The notes below the pieces were generated by a model. It was not told the DNA's origin, searched no databases, and saw only the letters and a list, made by a program, of their open reading frames with translations. DNA of 64,000 bases from Asterias amurensis (lineage: Eukaryota > Echinodermata > Asteroidea > Forcipulatida > Asteriidae), in the NCBI RefSeq assembly GCF_032118995.1, contig NC_092666.1, positions 6,646,501-6,710,500 on the forward strand, in the 5' to 3' direction. The translations under genes were made by a program, and so were the position numbers. Below are positions 1 to 64,000 of this stretch, piece after piece (within the stretch, counting starts at the first letter, position 1; each line of letters opens with the position of its first letter).

Positions 1-477
1 ATACCAAACAATGTAATTGCGCAATCGCCGGTGTAAAGCGAACAATGCATGCAATGTGCGCTCTGGGCAGATTGTCTGTCATTCAACAGAGCCACTGAAT
101 GGAGTTTAGGGCCAGTTATACTTTACTAAGGCAACTTCAGTGCAGCTTACGCTATACGTCATATTATAAGTCACACGTTCTCTTAGGTAGCGTTTCATGC
201 TAGATACCTACTAAGAGCCCTGTATATGTGGCCAATTTACGAGGGCTTCGTGAATACGGCCCCTGTCTCTGTTTAAGCAATGCTTTGCTGTGCTTAGCAA
301 GGTTTTGTGCTCCGTACATAATTCATGAAATTTGGCCTTGACCTTTTTTTCACAATGGAGCGGCCATTTTGTTCTATTCTCTTATGCAATCAGTATGAGG
401 CTGAGTTCTTAATCAAGCGACTATGGCTACAACTGTGAATGTTGGCTTCAGCGACAACTGTTTTGAGTAATCGTCAT
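1..477. other. Gene-free stretch
   Basis: No convincing coding exon is visible. Around 220-345 there is a diverged segment with taagca/tgcttagca inverted motifs, reminiscent of the GGGCC-AATTTCATAGAGC MITE family found elsewhere in the window. Confidence 0.4.
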
Positions 478-731
478 TAAAGGCAGTGGACACTATTAGT
501 AATTACTCAATGTAGTCTGTGAGAAACGGCTCCCCCTCAAGTAACTGAGGTTTTCAAGAAAGAAGTAGTTTTCCACGAATTTGATTTCGAGACCTCAGAA
601 TTAGATTTTGAGGTCCCGAAATCAAGCATCTGACAGCACACAACTTCGAGTGACAAGGGTGTTTCTTCTTTCATTATTGATATTGAGATACACACCAAAA
701 GAGAGGACTGGTCTTTGACAATTACCAATAG
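478..731 (+). repeat. K1 MITE (GGCAGTGGACACTATTGG family), shortened copy
   Basis: The left end reads aaaggcagtggacactatta and the right end is ttgacaattaccaatagtg, the inverted counterpart. Internally it has the family's 'gagaaacggctccc' and 'gatttcgagacctcag' blocks. It is shorter than the 350-400 bp full copies because the left part is deleted. Confidence 0.8.
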
Positions 732-1488
732 TGTTTCTCGCCTTGGCCACCACCAAATGTCGGGCACTATCCTACACCAAGCCAAGACTAGAAGAAACAC
801 GTTATAGTCAGGTACCTTTTCATTTAATAAAAACAGAATCATCAGTGATCGCTATGCACACATGCCACATGGTGACATACTTCACTAATCTAAAAAAAGT
901 AAACAAACAATTTTAAATGTAGGTTTACATTTAGATTTTGTAAGTGTTTACCCCTTGTGGTTCTGTACACATAAGTATTGCCAATCAATTCAACTAAAAA
1001 AAATTTTGTATTTCAAAAGATTTTTGATACCAATTATTCCCATGGCACTTTGTCATCGTGCATCTGAAAAGCTTGATACATGTACTTCTCCACTAAATCC
1101 CAGAATAAACCAATACTTTTAAATTACAATAATTAACACCATACACGATAGTTTGCATGTTATCTGTTGGTCTTATTTTGCACCGTGGCTTCTCAAAAAT
1201 ATTTGACCTTTAATCACATCGTACTAAACAATTTGCAATAATTAAATACTAAATAAATACAAATTATGCATACTTCTTTGCTTATATACTTACAAGTTTT
1301 ATTTAAGTATCATATTCGAAATGCATGTTTTTATAATATGACGCTTTACTATTTGATTCAAATCGGGAACTGCATAGTAGTTGGTGCTGTGAGGGTGAGG
1401 TGTTAATAGTTAAATATTAAATTGTGAGTGATATTTGTTATGGTATTAGTGTTATTGGTAAAGTTAAAGTGTTACGTTAGTGCAGGGT
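732..1488. other. Gene-free AT-rich stretch
   Basis: AT-rich sequence with no ORF that shows protein-like composition, no splice-bounded exon and no clear repeat end. Confidence 0.4.
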
Positions 1489-1672
1489 TAAGGCCCGGTC
1501 ACACAGGCCCCGATAACGAGAACGAAAACGATAACGATACAAATGCACGCCCTCGATTGGTTGAACGAGCGTGGGCGTATTCTGCGTGGATCAATTCAAC
1601 CAATCGCGAGTGTGCATTTTATCGTTCTCGTTTTCGTTCTCGTTATCGGGGCCTGTGTGACCGGGCCTTTAG
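1489..1672. repeat. K5 foldback MITE (GGCCCGGTCACACAGGCC)
   Basis: A near-perfect inverted repeat of about 50 bp per arm (taaggcccggtcacacaggc on the left, its complement ending gggccttta on the right) encloses a smaller inverted pair around tggttgaa / ttcaacca. The left flank is TTAA and the right flank TTTA. A diverged relative lies at 7837-8014. Confidence 0.8.
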
Positions 1673-1877
1673 GGTGAGGAGTAGAGAGTTCGGTTTCACA
1701 AAAACACTCAGATTCACCTAAAGACAAGTTGTCAATATCACCATGGTGATTTGTACTATGGCATCATCACACATTGCCAAGTAACTCAGACTGAAATTAT
1801 TATCTTAAGTTCTTTGTAAACCGAGCCCTGGTGTTATGATTGTTGCCATGGTTTGTGTTGACATGGCAACAGGAGTC

Positions 1878-1980
1878 TGGGTCCAATTTCATAGAGCTGC
1901 ATGCTTAAGCATACAAAGTGGCCACCAAAATTATGCTAAGCAATATTTTCTATTTAAGCAGCGTTATGAAAAGTGGGCCA
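1878..1980. repeat. MITE6 (GGGCCCAATTTCATAGAGC family), short copy
   Basis: Starts gggtccaatttcatagagct and ends with the inverted form agcgttatgaaaagtgggcc. Internal aagcata / tatgctaagc motifs match the copies at 7121-7367 and 16,157-16,402. Confidence 0.75.
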
Positions 1981-3188
1981 AGCTCAATGCGCACTTCACT
2001 AATACACCCATTTCAATAAAACATTTGTCTATTTTGCGCTCAAGTACACTTCTCCCACACTTATTTGAATATGATAATTGTTTAGCCAAGAATAACTTTG
2101 ATTTAATCCGACAAAATGTAAGATAAAAAAATTAGACAACTTGGAAATTAATGTTACACTTGTGTCATAAGTATATCAGGTTTTCTACCATCATAATTTT
2201 TTTTATCTGACATTGTTCAACAGTCAAATTACTAACGCTGAGCTTTTTTTTTTTTCCATGATTTCTAGCATTTCTGAGCAAAGTGGTAACTCACAGTTTA
2301 ATTTGGACAAAACTTGAGTCTCCCTGCGTGTAACTGTAGACAATTTCACTGATTAAGTTTTTTGTAGCCAAAAAGGTCTTGGCAAAAAAAAAAAACTTCA
2401 TAAATGCCGCGCATTACCGGTACACTGACAAAATTTGGTATCCTTAATGTATATAGGATTTGAGGCATTGCATGGTGGGGTTTCAATATATATTTGGTTT
2501 CCGGTAACACTATGTGTGTATCTACTTGCAGGTAGAGTTGTTCTTAGGGAACTGTCTTGCTTTATCCTACTGCCCCGGAGTAGATAATCGGAGGTTCGGG
2601 AGACTTCTCAGTTCTGAAAAGAACAGTCCTGCTTTATAACTATTACCAGGGCGGATGGTATAGAAATTAGACTGGACTACTACTTTAGCTTATAGGATCG
2701 TAATAACTGTACTGCCGCGGAGTCAGTTCGGAATTGGTCTCAACATTTCGACTAGCTTGCTCTAGTCATCGTCATTATCCTTAATGTATTATTCCTTTAC
2801 TTCTCTTTACCAAAGCTATACCATCTTTGGGAGTTGTATTCCAAACTACTCCAACACCTACAAAATGCAATGGATACTTTACTTGATGTGAATGAACTTG
2901 TTTTTCCACGATAAACAAACACTGCTTGGCATAAGGCAAGAGGTGTGCCAACTTTTATCAAATTAACTGTTGGGAGTATACAGAGCTGCACTGTAGAATA
3001 TGATTGGAGTTTGATGGAGTCAAGAAAAGCCAATTGAGGAAACATTAATCTAAGGCCGTTACTGAGGTAGTGACTGTGGATGTGGCATGATCGCCATGAC
3101 AACATGTATTAGCAGCAATTGCACATGAAGCCATAGCAACAGCCACATACATAGCCACAGCTGTATGTTCAGCACGGACTAAAAGGGT
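1981..3188. other. Gene-free stretch with a Penelope-like repeat fragment
   Basis: About 2520-2790 contains ggtctcaacatttcgactag followed by cttgctctagtcatcgtc. This motif resembles terminal regions of Penelope-like retroelements in other invertebrates (recollection only). The rest holds no supported gene; short ORFs here lack protein character. Confidence 0.3.
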
Positions 3189-3196
3189 CCTCTCCT

Positions 3197-4458
3197 CAGT
3201 GGCGTAACTAGACATTTTCGTTTGGTGGGGCAAGTGGGGGCAAAGATTAAATTTGGGGGGGGCCAAAGAAGTGCAAGATTATTATTAAATATGTTAACTG
3301 ATATATAGTTGATACACACCAATGCAGTTCTAAAACAGTCTATAGTCAGCATGTAACAAAAGATTGCGAAAACAACAAAATCTTAGAGAACATGTCATTT
3401 TGTATAAGATAAAACTCTTTGACTGTATAAAAGGATTAAATTACCAACTGTGGTCAACAAGTACCAATTTAGAGTTGTACACGGTATTCTCAACTAGGCT
3501 TTGTGGGTGTGTAAATACCCAAAACATAATAATATTAGGTCAAGTAAAAATAGAAAAATAGAAATGTTTAGCGTCCCCGCCCGCTTCCTTTTTACAGGAC
3601 ACCTCTTTTTTTTTTCTTAAGTTTTTTTATGCACATTTTTTTTTTCTTTTTTTTTTTTTGAAAAAGGGTTATTTTAAATGATCTCAGCAAAAAAAAAAAA
3701 AAATCTGAATGTCTTGTCTGAATGCCTTGACCAAACTGTTTCATTAATGTTTTGTGTATTTCAGCAGCAGAAAAAAAAACAGTTGATATTTGACATTCAT
3801 GGCGACCATCTTGAAATAAAAAATAAAAAGCCCCTCCTCCTTCCTTATTTTTGAGAAACCCAGACACTAAACATGTTTCTTTTTTTACTCGGCCTTATTG
3901 TAACAAAAATACAGGATCGAAATTGTGGGTGTTTAATAATCACATTTTAGTTACGAAACGGATATTTAAAAATAATAGGCCTACCTCTCAATTGCACCGC
4001 TTGCTTCAAAGGAGAAGAAATGGTCTAAGCAACCTTTTTCGCTGGCCATTTTTGTGCTGTAGTAAATTTCTCTGTAGTGCATCTGACCATGGAGGTAGCA
4101 TGATCTGACTTTGTGTTTACGGAGCTATTGGTCTGCGTTCAGACCACCACGTATTTAACAGAACTTTGTCACATCCTGCACTCTCTGTAACCGCAAAACC
4201 ACAACAAACATTTACCGCCAATACGATCGCGCGCGCGTTTCCACGCATTTTTCATGTTATAGTCCACATAGGGCCTACTGATAATGAATAAAAGTTTTCC
4301 GTTTTACGGCAGCATTTTATGCAGCCTTAAACGATTTATATATAAGGCCTATAAGAATATACTTATCTCTGATTTCATATGGGGGGGGCAAGAGGGGGGC
4401 AAGGGTTCTGAGCGGGGGGGCGCCGGCCCCCCCTGCCCCCCCTCTGGTTACGCCACTG
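3197..4458. mobile_element. Non-autonomous hAT DNA transposon
   Basis: The termini are imperfect inverted repeats, CAGTGGCGTAACTAGA on the left and TCTGGTTACGCCACTG on the right. The element is bounded by an exact 8-bp target duplication, CCTCTCCT (3189-3196 and 4459-4466). CAGNG termini plus an 8-bp duplication are diagnostic of the hAT superfamily. The subterminal regions are G-rich on the left and C-rich on the right. The 1262-bp interior has no transposase reading frame, only poly(T)/poly(A) runs and unknown sequence, so it is non-mobile without help. A 15-bp palindromic relic of another family lies inside it at 4088-4102. Confidence 0.9.
4088..4102. mobile_element. 15-bp CATGGAGG-family micro-insertion or footprint
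   Basis: CATGGAGGTAGCATG is flanked on both sides by the exact 7-mer ATCTGAC (4081-4087 and 4103-4109). The left end matches the termini of the elements at 7498, 36,920 and 59,969, which also have 7-bp duplications. It may be an internally deleted insertion or an excision footprint. Confidence 0.6.
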
Positions 4459-4466
4459 CCTCTCCT

Positions 4467-5207
4467 CTTCATTATAGTAAAATAAATGGCGCCATCATTG
4501 TCCAAATTGAATTAGTTGAACATCATCTGACTAGACTCAACAGTCTTTCTTCTATGGCTACCTTCCAAAAATAGTCTTAGTTACAAATGTAGCGACAACA
4601 TCACTATGCGAGTTGTACTTGTTGCGGAGAGACTTTGCATAGTCTTTCTGCAGTCATCAAATGGCGACCTTCCATTATGCACAAGTTACAAAGGTAGCAT
4701 CAATATCAACTTGTAGCGGAGACTGGGTAAACTTGATGTAGTCTTTTAGCTGATGGCACCTGTCCAAAACACGTTGGTTGGGCTCAACATTCATACATCT
4801 GTTTAGCAGTTGAACACTATCAGGCTAGGCACTGACACAGTCTCTCTTCTATGGGGACCTTCCAAAAAGCATTTTTTAAGTTCAAATTGTAGCGGAGTCA
4901 ACTTGCTGGTGGCACACAGTCCAAAAAACATTGGTTGGGCTCAACAACCTGAAGTCACTTTAAGAGTTAAGGAGAGAAACACCAGGCTAGGCTTGACGTC
5001 GTCCTCACTCAGACAGTGGCAATGATTAGCCTCAAGATTGGTTGTACGTCATCTTCACAGGGCATCTTCTCAATCTGTAGGGGGAAAAAATTCAAAAGGA
5101 TTATTGTTGATAACGAATTGGGATACTACAAGAATCAGTTGAGTCTGAATGTAAAGGGGAATTCCCCTCAAGCTCCAATCAGTTCTTCTTGTCTTGTCAT
5201 TATAGAC
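4467..5207. other. Gene-free region with local repeats and an exon-like segment
   Basis: Holds loose repeats of a 'tagcggagac ... gttgggctcaac' unit, repeated several times between about 4560 and 4960. On the minus strand a 3' splice-like site (ccctacag) precedes attgagaagatgccct, starting at 5074. A paralogous segment with the same site starts at 7606. These could be terminal exons of a decayed or non-coding transcript. Confidence 0.35.
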
Positions 5208-5580
5208 TTAAAGGCAGTGGACACTATTGGTACTTGTCAAAGACTAGCCCTCACAGTTGGTGTATCTCAACATATGCATAAAATAACAAACCTGTGAAAA
5301 TTTGAGCTCAATTGGCCAATGAAGTTGCCAGATAACTATAAAAGAAAAAACACCCGTGTCACATATTTTCAGATGCTTGATTTCGAGACCTCACATTCTA
5401 AATCTGAGGTCTTGAAATCAAATTCATGGAAAAACACTTCTTTCTCGAAAATTACTTCACTTCAGAGGGAGCCGTTTCTCACAATGGTTTATACAATCAA
5501 CCTCTCCCCATTACTCGTTACCAAGTAAGGTTGTACCCTAATAATTATTTTGAGTAATTACCAAGTGTCCACTGCCTTTA
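5208..5580 (-). repeat. K1 MITE, full length
   Basis: Complete copy in reverse orientation. It begins ttaaaggcagtggacactat and ends gtgtccactgcctttaa, so both ends carry TTAA plus the inverted AGGCAGTGGACAC terminus. Internal gagacctcag/ctgaggtc inverted blocks form a secondary hairpin. Confidence 0.85.
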
Positions 5581-5626
5581 AAATACTAGTTCATTTTACA
5601 AACTAGTTCGTAATTTGCTTCTCTTC

Positions 5627-6655
5627 GGAGGTTGTTTGGTATTCATGCTTGTTGCAGAATATTAAACAATACTAATTAGTACTTCGGTTGTAGGGTTACA
5701 AATCTTTACTTCTAAAAAGATTTGTTTGATGGATTATAAATAAATGTGTTGGGCATTGTTAGACAATGGTTGTTTGGTATTCATGTTTGTTGCAGAATGT
5801 TAAACAAGACTAATTAGTACTTCGGTTGTAGGGTTACAAATCTTTACTTCTAAAAAGATTTGTTTGATGGATTCTTAATAAATGTGTTGGGCATTGTTAG
5901 ACAATGGTTGTTAGGTATTCATGTTTGTTGCAGAATGTTAAACAAGACTAATTAGTACTTCGGTTGTAGGGTTACAAATCTTTACTTCTCAAAAGATTTG
6001 TTTGATGGATTCTAAATAAATGTTTTGGGCATTGTTAGACAATGGTTGTTTGGTATTCATGCTTGTTGCAGAATGTTAAACAATACTAATTAGTACTTCG
6101 GTTGTAGGGTTACAAATCTTTACTTCTAAAAATATTTGTTTTGGGCATTGTTAGACAATGGTTGTTTGGTATTCATGCTTGTTGCAGAATGTTAAACAAT
6201 ACTAATTAGTACTTCGGTTGTAGGGTTACAAATCTTTACTTCTAAAAATATTTGTTTGATGGATTATAAATAAATGTGTTGGGCATTGTTAGACAATGGT
6301 TGTTAGGTATTCATGCTTGTTGCAGAATGTTAAACAAGACTAATTAGTACTTTGCTTGTACGGTTACAAATCTTTACTTCTAAAAAGATTTGTTTGATGG
6401 ATTATAAATAAATGTTTTGGGCATTGTTAGACAATGGTTGTTTGGTATTCATGCTTGTTGCAGAATGTTAAACAATACTAATTAGTACTTCGGTTGTAGG
6501 GTTACAAATCTTTACTTCTAAAAATATTTGTTTGATGGATTCTAAGTAAATGTTTTGGGCATTGTTAGACAGTGGTTGGCTGTTGTTCATGCTCGTTGTT
6601 GCAGAATCTCAAACAATACAAAGTGTTTTGACTGCTGGTTACAACTGTCTTTACT
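5627..6655. repeat. 137-bp tandem satellite array (about 7.5 units)
   Basis: Units begin ggttgtttggtattcatg at 5627, 5768, 5906, 6044, 6160, 6299, 6436 and 6575, giving spacings of 116-141 bp. One unit is about 22 bp short. Each contains gcagaatgttaaacaatact and ttcggttgtagggttacaaa. A diverged single unit lies at about 9520-9640. The last unit is split by the MITE at 6662-7011 and resumes after it (gagatttgtttgggggatt). Confidence 0.9.
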
Positions 6656-6661
6656 ACTTAA

Positions 6662-7011
6662 AGGACTTGGGTACCTTTTCAAAATTTCCTTAGATTTACA
6701 TTTAACTTACAGGGTTTGAAGACAATGATAGTGGAAAGTTTCCCTTCAAACTTTACTTACTGAGGTGCTGTAGTTTTTGAGAAATGAGTAAAACAATGTT
6801 ATAATAAGTTTGTAAATGCTTAAAATAATTTTCGTCTCATGAGACAAAAATTATTTTCATGACATTGTTTTACCATTTCTCAAAAACTACAGCACCTCAG
6901 CACGTAATATTTTCAGGGAAGCTTTCTACTATCATCATCTTCAAACTGTGTAAGTTTAGTGTAAATCTGTGGACATTGTGTTTTTTGTCCTACAAAAGTT
7001 ACATACACCCT
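6662..7011. repeat. K2 foldback MITE inserted at TTAA
   Basis: Long inverted-repeat element with arms of more than 150 bp (tgaggtgctgtagtttttga on one arm, tcaaaaactacagcacctca on the other). It is bounded by TTAA at 6658-6661 and 7012-7015. Joining the flanks restores the tandem-satellite unit, so TTAA is a true target duplication. Ends are AGG...CCT. Other copies are at 17,131, 19,047, 24,131, 34,297 and 58,797. Confidence 0.9.
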
Positions 7012-7120
7012 TTAAGAGATTTGTTTGGGGGATTGCAAATATTCTTTGTTTTGCTGCATATCTCGTTTGTTAAATGTCATTCCAAAGTTATCAATATGTC
7101 AGACTTGACATAGTCCTTTA

Positions 7121-7367
7121 GGGCCAAATTTCATAGAGCTGCTAAGCAAAATAAACAGCTTATCAAGAAATTTCTGCCTTGATACAGGATTACCATAGAG
7201 TAAGGGATTACCAACCAAATGTTTCAAATGTTGCATTGCTTGTTCAGCTGTTGTTTGCTTATCCTGAAAATCACATGGAAATTGTGTTGGTAATCCCGTT
7301 TTTATCAAGGCAAACATTTCATGCTAAGCAAACTTCTGTGTTTAGCAGCTCTATGAATATAGGCCCA
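7121..7367. repeat. MITE6 (GGGCCCAATTTCATAGAGC family)
   Basis: Left end gggccaaatttcatagagct, right end agcagctctatgaatatagg-ccc. Second-level inverted repeats (aaatttctgccttgataca and tttttatcaaggcaaaca; taccaacc and ttggtaatcc) give it a nested hairpin. No coding capacity. Confidence 0.85.
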
Positions 7368-7497
7368 GGTTGTGGCACAAAATTGAAAAAGAATGAGTTT
7401 ACATCAACATCTCTACTCACCTCAACAGTTAAACTTGTAGTCTGTGATGAGAGTCATCTAGCTGGACTTGACACAGTCCTTCATCAGTTGGTGAAAC

Positions 7498-7529
7498 CAT
7501 GGAGGAAGAAAATATTTTCTTCCTCCATG
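7498..7529. mobile_element. 32-bp palindromic micro-transposon with 7-bp target duplication
   Basis: A perfect 32-bp palindrome starts CATGGAGGAAG and ends CTTCCTCCATG with no loop. It is flanked by exact GTGAAAC copies at 7491-7497 and 7530-7536. It is two terminal repeats fused head to head with no interior. The same termini occur on the 618-bp element at 59,969-60,586. Confidence 0.8.
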
Positions 7530-7771
7530 GTGAAACTCAGTCCAGAAAGCATTGATTGAAGCCTCAAGATTAGGGGCGTGTCGTCTCCAAAGGGCATCTT
7601 CTCAATCTGTAGAAAATAAACAATATTTAACATTTATTTTTGAGCAACTTTTTTTAATGAAAGAGTAATATCTTTGATGAATATTTCAGTCGGAGTGCAA
7701 TCATGTGCAAGGAACTTCTCCAGCTCCAATCAGTTCTTCAAATAGTTAGACTTACAGACATGCAGCATCCC

Positions 7772-8093
7772 AAGGGGGGGATTTCCACAAAGAGTTAAGA
7801 CTAGTCTTATCTCGAGTAAGGGCAAGTTACTCATTCTAAAGGCCGAGTAACACTGCAGCGATAACGAAAACAATATTGATCAAGACGCAAAAAGAACGCA
7901 TTCTATTGGTTGAACTGCTCCATGCAGAATACATGCACGCTCTATCAACCAATAGAATGTGTTCTTTTTACATCATGATCGTTATTGTTTTCGTTATCAC
8001 AGCAGTGTGACTCGAAGTTAACTTGTAACTAGCCTCATCCTAACTTAGGCCTAGCCTCAAATTACTAGGTCTTTCTTTGTAAAATCGACCCCA
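7772..8093. repeat. MITE7 (GGGGTCGATTTCACAAAGAG family) split by another MITE
   Basis: Left end ggggatttccacaaagagtt with agactagtctta; right end ctttctttgtaaaatcgacc-cc. The continuous copy is at 16,690-16,840. The foldback element at 7837-8014 lies inside it. Confidence 0.75.
7837..8014. repeat. K5-like foldback MITE nested in MITE7
   Basis: Inverted arms aaaggccgagtaacactgca / cacagcagtgtgactcg, with internal cgataacgaaaacaatat / attgttttcgttatc and attctattggttga / tcaaccaatagaat. It shares the inner 'cgataacg...' and 'ttggttgaac' architecture with the element at 1489-1672. Confidence 0.75.
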
Positions 8094-8230
8094 GGTTTTG
8101 TTGTCCTTTTTGTGTGTTTTCATTTCTAAACAACTTGACCTTCTATTTTAACCAAGTTTTCCACCAGTTTGTTGTATGGTATGTTTAATTGAAACTGATG
8201 ACAAGGATACAATCTTTTGAAACTTTGAGT

Positions 8231-8440
8231 TAAAGGCAGTGGACACTATTGGTAATTACTCAAAATAATTATCAGCATAAAACCTCACTTGGTAACAAGT
8301 AATGGGGAGAGGTTGATAGTATAAAACATTGTGAGAAACGGCTTCCTCTGAAGTGCCATTGTTTTCGAGAAAGAAGTAATTTTCCACAAATTTGATTTCG
8401 AGACCTCAGATTTAGAATTTTAGGTCTCAAAATCAGGTGT
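8231..8440 (+). repeat. K1 MITE, 5' half
   Basis: Begins ttaaaggcagtggacactat and runs to the internal palindrome (gagacctcagatttagaatt...aggtctc). The right half is missing. Confidence 0.8.
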
Positions 8441-8692
8441 CTGAGTATGCCTACACTACACGTTGTTTTATAAACATTGACCTGCTATTTTATTCAAGTT
8501 TTCCACCAGTTTGTTGTGTGATGACAAGTGTATTGCAAGCTTAAGGATGAAAATGAATATATACTTTGAAATTTTAAAATACAACTTAAAATCTTAGAAG
8601 CAAATTCTGAAACAGTTATTGCTTTTCAAAGTTTGTTGAATGAAACTTCTCAATCGAAGAAAAGTTGTAGGATTTTTGTTTTTCAAACTTAC

Positions 8693-8860
8693 CTGGACGC
8701 CCAATTTTTGACTCTTTGCACACATACACTGTAGAAATGATCATCCAAACAGGTCTGGCGTCTGGGTTGTAGTCACAGCTCCGCAAGAGACCGCTCTCCC
8801 CGTTTCCTCCAACGATGCTCATCCAAACAGGTCCAGTTGTTGTAACCACTCCAAAGGAGA
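8693..8860 (-). CDS. Candidate exon 4 of an uncharacterised minus-strand gene
   Basis: This 168-bp open segment has a 3' splice site (gttgaacag) at its upstream border and a strong donor (cgtccag|gtaagttt). Read in phase 1 it encodes 55 residues including TTTGPVWMSIVGGNGESGLL and, later, PVWMIISTVYVCKESKIGRP. The P-W...GL..C spacing recalls the first extracellular loop of claudin/PMP22-type tetraspans, but that is a loose resemblance. The next 3' candidate segment (7606) would add one residue and a stop. No family assignment is possible by eye, and a non-coding transcript is equally plausible. Confidence 0.3.
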
Positions 8861-8878
8861 CTGTTCAACTAAGAGACC

Positions 8879-9414
8879 ATTAAAGGGAAGGTACACATTT
8901 GGTAATTACTCAAAACAAATTTTAACTTAAAAACTGACTTTGTAAGAGCATTGGAGAGCTGTTGTTGACAGTATAAAACATTGTGAGAAACGGCTCCCTC
9001 TGAAGTAGCAAAGATTTAGACAAAGAGGTAATTTGTCACTCAAATAATAAACGACTTCTAGCTAGAAGTCTTTTACTCCTATCTGAAAGCACATAAACTC
9101 ATCCAACAAGGGTGTTTTTTCTTTCATCTTTTTCTCGCAACTTCGATGACCAATTACTCGATAGTAATTTAGTTTACTTTTTTAAAATCCTTCAGGGGTG
9201 CTTCTTTTTTTCTTATTGTATTGTATGTTCTTGTTTTTGTTTTCTTACTGTTCTTATTGTCTGTGCTTGAATTTTTGCCTGTGAAATTAATAAATGAAAT
9301 GAAATGAAATAAGACCAAAATTTTCACAGGCTTGTTATTTAATGGTTATGATGAGATACACCAAGTGAGAAGCCTGGTCATTGACATATACCAAACGTGT
9401 ACCGTCCCTTAAAG
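8879..9414 (+). repeat. Diverged K1-like MITE interrupted by a LINE tail
   Basis: Starts ttaaagggaaggtacacatt and ends aacgtgtaccgtcccttaaa, inverted ends with TTAA. The interior matches the K1 family (gtgagaaacggctccctctg; ttttcacaggcttgtta). Sequence at about 9190-9312 is a foreign insertion ending in repeated gaaat. Confidence 0.7.
9190..9312 (+). mobile_element. Non-LTR retrotransposon 3' tail
   Basis: T-rich segment ending in aataaatgaaatgaaatgaa, a pentanucleotide-repeat tail of the sort left by 5'-truncated LINEs. It interrupts the K1-like MITE. No coding part remains. Confidence 0.45.
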
Positions 9415-10060
9415 TTGAAACTAGCATTTACCATTCTTTGTGGTAAACTGCAAGAAGAGCCGACTAATACATTATTCCAAGAAGACTTTTCGATTTGTTT
9501 GGATTGTTCCAGCACAATTTTGTGGTTGGTCGGTTGGTTTTTGCCCATTGCTGTTGTAGAATATTAAATGATACTAGTCATTTGTACTGCTGGTTACAAA
9601 CTGTCTTTACTTGTTGGAGAGATTTGTCTTGCGGAGAGATTCAAGTTCATCACTTTATTTTTGTTTTGGTATGTTGAATGTTTCACTTTCCTTCCTAAAG
9701 TATCAATAAACTATAGGTTTAGATTTGTTCATGATTCTCCAAAATTCTTGGCGTAGCTGTTCCGTTTATAAGGTGGTCCATTTCAGAAGTAGTTTCACCT
9801 TGAAGTTTAACCTACATATAAATAAACTGATACATTACCAAATCTTTTGCTTACCACCCTGGTGTATGCATCACCTCAGCTCAGTGAAGATCAGGTTCAC
9901 CATAAACGTTACCTGGAACCTTGATACTTAACCAAACCCTCGTCAACTGTGCCGCCGTCTTCGCAGAAATTGCTACAATCCCCTTAAAGATTAACCACTA
10001 CAAACTGTGAAAAACAAAAAACATGGTTGTTGCCTGTAGAGGAATAAAAGTTAGAGCTAT
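9415..10060. other. Gene-free stretch with a stray satellite unit
   Basis: Contains a diverged unit of the 137-bp satellite (about 9520-9640). Otherwise there is no exon or repeat I can support. Confidence 0.4.
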
Positions 10061-10433
10061 GGGGAAAGGATGACTAGTTCCTTGTTCCAAAACAGAGCCC
10101 CACAAGTCTTTTTGTTTTCAGCGGATTGTATCCCCATGTGGAACCAGCTTCCGCTGTCTGTCAGATCTATTGTCCCCTTTATAGTCAGCATTTAAGACTC
10201 TTTTAGTTTTTAACTGTGGGGTGGGTATTAGCGGACATTCTTTGGCAGGACGACTTTGGGGGATTGTTATTTTGTTTAATTATTTTGCCTATTTGTATCT
10301 TTATGTATCGATTTGTTGCCTCCGCAAGAAGGTCTGGTTTGGATCAAAAGCTAAGGCCATCTACCTTACTCATTTTATGTCTTGATTTGTATATTTTTAT
10401 GCCAGTGTAAAGTTGAATAAAACTAAACTAAAG
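10060..10433 (+). mobile_element. LINE 3' end (Jockey/CR1/L2-like), 5'-truncated
   Basis: A plus-strand frame at about 10,129-10,176 reads MWNQLPLSVRSIVPF, the C-terminal signature usual for LINE ORF2 of the Jockey/CR1/L2 group (W-N-x-L-P...R). After it comes a GT-rich 3' UTR and the tail gaataaaactaaactaaag. Only the last part of ORF2 is present, and it is out of use. Confidence 0.6.
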
Positions 10434-10579
10434 CTAGTCTTTCACGATCCCCCCCCCCCCAATTTACATAAAACCTTACAAAATACTTAACCTTTGATGC
10501 TTTGAACCTGCTGACCTCGGTTCGACATTCCGGAACATCAAAGAGATTTTTGTAATGTCGCTCCTTTCTCTCAGTCTAG

Positions 10580-12190
10580 TACAAAAAATGCTTGTTAGTC
10601 GCTGTGATAAAAACGCTTGTTAGTCGCTGTGAAAGAAACGCTTGTAACTTGCTGTGAAAGAAAGTAACGCTTGTTAGTCGCTTTGAAGAAACACTTGTTA
10701 GTCGCTGTGAAAGTAACGCTTGTTAGTTGCTTTCGAAGAACCGCTTGTTAGTCGCTGCGAAAGAAACGCTTGTAGTCGCTTTCAAAAGAACCGCTTGTAA
10801 GTCGCAGTGAAAAAAAAGCTTGTTAGTCGCTGTGAAAGAAACTGTTGTTAGTCATTGTGAACAGAAACGCTTGTTAGTCGCTGTGAAAGAAACGCTTGTT
10901 AGTCGCTGTGAAAGAAACGCTTGTTAGTCGCTGTGAAAGAAACGCTTATTAGTTGCTGTGAAAGAAACGCTTGTTAGTCGCTTTCGAAGAACCGCTTGTT
11001 AGTCGCTGTGAAAAAAAAGCTTGTTAGTCGCTGTGAAAGAAACTCTTGTTAGTCGTTATGAACAGAAACGCTTGTTAGTCGCTATGAAAGAAACGCTTGT
11101 TAGTCGCTGTGAAAGAAACCCTTTTTATTCGCTGTGAAAGAAACGCTTTTAAGTTGCTGTGAAAGAAACGCTTTATAGTTGCTGTGAAAGAAACGCTTGT
11201 TAGTCGTGTTAAATAAAACGCTTTTTAGTCGCTGTGAAAGTACACTTTTTAGTCGCTGTGAAAGAAACGCATTTTAGTGGCTTTAAAAGTAACGCTCGTT
11301 AGTCGCTGTGAAAAAAAAGCTTGTTAGTCGCTGTGAAAGAAACGCTCGTTAGTCGCTGTGAAAGAAATGCTTGTTAGTCGCTGTGGAAGAAACGCTTTTT
11401 ATTCACTGTGTAAGAATCGCTTTTTAGTCGCTGTGAAAGAAACGCTTGTTATTCGTGTGAAAGAAGCGCCTGTTAGTTGCTGTGAAAGAAACGCTTGTTA
11501 GTCGCTGTGAAAAGAACCGCTTGTTAGTCGCTGAAAAAGAAACGCTTAGTCGCTGTAAAAGAAACGCTTGTTAGTCGCTGTGAAAGAAACGCTTTTTAGT
11601 CACTGTGAAAGTAACGCTTTTAAGTTGCTGCGAAGGAAATGCTTGCTAGTCGCTGTGGAAGAAACGCTTTTTATTCATTGTGTAAGAAACGCTTTTTATT
11701 CGCTGTGAAAGAAACGCTTGTTAGTTGCTGTGAAAAGAAAAGCTTGTAGTCGCTCTGAAAGAAACGCTGAGCGGCTGTAAAAGAAACGCTTGTTAGTCGC
11801 TGTGAAAGAAACGCTTTCTAGTAACTGTGAAAGTAACGCTTTTTAGTCGCTGTGAAAGAAACGCTTGTTAGTCGCTGTGAAAAAAACGCTTGTTATTGTG
11901 TGAAAGAAACGCTTGTTAGTTGTGTGAAAGAAACGCTTGTTAGTCGTGTGAAAGAAACGCTTGTTATTGTGTGAAAGAAACGCTTGTTAGTCGCTGTGAA
12001 AGAAATGCTTGTTAGTCGCTTAGAAAGAAATGCTTGTTAGTCGTGTGAAAGAAACGCTTGTTAGTCGGGTGAAAGAAAAGCTTCTTAGTCCCTAGGAACG
12101 AAACGCTTGCCAGTTGTGTGAAAGAAACGCTCGTAAGTCGTGTGAAAGAATCGGTTGTTATTTAGTTGCTGTGAAAAAAACGTTTGTTAG
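10580..12190. repeat. 25-bp minisatellite, about 60 units
   Basis: The unit is approximately aaacgcttgttagtcgctgtg plus aaag. It shows many single-base variants and a few shortened units (21-23 bp, for example gaaacgcttgttattgtgtg). The array is 1.6 kb and uninterrupted. No frame stays open across it, so it is non-coding. Confidence 0.95.
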
Positions 12191-12640
12191 ACCCTGATAC
12201 TTAACTTCTGCTGCAAACACCTGGCCTCGATCACATCCAGTCACTCCAGGGACATCAAAGGGAGAGTCTTCTCAAGTTGTGGCTTTACTGATGACTGGGT
12301 AGCTCTTAGTTTTGCTTTAAGATTGAGTATCTTAGAATCAAGACTAAGACTTACACCAGTCATATATTTTCTACTTTATCCATAGCCAATGATCGTGCTG
12401 AAAGACATCGTTGGCCCTCTACATTTTTTCAATACTCTAGGCCTACAGTACACTAGGTTACCACCCATACAAACCCAAACATTGGTGGTGTCTTTTTCCC
12501 CTTGGATAAACTGCTCCTTTTTTCTTCCTCTCCTGTCTTTTTTTCCCTTTCTTCTTCCTTTTTTAATTTCTTCTTTCCGTGTCTTTATCGCAGCGCACGC
12601 AAATAAATAGCTGAGAAGTTTTTGCATTTTGCTCATTTTT
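12190..12640. other. Gene-free stretch
   Basis: Pyrimidine-rich (ttttcttcctctcctgtc...) with no supported exon. The Lys/Arg-rich minus-strand ORF here (12,376-12,636) is a by-product of the polypyrimidine tract. Confidence 0.4.
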
Positions 12641-13490
12641 TACGCATTTTTGTTCCTATTTTTTTCGGCATTTTGTGTTTGTGAAAAATACCTTTAACCT
12701 GTGTGTGTATGTGTAACAGGTCCCCCCCTCCTTATTTATCTTTTTTTTTTTTTTACTTTTATTTAAATGGGCAAGGGTCAAAGACATGTTGTTTATTTAT
12801 TGTCAGAATGGATGTAATGCTGATATTTGGATGGTAAATATTAATTTAGCTCAGGTCTAAATTGTCTATTTACTACTCCAAAATCGAACACTAATCAATC
12901 ATTAATGGGACAGACAATTGTTGACTTTACAGTTACCTCTAAGACATTTGGTGGGTTTTGGGAGGGTTATTTTATTGCTCTACAAAGACACTTTATGGTT
13001 ACATTTTTGCATTTTTCTTATTTTTTTTTGCAATTTGCATTTTGCATTTGTGAAAAAGACCTTTAACTTGTGTGTATGTGTACAACAGGTCCCCCCTCCT
13101 AGTTTATCATTTGAACCTTTATTTAAATGGGCAAGGGTATGTTTATTTATTGTCAGAATTGATGTAATTCGGATGGTAAATATTAATTTAGCTCTGGTCT
13201 AAATTGTTTATTTACTACTCCAAAATTGAACACTAATCAATAATTAATGGGGCTGACAATTGTTGACTTAATGGTTACCTCTAAGACATTTGGTGGGTTT
13301 TGGGAGGGTTGTTTTATTGCCCAGGGCAGTTGCCCTTCTAAAGACACCTCATGGTTACCTCTAAGACACTTGGTGGGTTTTGGGAGGGTTGTTTAGTTGC
13401 CCAGGGCAATTGCCCTTCTAAAGACATGGTTACCTCTAAAACACTTGGTGGGTTTTGGGAGGGTTGTTTAGTTGCCCTAATTCTAAAGAC
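12640..13490. repeat. Local tandem duplications
   Basis: Blocks containing cctttaacctgtgtgtgtat...aacaggtcccccc recur at about 12,690 and 13,060. Blocks with ggttacctctaagacatttg and gtgggttttgggagggttgt recur at about 12,930, 13,270, 13,350 and 13,430. The region grew by nested duplication of 80-350 bp segments. Confidence 0.8.
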
Positions 13491-13869
13491 GTAAATTGAC
13501 CTGTTATTAAGTTTGTATAAGCATTGCGCTATTTTAAATATAAAATCACAACAATTTTAAATAACATAACAACTGATGACTTGAAGTACCAACCCCACAG
13601 AAATTTCCAGTAAGACTAGTCTCCTAACTAACAAGCATCATCGGCTTCGACCGATATGCAAATTAAGAAATGCCGAGGAAACTCTGATGAGGTCACCTTG
13701 AAATCTCTACTAGCAAGGACACATCAACAAGATCGAGGAACATTGGGGCGGGGGCACAACGGGGGTTGGACTCTGCAAGAGAGCGGGTTAGATCTCCTCT
13801 TACCCTTCGCCGACTTCACACACCTCCTCTTTTACACCTTAACGTCAACTTGCGTTTTCCGACCTCCAC

Positions 13870-14160
13870 TATAGCGCTCTAGTTTAATAATGTAACTTTG
13901 TTTTTCGTTACTTTATGGAAAATGTCCAATGATTTAAGCAGGTTTTAACTGATAAATTATAACGATTCAATTAAAAAAAAAAAAAACATGTGAAAACACA
14001 TGAATTGGGTTGTTTCCCGCTATAGCGCTCTTTAAAAGAGTAACTTTGTTTGTCAATACTGTTTAGAAGGTTAAATTGTTTAAGCAGTTTTAAACTAATG
14101 AATGATAACATCCAGTTCAACTAAAATATCAATGTTTAAACACATGAATTTGGGAAAATT
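13870..14160. repeat. Two-unit tandem duplication (about 165 bp)
   Basis: ctatagcgctct...gtaactttgttt...gtttaagcag...ttttaa...aaacacatgaattggg occurs twice in series, moderately diverged. Confidence 0.65.
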
Positions 14161-14359
14161 GGATTTTTGTCTCTTGTGACAAATGAAGTGTAAGAACATT
14201 GGGTCTCCGAATACATTAATACATTGTATAATAACAGTTGTTCAGCAGAATAAAATAAAAATTACGAACAAAATAAATTCCAAAATCTATCAAAGAGATG
14301 AATATTATTGCACAAACAAAGTTACAAGTGGAGGTCGGATTTTGCCAAGTTTTCCTTAC

Positions 14360-14449
14360 CTGAATCCGGCGATGACTCCAGCGATGACTCCAGCGTTGAC
14401 TCCAGATCCACAGATATAACACACCCAAACCACACATCCATAGATAAAA
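14360..14449 (-). CDS. Candidate exon 3 of the uncharacterised minus-strand gene
   Basis: The donor at 14,360 is strong (gattcag|gtaagg). Three 3' splice sites are possible. One after gaccag (14,449) gives a 90-bp phase-1 exon consistent with its neighbours. One after gctgaag opens a hydrophobic frame, VVWVCYICGSGVNAGVIAG, that looks like a membrane helix but ends out of phase with the next exon. One after tttccag (14,515) gives a terminal exon encoding QRQRAASENIFLLKTLKSL and a stop. Alternative splicing is possible and the reading frame is uncertain. Confidence 0.25.
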
Positions 14450-14529
14450 CTGGTCACAGACTCTTGAGAGTCTTCAGCAAAAAGATGTTCTCACTTGCTG
14501 CTCGCTGTCTCTGACCTGGAAAAAAACAA

Positions 14530-15610
14530 CCCCTAAATTATTTACTATTTTAGTCAAAGTTTCATTTTAACTCTAAAAATCGTAATACAAGTCCAACCAA
14601 ATTACGTTCTGTGGATGTCTCAGTTGTTCCTTTTGCTATGTTACTCCACGATAAAAAGTTACAGCCTACAATACACAACATATTCACTGTCACTGACTTG
14701 GAATTCCATCTTTAAAGGCAGGGCCATTTTTTTTATTTTGCAAAAGGCACTTTCATCGGAAAATAGAAAAAACATTTGAAAGGGGAACCAAGGTCATGGC
14801 CTCCGTTGCCTACGTATCATACCAGGCCTGCTGTCAAGCATAAAGTTTGATAAGTTTCCACCAAATTTTGAAACGAAAACAAAACGCCTTGAGATTGTTT
14901 GCCCATGTGTTTCTGTTGTCATCTTTATTTCTGCCAAGGTTTGCATACCAAGTGTCTGCTAAATGTAAGAGTCAGCCTGGTTCAACAAATGTTTCGATCA
15001 GCAGCCATCTTTTCATTACAAATTGCTTTACCTAGAGAATTTATGCAAGACTAGTGTAGAAATGAATTTCAGAATATCTGCCTTCTAGCCATATATGAGA
15101 AAATATGAAGTAGAAAGCACACAACATAGAAACAAATTGGAATGCAATCATTTGAAAACAAATTGCCCATTAGGGGCCATTCATAAATGTTTTTAAAAAA
15201 TTCTCAAAAGTGTTTTGAACCCACCCACCCACCCCAAATTTCAATTTTTAAATATTTATTTACTTCACAATCATACTCTATAAACTCAATAATAAAGTAA
15301 TGTCTTAAATTATGCAGATTTATCAGGTCAAAGGACTCCAACATAGAGCAGATCGAGCAGCCTTCTTTATTTTATCATGTAAAAATAAAATAAGTTATTT
15401 CTTTTGACCCACCCACCAACAATTACGAAAAAAGATCGATATATTTTTTAAACATTGACTATTATGAATGGCCCCTTAATGAAGTTGAATGGTAAACCCT
15501 TCATTTTCAAACAAAAGAAAATGAGCTGGTTATTAAAATGAATGAATTTTGGCAATAAAAAAAAACCAACTGATGAGATTTCTAACTTTAGGGTTTGTGA
15601 TAACAGCAAC
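14530..15610. other. Gene-free stretch
   Basis: AT-rich; contains 'taggggccattcataaatg' near 15,172 and its inverted form near 15,463 (atgaatggccccttaatg). These mark a roughly 300-bp element with short inverted ends and no coding content. Confidence 0.4.
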
Positions 15611-15614
15611 TCAC

Positions 15615-15719
15615 CTTTCGTTGTGTAGTTCCACATGGCCATCTTCGCATGGTGGAGTGTTGCAACTAGGTAAAACTTTACACTGGTCAGACACGAGTCC
15701 ATGAAAAGATCAAAAAGAC
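15615..15719 (-). CDS. Candidate exon 2 of the uncharacterised minus-strand gene
   Basis: 105 bp with an excellent acceptor (ttttttcccttgcag) and donor (cgaaag|gtgagt). Only one of the three frames is open. It encodes LFDLFMDSCLTSVKFYLVAT followed by LHHAKMAMWNYTTK, and it begins and ends in phase 1. This matches the phase of the proposed first exon (17,599-17,629) and of exons 3 and 4. Of all segments proposed for this gene, this one looks most like a real exon. I do not recognise the protein. Confidence 0.4.
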
Positions 15720-15779
15720 CTGCAAGGGAAAAAAGAGCTAAATTATGACAGGAGAAAGAAATGTTGACTTTATTAGACA

Positions 15780-16423
15780 TAGTAATTACTCAAAATAAAT
15801 ATTAGCATAAAGCACTACTTTGTAACAAGTAATGGAGAGCTGTTGTTAGAATAAAACATTGTGTGAGACAGCTCCCTCTGAAGTAGCGTAGTTTTTAAGA
15901 AAGAAGAAATTTCTCACTAAAATATTTGATTCTGGTTTTGAGCTGAGTGTGGTCTAAATGAAATGCTGCTATATAAGAACCCATTATCTTGTATAGTGTT
16001 GTATTGTATTGTATATTGAGACTTCAGAATTAGATTTTGAGGTCGCGAAATCAAGCATCTAAAAGCACACAAATTGTGCAACGAGGGACTTTTTTGCTTC
16101 CATTAGTCTCTCGTTTTTTTTATGCATTATGTTGAGAAACACTAAGTGGAAAAAATGGGCCCAATTTCATAGAGCTGCTTAAGCACAAAATTTTGCTTAA
16201 GCGAAAAAATCATTGGCTAGTAAAATCAGATTATTGGCCAAGACTCCACTCAATTTTTTTGCTAAGTAAACAACAGCTAAATACCAGTCACAAGCAATGT
16301 ATATGGCATTTAATTCTGGCCAGTAACATGTGTAAAATAAGCGAGCTATTTTCGTGCTTAAGCAAATTTTTTGCTTAAGCAGCTCTATAAAATTGGCCCC
16401 AGGTCTTTGACAATTACTTGCGT
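15780..16423 (+). repeat. K1 MITE, diverged and interrupted
   Basis: Recognisable blocks gtaattactcaaaataaata, gaggtcgcgaaatcaagcat and ggtctttgacaattact are present in order. Foreign sequence at about 15,960-16,010 and the MITE6 copy at 16,157-16,402 split it. Confidence 0.7.
16157..16402. repeat. MITE6 copy nested in K1
   Basis: Left gggcccaatttcatagagct, right agcagctctataaaattggc-ccc. Internal cttaagcacaaaattttgct and its inverse near the right end. Removing it restores the K1 sequence '...gtgg[gap]ggtctttgacaatta'. Confidence 0.85.
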
Positions 16424-16689
16424 CCAATTCTAGTAATTAGCTTTTCAATTCTGTTGAATGTCAAAGATAAGTCATACCTTGTCTATACTGCTTGTTAAAA
16501 TAAAAACAGTTTACACGTAAAAATCTGAAGAAAGTTGTATCCCGTTTAAACTTTTGTTTTCTAACTTTATTCCAGTCCGGTGAAAGTTTTAAGCTAGAAG
16601 CCCTGCAATCTTGTGGCAATTTACACCCAATTCAATGTCTGAAGTATTGGTATCAAATGGAACAAAGCTTGACCCAAGTTCACTTAACT

Positions 16690-16840
16690 GGGGTCGATTT
16701 CACAAAGAGTTAGAACTAGTCCTAGCTTAGGACTAGTCCTAGGAGATATACAAATTGCATGGATAGTCCTAAGTTAGGACGAGTAACTGGTCCTAACTCG
16801 AGATAAGACTAGTCCTAACTCTTTGTGAAATTCACCCCTG
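16690..16840. repeat. MITE7 (GGGGTCGATTTCACAAAGAG), intact short copy
   Basis: Inverted ends ggggtcgatttcacaaagag and ctttgtgaaattcacccc. The interior is filled with alternating cctaagttagga-type inverted motifs. Length is about 150 bp; non-coding. Confidence 0.85.
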
Positions 16841-17052
16841 GTCTCATTATTTCAAGACCACTTACGCATAAATTATACTCTCAGAAAGACACCAGTGTTC
16901 AAGCAAAGTACTTTTCAATTGAGTATCAAGTACTGTTGAGTACTCAGCGTTCGAACTGAACAGGTGAACGAGTAGTAGGCTACTGCTCAAGTTTGAGTAC
17001 TTTAGCTGCTGAGTGTACAAGTGTTAAGGTACCAAATTTTCCGTTTTCCCAG

Positions 17053-17128
17053 CACGGAGTCGCTTGGATTTGAATCAAAGACCTCCAAATTAATGTGCCG
17101 GTGCTCCATCAACTGAGCTAGCACTTTG
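17053..17128 (-). repeat. tRNA-like sequence (SINE head or tRNA pseudogene)
   Basis: On the minus strand the segment reads gctagctcagttgatggagc (A-box-like) and, about 35 bases on, gattcaaatcc (B-box-like), with tRNA-like spacing. The acceptor stem pairs poorly and the B box differs from GGTTCGAATCC, so a functional tRNA is unlikely. It directly abuts a K2 MITE. Confidence 0.5.
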
Positions 17129-17130
17129 TT

Positions 17131-17474
17131 AAAGGATTTTGGTACTTTTTTGTAGCACAAAACTCAATGTCCAAAGATTTACATTAAACTTACACCGTTT
17201 GAAGATAATGATAGTAGAAAGCATACCTTAAAATATAAGTTGCTGAGGTGCTGTAGTTTTTGAGAAATGAGTAAAACAATGTCATGAAAATACGTTTTAC
17301 ATGCTAAAATATTTTTATGACATTGTTGTACTCATTTCTCAAAAACTACAGCACCTCAGCAAATAATATTTTCAGGGAAGCTTTCTACTATCATTATCTT
17401 CAAACTGTGTCAGCTTAGTGTAAATCTGTGGACTTGTGTTTTTTGTCCTACAAAAAGTACATAGAACCTTTATG
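17131..17474. repeat. K2 foldback MITE
   Basis: Starts ttaaaggattttggtacttt and ends aaaaagtacatagaaccttt. The long arms share gaggtgctgtagtttttgag and its complement, with the usual tacatgctaaaat loop. Confidence 0.85.
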
Positions 17475-17559
17475 GAGGTCTCCCTATTTTGTCAGTATCT
17501 TGGTTTTGGGTACCAGTCAGAAGCAATGCAACAAGGATCACACCTATGTTTCTGACAAT

Positions 17560-18060
17560 GGAAATTCACAAACAACATGAGGCCTGGTGTCTTTTTACCT
17601 TTCAGGTTTGTGGACTTCATTGGAGCCATCCTTGCTCGATGTTTAGTAACGCCGTCGCCAATCATTCTCCTTCTTTAGAGAATGTCCTCCCGCTGTCATC
17701 CGGATACAACTTGAGATAATGAGATATTGAAGCCAACTTCAAGAAGAAGCTCAACAGGGAAATAAGCCCGGTGCGGAGGGATTTGCTACAGCTATCTTCA
17801 AGAGAAAGCTTGGCCTCTTCCTCGGAGCCTCTGGTCACACGAGCTCAACATCAATGTCGGCAGTTCAGTTCTCAACTCTGTAGTGACGTACTGAAGCATT
17901 TTACACACACTGCAGCCATCATTTACAGTGCTGCCAAAATAAAGCAAAACTGGTTAAAGTTAGTTAGCTGTTGTCTTTTGACATTGCATCAAGGATAAGA
18001 GATGCAGAATCATCTCATTTGCATAACAAAGAGATTTGCATACAGTTTAGCAAAGCCTTG
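17560..18060 (-). repeat. Promoter/first-exon-like segment, copy 1 of 2
   Basis: Paralogous to 19,490-20,230 (shared agcccggtgcggagggattt, gctcaacatcaatgtcggca and ctcatttgcataac blocks). On the minus strand each copy ends in a splice-donor-like site; here acctgaaag|gtaaaaag. In this copy an ATG at 17,629 reads MAPMKSTNLK up to the donor at 17,599, in phase 1 with the exon at 15,615-15,719. GC content is higher than the surroundings, as for a promoter-proximal exon. Confidence 0.45.
17599..17629 (-). CDS. Candidate first coding exon of the uncharacterised gene
   Basis: Reads MAPMKSTNLK from the ATG at 17,629 to a donor aaag|gtaaaaag. The leftover G joins GT of the exon at 15,719 to give Gly. 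Joined with candidate exons 2-4 the product would be about 132 residues with no recognised domain. The paralogous segment near 19,515-19,545 has an ATG followed six codons later by a stop, so it would not encode this start. Confidence 0.3.
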
Positions 18061-18304
18061 CTTTGAAGAATGCATAGAAACTAGTAATAGTTTCTTTTAA
18101 TTATTCAGCGCCCAGGCGCATGTGTACATGTAGAGGCGTGAAATAAATCTTCATTATTATTGTTATTATTATTTATATTATTATTATTATTATTATTGTT
18201 ATTATTAAACTGAAGATAAAATAAGAACACTGCTGTATGTTTTTATGCTTTTTGGTCCTGTAACTAAGATGTATGTTCAAGGTAAGCAAGAGAGTGGTTG
18301 TAAA
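18060..18304. other. SINE-like tail
   Basis: The segment cagcgcccaggcgcatgtg ... gaaataaatcttc is followed by a long (att)n tract at about 18,150-18,205, resembling the 3' tail of tRNA-derived SINEs. Confidence 0.4.
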
Positions 18305-18522
18305 GACCCTTCCCATGAAATATGTAAATTTCACATAGCGCATGCGCATTAACATTTTGGTTGGCAAAATTAGGGAAAATCGCGCCGTTTTGTACATGGC
18401 TAATGGCTGCGAGAGGCAGACGCGATTGCGCGTCTACTTAGTGCACAACTCTATGGCGTTTGCCAACCAATAGGGTCTGTTCGCATGCGTGAATGTAATT
18501 AGCATATTTCATGGGAAGGGTC
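18305..18522. repeat. MITE8 (GACCCTTCCCATGAAATATG)
   Basis: Inverted ends gacccttcccatgaaatatg and catatttcatgggaagggtc (218 bp). Internal ggttggcaaa / tttgccaacc form a second inverted pair. No coding content. Confidence 0.85.
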
Positions 18523-19046
18523 CATTATAGGCCCTATGCATTATTAAGCCCCCCCCAAAAAAAACAAAAGGGATACAAAGAAGAAATAAAACCTTTTTTT
18601 GAAGGAATCAGGGTCAAATATACACAATGCTTTTCTGAACAAGTATTTGTGAAAAACTAAAAATACTTTTTCTCTTAAAAGGGGGTAAACCTAAGATATA
18701 ATTGCAACAACAGTGACGCAAGTAGTACAACACAATAACTGTGTCTATAGAAAAAAGTAAGAGTTTAAATGGCGTTCCAGAAAATAATGTCAAATTATGT
18801 CGAAAACAATATGAAAACAATGAAAATTGCCCTTTAAAGGATTTCATTCATTCATTCATTCATTAAGGTTTATTAAAAATATCACCAAAAATCCACGACA
18901 GAAGTTAAAAAGACTTAAATTGGCGTGCTTACATTCATTTTTGTTAAAAATTATTAAAAAAACAACTGACTTAAAAAAGAGAAGAAAAACTGAAGGCATA
19001 AATGCACAAAAAATGATAAAAATTTGATTAAATTTGATAACAATTT
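18523..19046. other. Gene-free stretch
   Basis: AT-rich sequence with a short (attc)n run near 18,845. No exon or complete repeat recognised. Confidence 0.4.
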
Positions 19047-19414
19047 TGATTTGGGTACTTTTTGTAACACAAAACACATTGTCCACAGATTTACGTTAAA
19101 CTTACACAGTGGGAAGATAATGATACTGAAAGCGTACCTTAACACATCCGTTGCTGAGGTGCTGTAGTTTTTGAGAAATGAGTAAAACAATGTCATGAAA
19201 GTAAATTTTTACATGCTAAAATATTCTTTGTCTCATGATCACTGAGACAAAAAATTATTTTCATGATATTGTTTTACTCATTTTTTCTAAAACTAAACCA
19301 ACTCAGCAGGAAGCTTTCTTTTCTTCTATCATTATCTTCAAACTGTGTACATTTAGTGTAAATTTGTAGACATTGTGGGTTTTTTTTCCAACAAAAAGTA
19401 CATAGACCCTTTAA
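19047..19414. repeat. K2 foldback MITE
   Basis: Left ttgggtactttttgtaacac, right aaaaagtacatagacccttt followed by AAAA. Right arm is more diverged (ttctaaaactaaaccaactc). Confidence 0.8.
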
Positions 19415-19489
19415 AAGCAAAGTTTGGAATCTCTCCGATTTATTTTCTTTGTTACCAAATACAACCAGTGTGAGCGTTTTGAATTAAAA

Positions 19490-20230
19490 AACAACATTAG
19501 GCCTGGGTGTTTACCTTTCTGGTTTGTGGACTTCACACAGCGGCAGCAGCCATCCTTGCGGGGCCGGGCTGCTGCAGCTCTAGTCCCACGGTCTGGTTGG
19601 GTGTGCTCTGGTCCCGCGCCGGGTGGGCTGGGTCGTATGCTCTTGCAGTGGACCTTTGGTCAGTACCGCCTTCGCAAGTCAGTATTTATTCCCGTTGTCA
19701 TCGAGATCCAACTAATAAAGAGTGACACTTTGAAGCCAACTTGAAGAAGCAAGCAACTGAAAGCTCAACAGAGAAGTAAGCCCCGGTGCGGAGGGATTTG
19801 CTACAGCTATCTTCAAGAGAAAGCTGGGCCTCTTCCCCGGAGCCTCTGGTCGCTCGAGCTCAACATCAATGTCGGCAGCAATTTCGTAAAGTTCAGTTCT
19901 CACTCTATGGCGACGACGTACTGAAGCATTCTACACACACTGAGGTCATTAACACTGCTGCAAACACACACCAACAAATCACCTATTTTATAGAAAACTA
20001 ATTAAAGTTAACTAGGTTTTTAATTTGGATACAAGCAAGTGCGGGGGTTACTTTTAAGTGGGCGAGAAAATGTAGCAACCCTCGTGTTCAGTCCGCAGTA
20101 CCAGTGTAAAACCACATGGTTTCGCCCACTGCTGGTAGTAGTTAGCTGTTGCCAAAAAGAGCATTGCATTCAGGATACGAAACACGGAATCGTCTCATTT
20201 GCATAACCAAGATATTTGCATACAGTTTGG
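19490..20230 (-). repeat. Promoter/first-exon-like segment, copy 2 of 2
   Basis: Paralogue of 17,560-18,060 with an additional GC-rich block (about 19,545-19,680, gcggcagcagcc...cgcgccgggtggg). A minus-strand donor-like site lies at 19,515 (accagaaag|gtaaac). Confidence 0.5.
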
Positions 20231-21037
20231 CAAAGTATTACTTTAAAGAATGCGGGGAATTTACAAGATGCCTGCAAACTTATTTTGGTAACCTGTTTTT
20301 GGCGTGGTTTTTACGGTCGAGTGCATTTTGCTGAGCAAACAAAAATCTTAACAACAAAATTACCAAGAATAAAGAGGGGGATCAGCGTGTTCATAAACTG
20401 GATTAAAACAAAAGTCAGGCTAATATGGTTGGTTTTCAGAGGAATAACTAGAAAATACCCCTTTCCCCCCAACAGTGAACCGGTATTATTATTATCATTT
20501 ATTATTATTATTATTTCATTATTATTATTATTTTTTTTTGGGGGGGGGGGAGGGGGAGGTTAGTATAGTTTAATTTATTTGTAAATTTAAAAAAAATGAA
20601 TGTCAAAAATTTACTTTTTTGTAATGTTGCCTCAGCACATCTTTGTGAAGTGCATGACAAATTATAGCCATTTTTATAAAAATCGCTGAAGAACATTGGA
20701 CAAATGATTTTTTTTTGTAATGGGGGTGGGGGGGAATGAGAAAATGTCTCGGAACACTGCAAAGAAATGTCTTGAAAACTGAGTTGGGCACCTCAACAGC
20801 TCTCCATTGTTCGTTACCAAGTAAATTTTACGCTAACAATTATTTTGAGTAATTACCAAAAGTGTCCATGCCTTTACCAGTCACTATAATGTAAACGTCA
20901 TAATGTAATTTGGCTGATAACCTATGTTTGTTTTTTACATGCTTAGCAGGTTTTTGTGCATACAAGCTTAATGGAAATTGGACCCTTTGCTGAAAGACGC
21001 CTCTCTTTGACAACTACCAATAGTGTCCAGTGTCTTT
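20230..21037. repeat. K1 MITE fragments and simple sequence
   Basis: (att)n with a 12-bp poly(G) run at 20,480-20,555. K1 fragments at about 20,786-20,880 (ctctccattgttcgttacca ... tgcctttacc) and 20,996-21,040 (gtgtccagtgtctttaa) look like the two ends of one broken copy. Confidence 0.6.
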
Positions 21038-21414
21038 AAATGAACCTGTTGCCTTGGATCGGTCGAGTTGGTCTTTGAAAAGCGTTTGTAACCGTTTGTT
21101 ATAAAATGCATATGATTAGAAAGATATTTTAAAAGCAGAACATAATGATCCACACAAACATGCCTCGAAATTGCGTGGTTTTCCTTTTACCTCGTCGACT
21201 AACACGGTCGGCTATTCATCGGAGTCAAATTTTTGACTCCTATAAATGGCCGACCGTGTTAGTTTGCAAAGTAAAAGGAAAACCACGCAATTTCGAGGCA
21301 AATGTGAGTGGATCATTGTATTCTACTTTTAAAAGATATTCTGCATTTTATAACAAACGGTTACAAACGCTTTTCAAAGACCAACTCGACCGATCCGAGG
21401 CAACGTGTTCCTTA
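21038..21414. repeat. K4 foldback MITE (GCCTTGGATCGGTCGAG)
   Basis: Almost the whole element is one inverted repeat: gttgccttggatcggtcgag on the left and ctcgaccgatccgaggcaac on the right, and gtcgactaacacggtcggc against gccgaccgtgttag near the centre. Left flank TTAA, right ccTTAAacg. Copies lie at 22,270 (half) and 41,018 (whole). Confidence 0.85.
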
Positions 21415-21842
21415 AACGATATTTCAAACCAAATTCTTCTTCATGTTGTGAATTGAAACAAAACTCGAATAATCTGAATGTCACTTTGTCAAAATCGAAC
21501 TTGTCAAAACATCCTTTGAAAACCCTGTATAATGGAATATGCAAGCGAATCAAACGTCACTTTCGATCGTAGATAACAGGAATCATTTAAGTTATTGCTA
21601 ATCTTGTACTTAGTGAGGGATAACAATAAGAAATCAATAATAGTAACATGGGACACTGAAAGAAAAAAATCTCACACAAATAATTTCCATACAAAACTTC
21701 AAGAATAAGTTGGTGTTTTATTCTCTTGAGAAAATAGAATAAGCTGTTGCAAACAACTTACCAACAAAATGGAAAGAAAATAGTTAATGGCCTGACATTT
21801 CGACCTAAGCCAAGTCTTATTCTTTTATTCTCTCATTACATT

Positions 21843-22106
21843 CACTCCAAGAATCCCGTGTCAGAATTGACCCGGATTTGGGTCCCAGGGGGCCAGACCC
21901 ATTTCTGGGCCTGTTTGACCCGGAATCCATATAAATGTGACCCGGAATCCGTGTCATTGTGACCAGAAATTTGGTTAAATACGGGGATTTTGAATCGGAT
22001 TCCGGGACACATTGACACGGATTCCGGGTCAAACTGACCCAGAAATGGGTCTGGCCCCCTGGGACCCAAATCCGGTGTCAATTCTGACCCGGGAGTTTTT
22101 AGAGTG
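21843..22106. mobile_element. Foldback element with tgacccgg motifs, copy A only
   Basis: Inverted arms carry gtcagaattgacccggattt and gggtcccagggggccagacc with their complements; termini CACTC...GAGTG. Copy B (40,855-40,865) shows the unoccupied sequence ttattacattctactacag, so the insertion followed the duplication. A 2-bp TT flanks both sides. Confidence 0.75.
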
Positions 22107-22269
22107 TTCTACAACAGTTCAATAGGCAAGGCAATGAGAGTGTAATTTTTCTTAGCATTGTACCTTACATACACTCGCCTCAATGAAAAGGAACATAAAT
22201 AACAAAACTATAAACAACACTGTTTCATCAGTCAACATAAATAATCTGTAGACACATTTTATCAAGGAG

Positions 22270-22400
22270 TTAAAGGAACACGTTGCCTTGGATCGGTCGA
22301 GTTGGTCATTGAAAAGCGTTTGAAGCCGTTTGTTATGAAATGCATATTGGTAAGAAATATATTTTAAAAGTAGAATATAATGATCCATACAAGTATCACT
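22270..22400. repeat. K4 MITE, left half only
   Basis: ttaaaggaacacgttgcctt through gaaattgctgatcat. The corresponding site in copy B (41,018-41,395) holds the full element, so copy A lost the right part. Confidence 0.75.
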
Positions 22401-22809
22401 CGAAATTGCTGATCATTAGGTACCAATTAATAATAACCATAATAATAGCTGCATTTATGTAGCGTTTAATACAAGGTTTCTAAGCGCTGTTAGTGTTACA
22501 GATAAGTGTAAAATAGAAGACAAAATTCTACGTTAGATGATAATACATGTAGCTTATACTGAAATCTTTGTCTTTAAAGTTAATATTCCAAATAAGTTCT
22601 TCTAAACGAACTAAATGACCAATTATAAATCTACATGTTTAGTGTAAATTTTTCATTGATAACAGTGTCAACTGTCAACCAACTGCTGTCTGAAATACTA
22701 CCATTAACCAGAGACCATGAACCAATCGGGGGACAATCTTGGATGTGTGGCAAAAAATTATCCCCAACATTTGGTTCTTATATAATTGGCAATCAAAAGT
22801 CTTTCTATT

Positions 22810-23168
22810 TAAAGGCAGTGGACACTATTGGTATTACTCAAAATGATTATTAGCATAAAACCTTACTTGGTAACGAGTAATGGGGAGAGGTTGATAGTAA
22901 AAAAAACATTGTGAGAAACGGCTCCCTCTGAAGTGACGTAGTTTTCAAGAAAGAAGTAATTTTCCACGAATTTGATTTCAAGACCTCAGATTTAGAATTT
23001 GGGGACTCAAAATCAAGCATCTGAAAGCAAACAACTTAGTGTGACACAGTGTGTTGTTCTTTCATTGAGCTCAAATTTTCACAGGTTTGTTATTTTATGC
23101 ATGTTGAGATACACCAAGTGAGAAGACTGGTCTTTGACAATTACCAATAGTGTCCAGTGTCTTTAAAC
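22810..23168 (+). repeat. K1 MITE, full length (shared by A and B)
   Basis: tttaaaggcagtggacacta to agtgtccagtgtctttaaa. The orthologous copy is at 41,906-42,255. Confidence 0.9.
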
Positions 23169-23376
23169 ATGCCCACAATCCATGTCAAAGGATTTACCAG
23201 TATTTATAATCATATAAGAAGATAAACCATTCATAGGTTGGTTTTGATCTGTTTGTTGGAAACTAAAGAGGATCGGAATGACTGTGCTCTTCAAATAAAA
23301 TAGTATCACGCTTTTTTAAATCCTACCTTTCAACTAGAAATACTACGGTGTGTCTTTAATTATTAATGAATACCCT

Positions 23377-23725
23377 AAAGGCACTGGACACTATTGGTAA
23401 TTACTCAAAAATAATTATTAACATACTTGGTAACGAGCAATGGAGAGCTGTTAGTAGTGTAAACAAACTTTGTGAGAAACGGTTCCCCCTCTGAAGTAGC
23501 ATAGTTTTTGAGAAGGAGTAATTTCTCAGTAAAATATTTGAATTGATTTTGAGACCTCACACACAAGGTCTCGACATCAAACACCGAAAGCACACAACTT
23601 CGTGTGAAAAGGGTGTTTTGATCCATCCATTATTATCTCAACTTTGACGACCAATTGAGTTCAAATTTTCACAGGTTTATTATTTTGTGCAATTTCCAAA
23701 GGTGTCTATAGTGTCTTTATTATAA
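23377..23725 (+). repeat. K1 MITE, second shared copy
   Basis: taaaggcactggacactatt to tctatagtgtctttatta. Orthologue at 42,463-42,795. Diverged from the first copy, so it is older. Confidence 0.8.
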
Positions 23726-24035
23726 GAAAACTCCCATCTAGATCAGGGTGCTACATCTAGACAACCACAAAAGTGAACATAATAAATAAAATTGAAATGC
23801 AAAGTAGATTGGAATTGAACAGTTTACTAATTCTTCTTGACCATTTGATTTTTCTCTCATCCCATGTTTGGTCAAGTTCTTCTTGGTACTCGACTTTTAT
23901 TGTAGAACTAGAAAAAGTTGCCTTTAGTAATTGAAATATTACACCAGATGTTTGTTTATATTTCACTGGATACTTGTCTATTTCATGTCTTGTTTTATTA
24001 TACCAAAGTAACTTAACTCCATAACTCTGGGGAAG

Positions 24036-24855
24036 TGTCGTGGCCGCGCAGTTAAGAGCACCGAATTAAACACTGGTATTACTGATCAGCAGAGTGTGGG
24101 TTCGAATCCCCAGCCGTGACACTTGTTTCCAAAGGGTATATGTACTTTTTCCTAACAGGTTTACATTAAACTTACAGTTTGAAGATTATGATAGTAGAAA
24201 GCTTCCCTTTAAATTTTACTTACTGAGGTGCTGTAGTTTTTGAGAAATGAGTAAAAGTAGTAATTTTCGTCTCAGTTTTAGCATAAAAAACGTATTAACC
24301 AGTTATGCTATGGTTTTAGTATAATATCATAACTAGTTAAGGGGATTTTACATGCTAAAATCATTTTGGTCTCATTAGACCAAAATGATTTTATGACTTG
24401 TTTTACTCATTTCTCAAAAACTACACAACCTTAGTTAGTAGTATTCAAAGGGAAGCTTTCCACTATCATTATCTTCAAACCCTGTAAGATTAATGTAAAT
24501 CTGTGGACATTTTGAAAAAGTACCCGAATGCTTTAAGCAAGACACTAAACCATTGCTTTGTCCTTCGGATGAGACGTTAAGCCGTTGGTCCCATGTGTTG
24601 TGTAACGCATGTAAAAGAACCAAGTGCACTTATCGAAAAAAAGAGAAGGGGTTAGCCCCGGTGTTCCTGGCTGTGGCTGCTGTATGCGCCCTAGCCTTGT
24701 AAACCCTTATAAGGTGCTACATAATTCAGTTTCAGAATTCATCACTGCAATAACCTATATTTCTGAAAGTTTGTATATACTCAGCGCCTTGAGTACCTTG
24801 TTTGGTAGATACATGTACGTGCGCTATATAAGCCTCTGATATTATTATTATTACA
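24036..24855 (+). mobile_element. tRNA-derived SINE, interrupted by a K2 MITE
   Basis: The head has pol III boxes: gtgtcgtggccgcgcagtta (A-box region) and gggttcgaatcccc (B box). The body includes tcggatgagacgttaagccg and gtaacgcatgtaaaagaacc. The tail ends gcgctatataagcctctgat followed by (att)n. The orthologue at 43,109-43,506 is uninterrupted, so 24,131-24,533 is a later insertion. Confidence 0.85.
24131..24533. repeat. K2 foldback MITE inserted in the SINE (copy A only)
   Basis: Left end aaagggtatatgtacttttt, right end gaaaaagtacccgaatgctt-t. The empty site in copy B reads gtccttaagcaag; in copy A the right junction keeps ttaagcaag. The insertion therefore used TTAA and happened after the segmental duplication. 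Confidence 0.85.
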
Positions 24856-24912
24856 TCCCAACACAAATAAAGTTTACATCATGACAGCAGAGATAGCTTA
24901 CAGTATTCGTTT

Positions 24913-25299
24913 TAAAGGAACGTTACAGAATTGGTAAGAAACAAAAATTGTGAAGATCACAGGTTTACATAAAACTTACACGGTCTAATGATGATGATAG
25001 TAGAAAACATCCTGTGAAATATTATTGTCTTTAAATGTCATATATTTGTTGAGGAATAAATTATTTCGTGTTTGGAGTTTATCGCTCAGTGAGCGTTTTA
25101 TTCATTTTTCTTTTTGCATTGATTGTAATGCAAAAATGTGATTTGGTTTTTCACTATTTTCTCGGACCCAGATGGCCAATCGATCTCAAACTTCTACAGG
25201 TTTGTTAGTTTATATTACATATCTGGTGGATTACATAAAGTGCTTACACTGCCAGCAACTGTTTTGTCAGCAAAATCAATTCTGTAAAGTTCCTTTAGT
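24913..25299 (+). repeat. K3 MITE (GGAACGTTACAGAATTGG)
   Basis: Left ttttaaaggaacgttacaga, right aattctgtaaagttccttta: inverted ends with TTAA-type flank. The centre has ttatcgctcagtgagcg. Copies at 32,179, 43,563 and 57,881. Confidence 0.85.
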
Positions 25300-26330
25300 C
25301 TAATTTAAAAGAATATCTTTCCCTCAACTTAGCAGAGAGCACAATTGTACTTGGCTTTAAATACACAGACAGTGAAACTTCATTTACCTTGAACTACATC
25401 TAATTGCATTCTTGTATAAAACTGTGAGTGTTTAGTTATAACAAAAAATAATAGAAGTTCTAAAAATATACATCAGATTTGCCTTTATTTACACACACAC
25501 ATAAGAGATGATGACATGATGCTTAACTCCTGCACCACGTTTCTGTCAATGTATTAACACAACCAGGGCCCAATTTTAATTCCATGGTTTAACTTTTAAG
25601 AAAGTTGTTCCCGTTGCATTCAGACAGCACTGCGTAAAACCCGATACAATTTATCTTTGGTTTTAAGAGGTCAAAGCAAACTTGACCCCGTTCCTCTAAC
25701 ATCTGGTTTATTGTCTTGTTCATTGGTCACAGTGTGTTTACGTAATGATTACGGAGGTCAATGGGTCGTCTGTTGTGAGTGAAACCGGATATGGTCTTTT
25801 TTATTCTGTCCACACAGTGTTAAAAGAAAAACCTGAAAGCGGTTTCAAGATAAACCCCCTCGTTGGACGGTCTATGTTTTGTGGGTTGAACTCGATTCGG
25901 TCTTACTTTAGACACACAGAGTTGAACTTGATCAGGTTGAACCATGAGTTCAACCAACTTTAGTACTGTGTCTGAACGTACATTATGAACGCGGTGCAAG
26001 ACTAGCCAACTTGAATGCGCGCATTCGTGTGACAAAGGGAAAAAACATCTTCCCATGAATGGAGGGGAAGGAGTTGTGTATGTTTATTGTGAAACTTGCT
26101 GTTCGTTTTCTGTATTAGAGATGATGTCGTTATTTGGCTTTTGATGATTATAGGCAAAATTATAAGCCACGGGTTCAACTTCAGTGGTGTGTTATATTTG
26201 AGTGTATTCACCTATAAGGACATGAAGAAGTCAGAGCCATGGGACACTTGATCAACTGCTGCTCAACAAGAATCATTTCAACCACTTAGTTGGGCAGTGC
26301 AATTTGTATTTGTCACAGCTTCGGAACATC
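25300..26330. other. Downstream flank of NLR-A, no gene seen
   Basis: Conserved with copy B (43,951-45,060). Contains repeated gttgaacttgatcggg-type motifs near 25,880-25,960, more numerous in B. No exon supported. Confidence 0.5.
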
Positions 26331-26336
26331 ATGCTC

Positions 26337-26394
26337 AGCTTATGAAGGTTCTTCCATCTTCTTTAGTGATGGTACCCATATTGCAGCGGAACCA
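26337..26394 (-). pseudogene. Relic LRR repeat downstream of NLR-A
   Basis: On the minus strand gctgcaatatgggtaccatc and actaaagaagatggaagaac align with the LRR unit gctgcatcatgggcccatca / cttcaagaagatggagaacc. It lies about 200 bp past the last LRR stop and contains stops. An extra LRR unit has decayed into the 3' flank. Confidence 0.6.
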
Positions 26395-26590
26395 GCCAAA
26401 GGTTTCGTTCATCTCGATGTATTGATAATACCTTACACCATGTACATTAGAACATGGAAGGAAGGATGCAGTGCAGAGTGTTGTAGAGTCACCATTACAT
26501 CATGCATGAGGACCGTTGAGGTTTAGCTTGTCTTAAAGCTAGCCGTCTTTTTCACAAATTTTTCAAAATCTTTGGATCATCCATTGAGAA

Positions 26591-29422
26591 TTATTCATTT
26601 ATGACCAAATGGGGCAAACCACGCCATGCATTATCAATATGTGTAACATCTTCATCTTCAAGTAAACAGAAGCTCAAGTAAAGCTTCTGAAGGTTCTCCA
26701 TCTTCTTGAAGTGATGGGCCCATGATGCAGCAGAACCACCAAGGGATCTATTTTCTGAAAGATCCAACTCAACCAAGTTGGGAAGATCACACAGTGCAGG
26801 ATCAATATGTGTCATATCTTCACTCGTCAAAAAAGGGAACCTCAAGTAAAGCTTCTGAAGGTTCTTCATCTTCTTGAAGTGATGGGCCCATGATGCAGCA
26901 GAACCACCAAGTGATTTATTTTTTCTTAAGATCCAACTCAACCAAGTTGGGCAGATCACACAGTGCAGGATCAATATGTGTCATATCTTCACCTGTCAAT
27001 AAGCAGCCATTCAAGACAAGCTTCTGAAGGTTCTCCATCTTCTTGAAGTGATGGGCCCATGATGCAGCAGAACCACCCAGGGATTTATTTTCTGAAAGAT
27101 CCAGGTCAACCAAGTTGGGCAGATCCCACAGTGCAGGAACAATATGTGTCATATCTTTACCTGTCAATGAGCAGTCACTCAAGAAAAGCCTCTGAAGGTT
27201 CTTCATCTTCTTGAAGTGATGGGCCCATGATGCAGCAGAACCACCAAGGGATCCAATTATCGAAAGATGCAACTCAACCAAGTTGGGCAGATCCCACAGT
27301 GCAGGAACAATATGTGTCATATCTTCACCTGTCAATAAGCAGTCACTCAAGAAAAGCCTCTTAAGGTTCTTCATCTTCTTGAAGTGAAGGGCCCATGATG
27401 CAGCAGAACCAATAAGGGATGTATTTCCCCCAAGATCCAATTTAACCAAGCTGGGCAGATCACACAGTGCAGGAGCAATATGTGTCATATCTCCACCTGT
27501 CAATGAGCAGTAATTCAAATTAAACGTCATAAGGTTCTCCATCTTCTTGAAGTGATGGGCCCATGATGCAGCAGAACCTCCAAGGGATTCATTCATCGAA
27601 AGATCCAACTCAACCAAGTTGGGCAGATCACACAGTGCAGGAGCAATATGTGTCATATCTTCACCTGTCAATGAGCAGCAAATCAAGACAAGCCTCTTAA
27701 GGTTCTTCATCTTCTTGAAGTGATGGGCCCATGATGCAGCAGATGAGGCTGCTCCTGATAAAGCAGAATATTCTTCAGTACTCTCATTCAATTCGCATTC
27801 ATCCAAAGTCACTGTTGAAAGATTCGTCATTAAGCTCATAGAGTCTACCAAGTCTGACATACACCCACCCAAGTGACAGGAATGTATCACTACTGACTGT
27901 ACCTTCTCAAGATAATCAGTTTGTTTGTTTTCCACTGTGCATGTGTGAACATTTCTAAGCAAATATGTGAATGAGTTAAGAGTGTCCCTGTTCCAAAAAT
28001 TAATGTCTATATGATCTGTTAGAACAGACTTCATGAACTCCACTGGGGGTAAATCTTTTGTCTGACCCTCAAAGTAGTAGTCAAGGCCGATTTCCATCCA
28101 GCCTGGTACTTTAGCAAGTGTTTGTAAAATGCTATTTGTACATGTCATGTTGTCACCAGCACAAAACCGCAAAATATAATGAAAGTCACCACTTCTAGAA
28201 ATGATCATTTCATCCAGGCTCTTTTGGAATTCCACCGGGTCTGTTTCTAACAAGCTTTGTAAGTATTTACCAGCACAACACTCTTGAAAAGTCTTATGAA
28301 GGAATTGAATGCTGTTGTGACTTTTCATTCCCTTCAAGACCTTTTGTCTTGTAAGAATACCTGCTTTTATGGCAGATTCAAGCACATTTGGTTCAAACAC
28401 TTGCTCAGGAAAAGCAAGCTGTTGTTCTGGAGCAAGAAGACCAAGCAAGGCAATCTTTCCAAGTTCATTTGTTACTTTTGATATCTCATTTGATGACATA
28501 TCAGTTTTTCTGTGAAATATGTACTCCAATGCCTCACTGTAGATACGAGACATTGTTTCTGGGAGTTTAGAATCCTCTCTCCACAAAATGCACATCAACA
28601 GAAGTAGCATTGGACTCTTTGCCAAATCAGATAAAGCATTTGAGGATTTGATCCTCCGAATAAGCCCTTCTGCTTTGTCATGTTCATCCGAGTAAAATCT
28701 CTTCACATACTTCTTGATATCTTCACTATCAAAACCTTCAACCTTGACCTGTGTGAAAGGCTCTTGAATTAATGATCTTGTCACTAATTTATCATAGTGA
28801 GAGGGGCGAGTGGTAACTACAACAAAACACTCTCTGTCTTTCTTACGGTTCAGGATCTTTAGAATTGAACCAAATAAGGCTTTATCAAGGGCACGGGTCT
28901 TCAACTCATCAAAGCCATCAAACAAGAACAGTACTTTCTCTTGATTGTGACTGATAAAAGAACTCAACGAGTTCTTATCTACACTTGTTACTCCGCTTAA
29001 AAGTTGGTCAAAAATTGAGTCAACTAGCTCTGTGCTTTGTTCAACTGCACTCATTCTTATAACAAATACAAGCTCAAACTGCTGCAGTGCTTCACCACAT
29101 GCCCAATCATAAGCCATCTTATCAATGAGGGTAGACTTCCCTCTTCCAGCTAACCCACTCAAAACAGCCTGATTTATGCAATCACCATCTCTTGTTTTCT
29201 GAAGGAAAATATCCTTATATGACTCCAGTTTCTTTCCAGATTTCTCCAATGTTAATTCTGTAAAGATATCTTTGATGTGTTTCGTGTCATCATCCTCCCA
29301 TGGTATCAGTTTCACATAGCTACCTGTTTTCCTATAATGAGTTCTTATTGCCTTTCCACAACTCTTTGCAGCGACCTGGGCTGGATCGTTTGTCGAATGG
29401 GCTCCTTGCACACTTCCATCAT
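26591..29422 (-). CDS. NLR-A exon 5: NACHT and LRR domains
   Basis: Large exon of an NLR immune receptor, a cytosolic STAND ATPase that oligomerises on sensing. It starts after a 3' splice site (tttacaatcag, 29,422) in phase 1. Counting from the codon at 29,411: a pre-NACHT region with IPWEDDDTKHIKDIFTEL (36-53), Walker A GLAGRGKST (86-94), Walker B LFLFDGFDEL (161-170), sensor-like VVVTTRPSH (197-205), the helical/winged-helix region with KSPMLLLLMCILW and FLHKTFQECCAGKYL, then ribonuclease-inhibitor-type LRRs from about 555. The LRR unit is 57 residues (AASWAHHFKKMKNL...LPNLVELDLS), about 7 times. A +1 shift near 26,930, in a run of A, ends the frame at 26,916 after 831 codons. The LRR pattern continues in the next frame to 26,591. 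This is either a genuine truncation or a base-calling error. No transmembrane segment. Confidence 0.93.
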
Positions 29423-30174
29423 CTGATTGTAAACAAAAAACATGATATGGAACAATTAATCTTGATTCATAAACACGCCCCTTACAGTTTCTCTTCTCCT
29501 ATTGGTGGAGAGCGCGTCACAAGGGGGTGTTTAAACGGTTGATAAGGACCAGCTGGAGCTGTTTATAACCAGCTGACTTCCGCGAGTCGGGCGTGCGCGT
29601 ACACCAATATATCACACAGAGCGCACAATTCATAGCTATTAGTAATCTATTTCTAAGCGCGCGCACGTAAGCTATTTCTAAGCGCGCGCGCGTAAGCTAT
29701 TTCTAAGCGCGCGCGCGTACACACAACCCACGTGCATGAAACAGATTCTTCACAAAGTTTTTGACAAAAATACTTCAAACCTCGAATTTTCATTGTCAAA
29801 GTGTCTATAATTGTATTGTTTTAATGTTTTTTAACAAAAGGGCATTTATGAATGAGAATAAGAGTAGTGACTCGATCATAAACGTCCGTTTAAAACCTTG
29901 CAGGATCGTTGCCATGCGATAAAGGCCCTATCACACGGCAACGACCTTGCCGGATTTAAACGGCCGTTAAAGAACTCGTTGCTACCCTTTTATTCCCTTA
30001 TTTAAATTGTTTCACTTGGCTGCTTGGAGGTTTTTTTAGGAATCACAAACGATATCTGCATCCATTTATTGTTTGCATTACTTGGGTATGTTGACTTTTT
30101 AGTAAAGCTAATCTGCAATCATGTCTCATCTTGTCCCAAGTTGACCATCACAAGAAATGACACCATGTACTTAC
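29423..30174. other. NLR-A intron 4 with a foldback segment
   Basis: Contains a three-fold gctatttctaagcgcgcgc tandem repeat (29,638-29,715) and an inverted pair gtttaaaaccttgcaggatc / gaccttgccggatttaaac (about 29,857-30,000). The latter's orthologue in B is at 49,390-49,590. Confidence 0.6.
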
Positions 30175-30276
30175 CTGAAGTTTTGGGTTGTATTGACGTT
30201 CCACTGGCAGTGGCAGTAGCTTGGGAGGAGTCAACTAGCTTTGGAATCTTGGGTGGAGTGCACTCTTGGTCAGACC
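30175..30276 (-). CDS. NLR-A exon 4: Pro/Ser/Thr linker
   Basis: 102 bp between a 3' splice site (actgtgttgtag) and a donor (acttcag|gtaagta), phase 1 on both sides. Encodes SDQECTPPKIPKLVDSSQAT then ATASGTSIQPKTS, a low-complexity hydrophilic linker ahead of the NACHT exon. The copy B counterpart (50,944-51,039) keeps both splice sites and phase but is two codons shorter and more diverged than the flanking exons. Confidence 0.75.
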
Positions 30277-30617
30277 CTACAACACAGTTTAAAGGGCATG
30301 TTTGATGATCAAATATCAACATATCATGGTTTTATTTTCATCAATGTATAAAAACAAACAAAGTTTAAGGAAAGCCCATAAGATACTGGCAATCTTTTAG
30401 AAATTTTAGGTCTAAACTGGGAGTGTTGTGACGGGGGCCCACATTAATTTCAGAGATTTCTTGACGCTGCAAGCCTCCTTATCAAATCATTGCCACCAAG
30501 GCCCTTTCAGCAGAAACTGCCAGAAAAAAACAACACAGCAAACTTCTTCTCTTAATGATCAGTGTGGGTATAATAATGACTATCCAAGATTTGACATGTT
30601 TTGGTTGATTAAATTAC

Positions 30618-30698
30618 CTGTTGGTTTTACTGCTGAATCCAAAGCTTGTTTCTGTTGTAAAGTGGCAGTTAGTTTCTCCAATGCAGGTAAAATATTCT
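30618..30698 (-). CDS. NLR-A exon 3: short helical segment
   Basis: 81 bp, acceptor ctttgtcttccag, donor ccaacag|gtaatt, phase 1/1. Encodes ENILPALEKLTATLQQKQAL then DSAVKPT, predicted amphipathic helix or coiled coil (Leu at heptad-like spacing). Copy B (57,412-57,492) differs by two residues (Q to R, V to L) without frame change, which supports coding function. Confidence 0.75.
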
Positions 30699-30936
30699 CT
30701 GGAAGACAAAGTTAAAGAAAGAAATAACGGTTATTAAGATTAGATGATAAATTATAGAGAAAACTCTTGAGTAGCTGAACTATTTACAAGCAAAATGTAG
30801 CACAATGGATGCACAATCTGGATACATATCAAGAAACCTCACTCCATGATGTATTAAATTCAGTACTAGCTCATTTTACAGACAATATTTTTGATGGTGT
30901 AACTGCGAACCTCATCACAATATATATTATTATAGT

Positions 30937-32027
30937 TGTCATCTCCCACCGGTGATGTGTTTATATTGTTGTTTACAATTTATACGTTTCTCTTACGTTT
31001 ATCAGCTTATCCTTGTTTGCATAAAGTCAAAGTTCAGTGACCACAGCCAATCGCCTGCGGGCATCTTAGGAATTTGTTTTAAGGTGTGGCAAGCCCATAT
31101 TATTTCTGTACACAGGTATTGGGGTGCCGGTATTTCTAAGTCATTTCTTTTCCTGGTTTCGTTTGGTTAAGTTCGCCGTATTTTTTGTAGACAACCCCAG
31201 CTAGTTTTCATTGCCGTTTTCGTAAGTAGTATTTCTTCATTGTATAATATTTAATGTCACTTATTTCAATTATATAAATGTATTGGTTATTGTAAATTAT
31301 TTCCTTTTTATTACGATGATTTTGGCTAGTTGGAGTTATTTTTCTGGTTCATCCAAAAGCTGTAATTTTGGGATCCTAAATAGATCTGGCACAAATTTTT
31401 TGGATTGCTAAGATTTTTTGGCGCCACTAGGCAAAGCTGTTTTATTCTTCTAAGTCCTATTTTTGTACCCAACATATTTGTTTCTTAAAATTACTTATAT
31501 TATCATGTGTGTATTTCCCAACAGTTTTGTTATATCAGTATGCCGCCGTAAACTCCTGTAAACTCCTGTAAACCTATCTGTACATCGCCGTTAAGTTTCC
31601 CACTGTGTTAAAGTGATTTCCACGGTAACAATTTGTAAGTGTTAATTTAGTACAGTCTATAATTGTTATAATTGTTCATCGTTTGATACCGAATTGTTGT
31701 GAAGTAGAATTGTTCAAGCTTTTAATAATTGCTTTCTTTAATCCTTCTGGAAACCCCCGATTGCTAATTTCCTTTAATCTTTTCTGGAAACTATTTACCG
31801 TTCATTTTTGTATAATCTTTCCGGAAACCTCTGATTGCGTGTTTTCTTTAAATATCTTTCTGGTACTTTGATTTATTATTGAGTTAATTACGTATTTATA
31901 TATTAATTATCTATTTCATTATTTGACATTCTAGTTCACCTGCTCCTCGCTGAGTGCAAATAAACTACCGGGTCGATAAAACACAATTTGTCCACGGCTT
32001 ATTATTGTTATCATCAACACGGTGACA
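30937..32027. mobile_element. Solo LTR of an LTR retrotransposon (copy A only)
   Basis: A 1091-bp segment begins TGTCATCTCC and ends CGGTGACA, with ATAGT / ATAAT on the two sides (5-bp target duplication, one mismatch). The paralogous intron in copy B (near 57,735) has the empty site. A polyadenylation signal (aataaa) lies near the 3' end. No internal retroviral genes are present, so it is a solo LTR left by recombination, probably of a Gypsy/Ty3-type element. It is younger than the segmental duplication. Confidence 0.75.
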
Positions 32028-32178
32028 ATAATTGAATATAAAATTATCTCTACTATCGAATTCCTCTGTTCCGATGTTTTGGATATAAATCAAAACAAAC
32101 AATTTCCACCTTTGTCTTTTCCACTATAAAAATTCTAATAAAATTCTAATTCATGTTTAATTTGTTCTACATTTGTAA

Positions 32179-32575
32179 CTTAAAGGAACATTATAGAATT
32201 GGTTTTTGCTAACAAAACAAATGCTGGCAGTGTAAGCGCTTTATGTAATCCACGTTATACATTAACTGACAAACCTGTAGAAGTTTGAGATTGATTGACC
32301 ATCTAGGTCACAAGAGAACAGTGAAAAACCGATCACAAATTGTGCATTGCATCCATGCCACAATAAAAATGAATAAAACGCTCATTGAGCGATAAACTTC
32401 AAACACAAACTAAGTATATTTATTTTACATTAAATATGACATTTCCCAAAAAAATATTTCAAGGGATGTTTTCTACTATCATTATCATTAAACCGTGTAA
32501 GTTTTAGGTAAATCTGTGATCTTCACGATGTTTGTTTCTTACCAATTCTGTAATGTTCATTTAAAAGAAAGAAAC
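32179..32575 (-). repeat. K3 MITE in NLR-A intron 2
   Basis: ttaaaggaacattatagaat on the left, ccaattctgtaatgttcatt-taa on the right. Reverse orientation relative to 24,913. Orthologue at 57,881-58,280. Confidence 0.85.
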
Positions 32576-32609
32576 CAATCTACAAAATATCTTCATGTTT
32601 GTGCCTTAC

Positions 32610-32753
32610 CTGTTGCTCCTGGCTTCAGCTGTAGGATGTTGAACGTACAGTTAGTAGGATTACCAACAGCCAAATTACCACTGCCTTCAATACGGTGTAG
32701 AGCCAAAGACTGGTTGGCCATCAAACAGGTTCCTTGACCTAATTGATTTTCTG
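32610..32753 (-). CDS. NLR-A exon 2: Gly/Asn-rich, RHIM-like motif
   Basis: 144 bp with acceptor cattgcccctacag and donor agcaacag|gtaagg, phase 1/1. Encodes ENQLGQGTCLMANQSLALHR, IEGSGNLAVGNPTNCTFNIL, QLKPGAT. In the reconstructed protein the LAVG tetrad is at about residues 79-82. The surrounding GSGN-LAVG-N..N-x-T-x-N-I pattern loosely resembles the RIP homotypic interaction motif core (V/I-Q-V/I-G...N), an amyloid-forming signalling motif. The match is imperfect: A replaces Q and there is a two-residue insertion before N. This is a hypothesis from pattern, not an established domain. The exon is conserved in copy B, which supports it being coding. Confidence 0.72.
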
Positions 32754-32759
32754 CTGTAG

Positions 32760-33108
32760 GGGCAATGAAGGAAAGTCATTTCTACAAAACATAACAACAT
32801 AACAATTCAAATTACTAAAGCGCTATTCCATAAAGATCATAGCGCACTGGAACAAAATTAAACATGGAATAAAGGTGACTCTTAAGGACTTTACAAAAAA
32901 GCAGATAGAGTATTAGATTCCATAATGGCAGTAGGGAGATTGTTCCTAATCATCAGCCCAGCTACACTGAATGCAAATTTGACCTGGAACTTTGTTTGCT
33001 CGGGTATTATTCAAGCGAGTGATGTCAAGTGTGGACCTAAGAAATCATGGAGGAGTGTAATGTGACAGTAAAGTGGTAACATAATAAGGTGTAGTTTTGT
33101 TAAAGCAT
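32760..33108. other. NLR-A intron 1, 3' part
   Basis: Begins with sequence shared with copy B (tttctacaaaacataacaac...atagcgcactgg), then copy A-specific DNA. No exon seen. Confidence 0.4.
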
Positions 33109-33515
33109 TTAAAGACACTGGACACTATTGGTAACTGTCAAAGACCAGTCTTCTCACTTTGTGTATCTCAACATATGCATAAAATAACTAACCTGTTAAA
33201 ATTTTACCTCAATTGGTCGTCAAAGTTGCGAGATAATAATGAAAGAAATAACCCTTTTCACACGAAGTTGTGTGCTTTCAGATGCTTGATTTCGAGACCT
33301 CAAAATATAATTCTATGGCCTCAAAATCAAATTCGTGGAAAAATACTTCTTTCTCGACAACTAAACTACTCTTTTCTCGACAACTACGTTACTTCAGAGG
33401 GAGCGGTTTCTCACAATGTTTTATACTAACAACCTCTCCCCATTACTCGTTACCAAGTAAGGTTTCACTAATAATTATTTTGAGTAATTACCAATAGTGT
33501 CCACTGCCTTTAAGA
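33109..33515 (-). repeat. K1 MITE in NLR-A intron 1 (absent from B)
   Basis: tttaaagacactggacacta to gtgtccactgcctttaag with TTAA at both ends. Copy B has different sequence here (58,570-58,790). Confidence 0.85.
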
Positions 33516-34296
33516 ATGTCATTTACAAACTTGTCCACACTGTGTCCAAGAATAATTAATTTATGCATTTTGTATGTCATGTCCCATGTATAATTTGTTT
33601 AGAAAAAAACGTGCATGATACTTTTTGTAAAAGAATGGTAGAATTTATAAGAAATATCTAACTACTGGCCTCTCAGAAAAAAGCCTTAAGGTAGTGTGCC
33701 ATGCTTAGCCAAGTATTTGCATATCTGCCGAGTTGAAGGAAATTCATTCTACAAATAGTTAGGTTAAAATTAATCCTCTTTATATAACACCCAAGCAGAT
33801 GCTTGCCATTTGATTGGATGATTGTCCGTCACATGATAGCAAATAAAAGTACTATTGCACGCTTACGTCACCCACCGTGCATTTTTCGTTCCATTCACCG
33901 TGTATTTTTCGTTCCATCCGAAAAGTACTATTGCACAGTGAGTAAAAACATCACTGTGCGCGCGTGTTTGCCAATGCAGCAGTGTTACTGAACTGCAAGG
34001 CACATACTACATACAGCGTCTGCATGTCTCAAAATAGCTGTACAGAACGCACATAGTCACTGTTAAATCCCAGCAGACCGAACCAAAAGAAACAGTGTAA
34101 TTTCATCTGCTGAAAGGTGGAATGTTCAATTCAACTCGGCTCCGCCTCGTTGAATAGAACATTCCACCTTTCAACTCACGAAAATATTTGCACCATTGCA
34201 CTCATAACAATCATTATTTGTATACTACCAACCATGCCAACTCTTTATTAATTTAAAATTGATGTTATATCCCTTCTCCAGGGTGTTGGGTGTATT
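33516..34296. other. Intron DNA, no gene
   Basis: Unique-looking sequence with an inverted pair gctgaaaggtggaatgttca / gaacattccacctttcaact around 34,108-34,175 and repeated cgtgcatttttcgttccatt near 33,875. No exon supported. Confidence 0.4.
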
Positions 34297-35202
34297 TTCT
34301 AGTTTAAAAGGGTGTGTGTACTTTTTTCTAACACAAAACATAATGGCCACAGATTTACATTTAACTTAATCGGTTTGAAGATAATGATAGTAGAAAACTT
34401 CCTTTAAAATATTACTTACTGAGGTGCTGTAGTTTTTTAGAAATGAGTAAAACAATGTCACAAAAATAATTTTCGTCTCATTTTTAGCATGTAAAAAGGT
34501 ATTAACTAGTTATGGTATGTTATGGTATGATAGAGAGGTTTCGCAGAGTTGCGGATATGAATACACATACAGATATCGAACCGTACGTGTTCGCGTCAAG
34601 TGAGCTGTGTAGTTTTGTTTCGCAAAATTCTAACGAATACCCTCAACTTGAGGCTCAAGAGGGCGCTATTAACCAAATGGCTGCACCCATGGACAATCGC
34701 CGTTTGTCTTTTTCTGAAGCATGGTGGTTAACAAATGTCCAACTACGTCCATGTATGATACCTCTTATAGACATGGTGAAAACCTGGTACATTTGAAAAT
34801 AACAATCCGCTACAAAAACATGAACAAAATATACTCGTTGTTTACTTACGTGTATGGCGACAGATTCCCATTTTGGGCAACTATTCTAACTTGTGTACAA
34901 CGGTTATACGCCACATGGACCTCAAAAAGTGATGACCTATTATGACGTACACGTTCACGTAAGAGTATCGGTGACTCTGCGAAACCTCTCTAGTATCATG
35001 TTTTACGTTTTTACATGCTAAAAAAATTTTCGTCTTACTAAAACGAAAATTATTTTGTGACTTGTTTTATTCATTTCTCAAAAACTACAGCACCTCAGTA
35101 TGTAATATTTGAAGGGAAGCTTTCTACTATCATTATCTTCAAACCTTGTAAATTTAATGTCAATCTGTGGACATTTTGAAAAAGTATCCGCATCCTTTAA
35201 GG
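34297..35202. repeat. K2 foldback MITE split by an insertion in its loop
   Basis: Left ttaaaagggtgtgtgtactt, right gaaaaagtatccgcatcctt-taa, with the usual arms. The loop is interrupted by 34,531-34,992. The orthologous K2 at 58,797-59,532 is also interrupted in its loop but by unrelated sequence. Confidence 0.85.
34531..34992. mobile_element. 462-bp element with TAGAGAGGTTTCGCAGAGT termini
   Basis: Perfect 19-bp inverted ends TAGAGAGGTTTCGCAGAGT / ACTCTGCGAAACCTCTCTA. Flanks GTATGA and GTATCA may be a diverged target duplication. The interior has no transposase. Copy A only. Confidence 0.75.
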
Positions 35203-35323
35203 AATAAAACAAGATATCAAATCAAATAAGATATTGTTTTTATAGACAATGGTGCCCATTATTACATAACTCATCTACAGATAAATACATTTCAAATTAT
35301 GCACAGTAAGTTTATAGGCCTAC

Positions 35324-35477
35324 CTTGAAGCATTTGTGTGTTTTCTGCTCTCACTAAGTCCCTTGTTTCTGGTGATGGTTGAATATTTTCAACAACAGCC
35401 ATTAATCTTTGTTCTAGTTCTTGAGATTGCCTGGCCATCTCCTCCTCTTTCATGGTCTCCTCACTCTGGTCAGCCAT
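35324..35477 (-). CDS. NLR-A exon 1: N-terminal charged coiled-coil region
   Basis: Starts at the ATG of MADQSEETMKEEEMARQSQE, continues LEQRLMAVVENIQPSPETRD and ends LVRAENTQMLQ at a donor (cttcaag|gtaggc). 154 bp, 51 codons plus one base (phase 1). The Glu/Gln-rich stretch is predicted helical or coiled coil. I chose this ATG because an in-frame upstream extension has no ATG and copy B keeps the same start. A probable 3' splice site (tttgattcctaag) lies 10-15 bases before the ATG, so a 5' UTR intron is likely. Confidence 0.75.
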
Positions 35478-35629
35478 TATCTGACACAATCTTAGGAATC
35501 AAAGAAAGATATTGACTCAGATGCCTTTTCGTGTTTCATTCTTGTCTATGGATCACGACAAACAATATATTTCTGATTAGATGTCAAAGTTCATGAAATA
35601 CTGGTCAGTTATATGATGTAGTCTCTTAC

Positions 35630-35753
35630 CTTCAGTTCAAGGACCAATCAGTGCTTTAGCCAGGCTCATTCACCCAATAGTCCAAAAGACGAAACATCTT
35701 CACTGAAGTCCTAGCCCATTACAAAGTCCATGTTGAGTTGCTTGACAAACCTA
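35630..35753 (-). other. NLR-A 5' UTR exon (proposed)
   Basis: A donor gaactgaag|gtaagaga at 35,630 is conserved in copy B at 60,609, where a transposon sits only 22 bp into the intron. The upstream limit is uncertain (possible acceptor ctctcaaaattag). Short upstream ORFs occur, which could lower translation. Confidence 0.4.
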
Positions 35754-35817
35754 ATTTTGAGAGCAAGAATTCAAAGAAATGTTCTAAAACAATAAAGATG
35801 CATGGTGATATAAATTC

Positions 35818-36062
35818 AGGTTTTGAACTTTTCCTTGTCTGACTGTGTTAATAATCGAGTTATAACGAGTAATATCAACTCATGACAAGACCTAAGAAAT
35901 CCTCTTTTATTGTTCAACAGCTGAGTGTGGAACTTCTCTCTAGTCACATGATCCATCCATAAGATGCCCTCCTCAATGTGCTCCATGTGTGGACAGCTTT
36001 TCAAGTCTTCAATTATCCTAACAAGTCTTTTTATCAGTCGTTTATTGAAAAGGTTATATTAT
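35818..36062 (-). pseudogene. CARD-like death-fold remnant upstream of NLR-A
   Basis: The minus strand encodes LFNKRLIKRLVRIIEDLKSC, PHMEHIEEGILWMDHVTREK, FHTQLLNNKRGFLRSC: alternating hydrophobic helices with the T-R-E-K..QLL..K spacing seen in CARD domains. The first helix is cut off by the SINE at 36,064. After RSC the frame differs between copies A and B by small indels. I read it as a decaying N-terminal CARD exon, though a still-used alternative exon cannot be excluded. Confidence 0.35.
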
Positions 36063-36063
36063 A

Positions 36064-36190
36064 AGGTGTCGTGGCCGAGCGGATAAGAGCACCCAACTTA
36101 AGCACTTTGTGCTTCTGTTCAGCAGAGTGTGGGTTCGAATCCCGGTCGTGACACTTGTGTCCCTGTGCAAGACACTTAACTGCTTCTCTT
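36064..36190 (+). mobile_element. tRNA-derived SINE head, truncated
   Basis: gtgtcgtggccgagcggata (A box) and tgtgggttcgaatcccggtc (B box), then cacttgtgtccctgtgcaag. The body is missing in copy A; the full element is at 61,033-61,372 in copy B. Confidence 0.8.
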
Positions 36191-36640
36191 ACCAATCAAA
36201 ATTACCAATAATGTTCAGTGTCTTTACAATTATATGTGATGACCCATATGCCACATCAAACTCAGCCACTTCTTGGAAAAAGCAAAAAATATCTTTACAG
36301 TGAAGACAGCCATGAACTGAAGGAAGGGTGAGAATTTGAGAAAGCTGACCACCCACCCTTATCAATAAAATGTAAAAAAAGGTAGCACTAATCTAATGAC
36401 ACTTCTCATAGATTGATAAATACTCTCAACAACGAAAAGCCCATAAAAACGTACTTGTTAGCTGTTGAGTGAGACAGAAATCCCCAGCAATAATGTGGTT
36501 TCGATAATTGTTCACAATCATCTACAACTGTTAACAATTTACGCATATTTTATGTTTCTCAGATTTCGGATGCTTGATTGAAAATGGAAATTTGAATCAT
36601 AGAATTAGAAATTATGATGTTCATTCGCACATGCTGCAGT
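36191..36640. other. Spacer, no gene
   Basis: Contains a K1 MITE end (ttaccaataatgttcagtgt) at about 36,204. No exon supported. Confidence 0.4.
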
Positions 36641-36919
36641 CATGGAGGTAGAAATTTTGCAGCTAGCTAAATATGCAGTTGGTGCCCGCTGTCACCTTGC
36701 TACAAAAGTTAATGCAACTGACAATTGATATTCTTGTGAAAAGTTTTTGCTAATTTTTAAAACAACAGACATCGTTTTCATCTAAAATTTCAAAGGAATC
36801 CAGATCTTTTTACTTAAAAAAAAATCAAAGTATAAATTGAGTATTCAAAATCGGCATTTGACCGTCCAAAACAAATCAACAACACTACCTTTCAACAAAG
36901 TTGTGATACTAACTGTACA

Positions 36920-36954
36920 CATGGAGGTAGAAATTTAGTATTTCTACCTCCATG
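36920..36954. mobile_element. 35-bp palindromic micro-transposon
   Basis: Starts CATGGAGGTAGAAAT and ends ATTTCTACCTCCATG with a five-base centre. Flanked by CTGTACA (36,913-36,919) and CCGTACA (36,955-36,961), a 7-bp duplication with one mismatch. A further lone end, catggaggtagaaattttg, is at 36,643. Confidence 0.75.
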
Positions 36955-36989
36955 CCGTACACAAATAATATTTAAAAGCTCCAGGCAGG

Positions 36990-38262
36990 CAGTGGACACT
37001 ATTGGATATTACTCAGAATAATGATTAGCATAAAACCTTACCTGGTAACAAGTAATGGGGAGAGGTTGATAGTATAAAACATTGTGAGAAACGGCTCACT
37101 CTGAAGTGACGTAGTTTTCGAGAAAGAGGTAATTTTCCCCGAATTTGATTTCAACTTTTCAAGACCTCAAATTAGACGTCTCGAAATCAAGCATAATCAA
37201 GAAGAATACCGGACACTTGGGCACCTCGCAAAGTTGGCACTTGCAAAGTCGGCACCTTGCAAACTCGGCACCTTGCACACTCGGCACCCACTCGGCACCA
37301 AGAATGTCGGCACCATACAAACTCGGCACCAAGCGAAAAATTACTATCACCTCGAGGAGTCAAGTGGTTACAAATAAAGTAGCGTGCGTGTTCTTACACA
37401 ATGAAAAATGGTTTGGTAGTTGGTAGCTTTGTAAACTATGTTAAATCACTAATTCTGTGGGTGATGAAAATTCTGAACTTTCGAGAACATTTGGGCCCCC
37501 GGAAGTTTACCGTCCGGCCCCCATGTGCTGTGTTTAGTCAACAAGTAGGCTGCATGTCGGTGAAAGTACGGTGCCATTTTCTTATGATTTTGGCTCTGAA
37601 CAAGTTTAATAAGGGTTTGTTTTATAGTCAGGTAAATAATTTTAATGGATTTTTGCCTCTTAACAGAGCGTGATTTGCCGAAAGGCACTGGCCGGATAAT
37701 TTCTCGAGGGCTCCGTTTTGTGCGTGATATGGACGGCATGCAGGCACACGCCACTAGATCGTTTGGTGTGCACACTCCTTCCAGTGCTAATTTATTATTA
37801 TTTTTTTACGATAATTATATTCAAATAATATTTGCAATGTTATTACTAATAACTTTATAACAGAATCAAGCTTTTTATGGGACTATGATGGTGGGACTGA
37901 TAACATAAAAACGAGGCCTACCACACAGTGTGAAAATCAAACTTTTTCAACTGCGTGCCGAGTTTGTATTTGATACATGTGCCGAGTTTGTGGGTGCGAG
38001 TTTGCAAGGTGCTGAGGTTGTGGGTGCCGAGTTTGCAGGTGCCGAATTTGCAAGGTGCCGAAGTGACCGGTACCCATAAAGAAAGCACACTCTTCGTGTG
38101 ACAACAAGGGTAATTTTTTCTTCCATTATCATCTCGCAAATTCAACGACCAATTGAGTTCAAATTTGTACAGGTTTGTTATTTTGTGCATATGTTGAGAT
38201 ACACCAAGTGAGAAAACTGGTCTTTGACAAAATTACCAATAATAGTGTTCAGTGTCTTTACT
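36990..38262 (+). repeat. K1 MITE split by another transposon
   Basis: Left part gcagtggacactattggata to aaatcaagcat (37,193); right part aaagcacactcttcgtgtga to gttcagtgtcttta (38,262). The insert is 37,207-38,072. Confidence 0.8.
37207..38072. mobile_element. DNA element with subrepeat-built inverted ends (CTCGGCACC)
   Basis: Termini TACCGG...CCGGTA. Each end is a roughly 110-140 bp array of a 15-18 bp subrepeat, ttgcaaactcggcacc, in inverted orientation. The interior (37,350-37,950) has no recognisable transposase. Nested in a K1 MITE. Confidence 0.75.
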
Positions 38263-40454
38263 ATTGAGCGTCATACGTTATCGACCCTCATATGTTTTCG
38301 AACCCCAACTTTGACTCCCGTTTACCGCGAGATTGTGCAAGCTGCACCGGTGACAGAAGCTATGCAGTTTACTCTTGGTCTGTATTTTCATCAGGCTTAA
38401 TCATGCTGAGAATAAAGTTTCCTGTCGTTGGTTATGCTCAAACATTTATAAAATGATTGATTTTTGGTACAAATCACTAGTGCATTATTATGCCAACATT
38501 CAAATGATTCATTAGAAACATCATCCAACCTCAAAAGTTCAAAACAAAATTACTATCTGCTAGATTGAGTTTCATTCTGCTGTCACTAGATGGATCATGT
38601 GAGGTGGTTACTATTTGAGATTCTATGGTGTGCCAATAAAAGGGAACAAATCAAAACATTTTAAGTGAAAATGACAACAACAAAAATTTGATTTTAAAAC
38701 TGCATACTGTAATACATTCCGCCAAGCGTAATAAATATTAAGTCTACAGAGAAAATAATCATAGATTGGTTTCTTATCTCCTGAAACCAAACATTACTGG
38801 TCTGAAATGGGGGAAAACGGATTGTTATGAAGTGTGTGTATTTCAAGGGGGTGGGGTGTTTTACTTTCATGCCTTATGATATTTCTGGATTCTAATATAG
38901 TAGCCATGCCTTAGGACAAAAATGTAATTAAATTTGTTAAGTAGTAATTGAATAATATTTTTGATTTATTTTGCACGCCATACTAGCTTCTGAATATTCA
39001 ATAAAATACCAACCAATGAAAGGTGTGAAAACATATGACGTTGCTCCAATGTCGTGCATGCATAACCACTGTTAATGGCGGACTGTCTCTCGCAACGTAA
39101 AACCAAAACTTTAAAAATTTCAACACACCATGAAGTTAAAGTATTATTGTTAAAAAATTGGATAGATGATTTGAAAAAAAAAAGTTTAGTTTTTGATTGT
39201 GAACAATTTTCCTGTTATCCTACTGAAAACACATGACACCAGGATACTAGCCCACCTTGTTGAGCTGTTAATGGCTCCGCTTTTAACATCGGTCTCATCA
39301 CTGTCACGGTGACAGTGATGAGACCGATGTTAAAAAAAAAAAGCGGAGCCAGCCATGAACAGCTCAACAGGACCTCCTACGATACACTAGACTTAGACTA
39401 GCTCACACCACCTGCCCGATATTCACACGGCCACCCATTTCTAAAAAATAAAGAAGGAGTGATAAACGTTAAATTATGTACTTACGTATACTCCAAAAAT
39501 GATGATAATCTGAAGATGTGTACAGTGTAGGCAATGGGGAGTTTTTTCCCCAGGTTTTTCGTGTGTAACTTGTCTACGCCGACACAATTTGGCAATAATT
39601 TCCACTCCTATTCATTTCCGCATAGATGACATTGACCTTGTCGTCGACAGAGGGCGGTATTTTTTTATTAGTACCGTGACTTAAAAGTTATGCTGATCGA
39701 GGGTGCTCCACAATAAAATAAAACTCCCATGTAGGTAATCAATGTTAAATGCTAAATATTCAAAAATTCTCATTAACTATTTTAAAGTTTCTTGAAAACC
39801 AGTCAGATAAATTTAGACCCCTAAACTTCTTATTTTTATTAAATTGTTTGCAGGTCAGAAAGCTAAATAGGAAAAACTCTTAAAAACCCAAACTTATCAT
39901 CTCCCCAGAAACTGAAAACTCACAACACCATGTCGTGATCTATCTCAATCCTTTCTCACTCTCGAGTCTACTACTTTTTCATTGTGACAAAGTAGGTAAC
40001 AATTACATTTAATGGATGTGTTGTAGAGTCTGAATTAAAGCAAGACTTTGTGGGGGGGGGGGGGGGGGTCTGCAAATGAACCCTACTTATTTTTGAAATA
40101 CTCAACTCGAGTTATAGAAATAGATGGTCCCTCCACCACACAATCATTTTTCGCTGATTACAAAAGAAAACTCAAATGTCGTATCTATGTTCTAACGCTT
40201 GCAAGGTGGTAAACTGTGCAAGAATGTTAGGATAACAATCTCGCGAGAGCTGCAAATACAAACAAATTGGGGATCGGTGAAAAATTAAAAGGAGCAAGTA
40301 TAATAAGTGATCCAGTAATCACACGTAGGCCTGATGGGTAGGTCTTACGTCCTTCTTCTCGAAGACAAACTCTCAATTTCCAAAATTTGTCCACTAAAAT
40401 GAGTCTCAATTAGGCCGACTAGAGTTGTTTATTTAACGATATTCAAAATTCATA
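38263..40454. other. Spacer between the duplicated blocks
   Basis: AT-rich DNA with no supported exon. It contains the perfect hairpin at 39,255-39,371 and an 18-bp poly(G) run near 40,052-40,069. Confidence 0.5.
39255..39371. repeat. Near-perfect long hairpin
   Basis: Left arm ttgagctgttaatggctccg...aacatcggtctcatcactgt and right arm its complement, meeting at gtcacggtgac with virtually no loop. Interruptions are an A-run expansion and a 4-base insertion (gcca/agcc) in the right arm. Confidence 0.9.
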
Positions 40455-41017
40455 TGTTAATCGAAACAAAGAATTTGATTGTCACTTTGTCAAGATCGAA
40501 CTTGTCAAAACTTCCTTTGAAAACCATGATAGAATATGCAAGTGAATCAAAGGTCACTTTCGATCGTAGATAACAAGAATCATTTAAGTTATGGTTAATC
40601 TTGTACTTAGTGAGGGATAACAATAAGAAATCAATAATAGTAACATGGGACACTGAAAGAAAAAACCTCACACAAATAATTTCCATACAAAACTTCAAGA
40701 ATCAGTTGGTGTTTTATTCTCTTGAGAAAATAGAATAAGCTGTTGCAAACAACTTACCAACCAAATAGACCAATGGCATTATATGCAAAAAGAAAAAATA
40801 GTTAATGGCTTGACGTTTCGACCTTAGCAGAGTCTTATTCTTTTATTCTCTTATTACATTCTACTACAGTTCAATAGGCAAGGCAATGAGAGTGTAATTT
40901 TTCATATCATTGTACCTTACATACACTCGCCTCAATGAAAAGGTGCATAAATAACAAAACTAAAAAACACTATTTCATCAGTCAACATAACTTGTAGATA
41001 CATTTTTATCAAGGAAT

Positions 41018-41395
41018 TAAAGGTTCACGTTGCCTTGGATCGGTGGAGTTGGTAATTGAAAAGCGTTTGTAACCGTTTGTTATAAAATGCATATTGGTAA
41101 GAAATATATTTTAAAAGTAGAATATAATGATCCATACAAGTATCACTCTAAATTGCACAGTTTTCCTTTAACATCGTCGACTTACACGGTCGGCCATTTA
41201 TGGGAGTCAATTTTTTGACTCCCATAAATGGCTGACCGTGTTAGTAAAATAAAAAGAAAACCACGCAATTTTGAGGCAAATTTGTGTGGATCATTGTATT
41301 CTACTTTTAAATCATCTTTCTATGCATTTTATAACAAACAGTTACAAATGCTTTTCAAAGACCAACTCGACCGATCCAAGACGTGTTCTTTTAAA
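41018..41395. repeat. K4 foldback MITE, full
   Basis: gaattaaaggttcacgttgc to gacgtgttcttttaaattt; TTAA at both ends. Complete inverted arms as in 21,038-21,414. Confidence 0.85.
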
Positions 41396-41905
41396 TTTCA
41401 CTGAATTAGATTGACGATATCTCTCACCAATTGCACTAGTATGAACTTTATCATCAGTTTTTTATTCAGTGAACTTTCAGATAATTAAAACTGATCATTT
41501 ATCATCAACAGTTACCAATTAATAATAACAATAATAACAGCTGCATTTATGTAGCATTTAATACAAGGTTTCTAAGCGCTGTTAGTGTTACAGATAAGTG
41601 TAAAAATAGAAGGCATAATTCTACGTTAGATGATAATACATGTAGCTTATACTGATATCTTTGTCTTTAAAGTTAATTTTCAAAATGAGTTATTCTAAAC
41701 GAACTAAATGACCAATTATAAATCTACATGTTTAGTGTAAATTTATTTTCATTGATAATAGTGTCAACTGTCAACCAACTGCTGCCTCAAATACTACCAT
41801 TAACCAGAGACCATGAACCAATCGGGGGACAATCTTGGATGTGTGGCAAAAAATTATCCCCAACATTTGGTTCTTATAATTATTGGCAATCAAAAGCCTT
41901 TCTAT

Positions 41906-42255
41906 TTAAAGGCAGTGGACACTATTGATAATTACTCAAAATGATTATTAGCATAAAACCTTACTTGGTAATGAGTAATGGGGAGAGGTTGATAGTAAAA
42001 AACATTGTGAGAAACGGCTCCCTCTGAAGTGACGTAGTTTTCGAGAAAGAAGTCATTTTCCACGAATTTGATTTCAAGACCTCAGAATTTGGGGACTCTA
42101 AATCAAGCATCTGAAAGCACACAACTTTGTGTGAGACAGTGTTTTATTGTTTCATTGAGCTCAAATTTTCACAGAGTTGTTATTTTATGCATGTTGAGAT
42201 ACACCAAGTGAGAAGACTGGTCTTTGACAATTACCAATAGTGTCCAGTGTCTTTA
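41906..42255 (+). repeat. K1 MITE, orthologue of 22,810
   Basis: tttaaaggcagtggacacta to agtgtccagtgtctttaaa, same insertion site as in copy A. Confidence 0.9.
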
Positions 42256-42462
42256 AACATGCCCACAATCCATGTCAAAGCATTTACCAGTATTTATAAT
42301 CATATAAGAAGATAAACCATTCATAGGTTGGTTTTGATCTGTTTGTTGGAAACTATAGAGGATCGGAATGACTGTGCTCTTCAAATAAAATAGTATCACG
42401 CTTTTTTAAATCCTACCTTTCAACTAGAAATACTACGGTGTGTCTTTAATTATTAATGAATA

Positions 42463-42795
42463 CCCTAAAGGCACTGGACACTATTGGTAATTACTAAAAA
42501 ATAATTATAAACATACTTGGTAACGAGCATTGGAGAGCTGTTAGTAGTAAAAGACTTTGTGAGAAACGGCTCCCCCTCTGAAGTAGCATAGTTTTTGAGA
42601 ATTTCTCAGTAAAATATTTGAATTGATTTCGAGACCTCACACTCAAGGTCTCGAAATCAAGTACAATGCACACAACTTCGTGTGACAAGGGTGTTTTTCC
42701 TGCCATTATTATCTCAACTTCGACGACCAATTGAGCCCAAATTTTCACAGGTTTATTATTTTGTGCAATTTCTAAAGGTGTCTAGTATCTTTAAT
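42463..42795 (+). repeat. K1 MITE, orthologue of 23,377
   Basis: taaaggcactggacactatt to ggtgtctagtatctttaata, same site as in copy A. Confidence 0.8.
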
Positions 42796-43108
42796 ATAAG
42801 AAAACTCCCATCTAGATCAGGGTGCTACATCTAGACAACCACAAAAGTGAACATAATAAATTAAGTTGGAATGCAAGGTAGATTGGAATTGAACAGTTTA
42901 CTAATTCTTCTTGACCATTTGATTTTTCTCTCATCCCATGTTTGGTCAAGTTCTTCTTAGTACTCGACTATTATTGTAGAACTAGAAAAAGTTGCCTTTA
43001 GTAATTGAAATATTACACCAGATGTTTGTTTATATTTCACTGGATACTTGTCTATTTCATGTCTTGTTTTATTCTACCAAAGTAACTTAACTCCATAACT
43101 CTGGGGAA

Positions 43109-43506
43109 GTGTCGTGGCCGCGCAGTTAAGAGCACCGAATTCAAACACTGGTATTACTGATCAGCAGAGTGTGGGTTCGAATCCCCAGCCGTGACACTTG
43201 TGTCCTTAAGCAAGACACTAAACCATTGCTTTGTCTTTCGGATGGGACGTAAAGCCGTTGGTCCCATGTGTTGTGTAACGCATGTAAAAGAACCAAGTGC
43301 ACTTATCGAAAAGAGAAGGGGTTCTCCTAAGTGTTGCGCTCTAGCACCTTGTAAACCCTTATAAGGTGCTACATAATTGGGTCTCAGAATTCATCACTTC
43401 AATAACCTATATTTCTGAAAGTTTGTATATACTCAGCGCCTTGAGTACCTTGTATGGTAGATACATGTACGTGCGCTATATAAGCCTCTGATATTATTAT
43501 TATTAC
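43109..43506 (+). mobile_element. tRNA-derived SINE, uninterrupted
   Basis: Same insertion as 24,036-24,855. Head gtgtcgtggccgcgcagtta, B box gtgggttcgaatccccag, tail gcgctatataagcctctgat plus (att)n. Part of the middle (after gaaggggtt) is shorter than in copy A. Confidence 0.85.
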
Positions 43507-43562
43507 ATCCCAATACAAATAAAGTTTACATCATGACAGCAGAGATAGCTTACAGTATTCAT

Positions 43563-43950
43563 TTTAAAGGAACGTTACAGAATTGGTAAGAAACAAAAAT
43601 TGTGAAGATCACAGGTTTACACAAAACTTACACGGTCTAATGATGATGATAGTAGAAAACATCCTGTGAAATATTATTGTCTTTAAATGTCATAAATTTG
43701 TTGAGGAATAAATTATTTTGTGTTTGGAGTTTATCGCTCAGTGAGCGTTTTATTCATTTTTCTTTTTGCATCGATGTAATGCAAAAATGTGATTTGGTTT
43801 TTCACTATTTTCTCGGACCCAGATGGCCAATCGATCTCAAACTTCTACAGGTTTGTTAGTTTATATTACATATCTGGTGGATTATATAAAGTGCTTACAC
43901 TGCCAGCAACTGTTTTGTCAGCAAAACCAATTCTGTAAAGTTCCTTTAGT
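43563..43950 (+). repeat. K3 MITE, orthologue of 24,913
   Basis: ttttaaaggaacgttacaga to ccaattctgtaaagttcctt-ta. Confidence 0.85.
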
Positions 43951-45067
43951 CTAATTTAAAAGAATATATTTCCCTCAACTTAGCAGAGAGCACGATTGTA
44001 CTTGGCTTTAAATACACAGACAGTGAAACTTGCTTCATTTACCTTGAACTACATCTAATTGCATTCTTGTATAAAACTGTGAGTGTTTAGTTATAACAAA
44101 AAATAATAGAAGTTCTAAAAATATACAACAGATTAGCCTTTATTTACACACACGCATAAGAGATGATGACATGATGCTTAACTCCTGCACCACGTTTCTG
44201 TCAATGTATTAACACAACCAGGGCCCAATTTTAATTCCATGGTTTAACTTTCAAGAAAGTTGTTCCTGTTGCATTCAGACAGCACTGCGTAAAACCCGAT
44301 ACAATTTATCTTTGGTTTTAAGAGGTCAAAGCAAACTTGACCCCGTTCCTCTAACATCTGGTTTATTGTCTTGTTCATCGGTCACAGTGTGTTTACGTAA
44401 TGATTACGGAGGTCAATGGGTCGTCTGTTGTAAGTTAAACCGGATATGATCTTTTTTATTCTGTCCACACAGTGTTAAAAGAAAAACCTGAAAGCGGTTA
44501 TAAGATAAACCTCCTCGCTGGACGGTCTATGTTTGTGGGTTGAACTTGAATCGGATTAACTTTAATACCGTTCAGACGCACAGAGTTGAACTTGATCGGG
44601 TTGAACCTGATCGGGTTGAACCATGAGTTCAACCGACTCGGTACTGTGTCTGAACGACCTCTATGTATTTGAGGGTGATTATTACTGCCCTATGAGCGTA
44701 CATTTGAGCGCTCGTGCAAGACTAGCCTTTCACTTGAATGCGCGCGTTCGTGTGACACAGGAAAAAAACATCTTCCCATGAATGGAGGGGAAGGAGTTGT
44801 GTATGTTTATTGTATGGGATGAAACTTGCTGTTCGTTTTCTGTATTGGAGATGAAGTCGTTATTTGGCTTTTGATGATTATAGGCAAAAATATTAGCCAA
44901 GGGTTCAACTTCAGTGGTGTGTTATATTTGAGTGTATTCACCTGTAAGGTCATGAAGAAGTCATGAACCATGGGACACTTGATCAACTGCCGCTCAACAA
45001 GAATCAATTCATTCACTTAGTTGGGCAGTGCAATTTGTATTTGTCACAGCTTTAGAACATCATTCTC

Positions 45068-45126
45068 AGCTTATGAAGGTTCTTCCATCTTCTTCAGTGA
45101 CGGTACCCATAAATGCAGCAAAACCA
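45068..45126 (-). pseudogene. Relic LRR repeat downstream of NLR-B
   Basis: Same decayed unit as 26,337-26,394 (gtcactgaagaagatggaag on the minus strand). It was therefore already lost before the duplication. Confidence 0.6.
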
Positions 45127-45337
45127 ACCAAAGGTTTTGTTCCTCTCGATGTAGTGAAATACTTTACACCATGTACATTAGAACATGGAAGGAAGGATGC
45201 AGTTCAGAGTGTTGTAAAGTCACCAGTACATCATGCATGAGGACCGTTGAGATTTAGCTTGTCTTGAAGCTAGCCGTCTTTTTCACAAATTTTTTAAAAA
45301 TCTTTGGATCATCCATTGTGAATTACTCATTTATGAA

Positions 45338-48300
45338 TTATCTTCCGGTTACAACCAAATGGGGCAAACCATGCAATGCATTTTCAACATGTGTCATATC
45401 TTCATCTTCAAGATAACAGAAGCTCAAGTCAAACTTCTGAAGGTTCTCCATCTCCATGAAGTGATGGGCCCATGATGCAGCAGAATCACCAAGGTCTACA
45501 TTTTCTGAAAGACCCAACTCAACCAAGTTGGGCAGATCACACAGTGCAGGAGCAATATGTGTCATATCTTTACCTGTCAATGAGCAGCCCCTCAAGACAA
45601 GCTTCTTAAGGTTCTTCATCTTCATGAAGTGATGGGCCCATGATGCAGCAGAATCACCAAGGGATTCATTCATCGTAAGATCCAACTCAACCAAGTTGGG
45701 CAGATCACACAGTGCAGAAGCAATATGTGTCATATCTTCACCTGTCAATGAGCAGCTACTCAAGACAATTCTAAGCCTCTTACGGTTCTTCATCTTCTTG
45801 AAGTGATGGGCCCATAATGCAGCCGAACCACCAAGAGATTCATTTCCCCAAAGATTCAACTCTTACCAAGTTGGGCAGAACACACAGTGCAGGAGCAATA
45901 TGTGTAATCTCTTCGGCCGTCAATACACCGAACCACAAGTAATCCTTAAGGTTCTTCATCTTCTTGAAGTGATGGGCCCATGATGCAGCAGAACCACCAA
46001 GGTCTACATTTCCTAAAAGATTCAATTCAATCAAGTTTGGCAGATCACACAGTGCAGGAGCAATATGTGTCATATCTTCACCTGTCAATGAGCAGCCACT
46101 CAGGACAAGCTTCTGAAGGTTCTTCATCTTCTTGAAGTGATGGGCCCATGATGCAGCAGAACCACAAACGTACGGGTTACAGGAAAGATCCAACTCAACG
46201 AAGTTGGGCAGATCACACAGTGCAGGAGCAACATGTGTCATAGTTTCACCTGTCAATAAGCAGTCCCTCAAGACAAGCTTCTGAAGGCTCTTCATCTTCT
46301 TGAAGTGATGGGCCCATGATGCAGCAGAACCACCAACGTACGGGTTACCGGAAAGATCCAACTCAAGGAAGTTGGGCAGATCACACAGTGCAGGAGCAAC
46401 ATGTGTCATAGCTTCACCTGTCAATAAGCAGTCCCTCAAGACAAGCTTCTTAAGGTTCTTCATCTTCTTGAAGTGATGGGCCCATGATGCAGCAGAACCA
46501 CCAAGGGATTGATTTACCGAAAGATCCAACTCAACGAAGTTGGGCAGATCACACAGTGCAGGAGCAATATGTGTCATATCTTCACCTATCAATGAGCAGT
46601 AAGCTAAGACAAGCCTCTTAAGGTTCTTCATCTTCTTTAAGTGATGGGCCCATAATGCAGCCGAACCACCAAGAGATGTATTTGCCGGAAGATTCAACTC
46701 AACCAAGTTGGGCAGATCACACAGTGCAGGAGCAATATGTGTCATATCTTCACCCGTCAATGAGAAGCCCCTCCAGACAAGCTTCTTAAGATTCTTCATC
46801 TTCTTGAAGTGATGGGCCCATGATGCAGCAGAAAAACAAACGTACGGGTTACCGGAAAGATCCAACTCAACGAAGTTGGGCAGATCACACAGTGCAGAAA
46901 CAATATGTGTCATATCTTCACCTGTCAATGAGAAGCCCCTCCAGACAAGCTTCTTAAGATTCTTCATCTTCTTGAAGTGATGGGCCCATGATGCAGCAGA
47001 ACCGCTAAGGTATCCATTTTCCGAAAAATCCAACTCAACCAAGTTGGGCAGATCACACAGTGCAGAAACAATATGTGTCATATCTTCACCTGTCAATGAG
47101 AGGCCCCTCCAGACAAGCCTCTTAAGGTTCTCCATCTTCTTGAAGTGATGGGCCCATGATGCAGCAGAACCGCTAAGGTATCCATTTTCCGAAAGATCCA
47201 ACTCAACCAAGTTGGGCAGATCACACAGTGCAGAAACAATATGTGTCATATCTTCACCTGTCAATGAGAAGCCCCTCAAGACAAGCCTCTTAAGGTTCTT
47301 CATCTTCTTGAAGTGATGGGCCAATGATGCAGCAGATGAGGCTGCTCCTGATAATGCAGAATATTCTTCAGTACTCTCATTCAATGTGCTAACAACTATG
47401 TCCACCTTTGAAAGATTCGTCATTAAGCTCATAGAGTCTACCAAATCTGACATACACCCACCCAAGTGACAATTAGTTACCCTTACTGACTGTACCTTCT
47501 CAAGATAATCAGTGTGTTTGTTTTCCACTGTGCATGCATGAACATTTCTAAGCAAGTATATGAATGAGTTAAGAGTGTCCCTGTTCCAACCGTCAATGTC
47601 TATATGATCTGTTAGAACAGACTTCATGAACTCCACTGGGGGTAAATCTTTTGTCTGACCCTCAAAGTAGCAGTCAAGGCCGATCTGCATCCCGCCTGGT
47701 ACTTTAGCAAGTGTTTGTAAAATGCTATTTGTACATGTCATGTTGTCACCAGCACAAAACCGCAAAATATAATCAAAGTCATCACTTCTAGAACTGATCA
47801 TTTTATCCAGGCTCTTTTGGAATTCCACCGGGTCTGTTTCTAACAAGCTTTGTAAGTATTTACCAGCACAACACTCTTGAAAAGTCTTATGAAGGAATTG
47901 AATGCTGTTGTGACTTTTCATTCCCTTCAAGACCTTTTGTCTTGTAAGAATACCTGCTTTTATGGCAGATTCAAGCACATTTGGTTCAAACACTTGCTCA
48001 GGAAAAGCAAGCTGTTGTTCTGGAGCAAGAAGACCAAGCAAGGCAATCTTTCCAAGTTCATTTGTTACTTTTGATATCTCATTTGATGACATATCAGTTT
48101 TTCTGTGAAATATGTACTCCAATGCCTCACTGTAGATACGAGACATTGTTTCTGGGAGTTTAGAATCCTCTCTCCACAAAATGCACATCAACAGAAGTAG
48201 CATTGGACTCTTTGCCAAATCAGATAAAGCATTTGAGGATTTGATCCTCCGAATAAGCATTTCTGCTTTGTCATGTTCATCCGAGTAAAATCTCTTCACA

Positions 48301-49030
48301 TACTTCTTGATATCTTCTTTATCAAAACCTTCAACCCTGACCTGTGTGAAAGGCTCTTGAATTAATGATCTTGTCACTAATTTATGATAGTGAGAGGGGC
48401 GAGTGGTAACTACAACAAAACACTCTCTGTCTTTCTTACGGTTCAAGATCTTTAGAATTGAACCAAATAAGGCTTTATCAAGGGCACGGGTCTTTAACTC
48501 ATCAAAGCCATCAAACAAGAACAGTACTTTCTCTTGATGGTGACTGATAAAAGAACTCAACGAGTTCTTATCTACACTTGTTACTCCGCTTAAAAGTTGG
48601 TCAAAAATTGAGTCAACTAGCTCTGTGCTTTGTTCAACTGCACTCATTCTTATAACAAATACAAGCTCAAACTGCTGCAGTGCTTCACCACATGCCCAAT
48701 CATAAGCCATCTTATCAATGAGGGTAGACTTCCCTCTACCAGCTAACCCATTCAAAACAGCCTGATTTATGCAATCACCATCTCTTGTTTTCTGAAGGAA
48801 AATATCCTTATATGAATCCAGTTTCTTTCCAGATTTCTCCAATGTTAATTCTGTAAAGATATCTCTGATATGTTTGGTGTCATCATCCTCCCATGGTATC
48901 AGTTTCACATAGCTACCTGTTTTCCTATAATAAGTTGCTATTGCCTCTCTACAGCTCTTTGCAGCGACCTGGGCTGCAGCGACCTGGGCTGGATCTTTTG
49001 TCGAATGGGCTCCTTGCACACTTGGTTCAT
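45338..49030 (-). CDS. NLR-B exon 5: NACHT and LRR domains
   Basis: Paralogue of NLR-A exon 5, starting after tttttaatcag at 49,030 in phase 1. The NACHT part (Walker A GLAGRGKST, Walker B LFLFDGFDEL, VVVTTRPSH) is almost identical to A; its N-terminus has an extra five-residue repeat (QVAAAQVAAK). The LRR array is longer: about 12 copies of the 57-residue unit against 7 in A, several nearly identical at DNA level (for example the WRGFSLTGEDMTHIVSALCD units). The first frame runs 1059 codons from 49,019 to 45,840. It ends through a +1 shift where aacttggttgagttg would be expected and aacttggtaagagttg is found. The LRR pattern continues in the next frame to 45,338. The changed sequence resembles a splice donor, so an intron or truncated isoform is possible. 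The shift is at a different place from that in A. Confidence 0.93.
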
Positions 49031-50943
49031 CTGATTAAAAACGAAAAACACGATATGGAACAATTATTCTTGATTCATTTTCTCCACTCCTATTGGTGGA
49101 GAGCGTGTCGCGTGGGGGTGTTTATACGGTTGATAATGACCAGCTGGAGCTGTTTATAACCGGCTGGCTTCCGCATGTTGGGTGCGTAAGATTATCACGC
49201 GGAACGCAATTTAAACCGTTTAGTAACAGCGCATAATCTGTTTCTAAGCACCCGCGCATACACACAACTTATGCCCATCAAACAGATTCTTCACAAAGTT
49301 TTTGAAAAAAATATTTCAAACCTCAAATTTTCAGTTGTCAAAGTGTCTATAATTGTATTTTTTAACATTTTTATCAAAAGGGCATTTATGAATGGGTGGT
49401 GTTGAATAAGGGAATAAAAAGTAGTGACTCGTTCTATAAACATCCGTTTAAAACCTTGCAGGGTCGTTGTCGTGCGATAAAGGTCCTCGCCTTCTGTTTG
49501 GGCCTTTATCACACAGCAACGGCCCTGCCGGTTTTAAACGGCTGTTTAAGAACTTGTCGCTACCATTTTATTCCCTTATTCAACACCATCAATAAATAAA
49601 TTCAGAACAACCTTAAGAGAGATGAATGTAGCTCTAGTACTTCATCATCCATTTATATAATCTTATAACACCCGGCCTTACAACAATTCTGCCTTTTCAT
49701 CTGTTTAGAGCGTGTCACATGATATGTCTTAGTTTTACTAGAAACCCGGCGGCCGTGTGATAGTCGTTTGCCATGCAATAGCAGACTATTACATGGCACG
49801 TGATACCCAGACGTCTTTTAACCCACCTTGAAGCCAATCAGTTGTGTGCTGTGTACCTGAAAAACACGTACGAATACACGTGTACGAGGATGATAAATAG
49901 TCTGTTGGGTGTAATGAAACAAATATTGACTGCCTTTACTTGTGCTTTGGTTAAAACTCCTGCTCTCTTGGTAATCCCCGGACCGTTCCATTTTTTCCTC
50001 AGCTTCGCCTTTTGTATTCTGGTTGGCTGAAACACGGTCACATGGGATGAACTAATATAGGCTAGTGATCGCGCGCGCGTGTTTTGCGGGAATAGTACCA
50101 GAGCGGGGAATAGTCTTTGAATATAGTGCCCGCGGTAACAGCGCCCTCTCTTGACTTGAACCATGAACAACAACTACAAAACTCCTTGTTCTGTTCTTAT
50201 TTGACATTTAAGACCGAGCTGTTATACAACACATATTGACTGGCATAAATCGGTAACTATTGTACGTCCTATTCCCCTCGGGCCTGTGAGTGACCAGAAG
50301 AGGGGCCTATTTCCCTTGGTCTTCGGCCTCGGGAAATAGGTTCGCTCTTCTGGTCACTCAAAGTCCCTCGTGGGAATAGACGTATACATAGTTACCTCGT
50401 TGCCAGTCAATATGTGTATACTAGAGCATGTCCATTCAATATCAACCACCATGGCAGGGTTTGCCCTTAACTTTGTCAGCAACTAGCCAGCAGGACCAAT
50501 TAGCTTGATATTTCACAAGTTCATCATTTTTTTCACCGGACCACTCGCAGGGTATTCTAACTGGTCTTGGGTGTTTTAACTGACATTAGGTCAGCGGACC
50601 ACTAGCGCGTAGTGTCCGAAAACAACCGGATATAAACAGAGCACCAGCTGGTCATTATCAACCGTTTAAACACCCCCATGTGATGCGCACTCCAACAATA
50701 GGAATAGCGAAACTGTCTGAGGTATTTATGAATTCCTATTAAATAGCCATAACACTAAACAAGCCAGTCGGACCACTTGGAGAGTGTTCTAACTGGTCCT
50801 CAGGTGTTTTAACTGACATTAGGTCAGCGGACCACAGTTAAGGGAGAACGCTGAATGGTTTTTATTGCAAGAAAAGCCACCGTATGCTACAATGATATCA
50901 TAAAGTGAATGGAATGTTCAAAATGTTCATGGGATGTACTTAC
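49031..50943. other. NLR-B intron 4
   Basis: 1.9 kb against 0.75 kb in A. Contains the foldback segment 49,390-49,590 shared with A, a hairpin at 50,223-50,421, and repeated gaccactngcgngtgttctaactggtc motifs (50,538-50,840). No exon supported. Confidence 0.5.
50223..50421. repeat. Foldback element in NLR-B intron 4
   Basis: Arms tatacaacacatattgactg...gagtgaccagaagagg and complement; right end cagtcaatatgtgtata. Imperfect stem of roughly 90 bp per arm. Not found in copy A. Confidence 0.8.
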
Positions 50944-51039
50944 CTAAGGTTTTGGGTTGTATTGACGTTCCACTGGCAGCAGCTTGGGGGCAGTTATCTA
51001 GTTTTTGAATATTCGGTGGAGTGCACTCTTGTCCAGATC
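50944..51039 (-). CDS. NLR-B exon 4: linker
   Basis: Acceptor aaactgtcttgtag, donor aaaccttag|gtaagt, 96 bp, phase 1/1. Encodes SGQECTPPNIQKLDNCPQAA then ASGTSIQPKTL. Several replacements and a two-codon loss relative to A, with no frame break. Confidence 0.72.
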
Positions 51040-51340
51040 CTACAAGACAGTTTAATGGGCATGATTGATCAAACATATCATTGCTTTATTTTCAAACAAA
51101 GTTTAAGGAAAGCCCATGAGATACTGGCAATCTTTCGCACTCAATGAAATTTTAGGTCTAAACTGGGAATGTTGTGAAGGGGGGCCCACATTAATTTCAG
51201 AGATTTTCTTGACGCTGCAAGCCTTGTCATCAAAACATTGCCACCAAATACAAATATTTCTGTAAGTACGTTCCAGGGGGTAGATCAGCGTTTTTTTGAA
51301 AGAGTTTATTTTATTCATATCCTCTGTTAATTCCAAACTC

Positions 51341-51732
51341 ATTAAAGGCAGTGAACACTATTGGTAATTACTCAAAAACATTATTAGCATAGAACCTTAC
51401 CTGGTAACGAGTAATGGAGAAAGGTTGATAGTATAAAATATTGTGAGAAACAACTCCCTCTGAAGTGACATAGTTTTCGAGAAAGAAGTTATTTTTGACG
51501 ATTTTGATTTTGAGACCTCAGATTTAGAATTTGAGGTCTCAAAATCAAGCATCTGAAAGCACACAACTTCATGTGGCAAGGGTGTTTTTTCTTTCATTGT
51601 TATCTCGCAACTTCGACGACCAATTGAGCCCAAATTTTCACAGGTTTGTTATTTTATATTTATACATATGTTGAGATACACCAAGTGAGAAGACTGATCT
51701 TTGACAGTTACCAATAGTGTCCAGTGTTTTTA
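51341..51732 (+). repeat. K1 MITE, full length (copy B only)
   Basis: attaaaggcagtgaacacta to accaatagtgtccagtgttt-ttaa. Lies in the B-specific insertion in intron 3. Confidence 0.9.
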
Positions 51733-51871
51733 AAACAACCAACCTGTGAATTATATTATCCATCATGACATGCTGGCCTGGAATTTCATCTTTAAAAGAG
51801 CAAGGACATTTTCTTTTTTGCAAAAGGCACGTCCGTTGTAAAATCTGAAAGTCTATGGGACACTTTTGAAG

Positions 51872-52286
51872 GGCACCAAAGCCAAGACCAGGGGCACCAA
51901 GGCCAAGACCAGGGGCACCAAGGCCAAGACCAGGGGCACCAAGGCCAAGACCAGGGGCACCAAGGCCAAGACCAGGGGCACCAAGGCCAAGACCAGGGGC
52001 AACAAGGCCAAGACTAGGGGCACCAAGGCCAAGACCAGGGGCACCAAGGCCAAGACCAGGGGCATCTCAGGCCAAGACCAGGGGCACCAAGGCCAAGACC
52101 AGGGGCACCAAGGCCAAGACCAGGGGCACCAAGGCTAAGACCAGGGGCACCAAGGCCAAGACCAGGGGCACCAAGGACAAGACCAGGGGCACCAAGGCTA
52201 AGACCAGGGGCACCAAGGCCAAGACCAGGGGCACCAAGGACAAGACCAGGGGCAACAAGGCCAAGACCAGGGGCATCTCAGGCCAT
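51872..52286. repeat. 21-bp minisatellite, about 20 units
   Basis: Unit ggggcaccaaggccaagacc-a. Being 21 bp it stays open in several frames (plus strand GTKAKTR repeats, minus strand LVLALVP repeats). There is no start context, splice border or homologue in copy A, so I regard it as non-coding. One unit carries ggcatctca instead of ggcacca at two places, indicating block duplication. Confidence 0.93.
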
Positions 52287-52452
52287 GGCCTCCGTGGACT
52301 CCATGTTAATTCCAGGCCTGACAAGTCTCACATAATAAAAAACCTACAACAATTGCCTTTTGTTTTGACAGTTATTTTGTATATTCTAAATATTGATTGC
52401 TTGATTGTTGCAAACAAAAATTATTCTTGTTTAAGACAGGTCGCCCTATGCT

Positions 52453-55400
52453 CATGGGCGTCAATCAGGGGGGGGGGGACAGGGGGACATGTCCCCCCCA
52501 CCTTTTGGAGGGTGGGGGACACAATATCAAATGTACCCCAACCTTTTTGACCACCTTTATCATGAAGCCCAAGTTTTGCACTGTGTAAGACGAAACCAGG
52601 TGTCCCTATGGGCATTAATCCCGTGGGCAAAAGATGACACAATTTTTTGAAGGGTGGGGGACACTATATCAAATGTCCCCCCTCAAAATTGGCCCTAGAT
52701 TGCATCACAGAGCATCTAAAATGCAAAATTTCCCCGGGCTCTTAATCGGGCCCGCACCTCACGACGTAAAGGCTTCCCACACGCATGGTCCATCGTTGAC
52801 AGATTTGCACCTCCCCCTGAAAGAGTGGAAGGAACGTGAACCCCCACCCCATTTTCGAAGGGTGGGGGACACAGTATCAACTGTTCCCCGTGTCTTTTGA
52901 CCACCTTTATCATGAAACTCATGTTTTGCACTCTGGAACTGTGGAGCAATGGAACACAATATTCCCACAGCTCATTGTTCTGTTTCGTTTGCCATTTGGC
53001 CGCTAAATGGCCTAAAGATTGCACCATCTAAAAATACAAAATTTTCCCGGGCCCTTAAGCGGGCCCGGACCCATGCCGTAAAGGTTTCACATTCGCGTGC
53101 TCACTCTTTGGCAGATTTGCCCCCTAAAATTCGTGTCAGATCAACACCTGAACATGCTGTTAACCAAAAAGATTCTACTGCTGCTAACATTTTTACAGAT
53201 GTTCTGTTCCATTCTGTAAGTGAAAGCCTCTTATTGGCCTAAGATTGCACCACAGAGCATCTAGAATGCAAAATTTTCCCGGGCCCTTAAGCGGGTCCGG
53301 ACCCATGCCGTAAAGGTTTCACATTTGCGTGCTCACTCTTTGGCAGATTTGCCCCCAAAAATTTGTGTCATAGATCAACACATGAACATGCTGTTAACCA
53401 AAAAGATTCTACTGCTACTCACATTTTACAGATGTTCTGTTCCATTCTGTAAGCCTCTTATTGGCCTAAAGATTGCACCACAGAGCATCTAGAATGCACA
53501 ATTTTCCCGGGCACTTAAGCGGGCCCGAACCCATGCCGTAAAGGTTTCACATTCGCGTGCTCACTCTTTGGCAGATTTGCCCCCTAAAATTCGTGTCAGA
53601 TCAACACCTGAACATGCTGTTAACCAAAAAGATTCTACTGCTGCTCACATTTTTACAGATGTTCTGTTCCATTCTGTAAGTGAAAGCCTCTTATTGGCCT
53701 AAGATTGCACCACAGAGCATCTAGAATGCAAAATTTTCCCGGGCCCTTAAGCGGGTCCGGACCCATGCCGTAAAGGTTTCACATTTGCGTGCTCACTCTT
53801 TGGCAGATTTGCCCCCAAAAATTTGTGTCATAGATCAACACATGAACATGCTGTTAACCAAAAAGATTCTACTGCTGCTCAAATTTTACAGATGTTCTGT
53901 TCCATTCTGTAAGCCTCTTATTGGCCTAAAGATTGCACCACAGAGCATCTAGAATGCACAATTTTCCCGGGCACTTAAGCGGGCCCGGACCCATGCCGTA
54001 AAGGTTTCACATTTGCGTGCTCACTCTTTGGCAGATTTGCCCCCAAAAATTTGTGTCATAGATCAACACATGAACATGCTGTTAACCAAAAAGATTCTAC
54101 TGCTGCTCACATTTTACAGATGTTCTGTTCCATTCTGTAAGCCTCTTATTGGCCTAAAGATTGCACCACAGAGCATCTAGAATGCACAATTTTCCCGGGC
54201 CCTTAAGCGGGCCCGGACCCATGCCGTAAAGGTTTCACACTCGCGTGCTCACTCTCTCACAGATTTGCCCCCTAAAACAAGGTTCGTAGATCCGCACTTG
54301 AAGGTGCTGTTAACTCAAAAGGTTCTACTGCTGCTCACATTTTACAGATGTTCTGTTCCATTCTGTAAGCCTCTTATTGGCCTAAGATTGCACCACAGAG
54401 CATCTATTATGCAAAATTTTTCCGGGTCCTTCAGCGGGCCCGGACCCATGCCGTAAAGGTTTCGCACTCGTGTGCTCACTCTTTGACAGATTTTCCCCCT
54501 AAAACTTGGTTCATAGATCCGAACTTGAAGATGCTGTTAACTCAAAAGGTTCTACTGCTGCTCACATTTTACAGATGTTCTGTGCCATTCTGTATGCATC
54601 TTATTGGCCTAAGATTGCACCTCGGAGCATCTAGAATGCAAAAAATTTCCGAGCCCTTAGGCCTGGACCCAAGGCCATAAAAGGCTTTGTGTTCCGCTTT
54701 ATAGCAGGCTCCATCTTTAATACCCACCAAGGATGAACTGCCGTCTGAGCATTATAATGCAGAAACAATATGGATATTACGAAGCTATAATTGAGTTGTT
54801 TTTTAGGTACAATAACCATGAAAGCAAAAATAGGTGTATCATAGCTTGAAATAGGCATTAAATTCCAACATCTGAGAGGGGGGAACATCACCACTCAGAC
54901 TCCCTAGATTGCATCACAGAGCATCTAAAATGCAAAATTTCCCCGGGCTCTTAATCGGGCCCGCACCTCACGACGTAAAGGCTTCCCACACGCATGGTCC
55001 ATCGTTGACAGATTTGCACCTCCCCCTGAAAGAGTGGAAGGAACGTGAACCCCCACCCCATTTTCGAAGGGTGGGGGACACAGTATCAACTGTTCCCCGT
55101 GTCTTTTGACCACCTTTATCATGAAACTCATGTTTTGCACTCTGGAACTGTGGAGCACTGGAACACAATATTCCCACAGCTCATTGTTCTGTTTCGTTTG
55201 CCATTTGGCCGCTAAATGGCCTAAAGATTGCACCATCTAAAAATACAAAATTTTCCCGGGCCCTTAAGCGGGCCCGGACCCATGCCGTAAAGGTTTCACA
55301 TTCGCGTGCTCACTCTTTGGCAGATTTGCCCCCTAAAATTCGTGTCAGATCAACACCTGAACATGCTGTTAACCAAAAAGATTCTACTGCTGCTAACATT

Positions 55401-57233
55401 TTTACAGATGTTCTGTTCCATTCTGTAAGTGAAAGCCTCTTATTGGCCTAAGATTGCACCACAGAGCATCTAGAATGCAAAATTTTCCCGGGCCCTTAAG
55501 CGGGTCCGGACCCATGCCGTAAAGGTTTCACATTTGCGTGCTCACTCTTTGGCAGATTTGCCCCCAAAAATTTGTGTCATAGATCAACACATGAACATGC
55601 TGTTAACCAAAAAGATTCTACTGCTGCTCACATTTTACAGATGTTCTGTTCCATTCTGTAAGCCTCTTATTGGCCTAAAGATTGCACCACAGAGCATCTA
55701 GAATGCACAATTTTCCCGGGCACTTAAGCGGGCCCGAACCCATGCCGTAAAGGTTTCACATTCGCGTGCTCACTCTTTGGCAGATTTGCCCCCTAAAATT
55801 CGTGTCAGATCAACACCTGAACATGCTGTTAACCAAAAAGATTCTACTGCTGCTCACATTTTTACAGATGTTCTGTTCCATTCTGTAAGTGAAAGCCTCT
55901 TATTGGCCTAAGATTGCACCACAGAGCATCTAGAATGCAAAATTTTCCCGGGCCCTTAAGCGGGTCCGGACCCATGCCGTAAAGGTTTCACATTTGCGTG
56001 CTCACTCTTTGGCAGATTTGCCCCCAAAAATTTGTGTCATAGATCAACACATGAACATGCTGTTAACCAAAAAGATTCTACTGCTGCTCAAATTTTACAG
56101 ATGTTCTGTTCCATTCTGTAAGCCTCTTATTGGCCTAAAGATTGCACCACAGAGCATCTAGAATGCACAATTTTCCCGGGCACTTAAGCGGGCCCGGACC
56201 CATGCCGTAAAGGTTTCACATTTGCGTGCTCACTCTTTGGCAGATTTGCCCCCAAAAATTTGTGTCATAGATCAACACATGAACATGCTGTTAACCAAAA
56301 AGATTCTACTGCTGCTCACATTTTACAGATGTTCTGTTCCATTCTGTAAGCCTCTTATTGGCCTAAAGATTGCACCACAGAGCATCTAGAATGCACAATT
56401 TTCCCGGGCCCTTAAGCGGGCCCGGACCCATGCCGTAAAGGTTTCACACTCGCGTGCTCACTCTCTCACAGATTTGCCCCCTAAAACAAGGTTCGTAGAT
56501 CCGCACTTGAAGGTGCTGTTAACTCAAAAGGTTCTACTGCTGCTCACATTTTACAGATGTTCTGTTCCATTCTGTAAGCCTCTTATTGGCCTAAGATTGC
56601 ACCACAGAGCATCTAGAATGCAAAATTTTTCCGGGTCCTTCAGCGGGCCCGGACCCATGCCGTAAAGGTTTCGCACTCGTGTGCTCACTCTTTGACAGAT
56701 TTTCCCCCTAAAACTTGGTTCATAGATCCGAACTTGAAGATGCTGTTAACTCAAAAGGTTCTACTGCTGCTCACATTTTACAGATGTTCTGTGCCATTCT
56801 GTATGCATCTTATTGGCCTAAGATTGCACCTCGGAGCATCTAGAATGCAAAAAATTTCCGAGCCCTTAGGCCTGGACCCAAGGCCATAAAAGGCTTTGTG
56901 TTCCGCTTTATAGCAGGCTCCATCTTTAATACCCACCAAGGATGAACTGCCGTCTGAGCATTATAATGCAGAAACAATATGGATATTAAGAAGCTATAAT
57001 TGAGTTGTTTTTTAGGTACAATAACCATGAAAGCAAAAATAGGTGCATCATAGCTTGAAATAGGCATTAAATTCCAACATCTGAGAGGGGGGAACATCAC
57101 CACTCAGACTCCCTAGATTGCACCAGAGAGCATCTACGGCCTAAAAAATTCCCGGGGCCCTAAAGCGGGCCCCGGACCCCACGCCGTAAATGTTATGTCC
57201 CCCCCCACTTTTCAAGACGGATTGACGCCCCTG
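52453..57233. mobile_element. 4.8-kb satellite-filled non-autonomous hAT element (copy B only)
   Basis: Ends CATGGGCGTCAATC and GATTGACGCCCCTG are inverted, and exact 8-bp target duplications CCTATGCT lie at 52,445-52,452 and 57,234-57,241. Terminus CAGGGGCG (right end) plus an 8-bp duplication indicate hAT. Subterminal gtgggggacacaatatcaaa blocks are repeated on the left. The interior is a nested tandem array and contains no transposase. The paralogous intron in copy A lacks it. Confidence 0.88.
52690..57114. repeat. Two near-identical 2209-bp tandem blocks
   Basis: 52,697-54,905 and 54,906-57,114 differ at only a handful of bases (for example gagcatctattatgc versus gagcatctagaatgc). Each block contains about seven 226-231 bp units, each with atgccgtaaaggtttcac, ttaaccaaaaagattctact and cagatgttctgttccattct; units alternate in two subtypes. 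Short ORFs in it are by-products. Confidence 0.92.
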
Positions 57234-57411
57234 CCTATGCTATGTTTTTGATGTTTGCGACTCATTTATAATATACCTTGCAAATCACATTCAGCAGAAA
57301 CTGTCAGAAACAAATGCCACAGCAAACTTCTTCTCTTAATCTTCTCTTAATGAAAGTGTTGGTATAATAATGACTATCCAAGATTTGACATGTTTTGGTT
57401 GAGTAAATTAC

Positions 57412-57492
57412 CTGTTGGTTTTAATGCTGAATCCAAAGCTCGTTTCTGTTGTAAAGTGGCAGTTAGTTTCTCCAATGCAGGTAAAATATTCT
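57412..57492 (-). CDS. NLR-B exon 3: short helical segment
   Basis: Same borders and phase as in A (ctttgtcttccag ... ccaacag|gtaatt). ENILPALEKLTATLQQKRAL then DSALKPT. Confidence 0.75.
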
Positions 57493-57880
57493 CTGGAAGA
57501 CAAAGTTAAAGAAAGAAATAACGGCTAACAAGATTAAATGATAAATTATAGAGAAAACTCTTGAGTAGCTGAACTATTTACAAGAAAAATGTAGCACAAT
57601 TGATGCACAATCTAGCTAGATACATTTCAAGAAACCTCACTCCATGATGTATTAAATTCAACACTAGCTCATTTTACATACATTATTTTTGATGGTGTAA
57701 CTGGGAACCTCATCACAATATATATTATTATAGTTGAATATAAAATTATCTCAACTATCGAATTCCTCTGTTCCGATGTTTTGGATATAAATCAAAACAA
57801 ACAATTTCCAATTTTGTCTTTTCCACTATAAAAATTCCAATAAAATTCTAATTCATGTTTAATTTGTTCTACATTTGTAA

Positions 57881-58280
57881 CTTAAAGGAACATTAAAGAA
57901 TTGGTTTTTGCTAACAAAAAAATGCTGGCAGTGTAAGCGCTTTATGTAATCCACCTTATACATAAACTGAAAAACCTGTAGAAGTTTGAGATCGATCTAC
58001 CATCTAGGTCACAAGAGTGAAAAACAGTGAAAAACAGATTACAAATTTTGCATTGCATCGATGCCACAATAAAAATGAATAAAACGCTCATTGAGCGATA
58101 AACTCCAAACATAAACTAAGAATATTTATTTTACATTGAGTATGACATTTCAGAAAAAAATATTTCAAGGGATGTTTTGTACTCATTAGACCATGTAGAT
58201 CATCATTAGACCATGTATATTTTAGGTAAATCTGTGATCTTCACGATGTTTGTTTCTTACCAATTCTGTAACGTTCCTTT
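57881..58280 (-). repeat. K3 MITE in NLR-B intron 2
   Basis: ttaaaggaacattaaagaat to ccaattctgtaacgttcctt-taa; orthologue of 32,179-32,575. Confidence 0.85.
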
Positions 58281-58327
58281 AAAAGAAAGAAACCAATCTA
58301 CAAAGGTTGTTCATGTTTGCACCTTAC

Positions 58328-58465
58328 CTGTTGCTCCTGCCTTCAGCTGTATGAACGTACAGTGGCTAGGATTGGCAACAGCCAAATTACCACTGCCTTC
58401 AATGCGGTGTAGAGACAAAGACTGGTTGGCCATCAAACAGGCTCCTTGACCTGATTGATTTTCTG
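58328..58465 (-). CDS. NLR-B exon 2: RHIM-like motif, altered
   Basis: 138 bp, same splice sites and phase as copy A. Encodes ENQSGQGACLMANQSLSLHR, IEGSGNLAVANPSHCTFIQL, KAGAT. The putative core LAVG is LAVA, an Asn is replaced by His, and two residues after CTF are missing. If the motif self-assembles in A, copy B is predicted to be weakened or inactive in that respect. Confidence 0.72.
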
Positions 58466-58796
58466 CTGTAGGGGCAATGAAGGAAAGTCATTTCTACAAA
58501 CATAACAACATAACAATTCAAATTATTAAGGCGCTATTCCATCAAGATCATAGCGCACTGGAATGAAATTAACCTTTATCGAATGGCAACAAACCTGCAC
58601 CCGCATTGCCCGTAACGAAAAACGTCTTGCGCCAAGACTAGCGTGCAGTATCTGAAAACAACCAATTATAAACAGAGCTCCAGCTGGTCATTATAAACCA
58701 TATAAACACCTCAACGTGACATGCTCTCCACCAATGGGAATAGTGAAATTGTCAAGTAATTACGAGTTCAAAATTATTCACCAGGATGATGGGTAT

Positions 58797-59532
58797 ATTT
58801 TTTAGTTTAAAAGGTCTGATACTTTTTTCTAACAAAAAACACAATGTTCACAGATTAACATTAGACTTACTCAGTTTGAAGATAATGATAGTAGAAAGAT
58901 TCCTTTAAAATATTACTTACTGAGGTGCTGTAGTTTTTGAGAAATGAGTAAATAATTTTTGTCTCAATTATAGCATTTAAAAACGTATTCACCAGTTGTG
59001 GTATGTTATTATAAGTTATCACACAAGCAAAAGTTGAATACGGAAAAATATAGCGCTTCTGTGTCCCATATCCATGGGACGCAGACGTGCTATTTTTTTT
59101 TTTTTTTTTCGAGCGCGCGTGTTATAACGAATTTATCTTCAAGTCTCACGTGCAAAGCGCAAAGTTTAAAAACTCAGAACGTTATGCTGAATGTAATTTT
59201 TGCACTGTCCGTATACATTGACACTCACAATACGCACTGTGCAATAAAAACAGAGAAAGTAGTATATTAAACAGAGGAAGTAGTATATATGTTTTTATCC
59301 CCCTAGTCGTTCGAGCATCTGATTGGTGGATTAGCGCGTACTGGAAGATACTATATGTTTTTACATGCTAAAATAATTTTTGTATTTTGTGACTTGTTTT
59401 ATTCATTTCTCAAGAACTACAGCACCTCAGTAAGTAATATTTGAAGGGAAGCTTTCTACTATCATTATCTTCAAACCATGTAAGTTGAATGTAAATCTGT
59501 GGACTTTTTCAAAAGTATCAAAATCCTGTAAG
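58797..59532. repeat. K2 foldback MITE split in its loop
   Basis: Orthologue of 34,297-35,202: left agtttaaaaggtctgatact, right caaaagtatcaaaatcct-gtaa. The loop holds about 350 bp of foreign DNA (about 59,003-59,352) with poly(T) and a duplicated agaaagtagtatat / aggaagtagtatat motif, different from the insert in A. Confidence 0.8.
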
Positions 59533-59677
59533 GAATAAAAATAATATCAAATTAAACAAGATTTGAAAACAAACACTTTTATAGACAATGGTTCCGATTA
59601 TTGCATAACTCAGCTAAAGATGAATACATTTCAAATTAGCGAACAGATTGATACTAATAATCACAGTAAGTTTATAC

Positions 59678-59831
59678 CTTGAAGCATTTGTGTGTTTTCT
59701 GCTCTCACTAAGTCCCTTGTTTCTGGTGATGGTTGAATATTTTCAACAACAGCCATCGATCTTTGTTCTGGTTCTTGAGATTGCCTGGCCATCTCCTCCT
59801 CTTCCGTGGTCTCCTCACTCTGGTCAGCCAT
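59678..59831 (-). CDS. NLR-B exon 1: N-terminal charged region
   Basis: ATG at 59,831; MADQSEETTEEEEMARQSQE, PEQRSMAVVENIQPSPETRD, LVRAENTQMLQ; donor cttcaag|gtataa. Same length and phase as in A, with a few replacements (two Leu-to-Pro/Ser changes in the helical part). Confidence 0.75.
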
Positions 59832-59968
59832 TATCTGACACAATCTTAGGAATCAAAGAAAAATATTGACTCAGATGACATATTGTGTTTCGTTCTTGTC
59901 TATGGATCACGACAAACAATCTACTTCTGATTAGATGTCAAAGTTCATGAAATACTGGTCAGTTATAT

Positions 59969-60586
59969 CATGGAGGAAGGAATAGAAGGAGCTCGAACGA
60001 AGGGACTTCAAAAGTCGAACCTGCGGTACCGCGGTCGTTTAACAACACCTCGTAATCACCGACATACCTTATACAGACAATGGGCGAACTGGCGTAAGTG
60101 AGTTTGCGCGTGCGGACTTGGTTCTTCACTCAACCAAGGTGTCGTATGTCGTATGGATATAATACAGAAAAACAGAGACCTGATTAAAATTGTGTACACT
60201 TGTGCTCACCAAATCGAAAAACACAATTGAATACCTACCACCCTCGTGTGCTAATACCCAAATTTTGAACCACCGCTAGTGACCGGAAAGTAAAAAAAAA
60301 TGAAAAAATATGCCATGATGTTTCAGTGAAACACCACAAACGGTAAATGAACGTGTAATATTCACAATTCTTGTCTCCAATGATTCAACTTTTCACGAAG
60401 GCAACGGTGCAGAGCGGCGGTACCGCACGTTCTGTACAAAGAGATCTAATCCTGCTCGTTAATCGGCCGTCCAGCTGGAGGTCTCCTATCTTTTTCAACT
60501 GGTCAGACAGGGGCATTGTCAGGGTATTCTTTTGTTACTCTGCGGTTTTGCGGATCGTTTGAGCTCCTTCTATTCCTTCCTCCATG
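59969..60586. mobile_element. 618-bp CATGGAGG element with 7-bp target duplication (copy B only)
   Basis: Perfect inverted ends of about 26 bp, starting CATGGAGGAAGGAATAG. Exact duplications GTTATAT at 59,962-59,968 and 60,587-60,593. Copy A has the empty site (gtcagttatatgatgtag near 35,605). The interior has a subterminal inverted pair (gagctcgaacga / tcgtttgagctc) and ggtaccgc motifs but no transposase. A 7-bp duplication and CA...TG ends would fit the P (7-8 bp) or Dada (6-7 bp) superfamilies. Confidence 0.85.
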
Positions 60587-60608
60587 GTTATATGATGTAG
60601 TCTCTTAC

Positions 60609-60735
60609 CTTCAGTTCAAGGACCAATCAGTGCTTTAGCCAGCCTCATTCACCCAATAGTCCAAAAGATGAAACATCTTCACTGAAGTCCTAACCCATTA
60701 CAAAGTCCATGTTGAGTTGCTTGACAAACCTAATT
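60609..60735 (-). other. NLR-B 5' UTR exon (proposed)
   Basis: Donor gaactgaag|gtaagaga conserved with A (35,630). The 618-bp element lies 22 bp downstream of it in the intron and could affect splicing. Confidence 0.4.
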
Positions 60736-60805
60736 TTGAGAGCAAGAATCCAAAGAAATGTTCTAAAACAATAAAGATGCATGGGTGATATAAATTCAGG
60801 TTTTG

Positions 60806-61032
60806 AACTTTTCCTTGTCTGACTGTGTTAATAACCGAGTTATAACGAGTATCAACTAATGCAAGTCCTAAGAAATTCTCTTTTATTGCTCAACAGCTGA
60901 GTGTGGAACTTCTCCCTAGTCACATGATCAATCCAGAAGATGCCCTCCTCAATGTGCTCCATGTGTGGACAGCTTTTCAAGTCTTCAACTATCCTAACAA
61001 GTCTTTTTATCAGTCGTTTATTGAAAAGGTTA
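60806..61032 (-). pseudogene. CARD-like death-fold remnant upstream of NLR-B
   Basis: LFNKRLIKRLVRIVEDLKSC, PHMEHIEEGIFWIDHVTREK, FHTQLLSNKREFLRTC, then stop. Counterpart of 35,818-36,062; again truncated at its start by the SINE head. Confidence 0.35.
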
Positions 61033-61372
61033 TGGTGTCGTGGCCGAGCGGATAAGAGCACCCAACTCAAGCACTTTGTGCTTCTGTTCAGCAGAGTGTG
61101 GGTTCAAATCCCAGTCATGACACTTGTGTCCCTGTGCAAGACACTTAACTATAATTGCTTCTCTCCACCCAGGGGTAAATGGGTACCTGTGAGGGCAGAG
61201 GTGGTTCTTGTGACTGATTTAGCCGAGTAGCGCTTATTAATGTTGCACAGGCTGTTTACTCCCCAGGGAGCTGAAATGGTCTAAGGAATGAATTAAGGTC
61301 TAGTGACCAGGGGTAGTATTGTTGGAAGCGCTTTGAGGCGCCCAACGGGTATGAAAAGCGCTAATATTTAAA
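61033..61372 (+). mobile_element. tRNA-derived SINE, full length
   Basis: Head gtgtcgtggccgagcggata, B box gtgggttcaaatcccagt. Body with ggtaaatgggtacctgtgag and taggtctagtgaccaggggt-like blocks. Tail gaagcgctttgaggcgccca then gcgctaatattta. Its 5' end joins the CARD-like remnant. Confidence 0.85.
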
Positions 61373-62252
61373 AAAGAGGTTAAAGTATGTTATGTTTTTT
61401 ATTTATTTCCTGGTGGTTTTAACTTAAAAGTGTAAAGAACAAAAAACAGTTTGAGAAGGATTGCAGACTTTGGACTAAATTAATTGGAGAGCCACAGAAA
61501 GACCGTACCCAGTTCTTTGATCAATAGATAGGAAAACTCAATCAATCTTAACCAGTGATAATCATGTACGTATAAACAATTGTTTCAATTCCTTCCTTAT
61601 GACATTGATTTAGACTCCCTCCTTGCAAAACAAATGGAAGAAAGTTCTCTTTTGTTCCAGTGGCAGCCAGATGAAGTTTTGCACTTGTTTTCAAACATTT
61701 TTGTGTGCGGGATGTCAGCTATTTGGAGGTCTGGTTCGCCACTGTTTATCTGTTTACACTGTATCTATATACTTTGTTATTTGTTGTGTTTTTTTACTCA
61801 TGTATCGTAGGAAGTCCTGTTTTCAAGGTGTCCCTAAAATCGTGGCAAATCTTTTACCTCTCTGTGCACGATTTAAACAGTCCCTTGATACAATGTTTGT
61901 GGTTTTACTTGCCAAACAAAGAGTCTCCTCTCCCTTGACCAAAACTCAGAAACACATAAGGCTCCCCTGGTTTTGCACTTGTAATGCAAAAAGTTTGGTA
62001 TTTTAGGCATTTCTACAAGGTATAAATATATGTCATACTGTTGAGGCCATATAAAAAATTTGCCCACCGAAAAAAATTCATCAAACACTATTTCAATTCA
62101 CAATTCACGATGATTAAGTCATGTGACTGAACATTTTACTGAGCATTCTGGGAAAAAAAATACAGAGGCTTAAAGAAGCCATGTGCCTTGTAACATTTTC
62201 TAATATTTTTTGAAAATTTTTGTTTTAACTGTCATATCAATATTATTATTAA
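61373..62252. other. Gene-free stretch
   Basis: AT/T-rich; ORFs at 61,580-62,006 overlap in three frames and have no domain, splice or codon support. Confidence 0.4.
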
Positions 62253-63408
62253 TAATAAACTGCGCCAATAAAGTATCTAAACACTTACAAATGGTCAGAT
62301 TTATCGGAACCTGAAATAGTATACAAAAAAATAATTATTCATTTCTATTCACCGTTAACTTCTGCACATTTTGACACATCTTGTGTTGCGCTACGATGTT
62401 GTTGGGTGGATTTATGGGCACTTGAGTGGCTTAAGGTCGAATTTCAAAAGTTGCAAAAGCCCCTATTCACCCCAATTCCAGAAGGGAACTCGCACAAGCA
62501 CCACACACAGACAAAATCAAAAGACACAAACTCGTTTCGTTTACTTGACCATGAAATTTATTGCCGTATCTTTAACTTTAAAACTGCTGATATCCTGTCC
62601 TCAGTTCTTAGTGTGTCCTCCATCACTGTCCTGAACGCCAAGGAGTCGTCTTCTCATACTCCCAATGAGACCTCTGATCTGTACCTGGTCAATCCCCTGC
62701 CATTTCCTGATCAGGTTGCGTCGCAATCCCTCGAGAGTGGTGTCAGGCTTTATGGACTTGTTAACTTTCTTCTGCTGCAGAAGTCACCCTCGGACGGCCA
62801 CTCCTTGACAGGTCGTCCCCATTTCCCTGAGCTTGGTAGTCATTTCATCATTTACTGACCGTCGCTGGTGACGTTGTAACCATGAGCTGCAGCTCGCATC
62901 GACGTACCGGCTTCTATCAAACCAACGATCCGTCCTCTTTCCTGTTTGGTCATTTGAGCCATCTTTCCTGTTATCTTGAACCACCTTTCCCTATCTCATC
63001 ATAATCAGGGATTCTGGCTCTTAACCCATATTGTTGTAAGCCTCCCATCTTTGACCCCTTTGCTTGGTTACTGACAATTATTGCTGATGTTCATCACAAC
63101 CGATTTATCAAACAAGCGACCAAAAAAATCGTTTATAAAAGGTGGGCAAAAGAAACGCTGATCTTACTCGTCACAATACAACGATTTAGCTTGAATAGGG
63201 GCTTTTACAACTTTTGAAATTCGACCTTAAGCCACTCAAGTGTCCATAAATCCACTAAACAACATCGTAGCGCAACACAAGATGTGTCAAAATGTGCAGA
63301 AATTAACGGTGACTTGAAATGAATAATTATTTTTTGGCATACTTTTTCAGGTTCCGATATATCTGACAATTTGCAAGTGTTTAGATACTTTATTGGCGCA
63401 GTTTATTA
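62253..63408. mobile_element. Long-terminal-inverted-repeat element (about 1.16 kb)
   Basis: Inverted arms of about 220 bp: taataaactgcgccaataaa... on the left (62,253-62,470) and its complement ending ggcgcagtttatta on the right (63,190-63,408), roughly 94% alike by eye. The 700-bp centre is GC-richer than the arms and unrelated to them, with an open minus-strand frame containing RQHQRRSVNDEMTTKLREMG-like text (about 62,784-62,984). This could be captured exon sequence or transposase debris. Confidence 0.7.
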
Positions 63409-64000
63409 AAATTTAAACATCGGCTTTGTTATTCAATTATCACTGTTTATTTATAGGCTTTATTATAAATGTTAAAGATAAAAATTAAATAAATAAATAA
63501 AAATCAGATTTGAACAAGGCCATTAATTATTCACACTTTTTATTTATTTTTTATTTATTTTTTATTTTTTGCCAATTACCATGGTTATTTTTAAGAGGTC
63601 ATAAAAAATATTTTTAATAAAATGAAGACAACTGTTTGCTATAGAGACATACACAGAGTCTCAAAGAACACCTGTAGTCACTGCAGATGTTTCTACCACG
63701 TATGGCCTCACCGGGAAACCATACTTTCTCGTTTGCCTTGAAAACAGGAAAAACTCAAAACAAATGGGACCAAGACTTGAAGTCATCGAAGATCGGTGTG
63801 TGGTGTGAACATTTAAATTTCCATCAAGTTTTAATATATGTTTGTATACTTCGTATATCCAAATATTTACTATCACTATTTTTTTGCCAATTCAAAGAAA
63901 AAGACATAATACCGTGAAAACAGGTAAGACGAGGATCATTCAATAAATGTTTTTTAAATGTAATTACATGTAATTGCTGTGGTTTCAACCACTTTTTACA
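63409..64000. other. Terminal stretch, possible THAP-like fragment
   Basis: (ttta)n-rich DNA at 63,480-63,570. The plus frame around 63,715-63,830 reads SFALKTGKTQNKWDQDLKSS then KIGVWCEHLNF, which faintly recalls the middle of a THAP zinc-finger (W...L...I-C-x-H-F). Too short to assign. Confidence 0.25.

Follow-up and report, generated by a model that had tools for sequence, protein, structure and literature searches.

P transposase cuts at the 3′ end of its element, and its cut in the opposite strand lies 17 bp into the 31-bp inverted repeat (PMC7776569); an excised donor site carries on each side the target duplication plus a 17-nt element tail (PMC2895639). This 17-nt stagger is called atypical, and it is counted among the traits that distinguish P from the other characterised cut-and-paste transposons (PMC7776569, PMC10983969). 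What end joining makes of such donor sites was recorded in Drosophila melanogaster, where Table 1 of PMC2895639 gives the junctions obtained after P{wa} excision in Rad51-deficient flies; the printed rows of that table sum to 66 isolates, and a figure legend in the same paper gives 68. A perfect 30-bp palindrome was present in 14/66 isolates and a perfect 32-bp palindrome with a central TA in 5/66. The sequence between the 8-bp duplications measured 28-40 bp in 28/66 isolates, including 35 bp in five, with the remainder at 16-27 bp (10/66), 5-8 bp (20/66) and 41-44 bp (5/66), while no length is given for 3/66, in which the deletion ran past the duplication.

Related elements have been described in other animals. 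The zebrafish element Pdre2 has the terminal inverted repeat (TIR) CATACCTGTCAAC and subterminal repeats of 12 bp, and the zebrafish enzyme, when it excised Drosophila P in S2 cells, left larger flanking deletions (PMC10983969), which means that clean scars may not be the rule. In Anopheles, P-MITEs hold less than 100 bp of P sequence on either side, and the same source states that Drosophila P needs 138 + 216 bp of end sequence for mobility (PMC1562414).

In the 64-kb stretch of DNA analysed here (the window), we find insertions of 15, 32, 35 and 618 bp that all start with CATGGAGG and are bracketed by 7-bp direct repeats, which are exact at three of the four loci and carry one mismatch at the fourth (36920-36954). 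The three short forms, none of which is assigned to a strand, differ in length and junction. Footprint 1 (4081-4109) reads ATCTGAC, 15 bp (4088-4102) and ATCTGAC, an exact 7-bp duplication, and its insert CATGGAGGTAGCATG is CATGGAGGTAG followed by CATG, that is, 11 nt from one end fused to 4 nt from the other. Footprint 2 (7491-7536) has the exact duplication GTGAAAC on both sides of a perfect 32-bp palindrome, CATGGAGGAAGAAAATATTTTCTTCCTCCATG (7498-7529). Footprint 3 (36913-36961) has a 35-bp near-palindrome (36920-36954) whose 15-bp arms are separated by five bases; it lies between CTGTACA and CCGTACA, a duplication with one mismatch. The arm sequences of the short forms are unlike (GGAAGAAAATA vs GGTAGAAATTT). 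The initial annotation had reported four loci sharing ends and 7-bp duplications, two of them nearly loopless palindromes of 32 and 35 bp; its coordinates, sequences and duplications hold, as do the two palindromes, but the 15-bp copy ends on the right in CATG only and not in CCTCCATG.

A doubtful footprint 4 lies at 36634-36663 (no strand assigned), where CTGCAGT is followed by CATGGAGGTAGAAATTT (17 nt, 36641-36657) and TGCAGC. It is one-sided, as the second end and one duplication base are missing; its flanks, with two mismatches, are on their own not above chance, and a loose flank scan offers the rival flank pair CTGCAGT/ATGCAGT around a 32-bp insert. Because mismatched flanks weigh little unless both ends are fixed, we treat 36641 as a candidate only, and the sample is therefore three clear footprints and one doubtful one. 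The first 17 nt at 36641 and at 36920 are identical and the two diverge at nt 18, so that their agreement ends where a 17-nt stub should end; this holds both if 36641 is a one-sided scar and if it is an element end. We also considered 36641-36954 as a single 314-bp element and found this unsupported, as the flanks CTGCAGT and CCGTACA match at 3/7 positions, and a site at 33046 (CATGGAGGAGTG...) was set aside because its best flank match in the loose flank scan was no better than two mismatches.

The pattern of shared ends and 7-bp duplications is real and non-random. When we paired each CATGGAGG start with a CATG end at a spacing of 12-700 bp, exact 7-bp flanks were present in 3 of the 19 pairs and a fourth pair had one mismatch; among the same 19 pairs, flanking repeats of 5, 6 or 8-11 bp were absent. 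With CATG at both ends and the same spacing, 3 of 1,143 pairs had exact 7-bp flanks, and these were the same three loci. In 200 dinucleotide shuffles, the CATGGAGG start gave 309 pairs, none exact and one with at most one mismatch, and CATGGAGG itself occurs six times on the + strand of the window vs a mean of 0.55 in the shuffles. A looser control that accepted any insert of 12-45 bp with at most one mismatch and left the right end free was satisfied at 7,083 of 63,933 positions (11%) in this repeat-rich window, and for that reason mismatched flanks count only with both ends fixed; we judged this control too permissive and rely on the fixed-end pair test. We also scanned the window for palindromes with perfect arms of 9 or more and a loop of 0-6, bracketed by exact repeats of 5-9 bp, a design that misses 36920 on account of its mismatched flanks. 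The 7498 locus was the only one found, and the scan also picked it up with one extra base of width and a 5-bp repeat. The same scan on 20 shuffles gave no cases for repeats of 5-8 bp.

These controls bear on whether the short loci could be chance palindromes or hairpins such as terminators, a reading to which we give almost no credence. Palindromes comparable to these do exist, as a search for the same ends in 84,980 bacterial and archaeal species genomes returned six stretches, all bacterial (the pattern had no match among viral contigs). Taken as chance controls, however, 0/6 of these bacterial palindromes have exact 7-bp flanks, and the flanks of the one that agrees at 6/7 positions (L001) do so because its AT-rich hairpin extends into them. 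The lack of any exact case in the 200 shuffles counts against a chance origin for the loci with exact duplications, and two such palindromes and a complete element that share their outer 8 bases lie within 64 kb.

We consider it probable that the short sequences were left behind as footprints by the excision of P-superfamily DNA transposons, with the 618-bp sequence as a non-autonomous relative resident in the window. A P-type footprint consists of two duplication copies around stubs of both ends and nothing else, and this is what we observe exactly at 4088 and 7498 and with one mismatch at 36920. The arrangement is that of the P{wa} junctions (PMC2895639), in which fused TIR stubs stand between two duplication copies and the end starts CATG. 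In that published set the perfect 30- and 32-bp palindromes have a 2-nt AT or TA overlap, both palindrome lengths of the window occur, 35 bp among the joins, and a 17-bp form shows trimming at one side (PMC2895639). Unlike the window loci, the P{wa} junctions have 8-bp duplications and different TIR letters after CATG, and they are experimental products of Rad51-deficient flies and were not read from a wild genome (PMC2895639). The initial annotation knew of no description of such elements; Table 1 of PMC2895639 does print junctions of this type, including perfect 32-bp palindromes between target duplications. In our search of the open-access literature, we noticed no title or abstract that treats such palindromes as micro-transposons, and the exact end strings were in none among the matches listed.

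A footprint of this kind would arise in three steps. Insertion would make the 7-bp duplication, as an empty paralogous site shows for the 618-bp copy and as we infer for the other loci. Transposase, if it acts as P transposase is known to, would then cut at the element end in one strand but about 17 nt further in on the other, so that each broken donor end would keep the target duplication and a 3′ tail of 17 element nucleotides. Host end joining would finally fuse the two tails, as the junctions suggest; a 2-nt overlap would account for the 32-bp form, one added base for the 35-bp form, and trimming for the 15-bp form and possibly also for the 17 nt at 36641. The end product would be a duplication, fused ends and a duplication, empty between, and would probably be immobile from then on. 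The exact duplications around a short form could thus stem from the insertion of its parent element.

The junctions fit these steps in detail. The 32-bp palindrome at 7498 fits 17 + 17 nt sharing TA, although 16 + 16 blunt or 18 + 18 with four shared fit too, since the arm length of a perfect palindrome is not uniquely readable. The 35-bp near-palindrome at 36920 fits 17 nt + A + 17 nt, with ends that agree over 15 nt and not 17. Read with 17-nt tails, the end remnants at the three clear loci are 4-17 nt long, and a limit of about 17 nt per stub is consistent with the loci read, a small sample in which the 7498 palindrome is ambiguous. The short forms vary in length and junction, as expected of independent repair events in related elements. 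As judged from these junctions, footprint-like working is the best explanation, and the loci are best explained by a known mechanism, as natural excision scars of P-like transposons in the genome of an animal, a new instance and not a new kind.

Interior loss after insertion, one of the two origins offered by the initial annotation, thus comes close, with 4-17 nt of end left behind, although the loss most likely came about through excision at the 17-nt staggered cut and end joining. In one version of interior loss, resident elements are internally deleted by slippage or by gap repair that is cut short, and joining at the transposase cut plays no part; the P superfamily is known for internally deleted copies (PMC7776569, PMC4168063). 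We regard this as improbable because, on the reading above, no short locus retains more than about 17 nt of end, though the resident TIR is 32 nt long, and random interior loss should often leave more than 17 nt; the loci, however, are only four, and the perfect palindrome is ambiguous.

The other origin offered, in which a transposase mobilises near-minimal end pairs and the 32- and 35-bp palindromes are self-contained micro-transposons, we find very unlikely. The palindromes do have 7-bp duplications around them, yet these on their own would look the same whether a short form or a longer one had inserted. A second end is missing from the 15-bp copy, and the short forms are unlike in length, junction and arm sequence. 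The end sequence stated to be needed for movement of Drosophila P is 138 + 216 bp, and the P sequence in Anopheles P-MITEs is under 100 bp on each side (PMC1562414). It would be surprising if a transposase recognising just the outermost 15-17 bp re-mobilised the interior-free scars as extremely small transposons. With excision footprints as the preferred reading, we turn to the one complete element.

The 618-bp non-autonomous element (59969-60586, no strand assigned) lies between two copies of GTTATAT, at 59962-59968 on the left and 60587-60593 on the right, neither with a strand. It is a true insertion, because a duplicate of the flanking DNA keeps the empty site: in the segmental duplicate at 35,004-36,181, which is 85-95% identical to 59,354-61,150, a single GTTATAT stands at 35608-35614 (unstranded) without the 618-bp element; when the two flanks of the 618-bp copy are joined, their alignment to the duplicate shows no gap at this point. 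For the short loci, neither a filled nor an empty version was found elsewhere within the 64-kb window. The first 11 nt of the element (CATGGAGGAAG) are common to footprint 2, and as it diverges from the footprints after at most 11 nt, it is not their source.

Its structure was compared with traits of the P superfamily. The target duplication of 7-8 bp is represented by GTTATAT, exact on both sides. The terminal inverted repeats start with CA, in the form CATGGAGG, and at 32 nt are close to the ~30 bp of Drosophila and Anopheles P; the left one is at 59969-60000 on the + strand and the right one at 60555-60586 on the - strand, with a match of 31/32. There are also subterminal inverted repeats of 16 nt, the left one, which includes GCGGTACCGC, at 60017-60032 (+) and the right one at 60417-60432 (-), matching at 15/16, and a pair of this kind was absent from 40/40 mononucleotide shuffles of the element interior. 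Stops interrupt all six frames. The element thus fits the P superfamily in the length of its duplication, in the length and start of its TIRs and in its subterminal repeats.

A Pfam scan of 23 open stretches, out of a window total of 533 of at least 45 aa, found no P transposase or THAP domain; the 23 were among the longer stretches, not strictly the longest, and tandem-repeat frames were excluded. Because no transposase was seen, P membership of the elements is something we can only infer, from their ends and duplications. The matches were to NACHT and LRR models, from animal-like NACHT-LRR genes only, together with an AI2M-like HNH match of 12 residues that lies above the cut-off within LRR repeats; weak matches below the cut-off were to DUF5742, UCH_N, YIF1, zf-C2H2_ZN142 and HicB-like_2. 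hAT transposons make an 8-bp target duplication, and no 8-bp flanking repeat, with either no mismatch or at most one, occurs among the 19 CATGGAGG...CATG pairs.

The Pfam scan leaves room for excision by a non-P transposase that also cuts far inside the ends, either Dada-like or of an unnamed lineage, and this we think unlikely, though less so than the alternatives above. Besides the fact that no transposase was seen in the 23 stretches, the 7-bp duplications suit Dada, at 6-7 bp (PMC3706591), as well as they suit Galileo. Dada differs, however, in targeting snRNA and tRNA genes and in complete elements of 4,666-10,979 bp, and its copies with definable ends sit in small RNA genes (PMC3706591), while the window has no tRNA gene and no Rfam match. 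For any non-P enzyme, the 17-nt stagger is among the features that set P apart (PMC10983969, PMC7776569), and the combination of TIR and subterminal repeats matches P (PMC7776569).

Assignment to P therefore remains our preferred reading, and the described P-like families resemble the window elements to different degrees. Drosophila P has a 31-bp TIR and 11-bp subterminal repeats (PMC7776569), vs 32 nt and 16 nt in the 618-bp element, and duplications of 8 bp are given for Drosophila P (PMC7776569), Anopheles P (PMC1562414) and Pdre2 (PMC10983969), vs 7 bp here. Galileo, a member of the P superfamily in Drosophila, typically has 7-bp target duplications like the loci here, and is a cut-and-paste element with many non-autonomous copies (PMC2775673, PMC4168063). 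Its duplication consensus is GTANTAC, and in our tiny sample of left-hand duplications T is second in 4/4 and A sixth in 3/4. Unlike the element here, Galileo has TIRs of hundreds of bp in described copies (PMC2775673) and a strong target consensus. The zebrafish Pdre2/THAP9 P-like elements come from an animal outside the insects and share with the window a TIR that starts CAT and the presence of both terminal and subterminal inverted repeats, but differ in a 13-bp TIR (PMC10983969). The P subfamilies of Anopheles gambiae resemble the window element in TIRs of 27-31 bp and in having non-autonomous relatives with an interior unrelated to P, and the P-MITEs retain more terminal P sequence than the footprints here (PMC1562414).

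If the footprint explanation is true, raw genome sequence holds readable fossils of the long P-type staggered cut, beyond the species where it was measured. Counts of scar arm lengths across animal genomes would then test conservation of the 17-nt cut without experiments, and the same counts would show the mode of germ-line joining (short overlaps, added bases, trimming). A further consequence would be for annotation, where a short palindrome with a target duplication ought not to be labelled a miniature transposon. Clear scars outnumber the one resident copy in the 64-kb window, which hints at frequent excision.

The window holds other repeats. On the - strand, 26916-29498 and 45840-49034 are two long open frames of the NACHT-LRR (NLR) type whose LRR units are numerous and alike; they lie within a repeated block (22.4-30.0 kb vs 41.5-49.6 kb, about 88-95% identical) that represents a local duplication. 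A tandem array with a unit of ~227-228 bp occupies 52693-57190 and consists of two blocks of ~2.2 kb that are 99% identical. Imperfect palindromes of 300-390 bp, ~68-86% self-complementary and in some cases mutually related, are found at 17130-17472, 21033-21419, 41017-41394, 6680-6980 and 19055-19401; no exact flanking repeat of at least 7 bp was found near their ends. At 62253-63408, two 217-bp inverted arms that start TAATAAACTGCGCC, are 94% identical and lie ~720 bp apart form a long-TIR element with an AT-rich flank. Finally, a 180-bp near-palindrome at 1490-1669 has ends that are identical over 25 nt (AAGGCCCGGTCACACAGGCCCCGAT), with AGGGT as a possible flanking repeat of 5 bp, and is a candidate foldback element.
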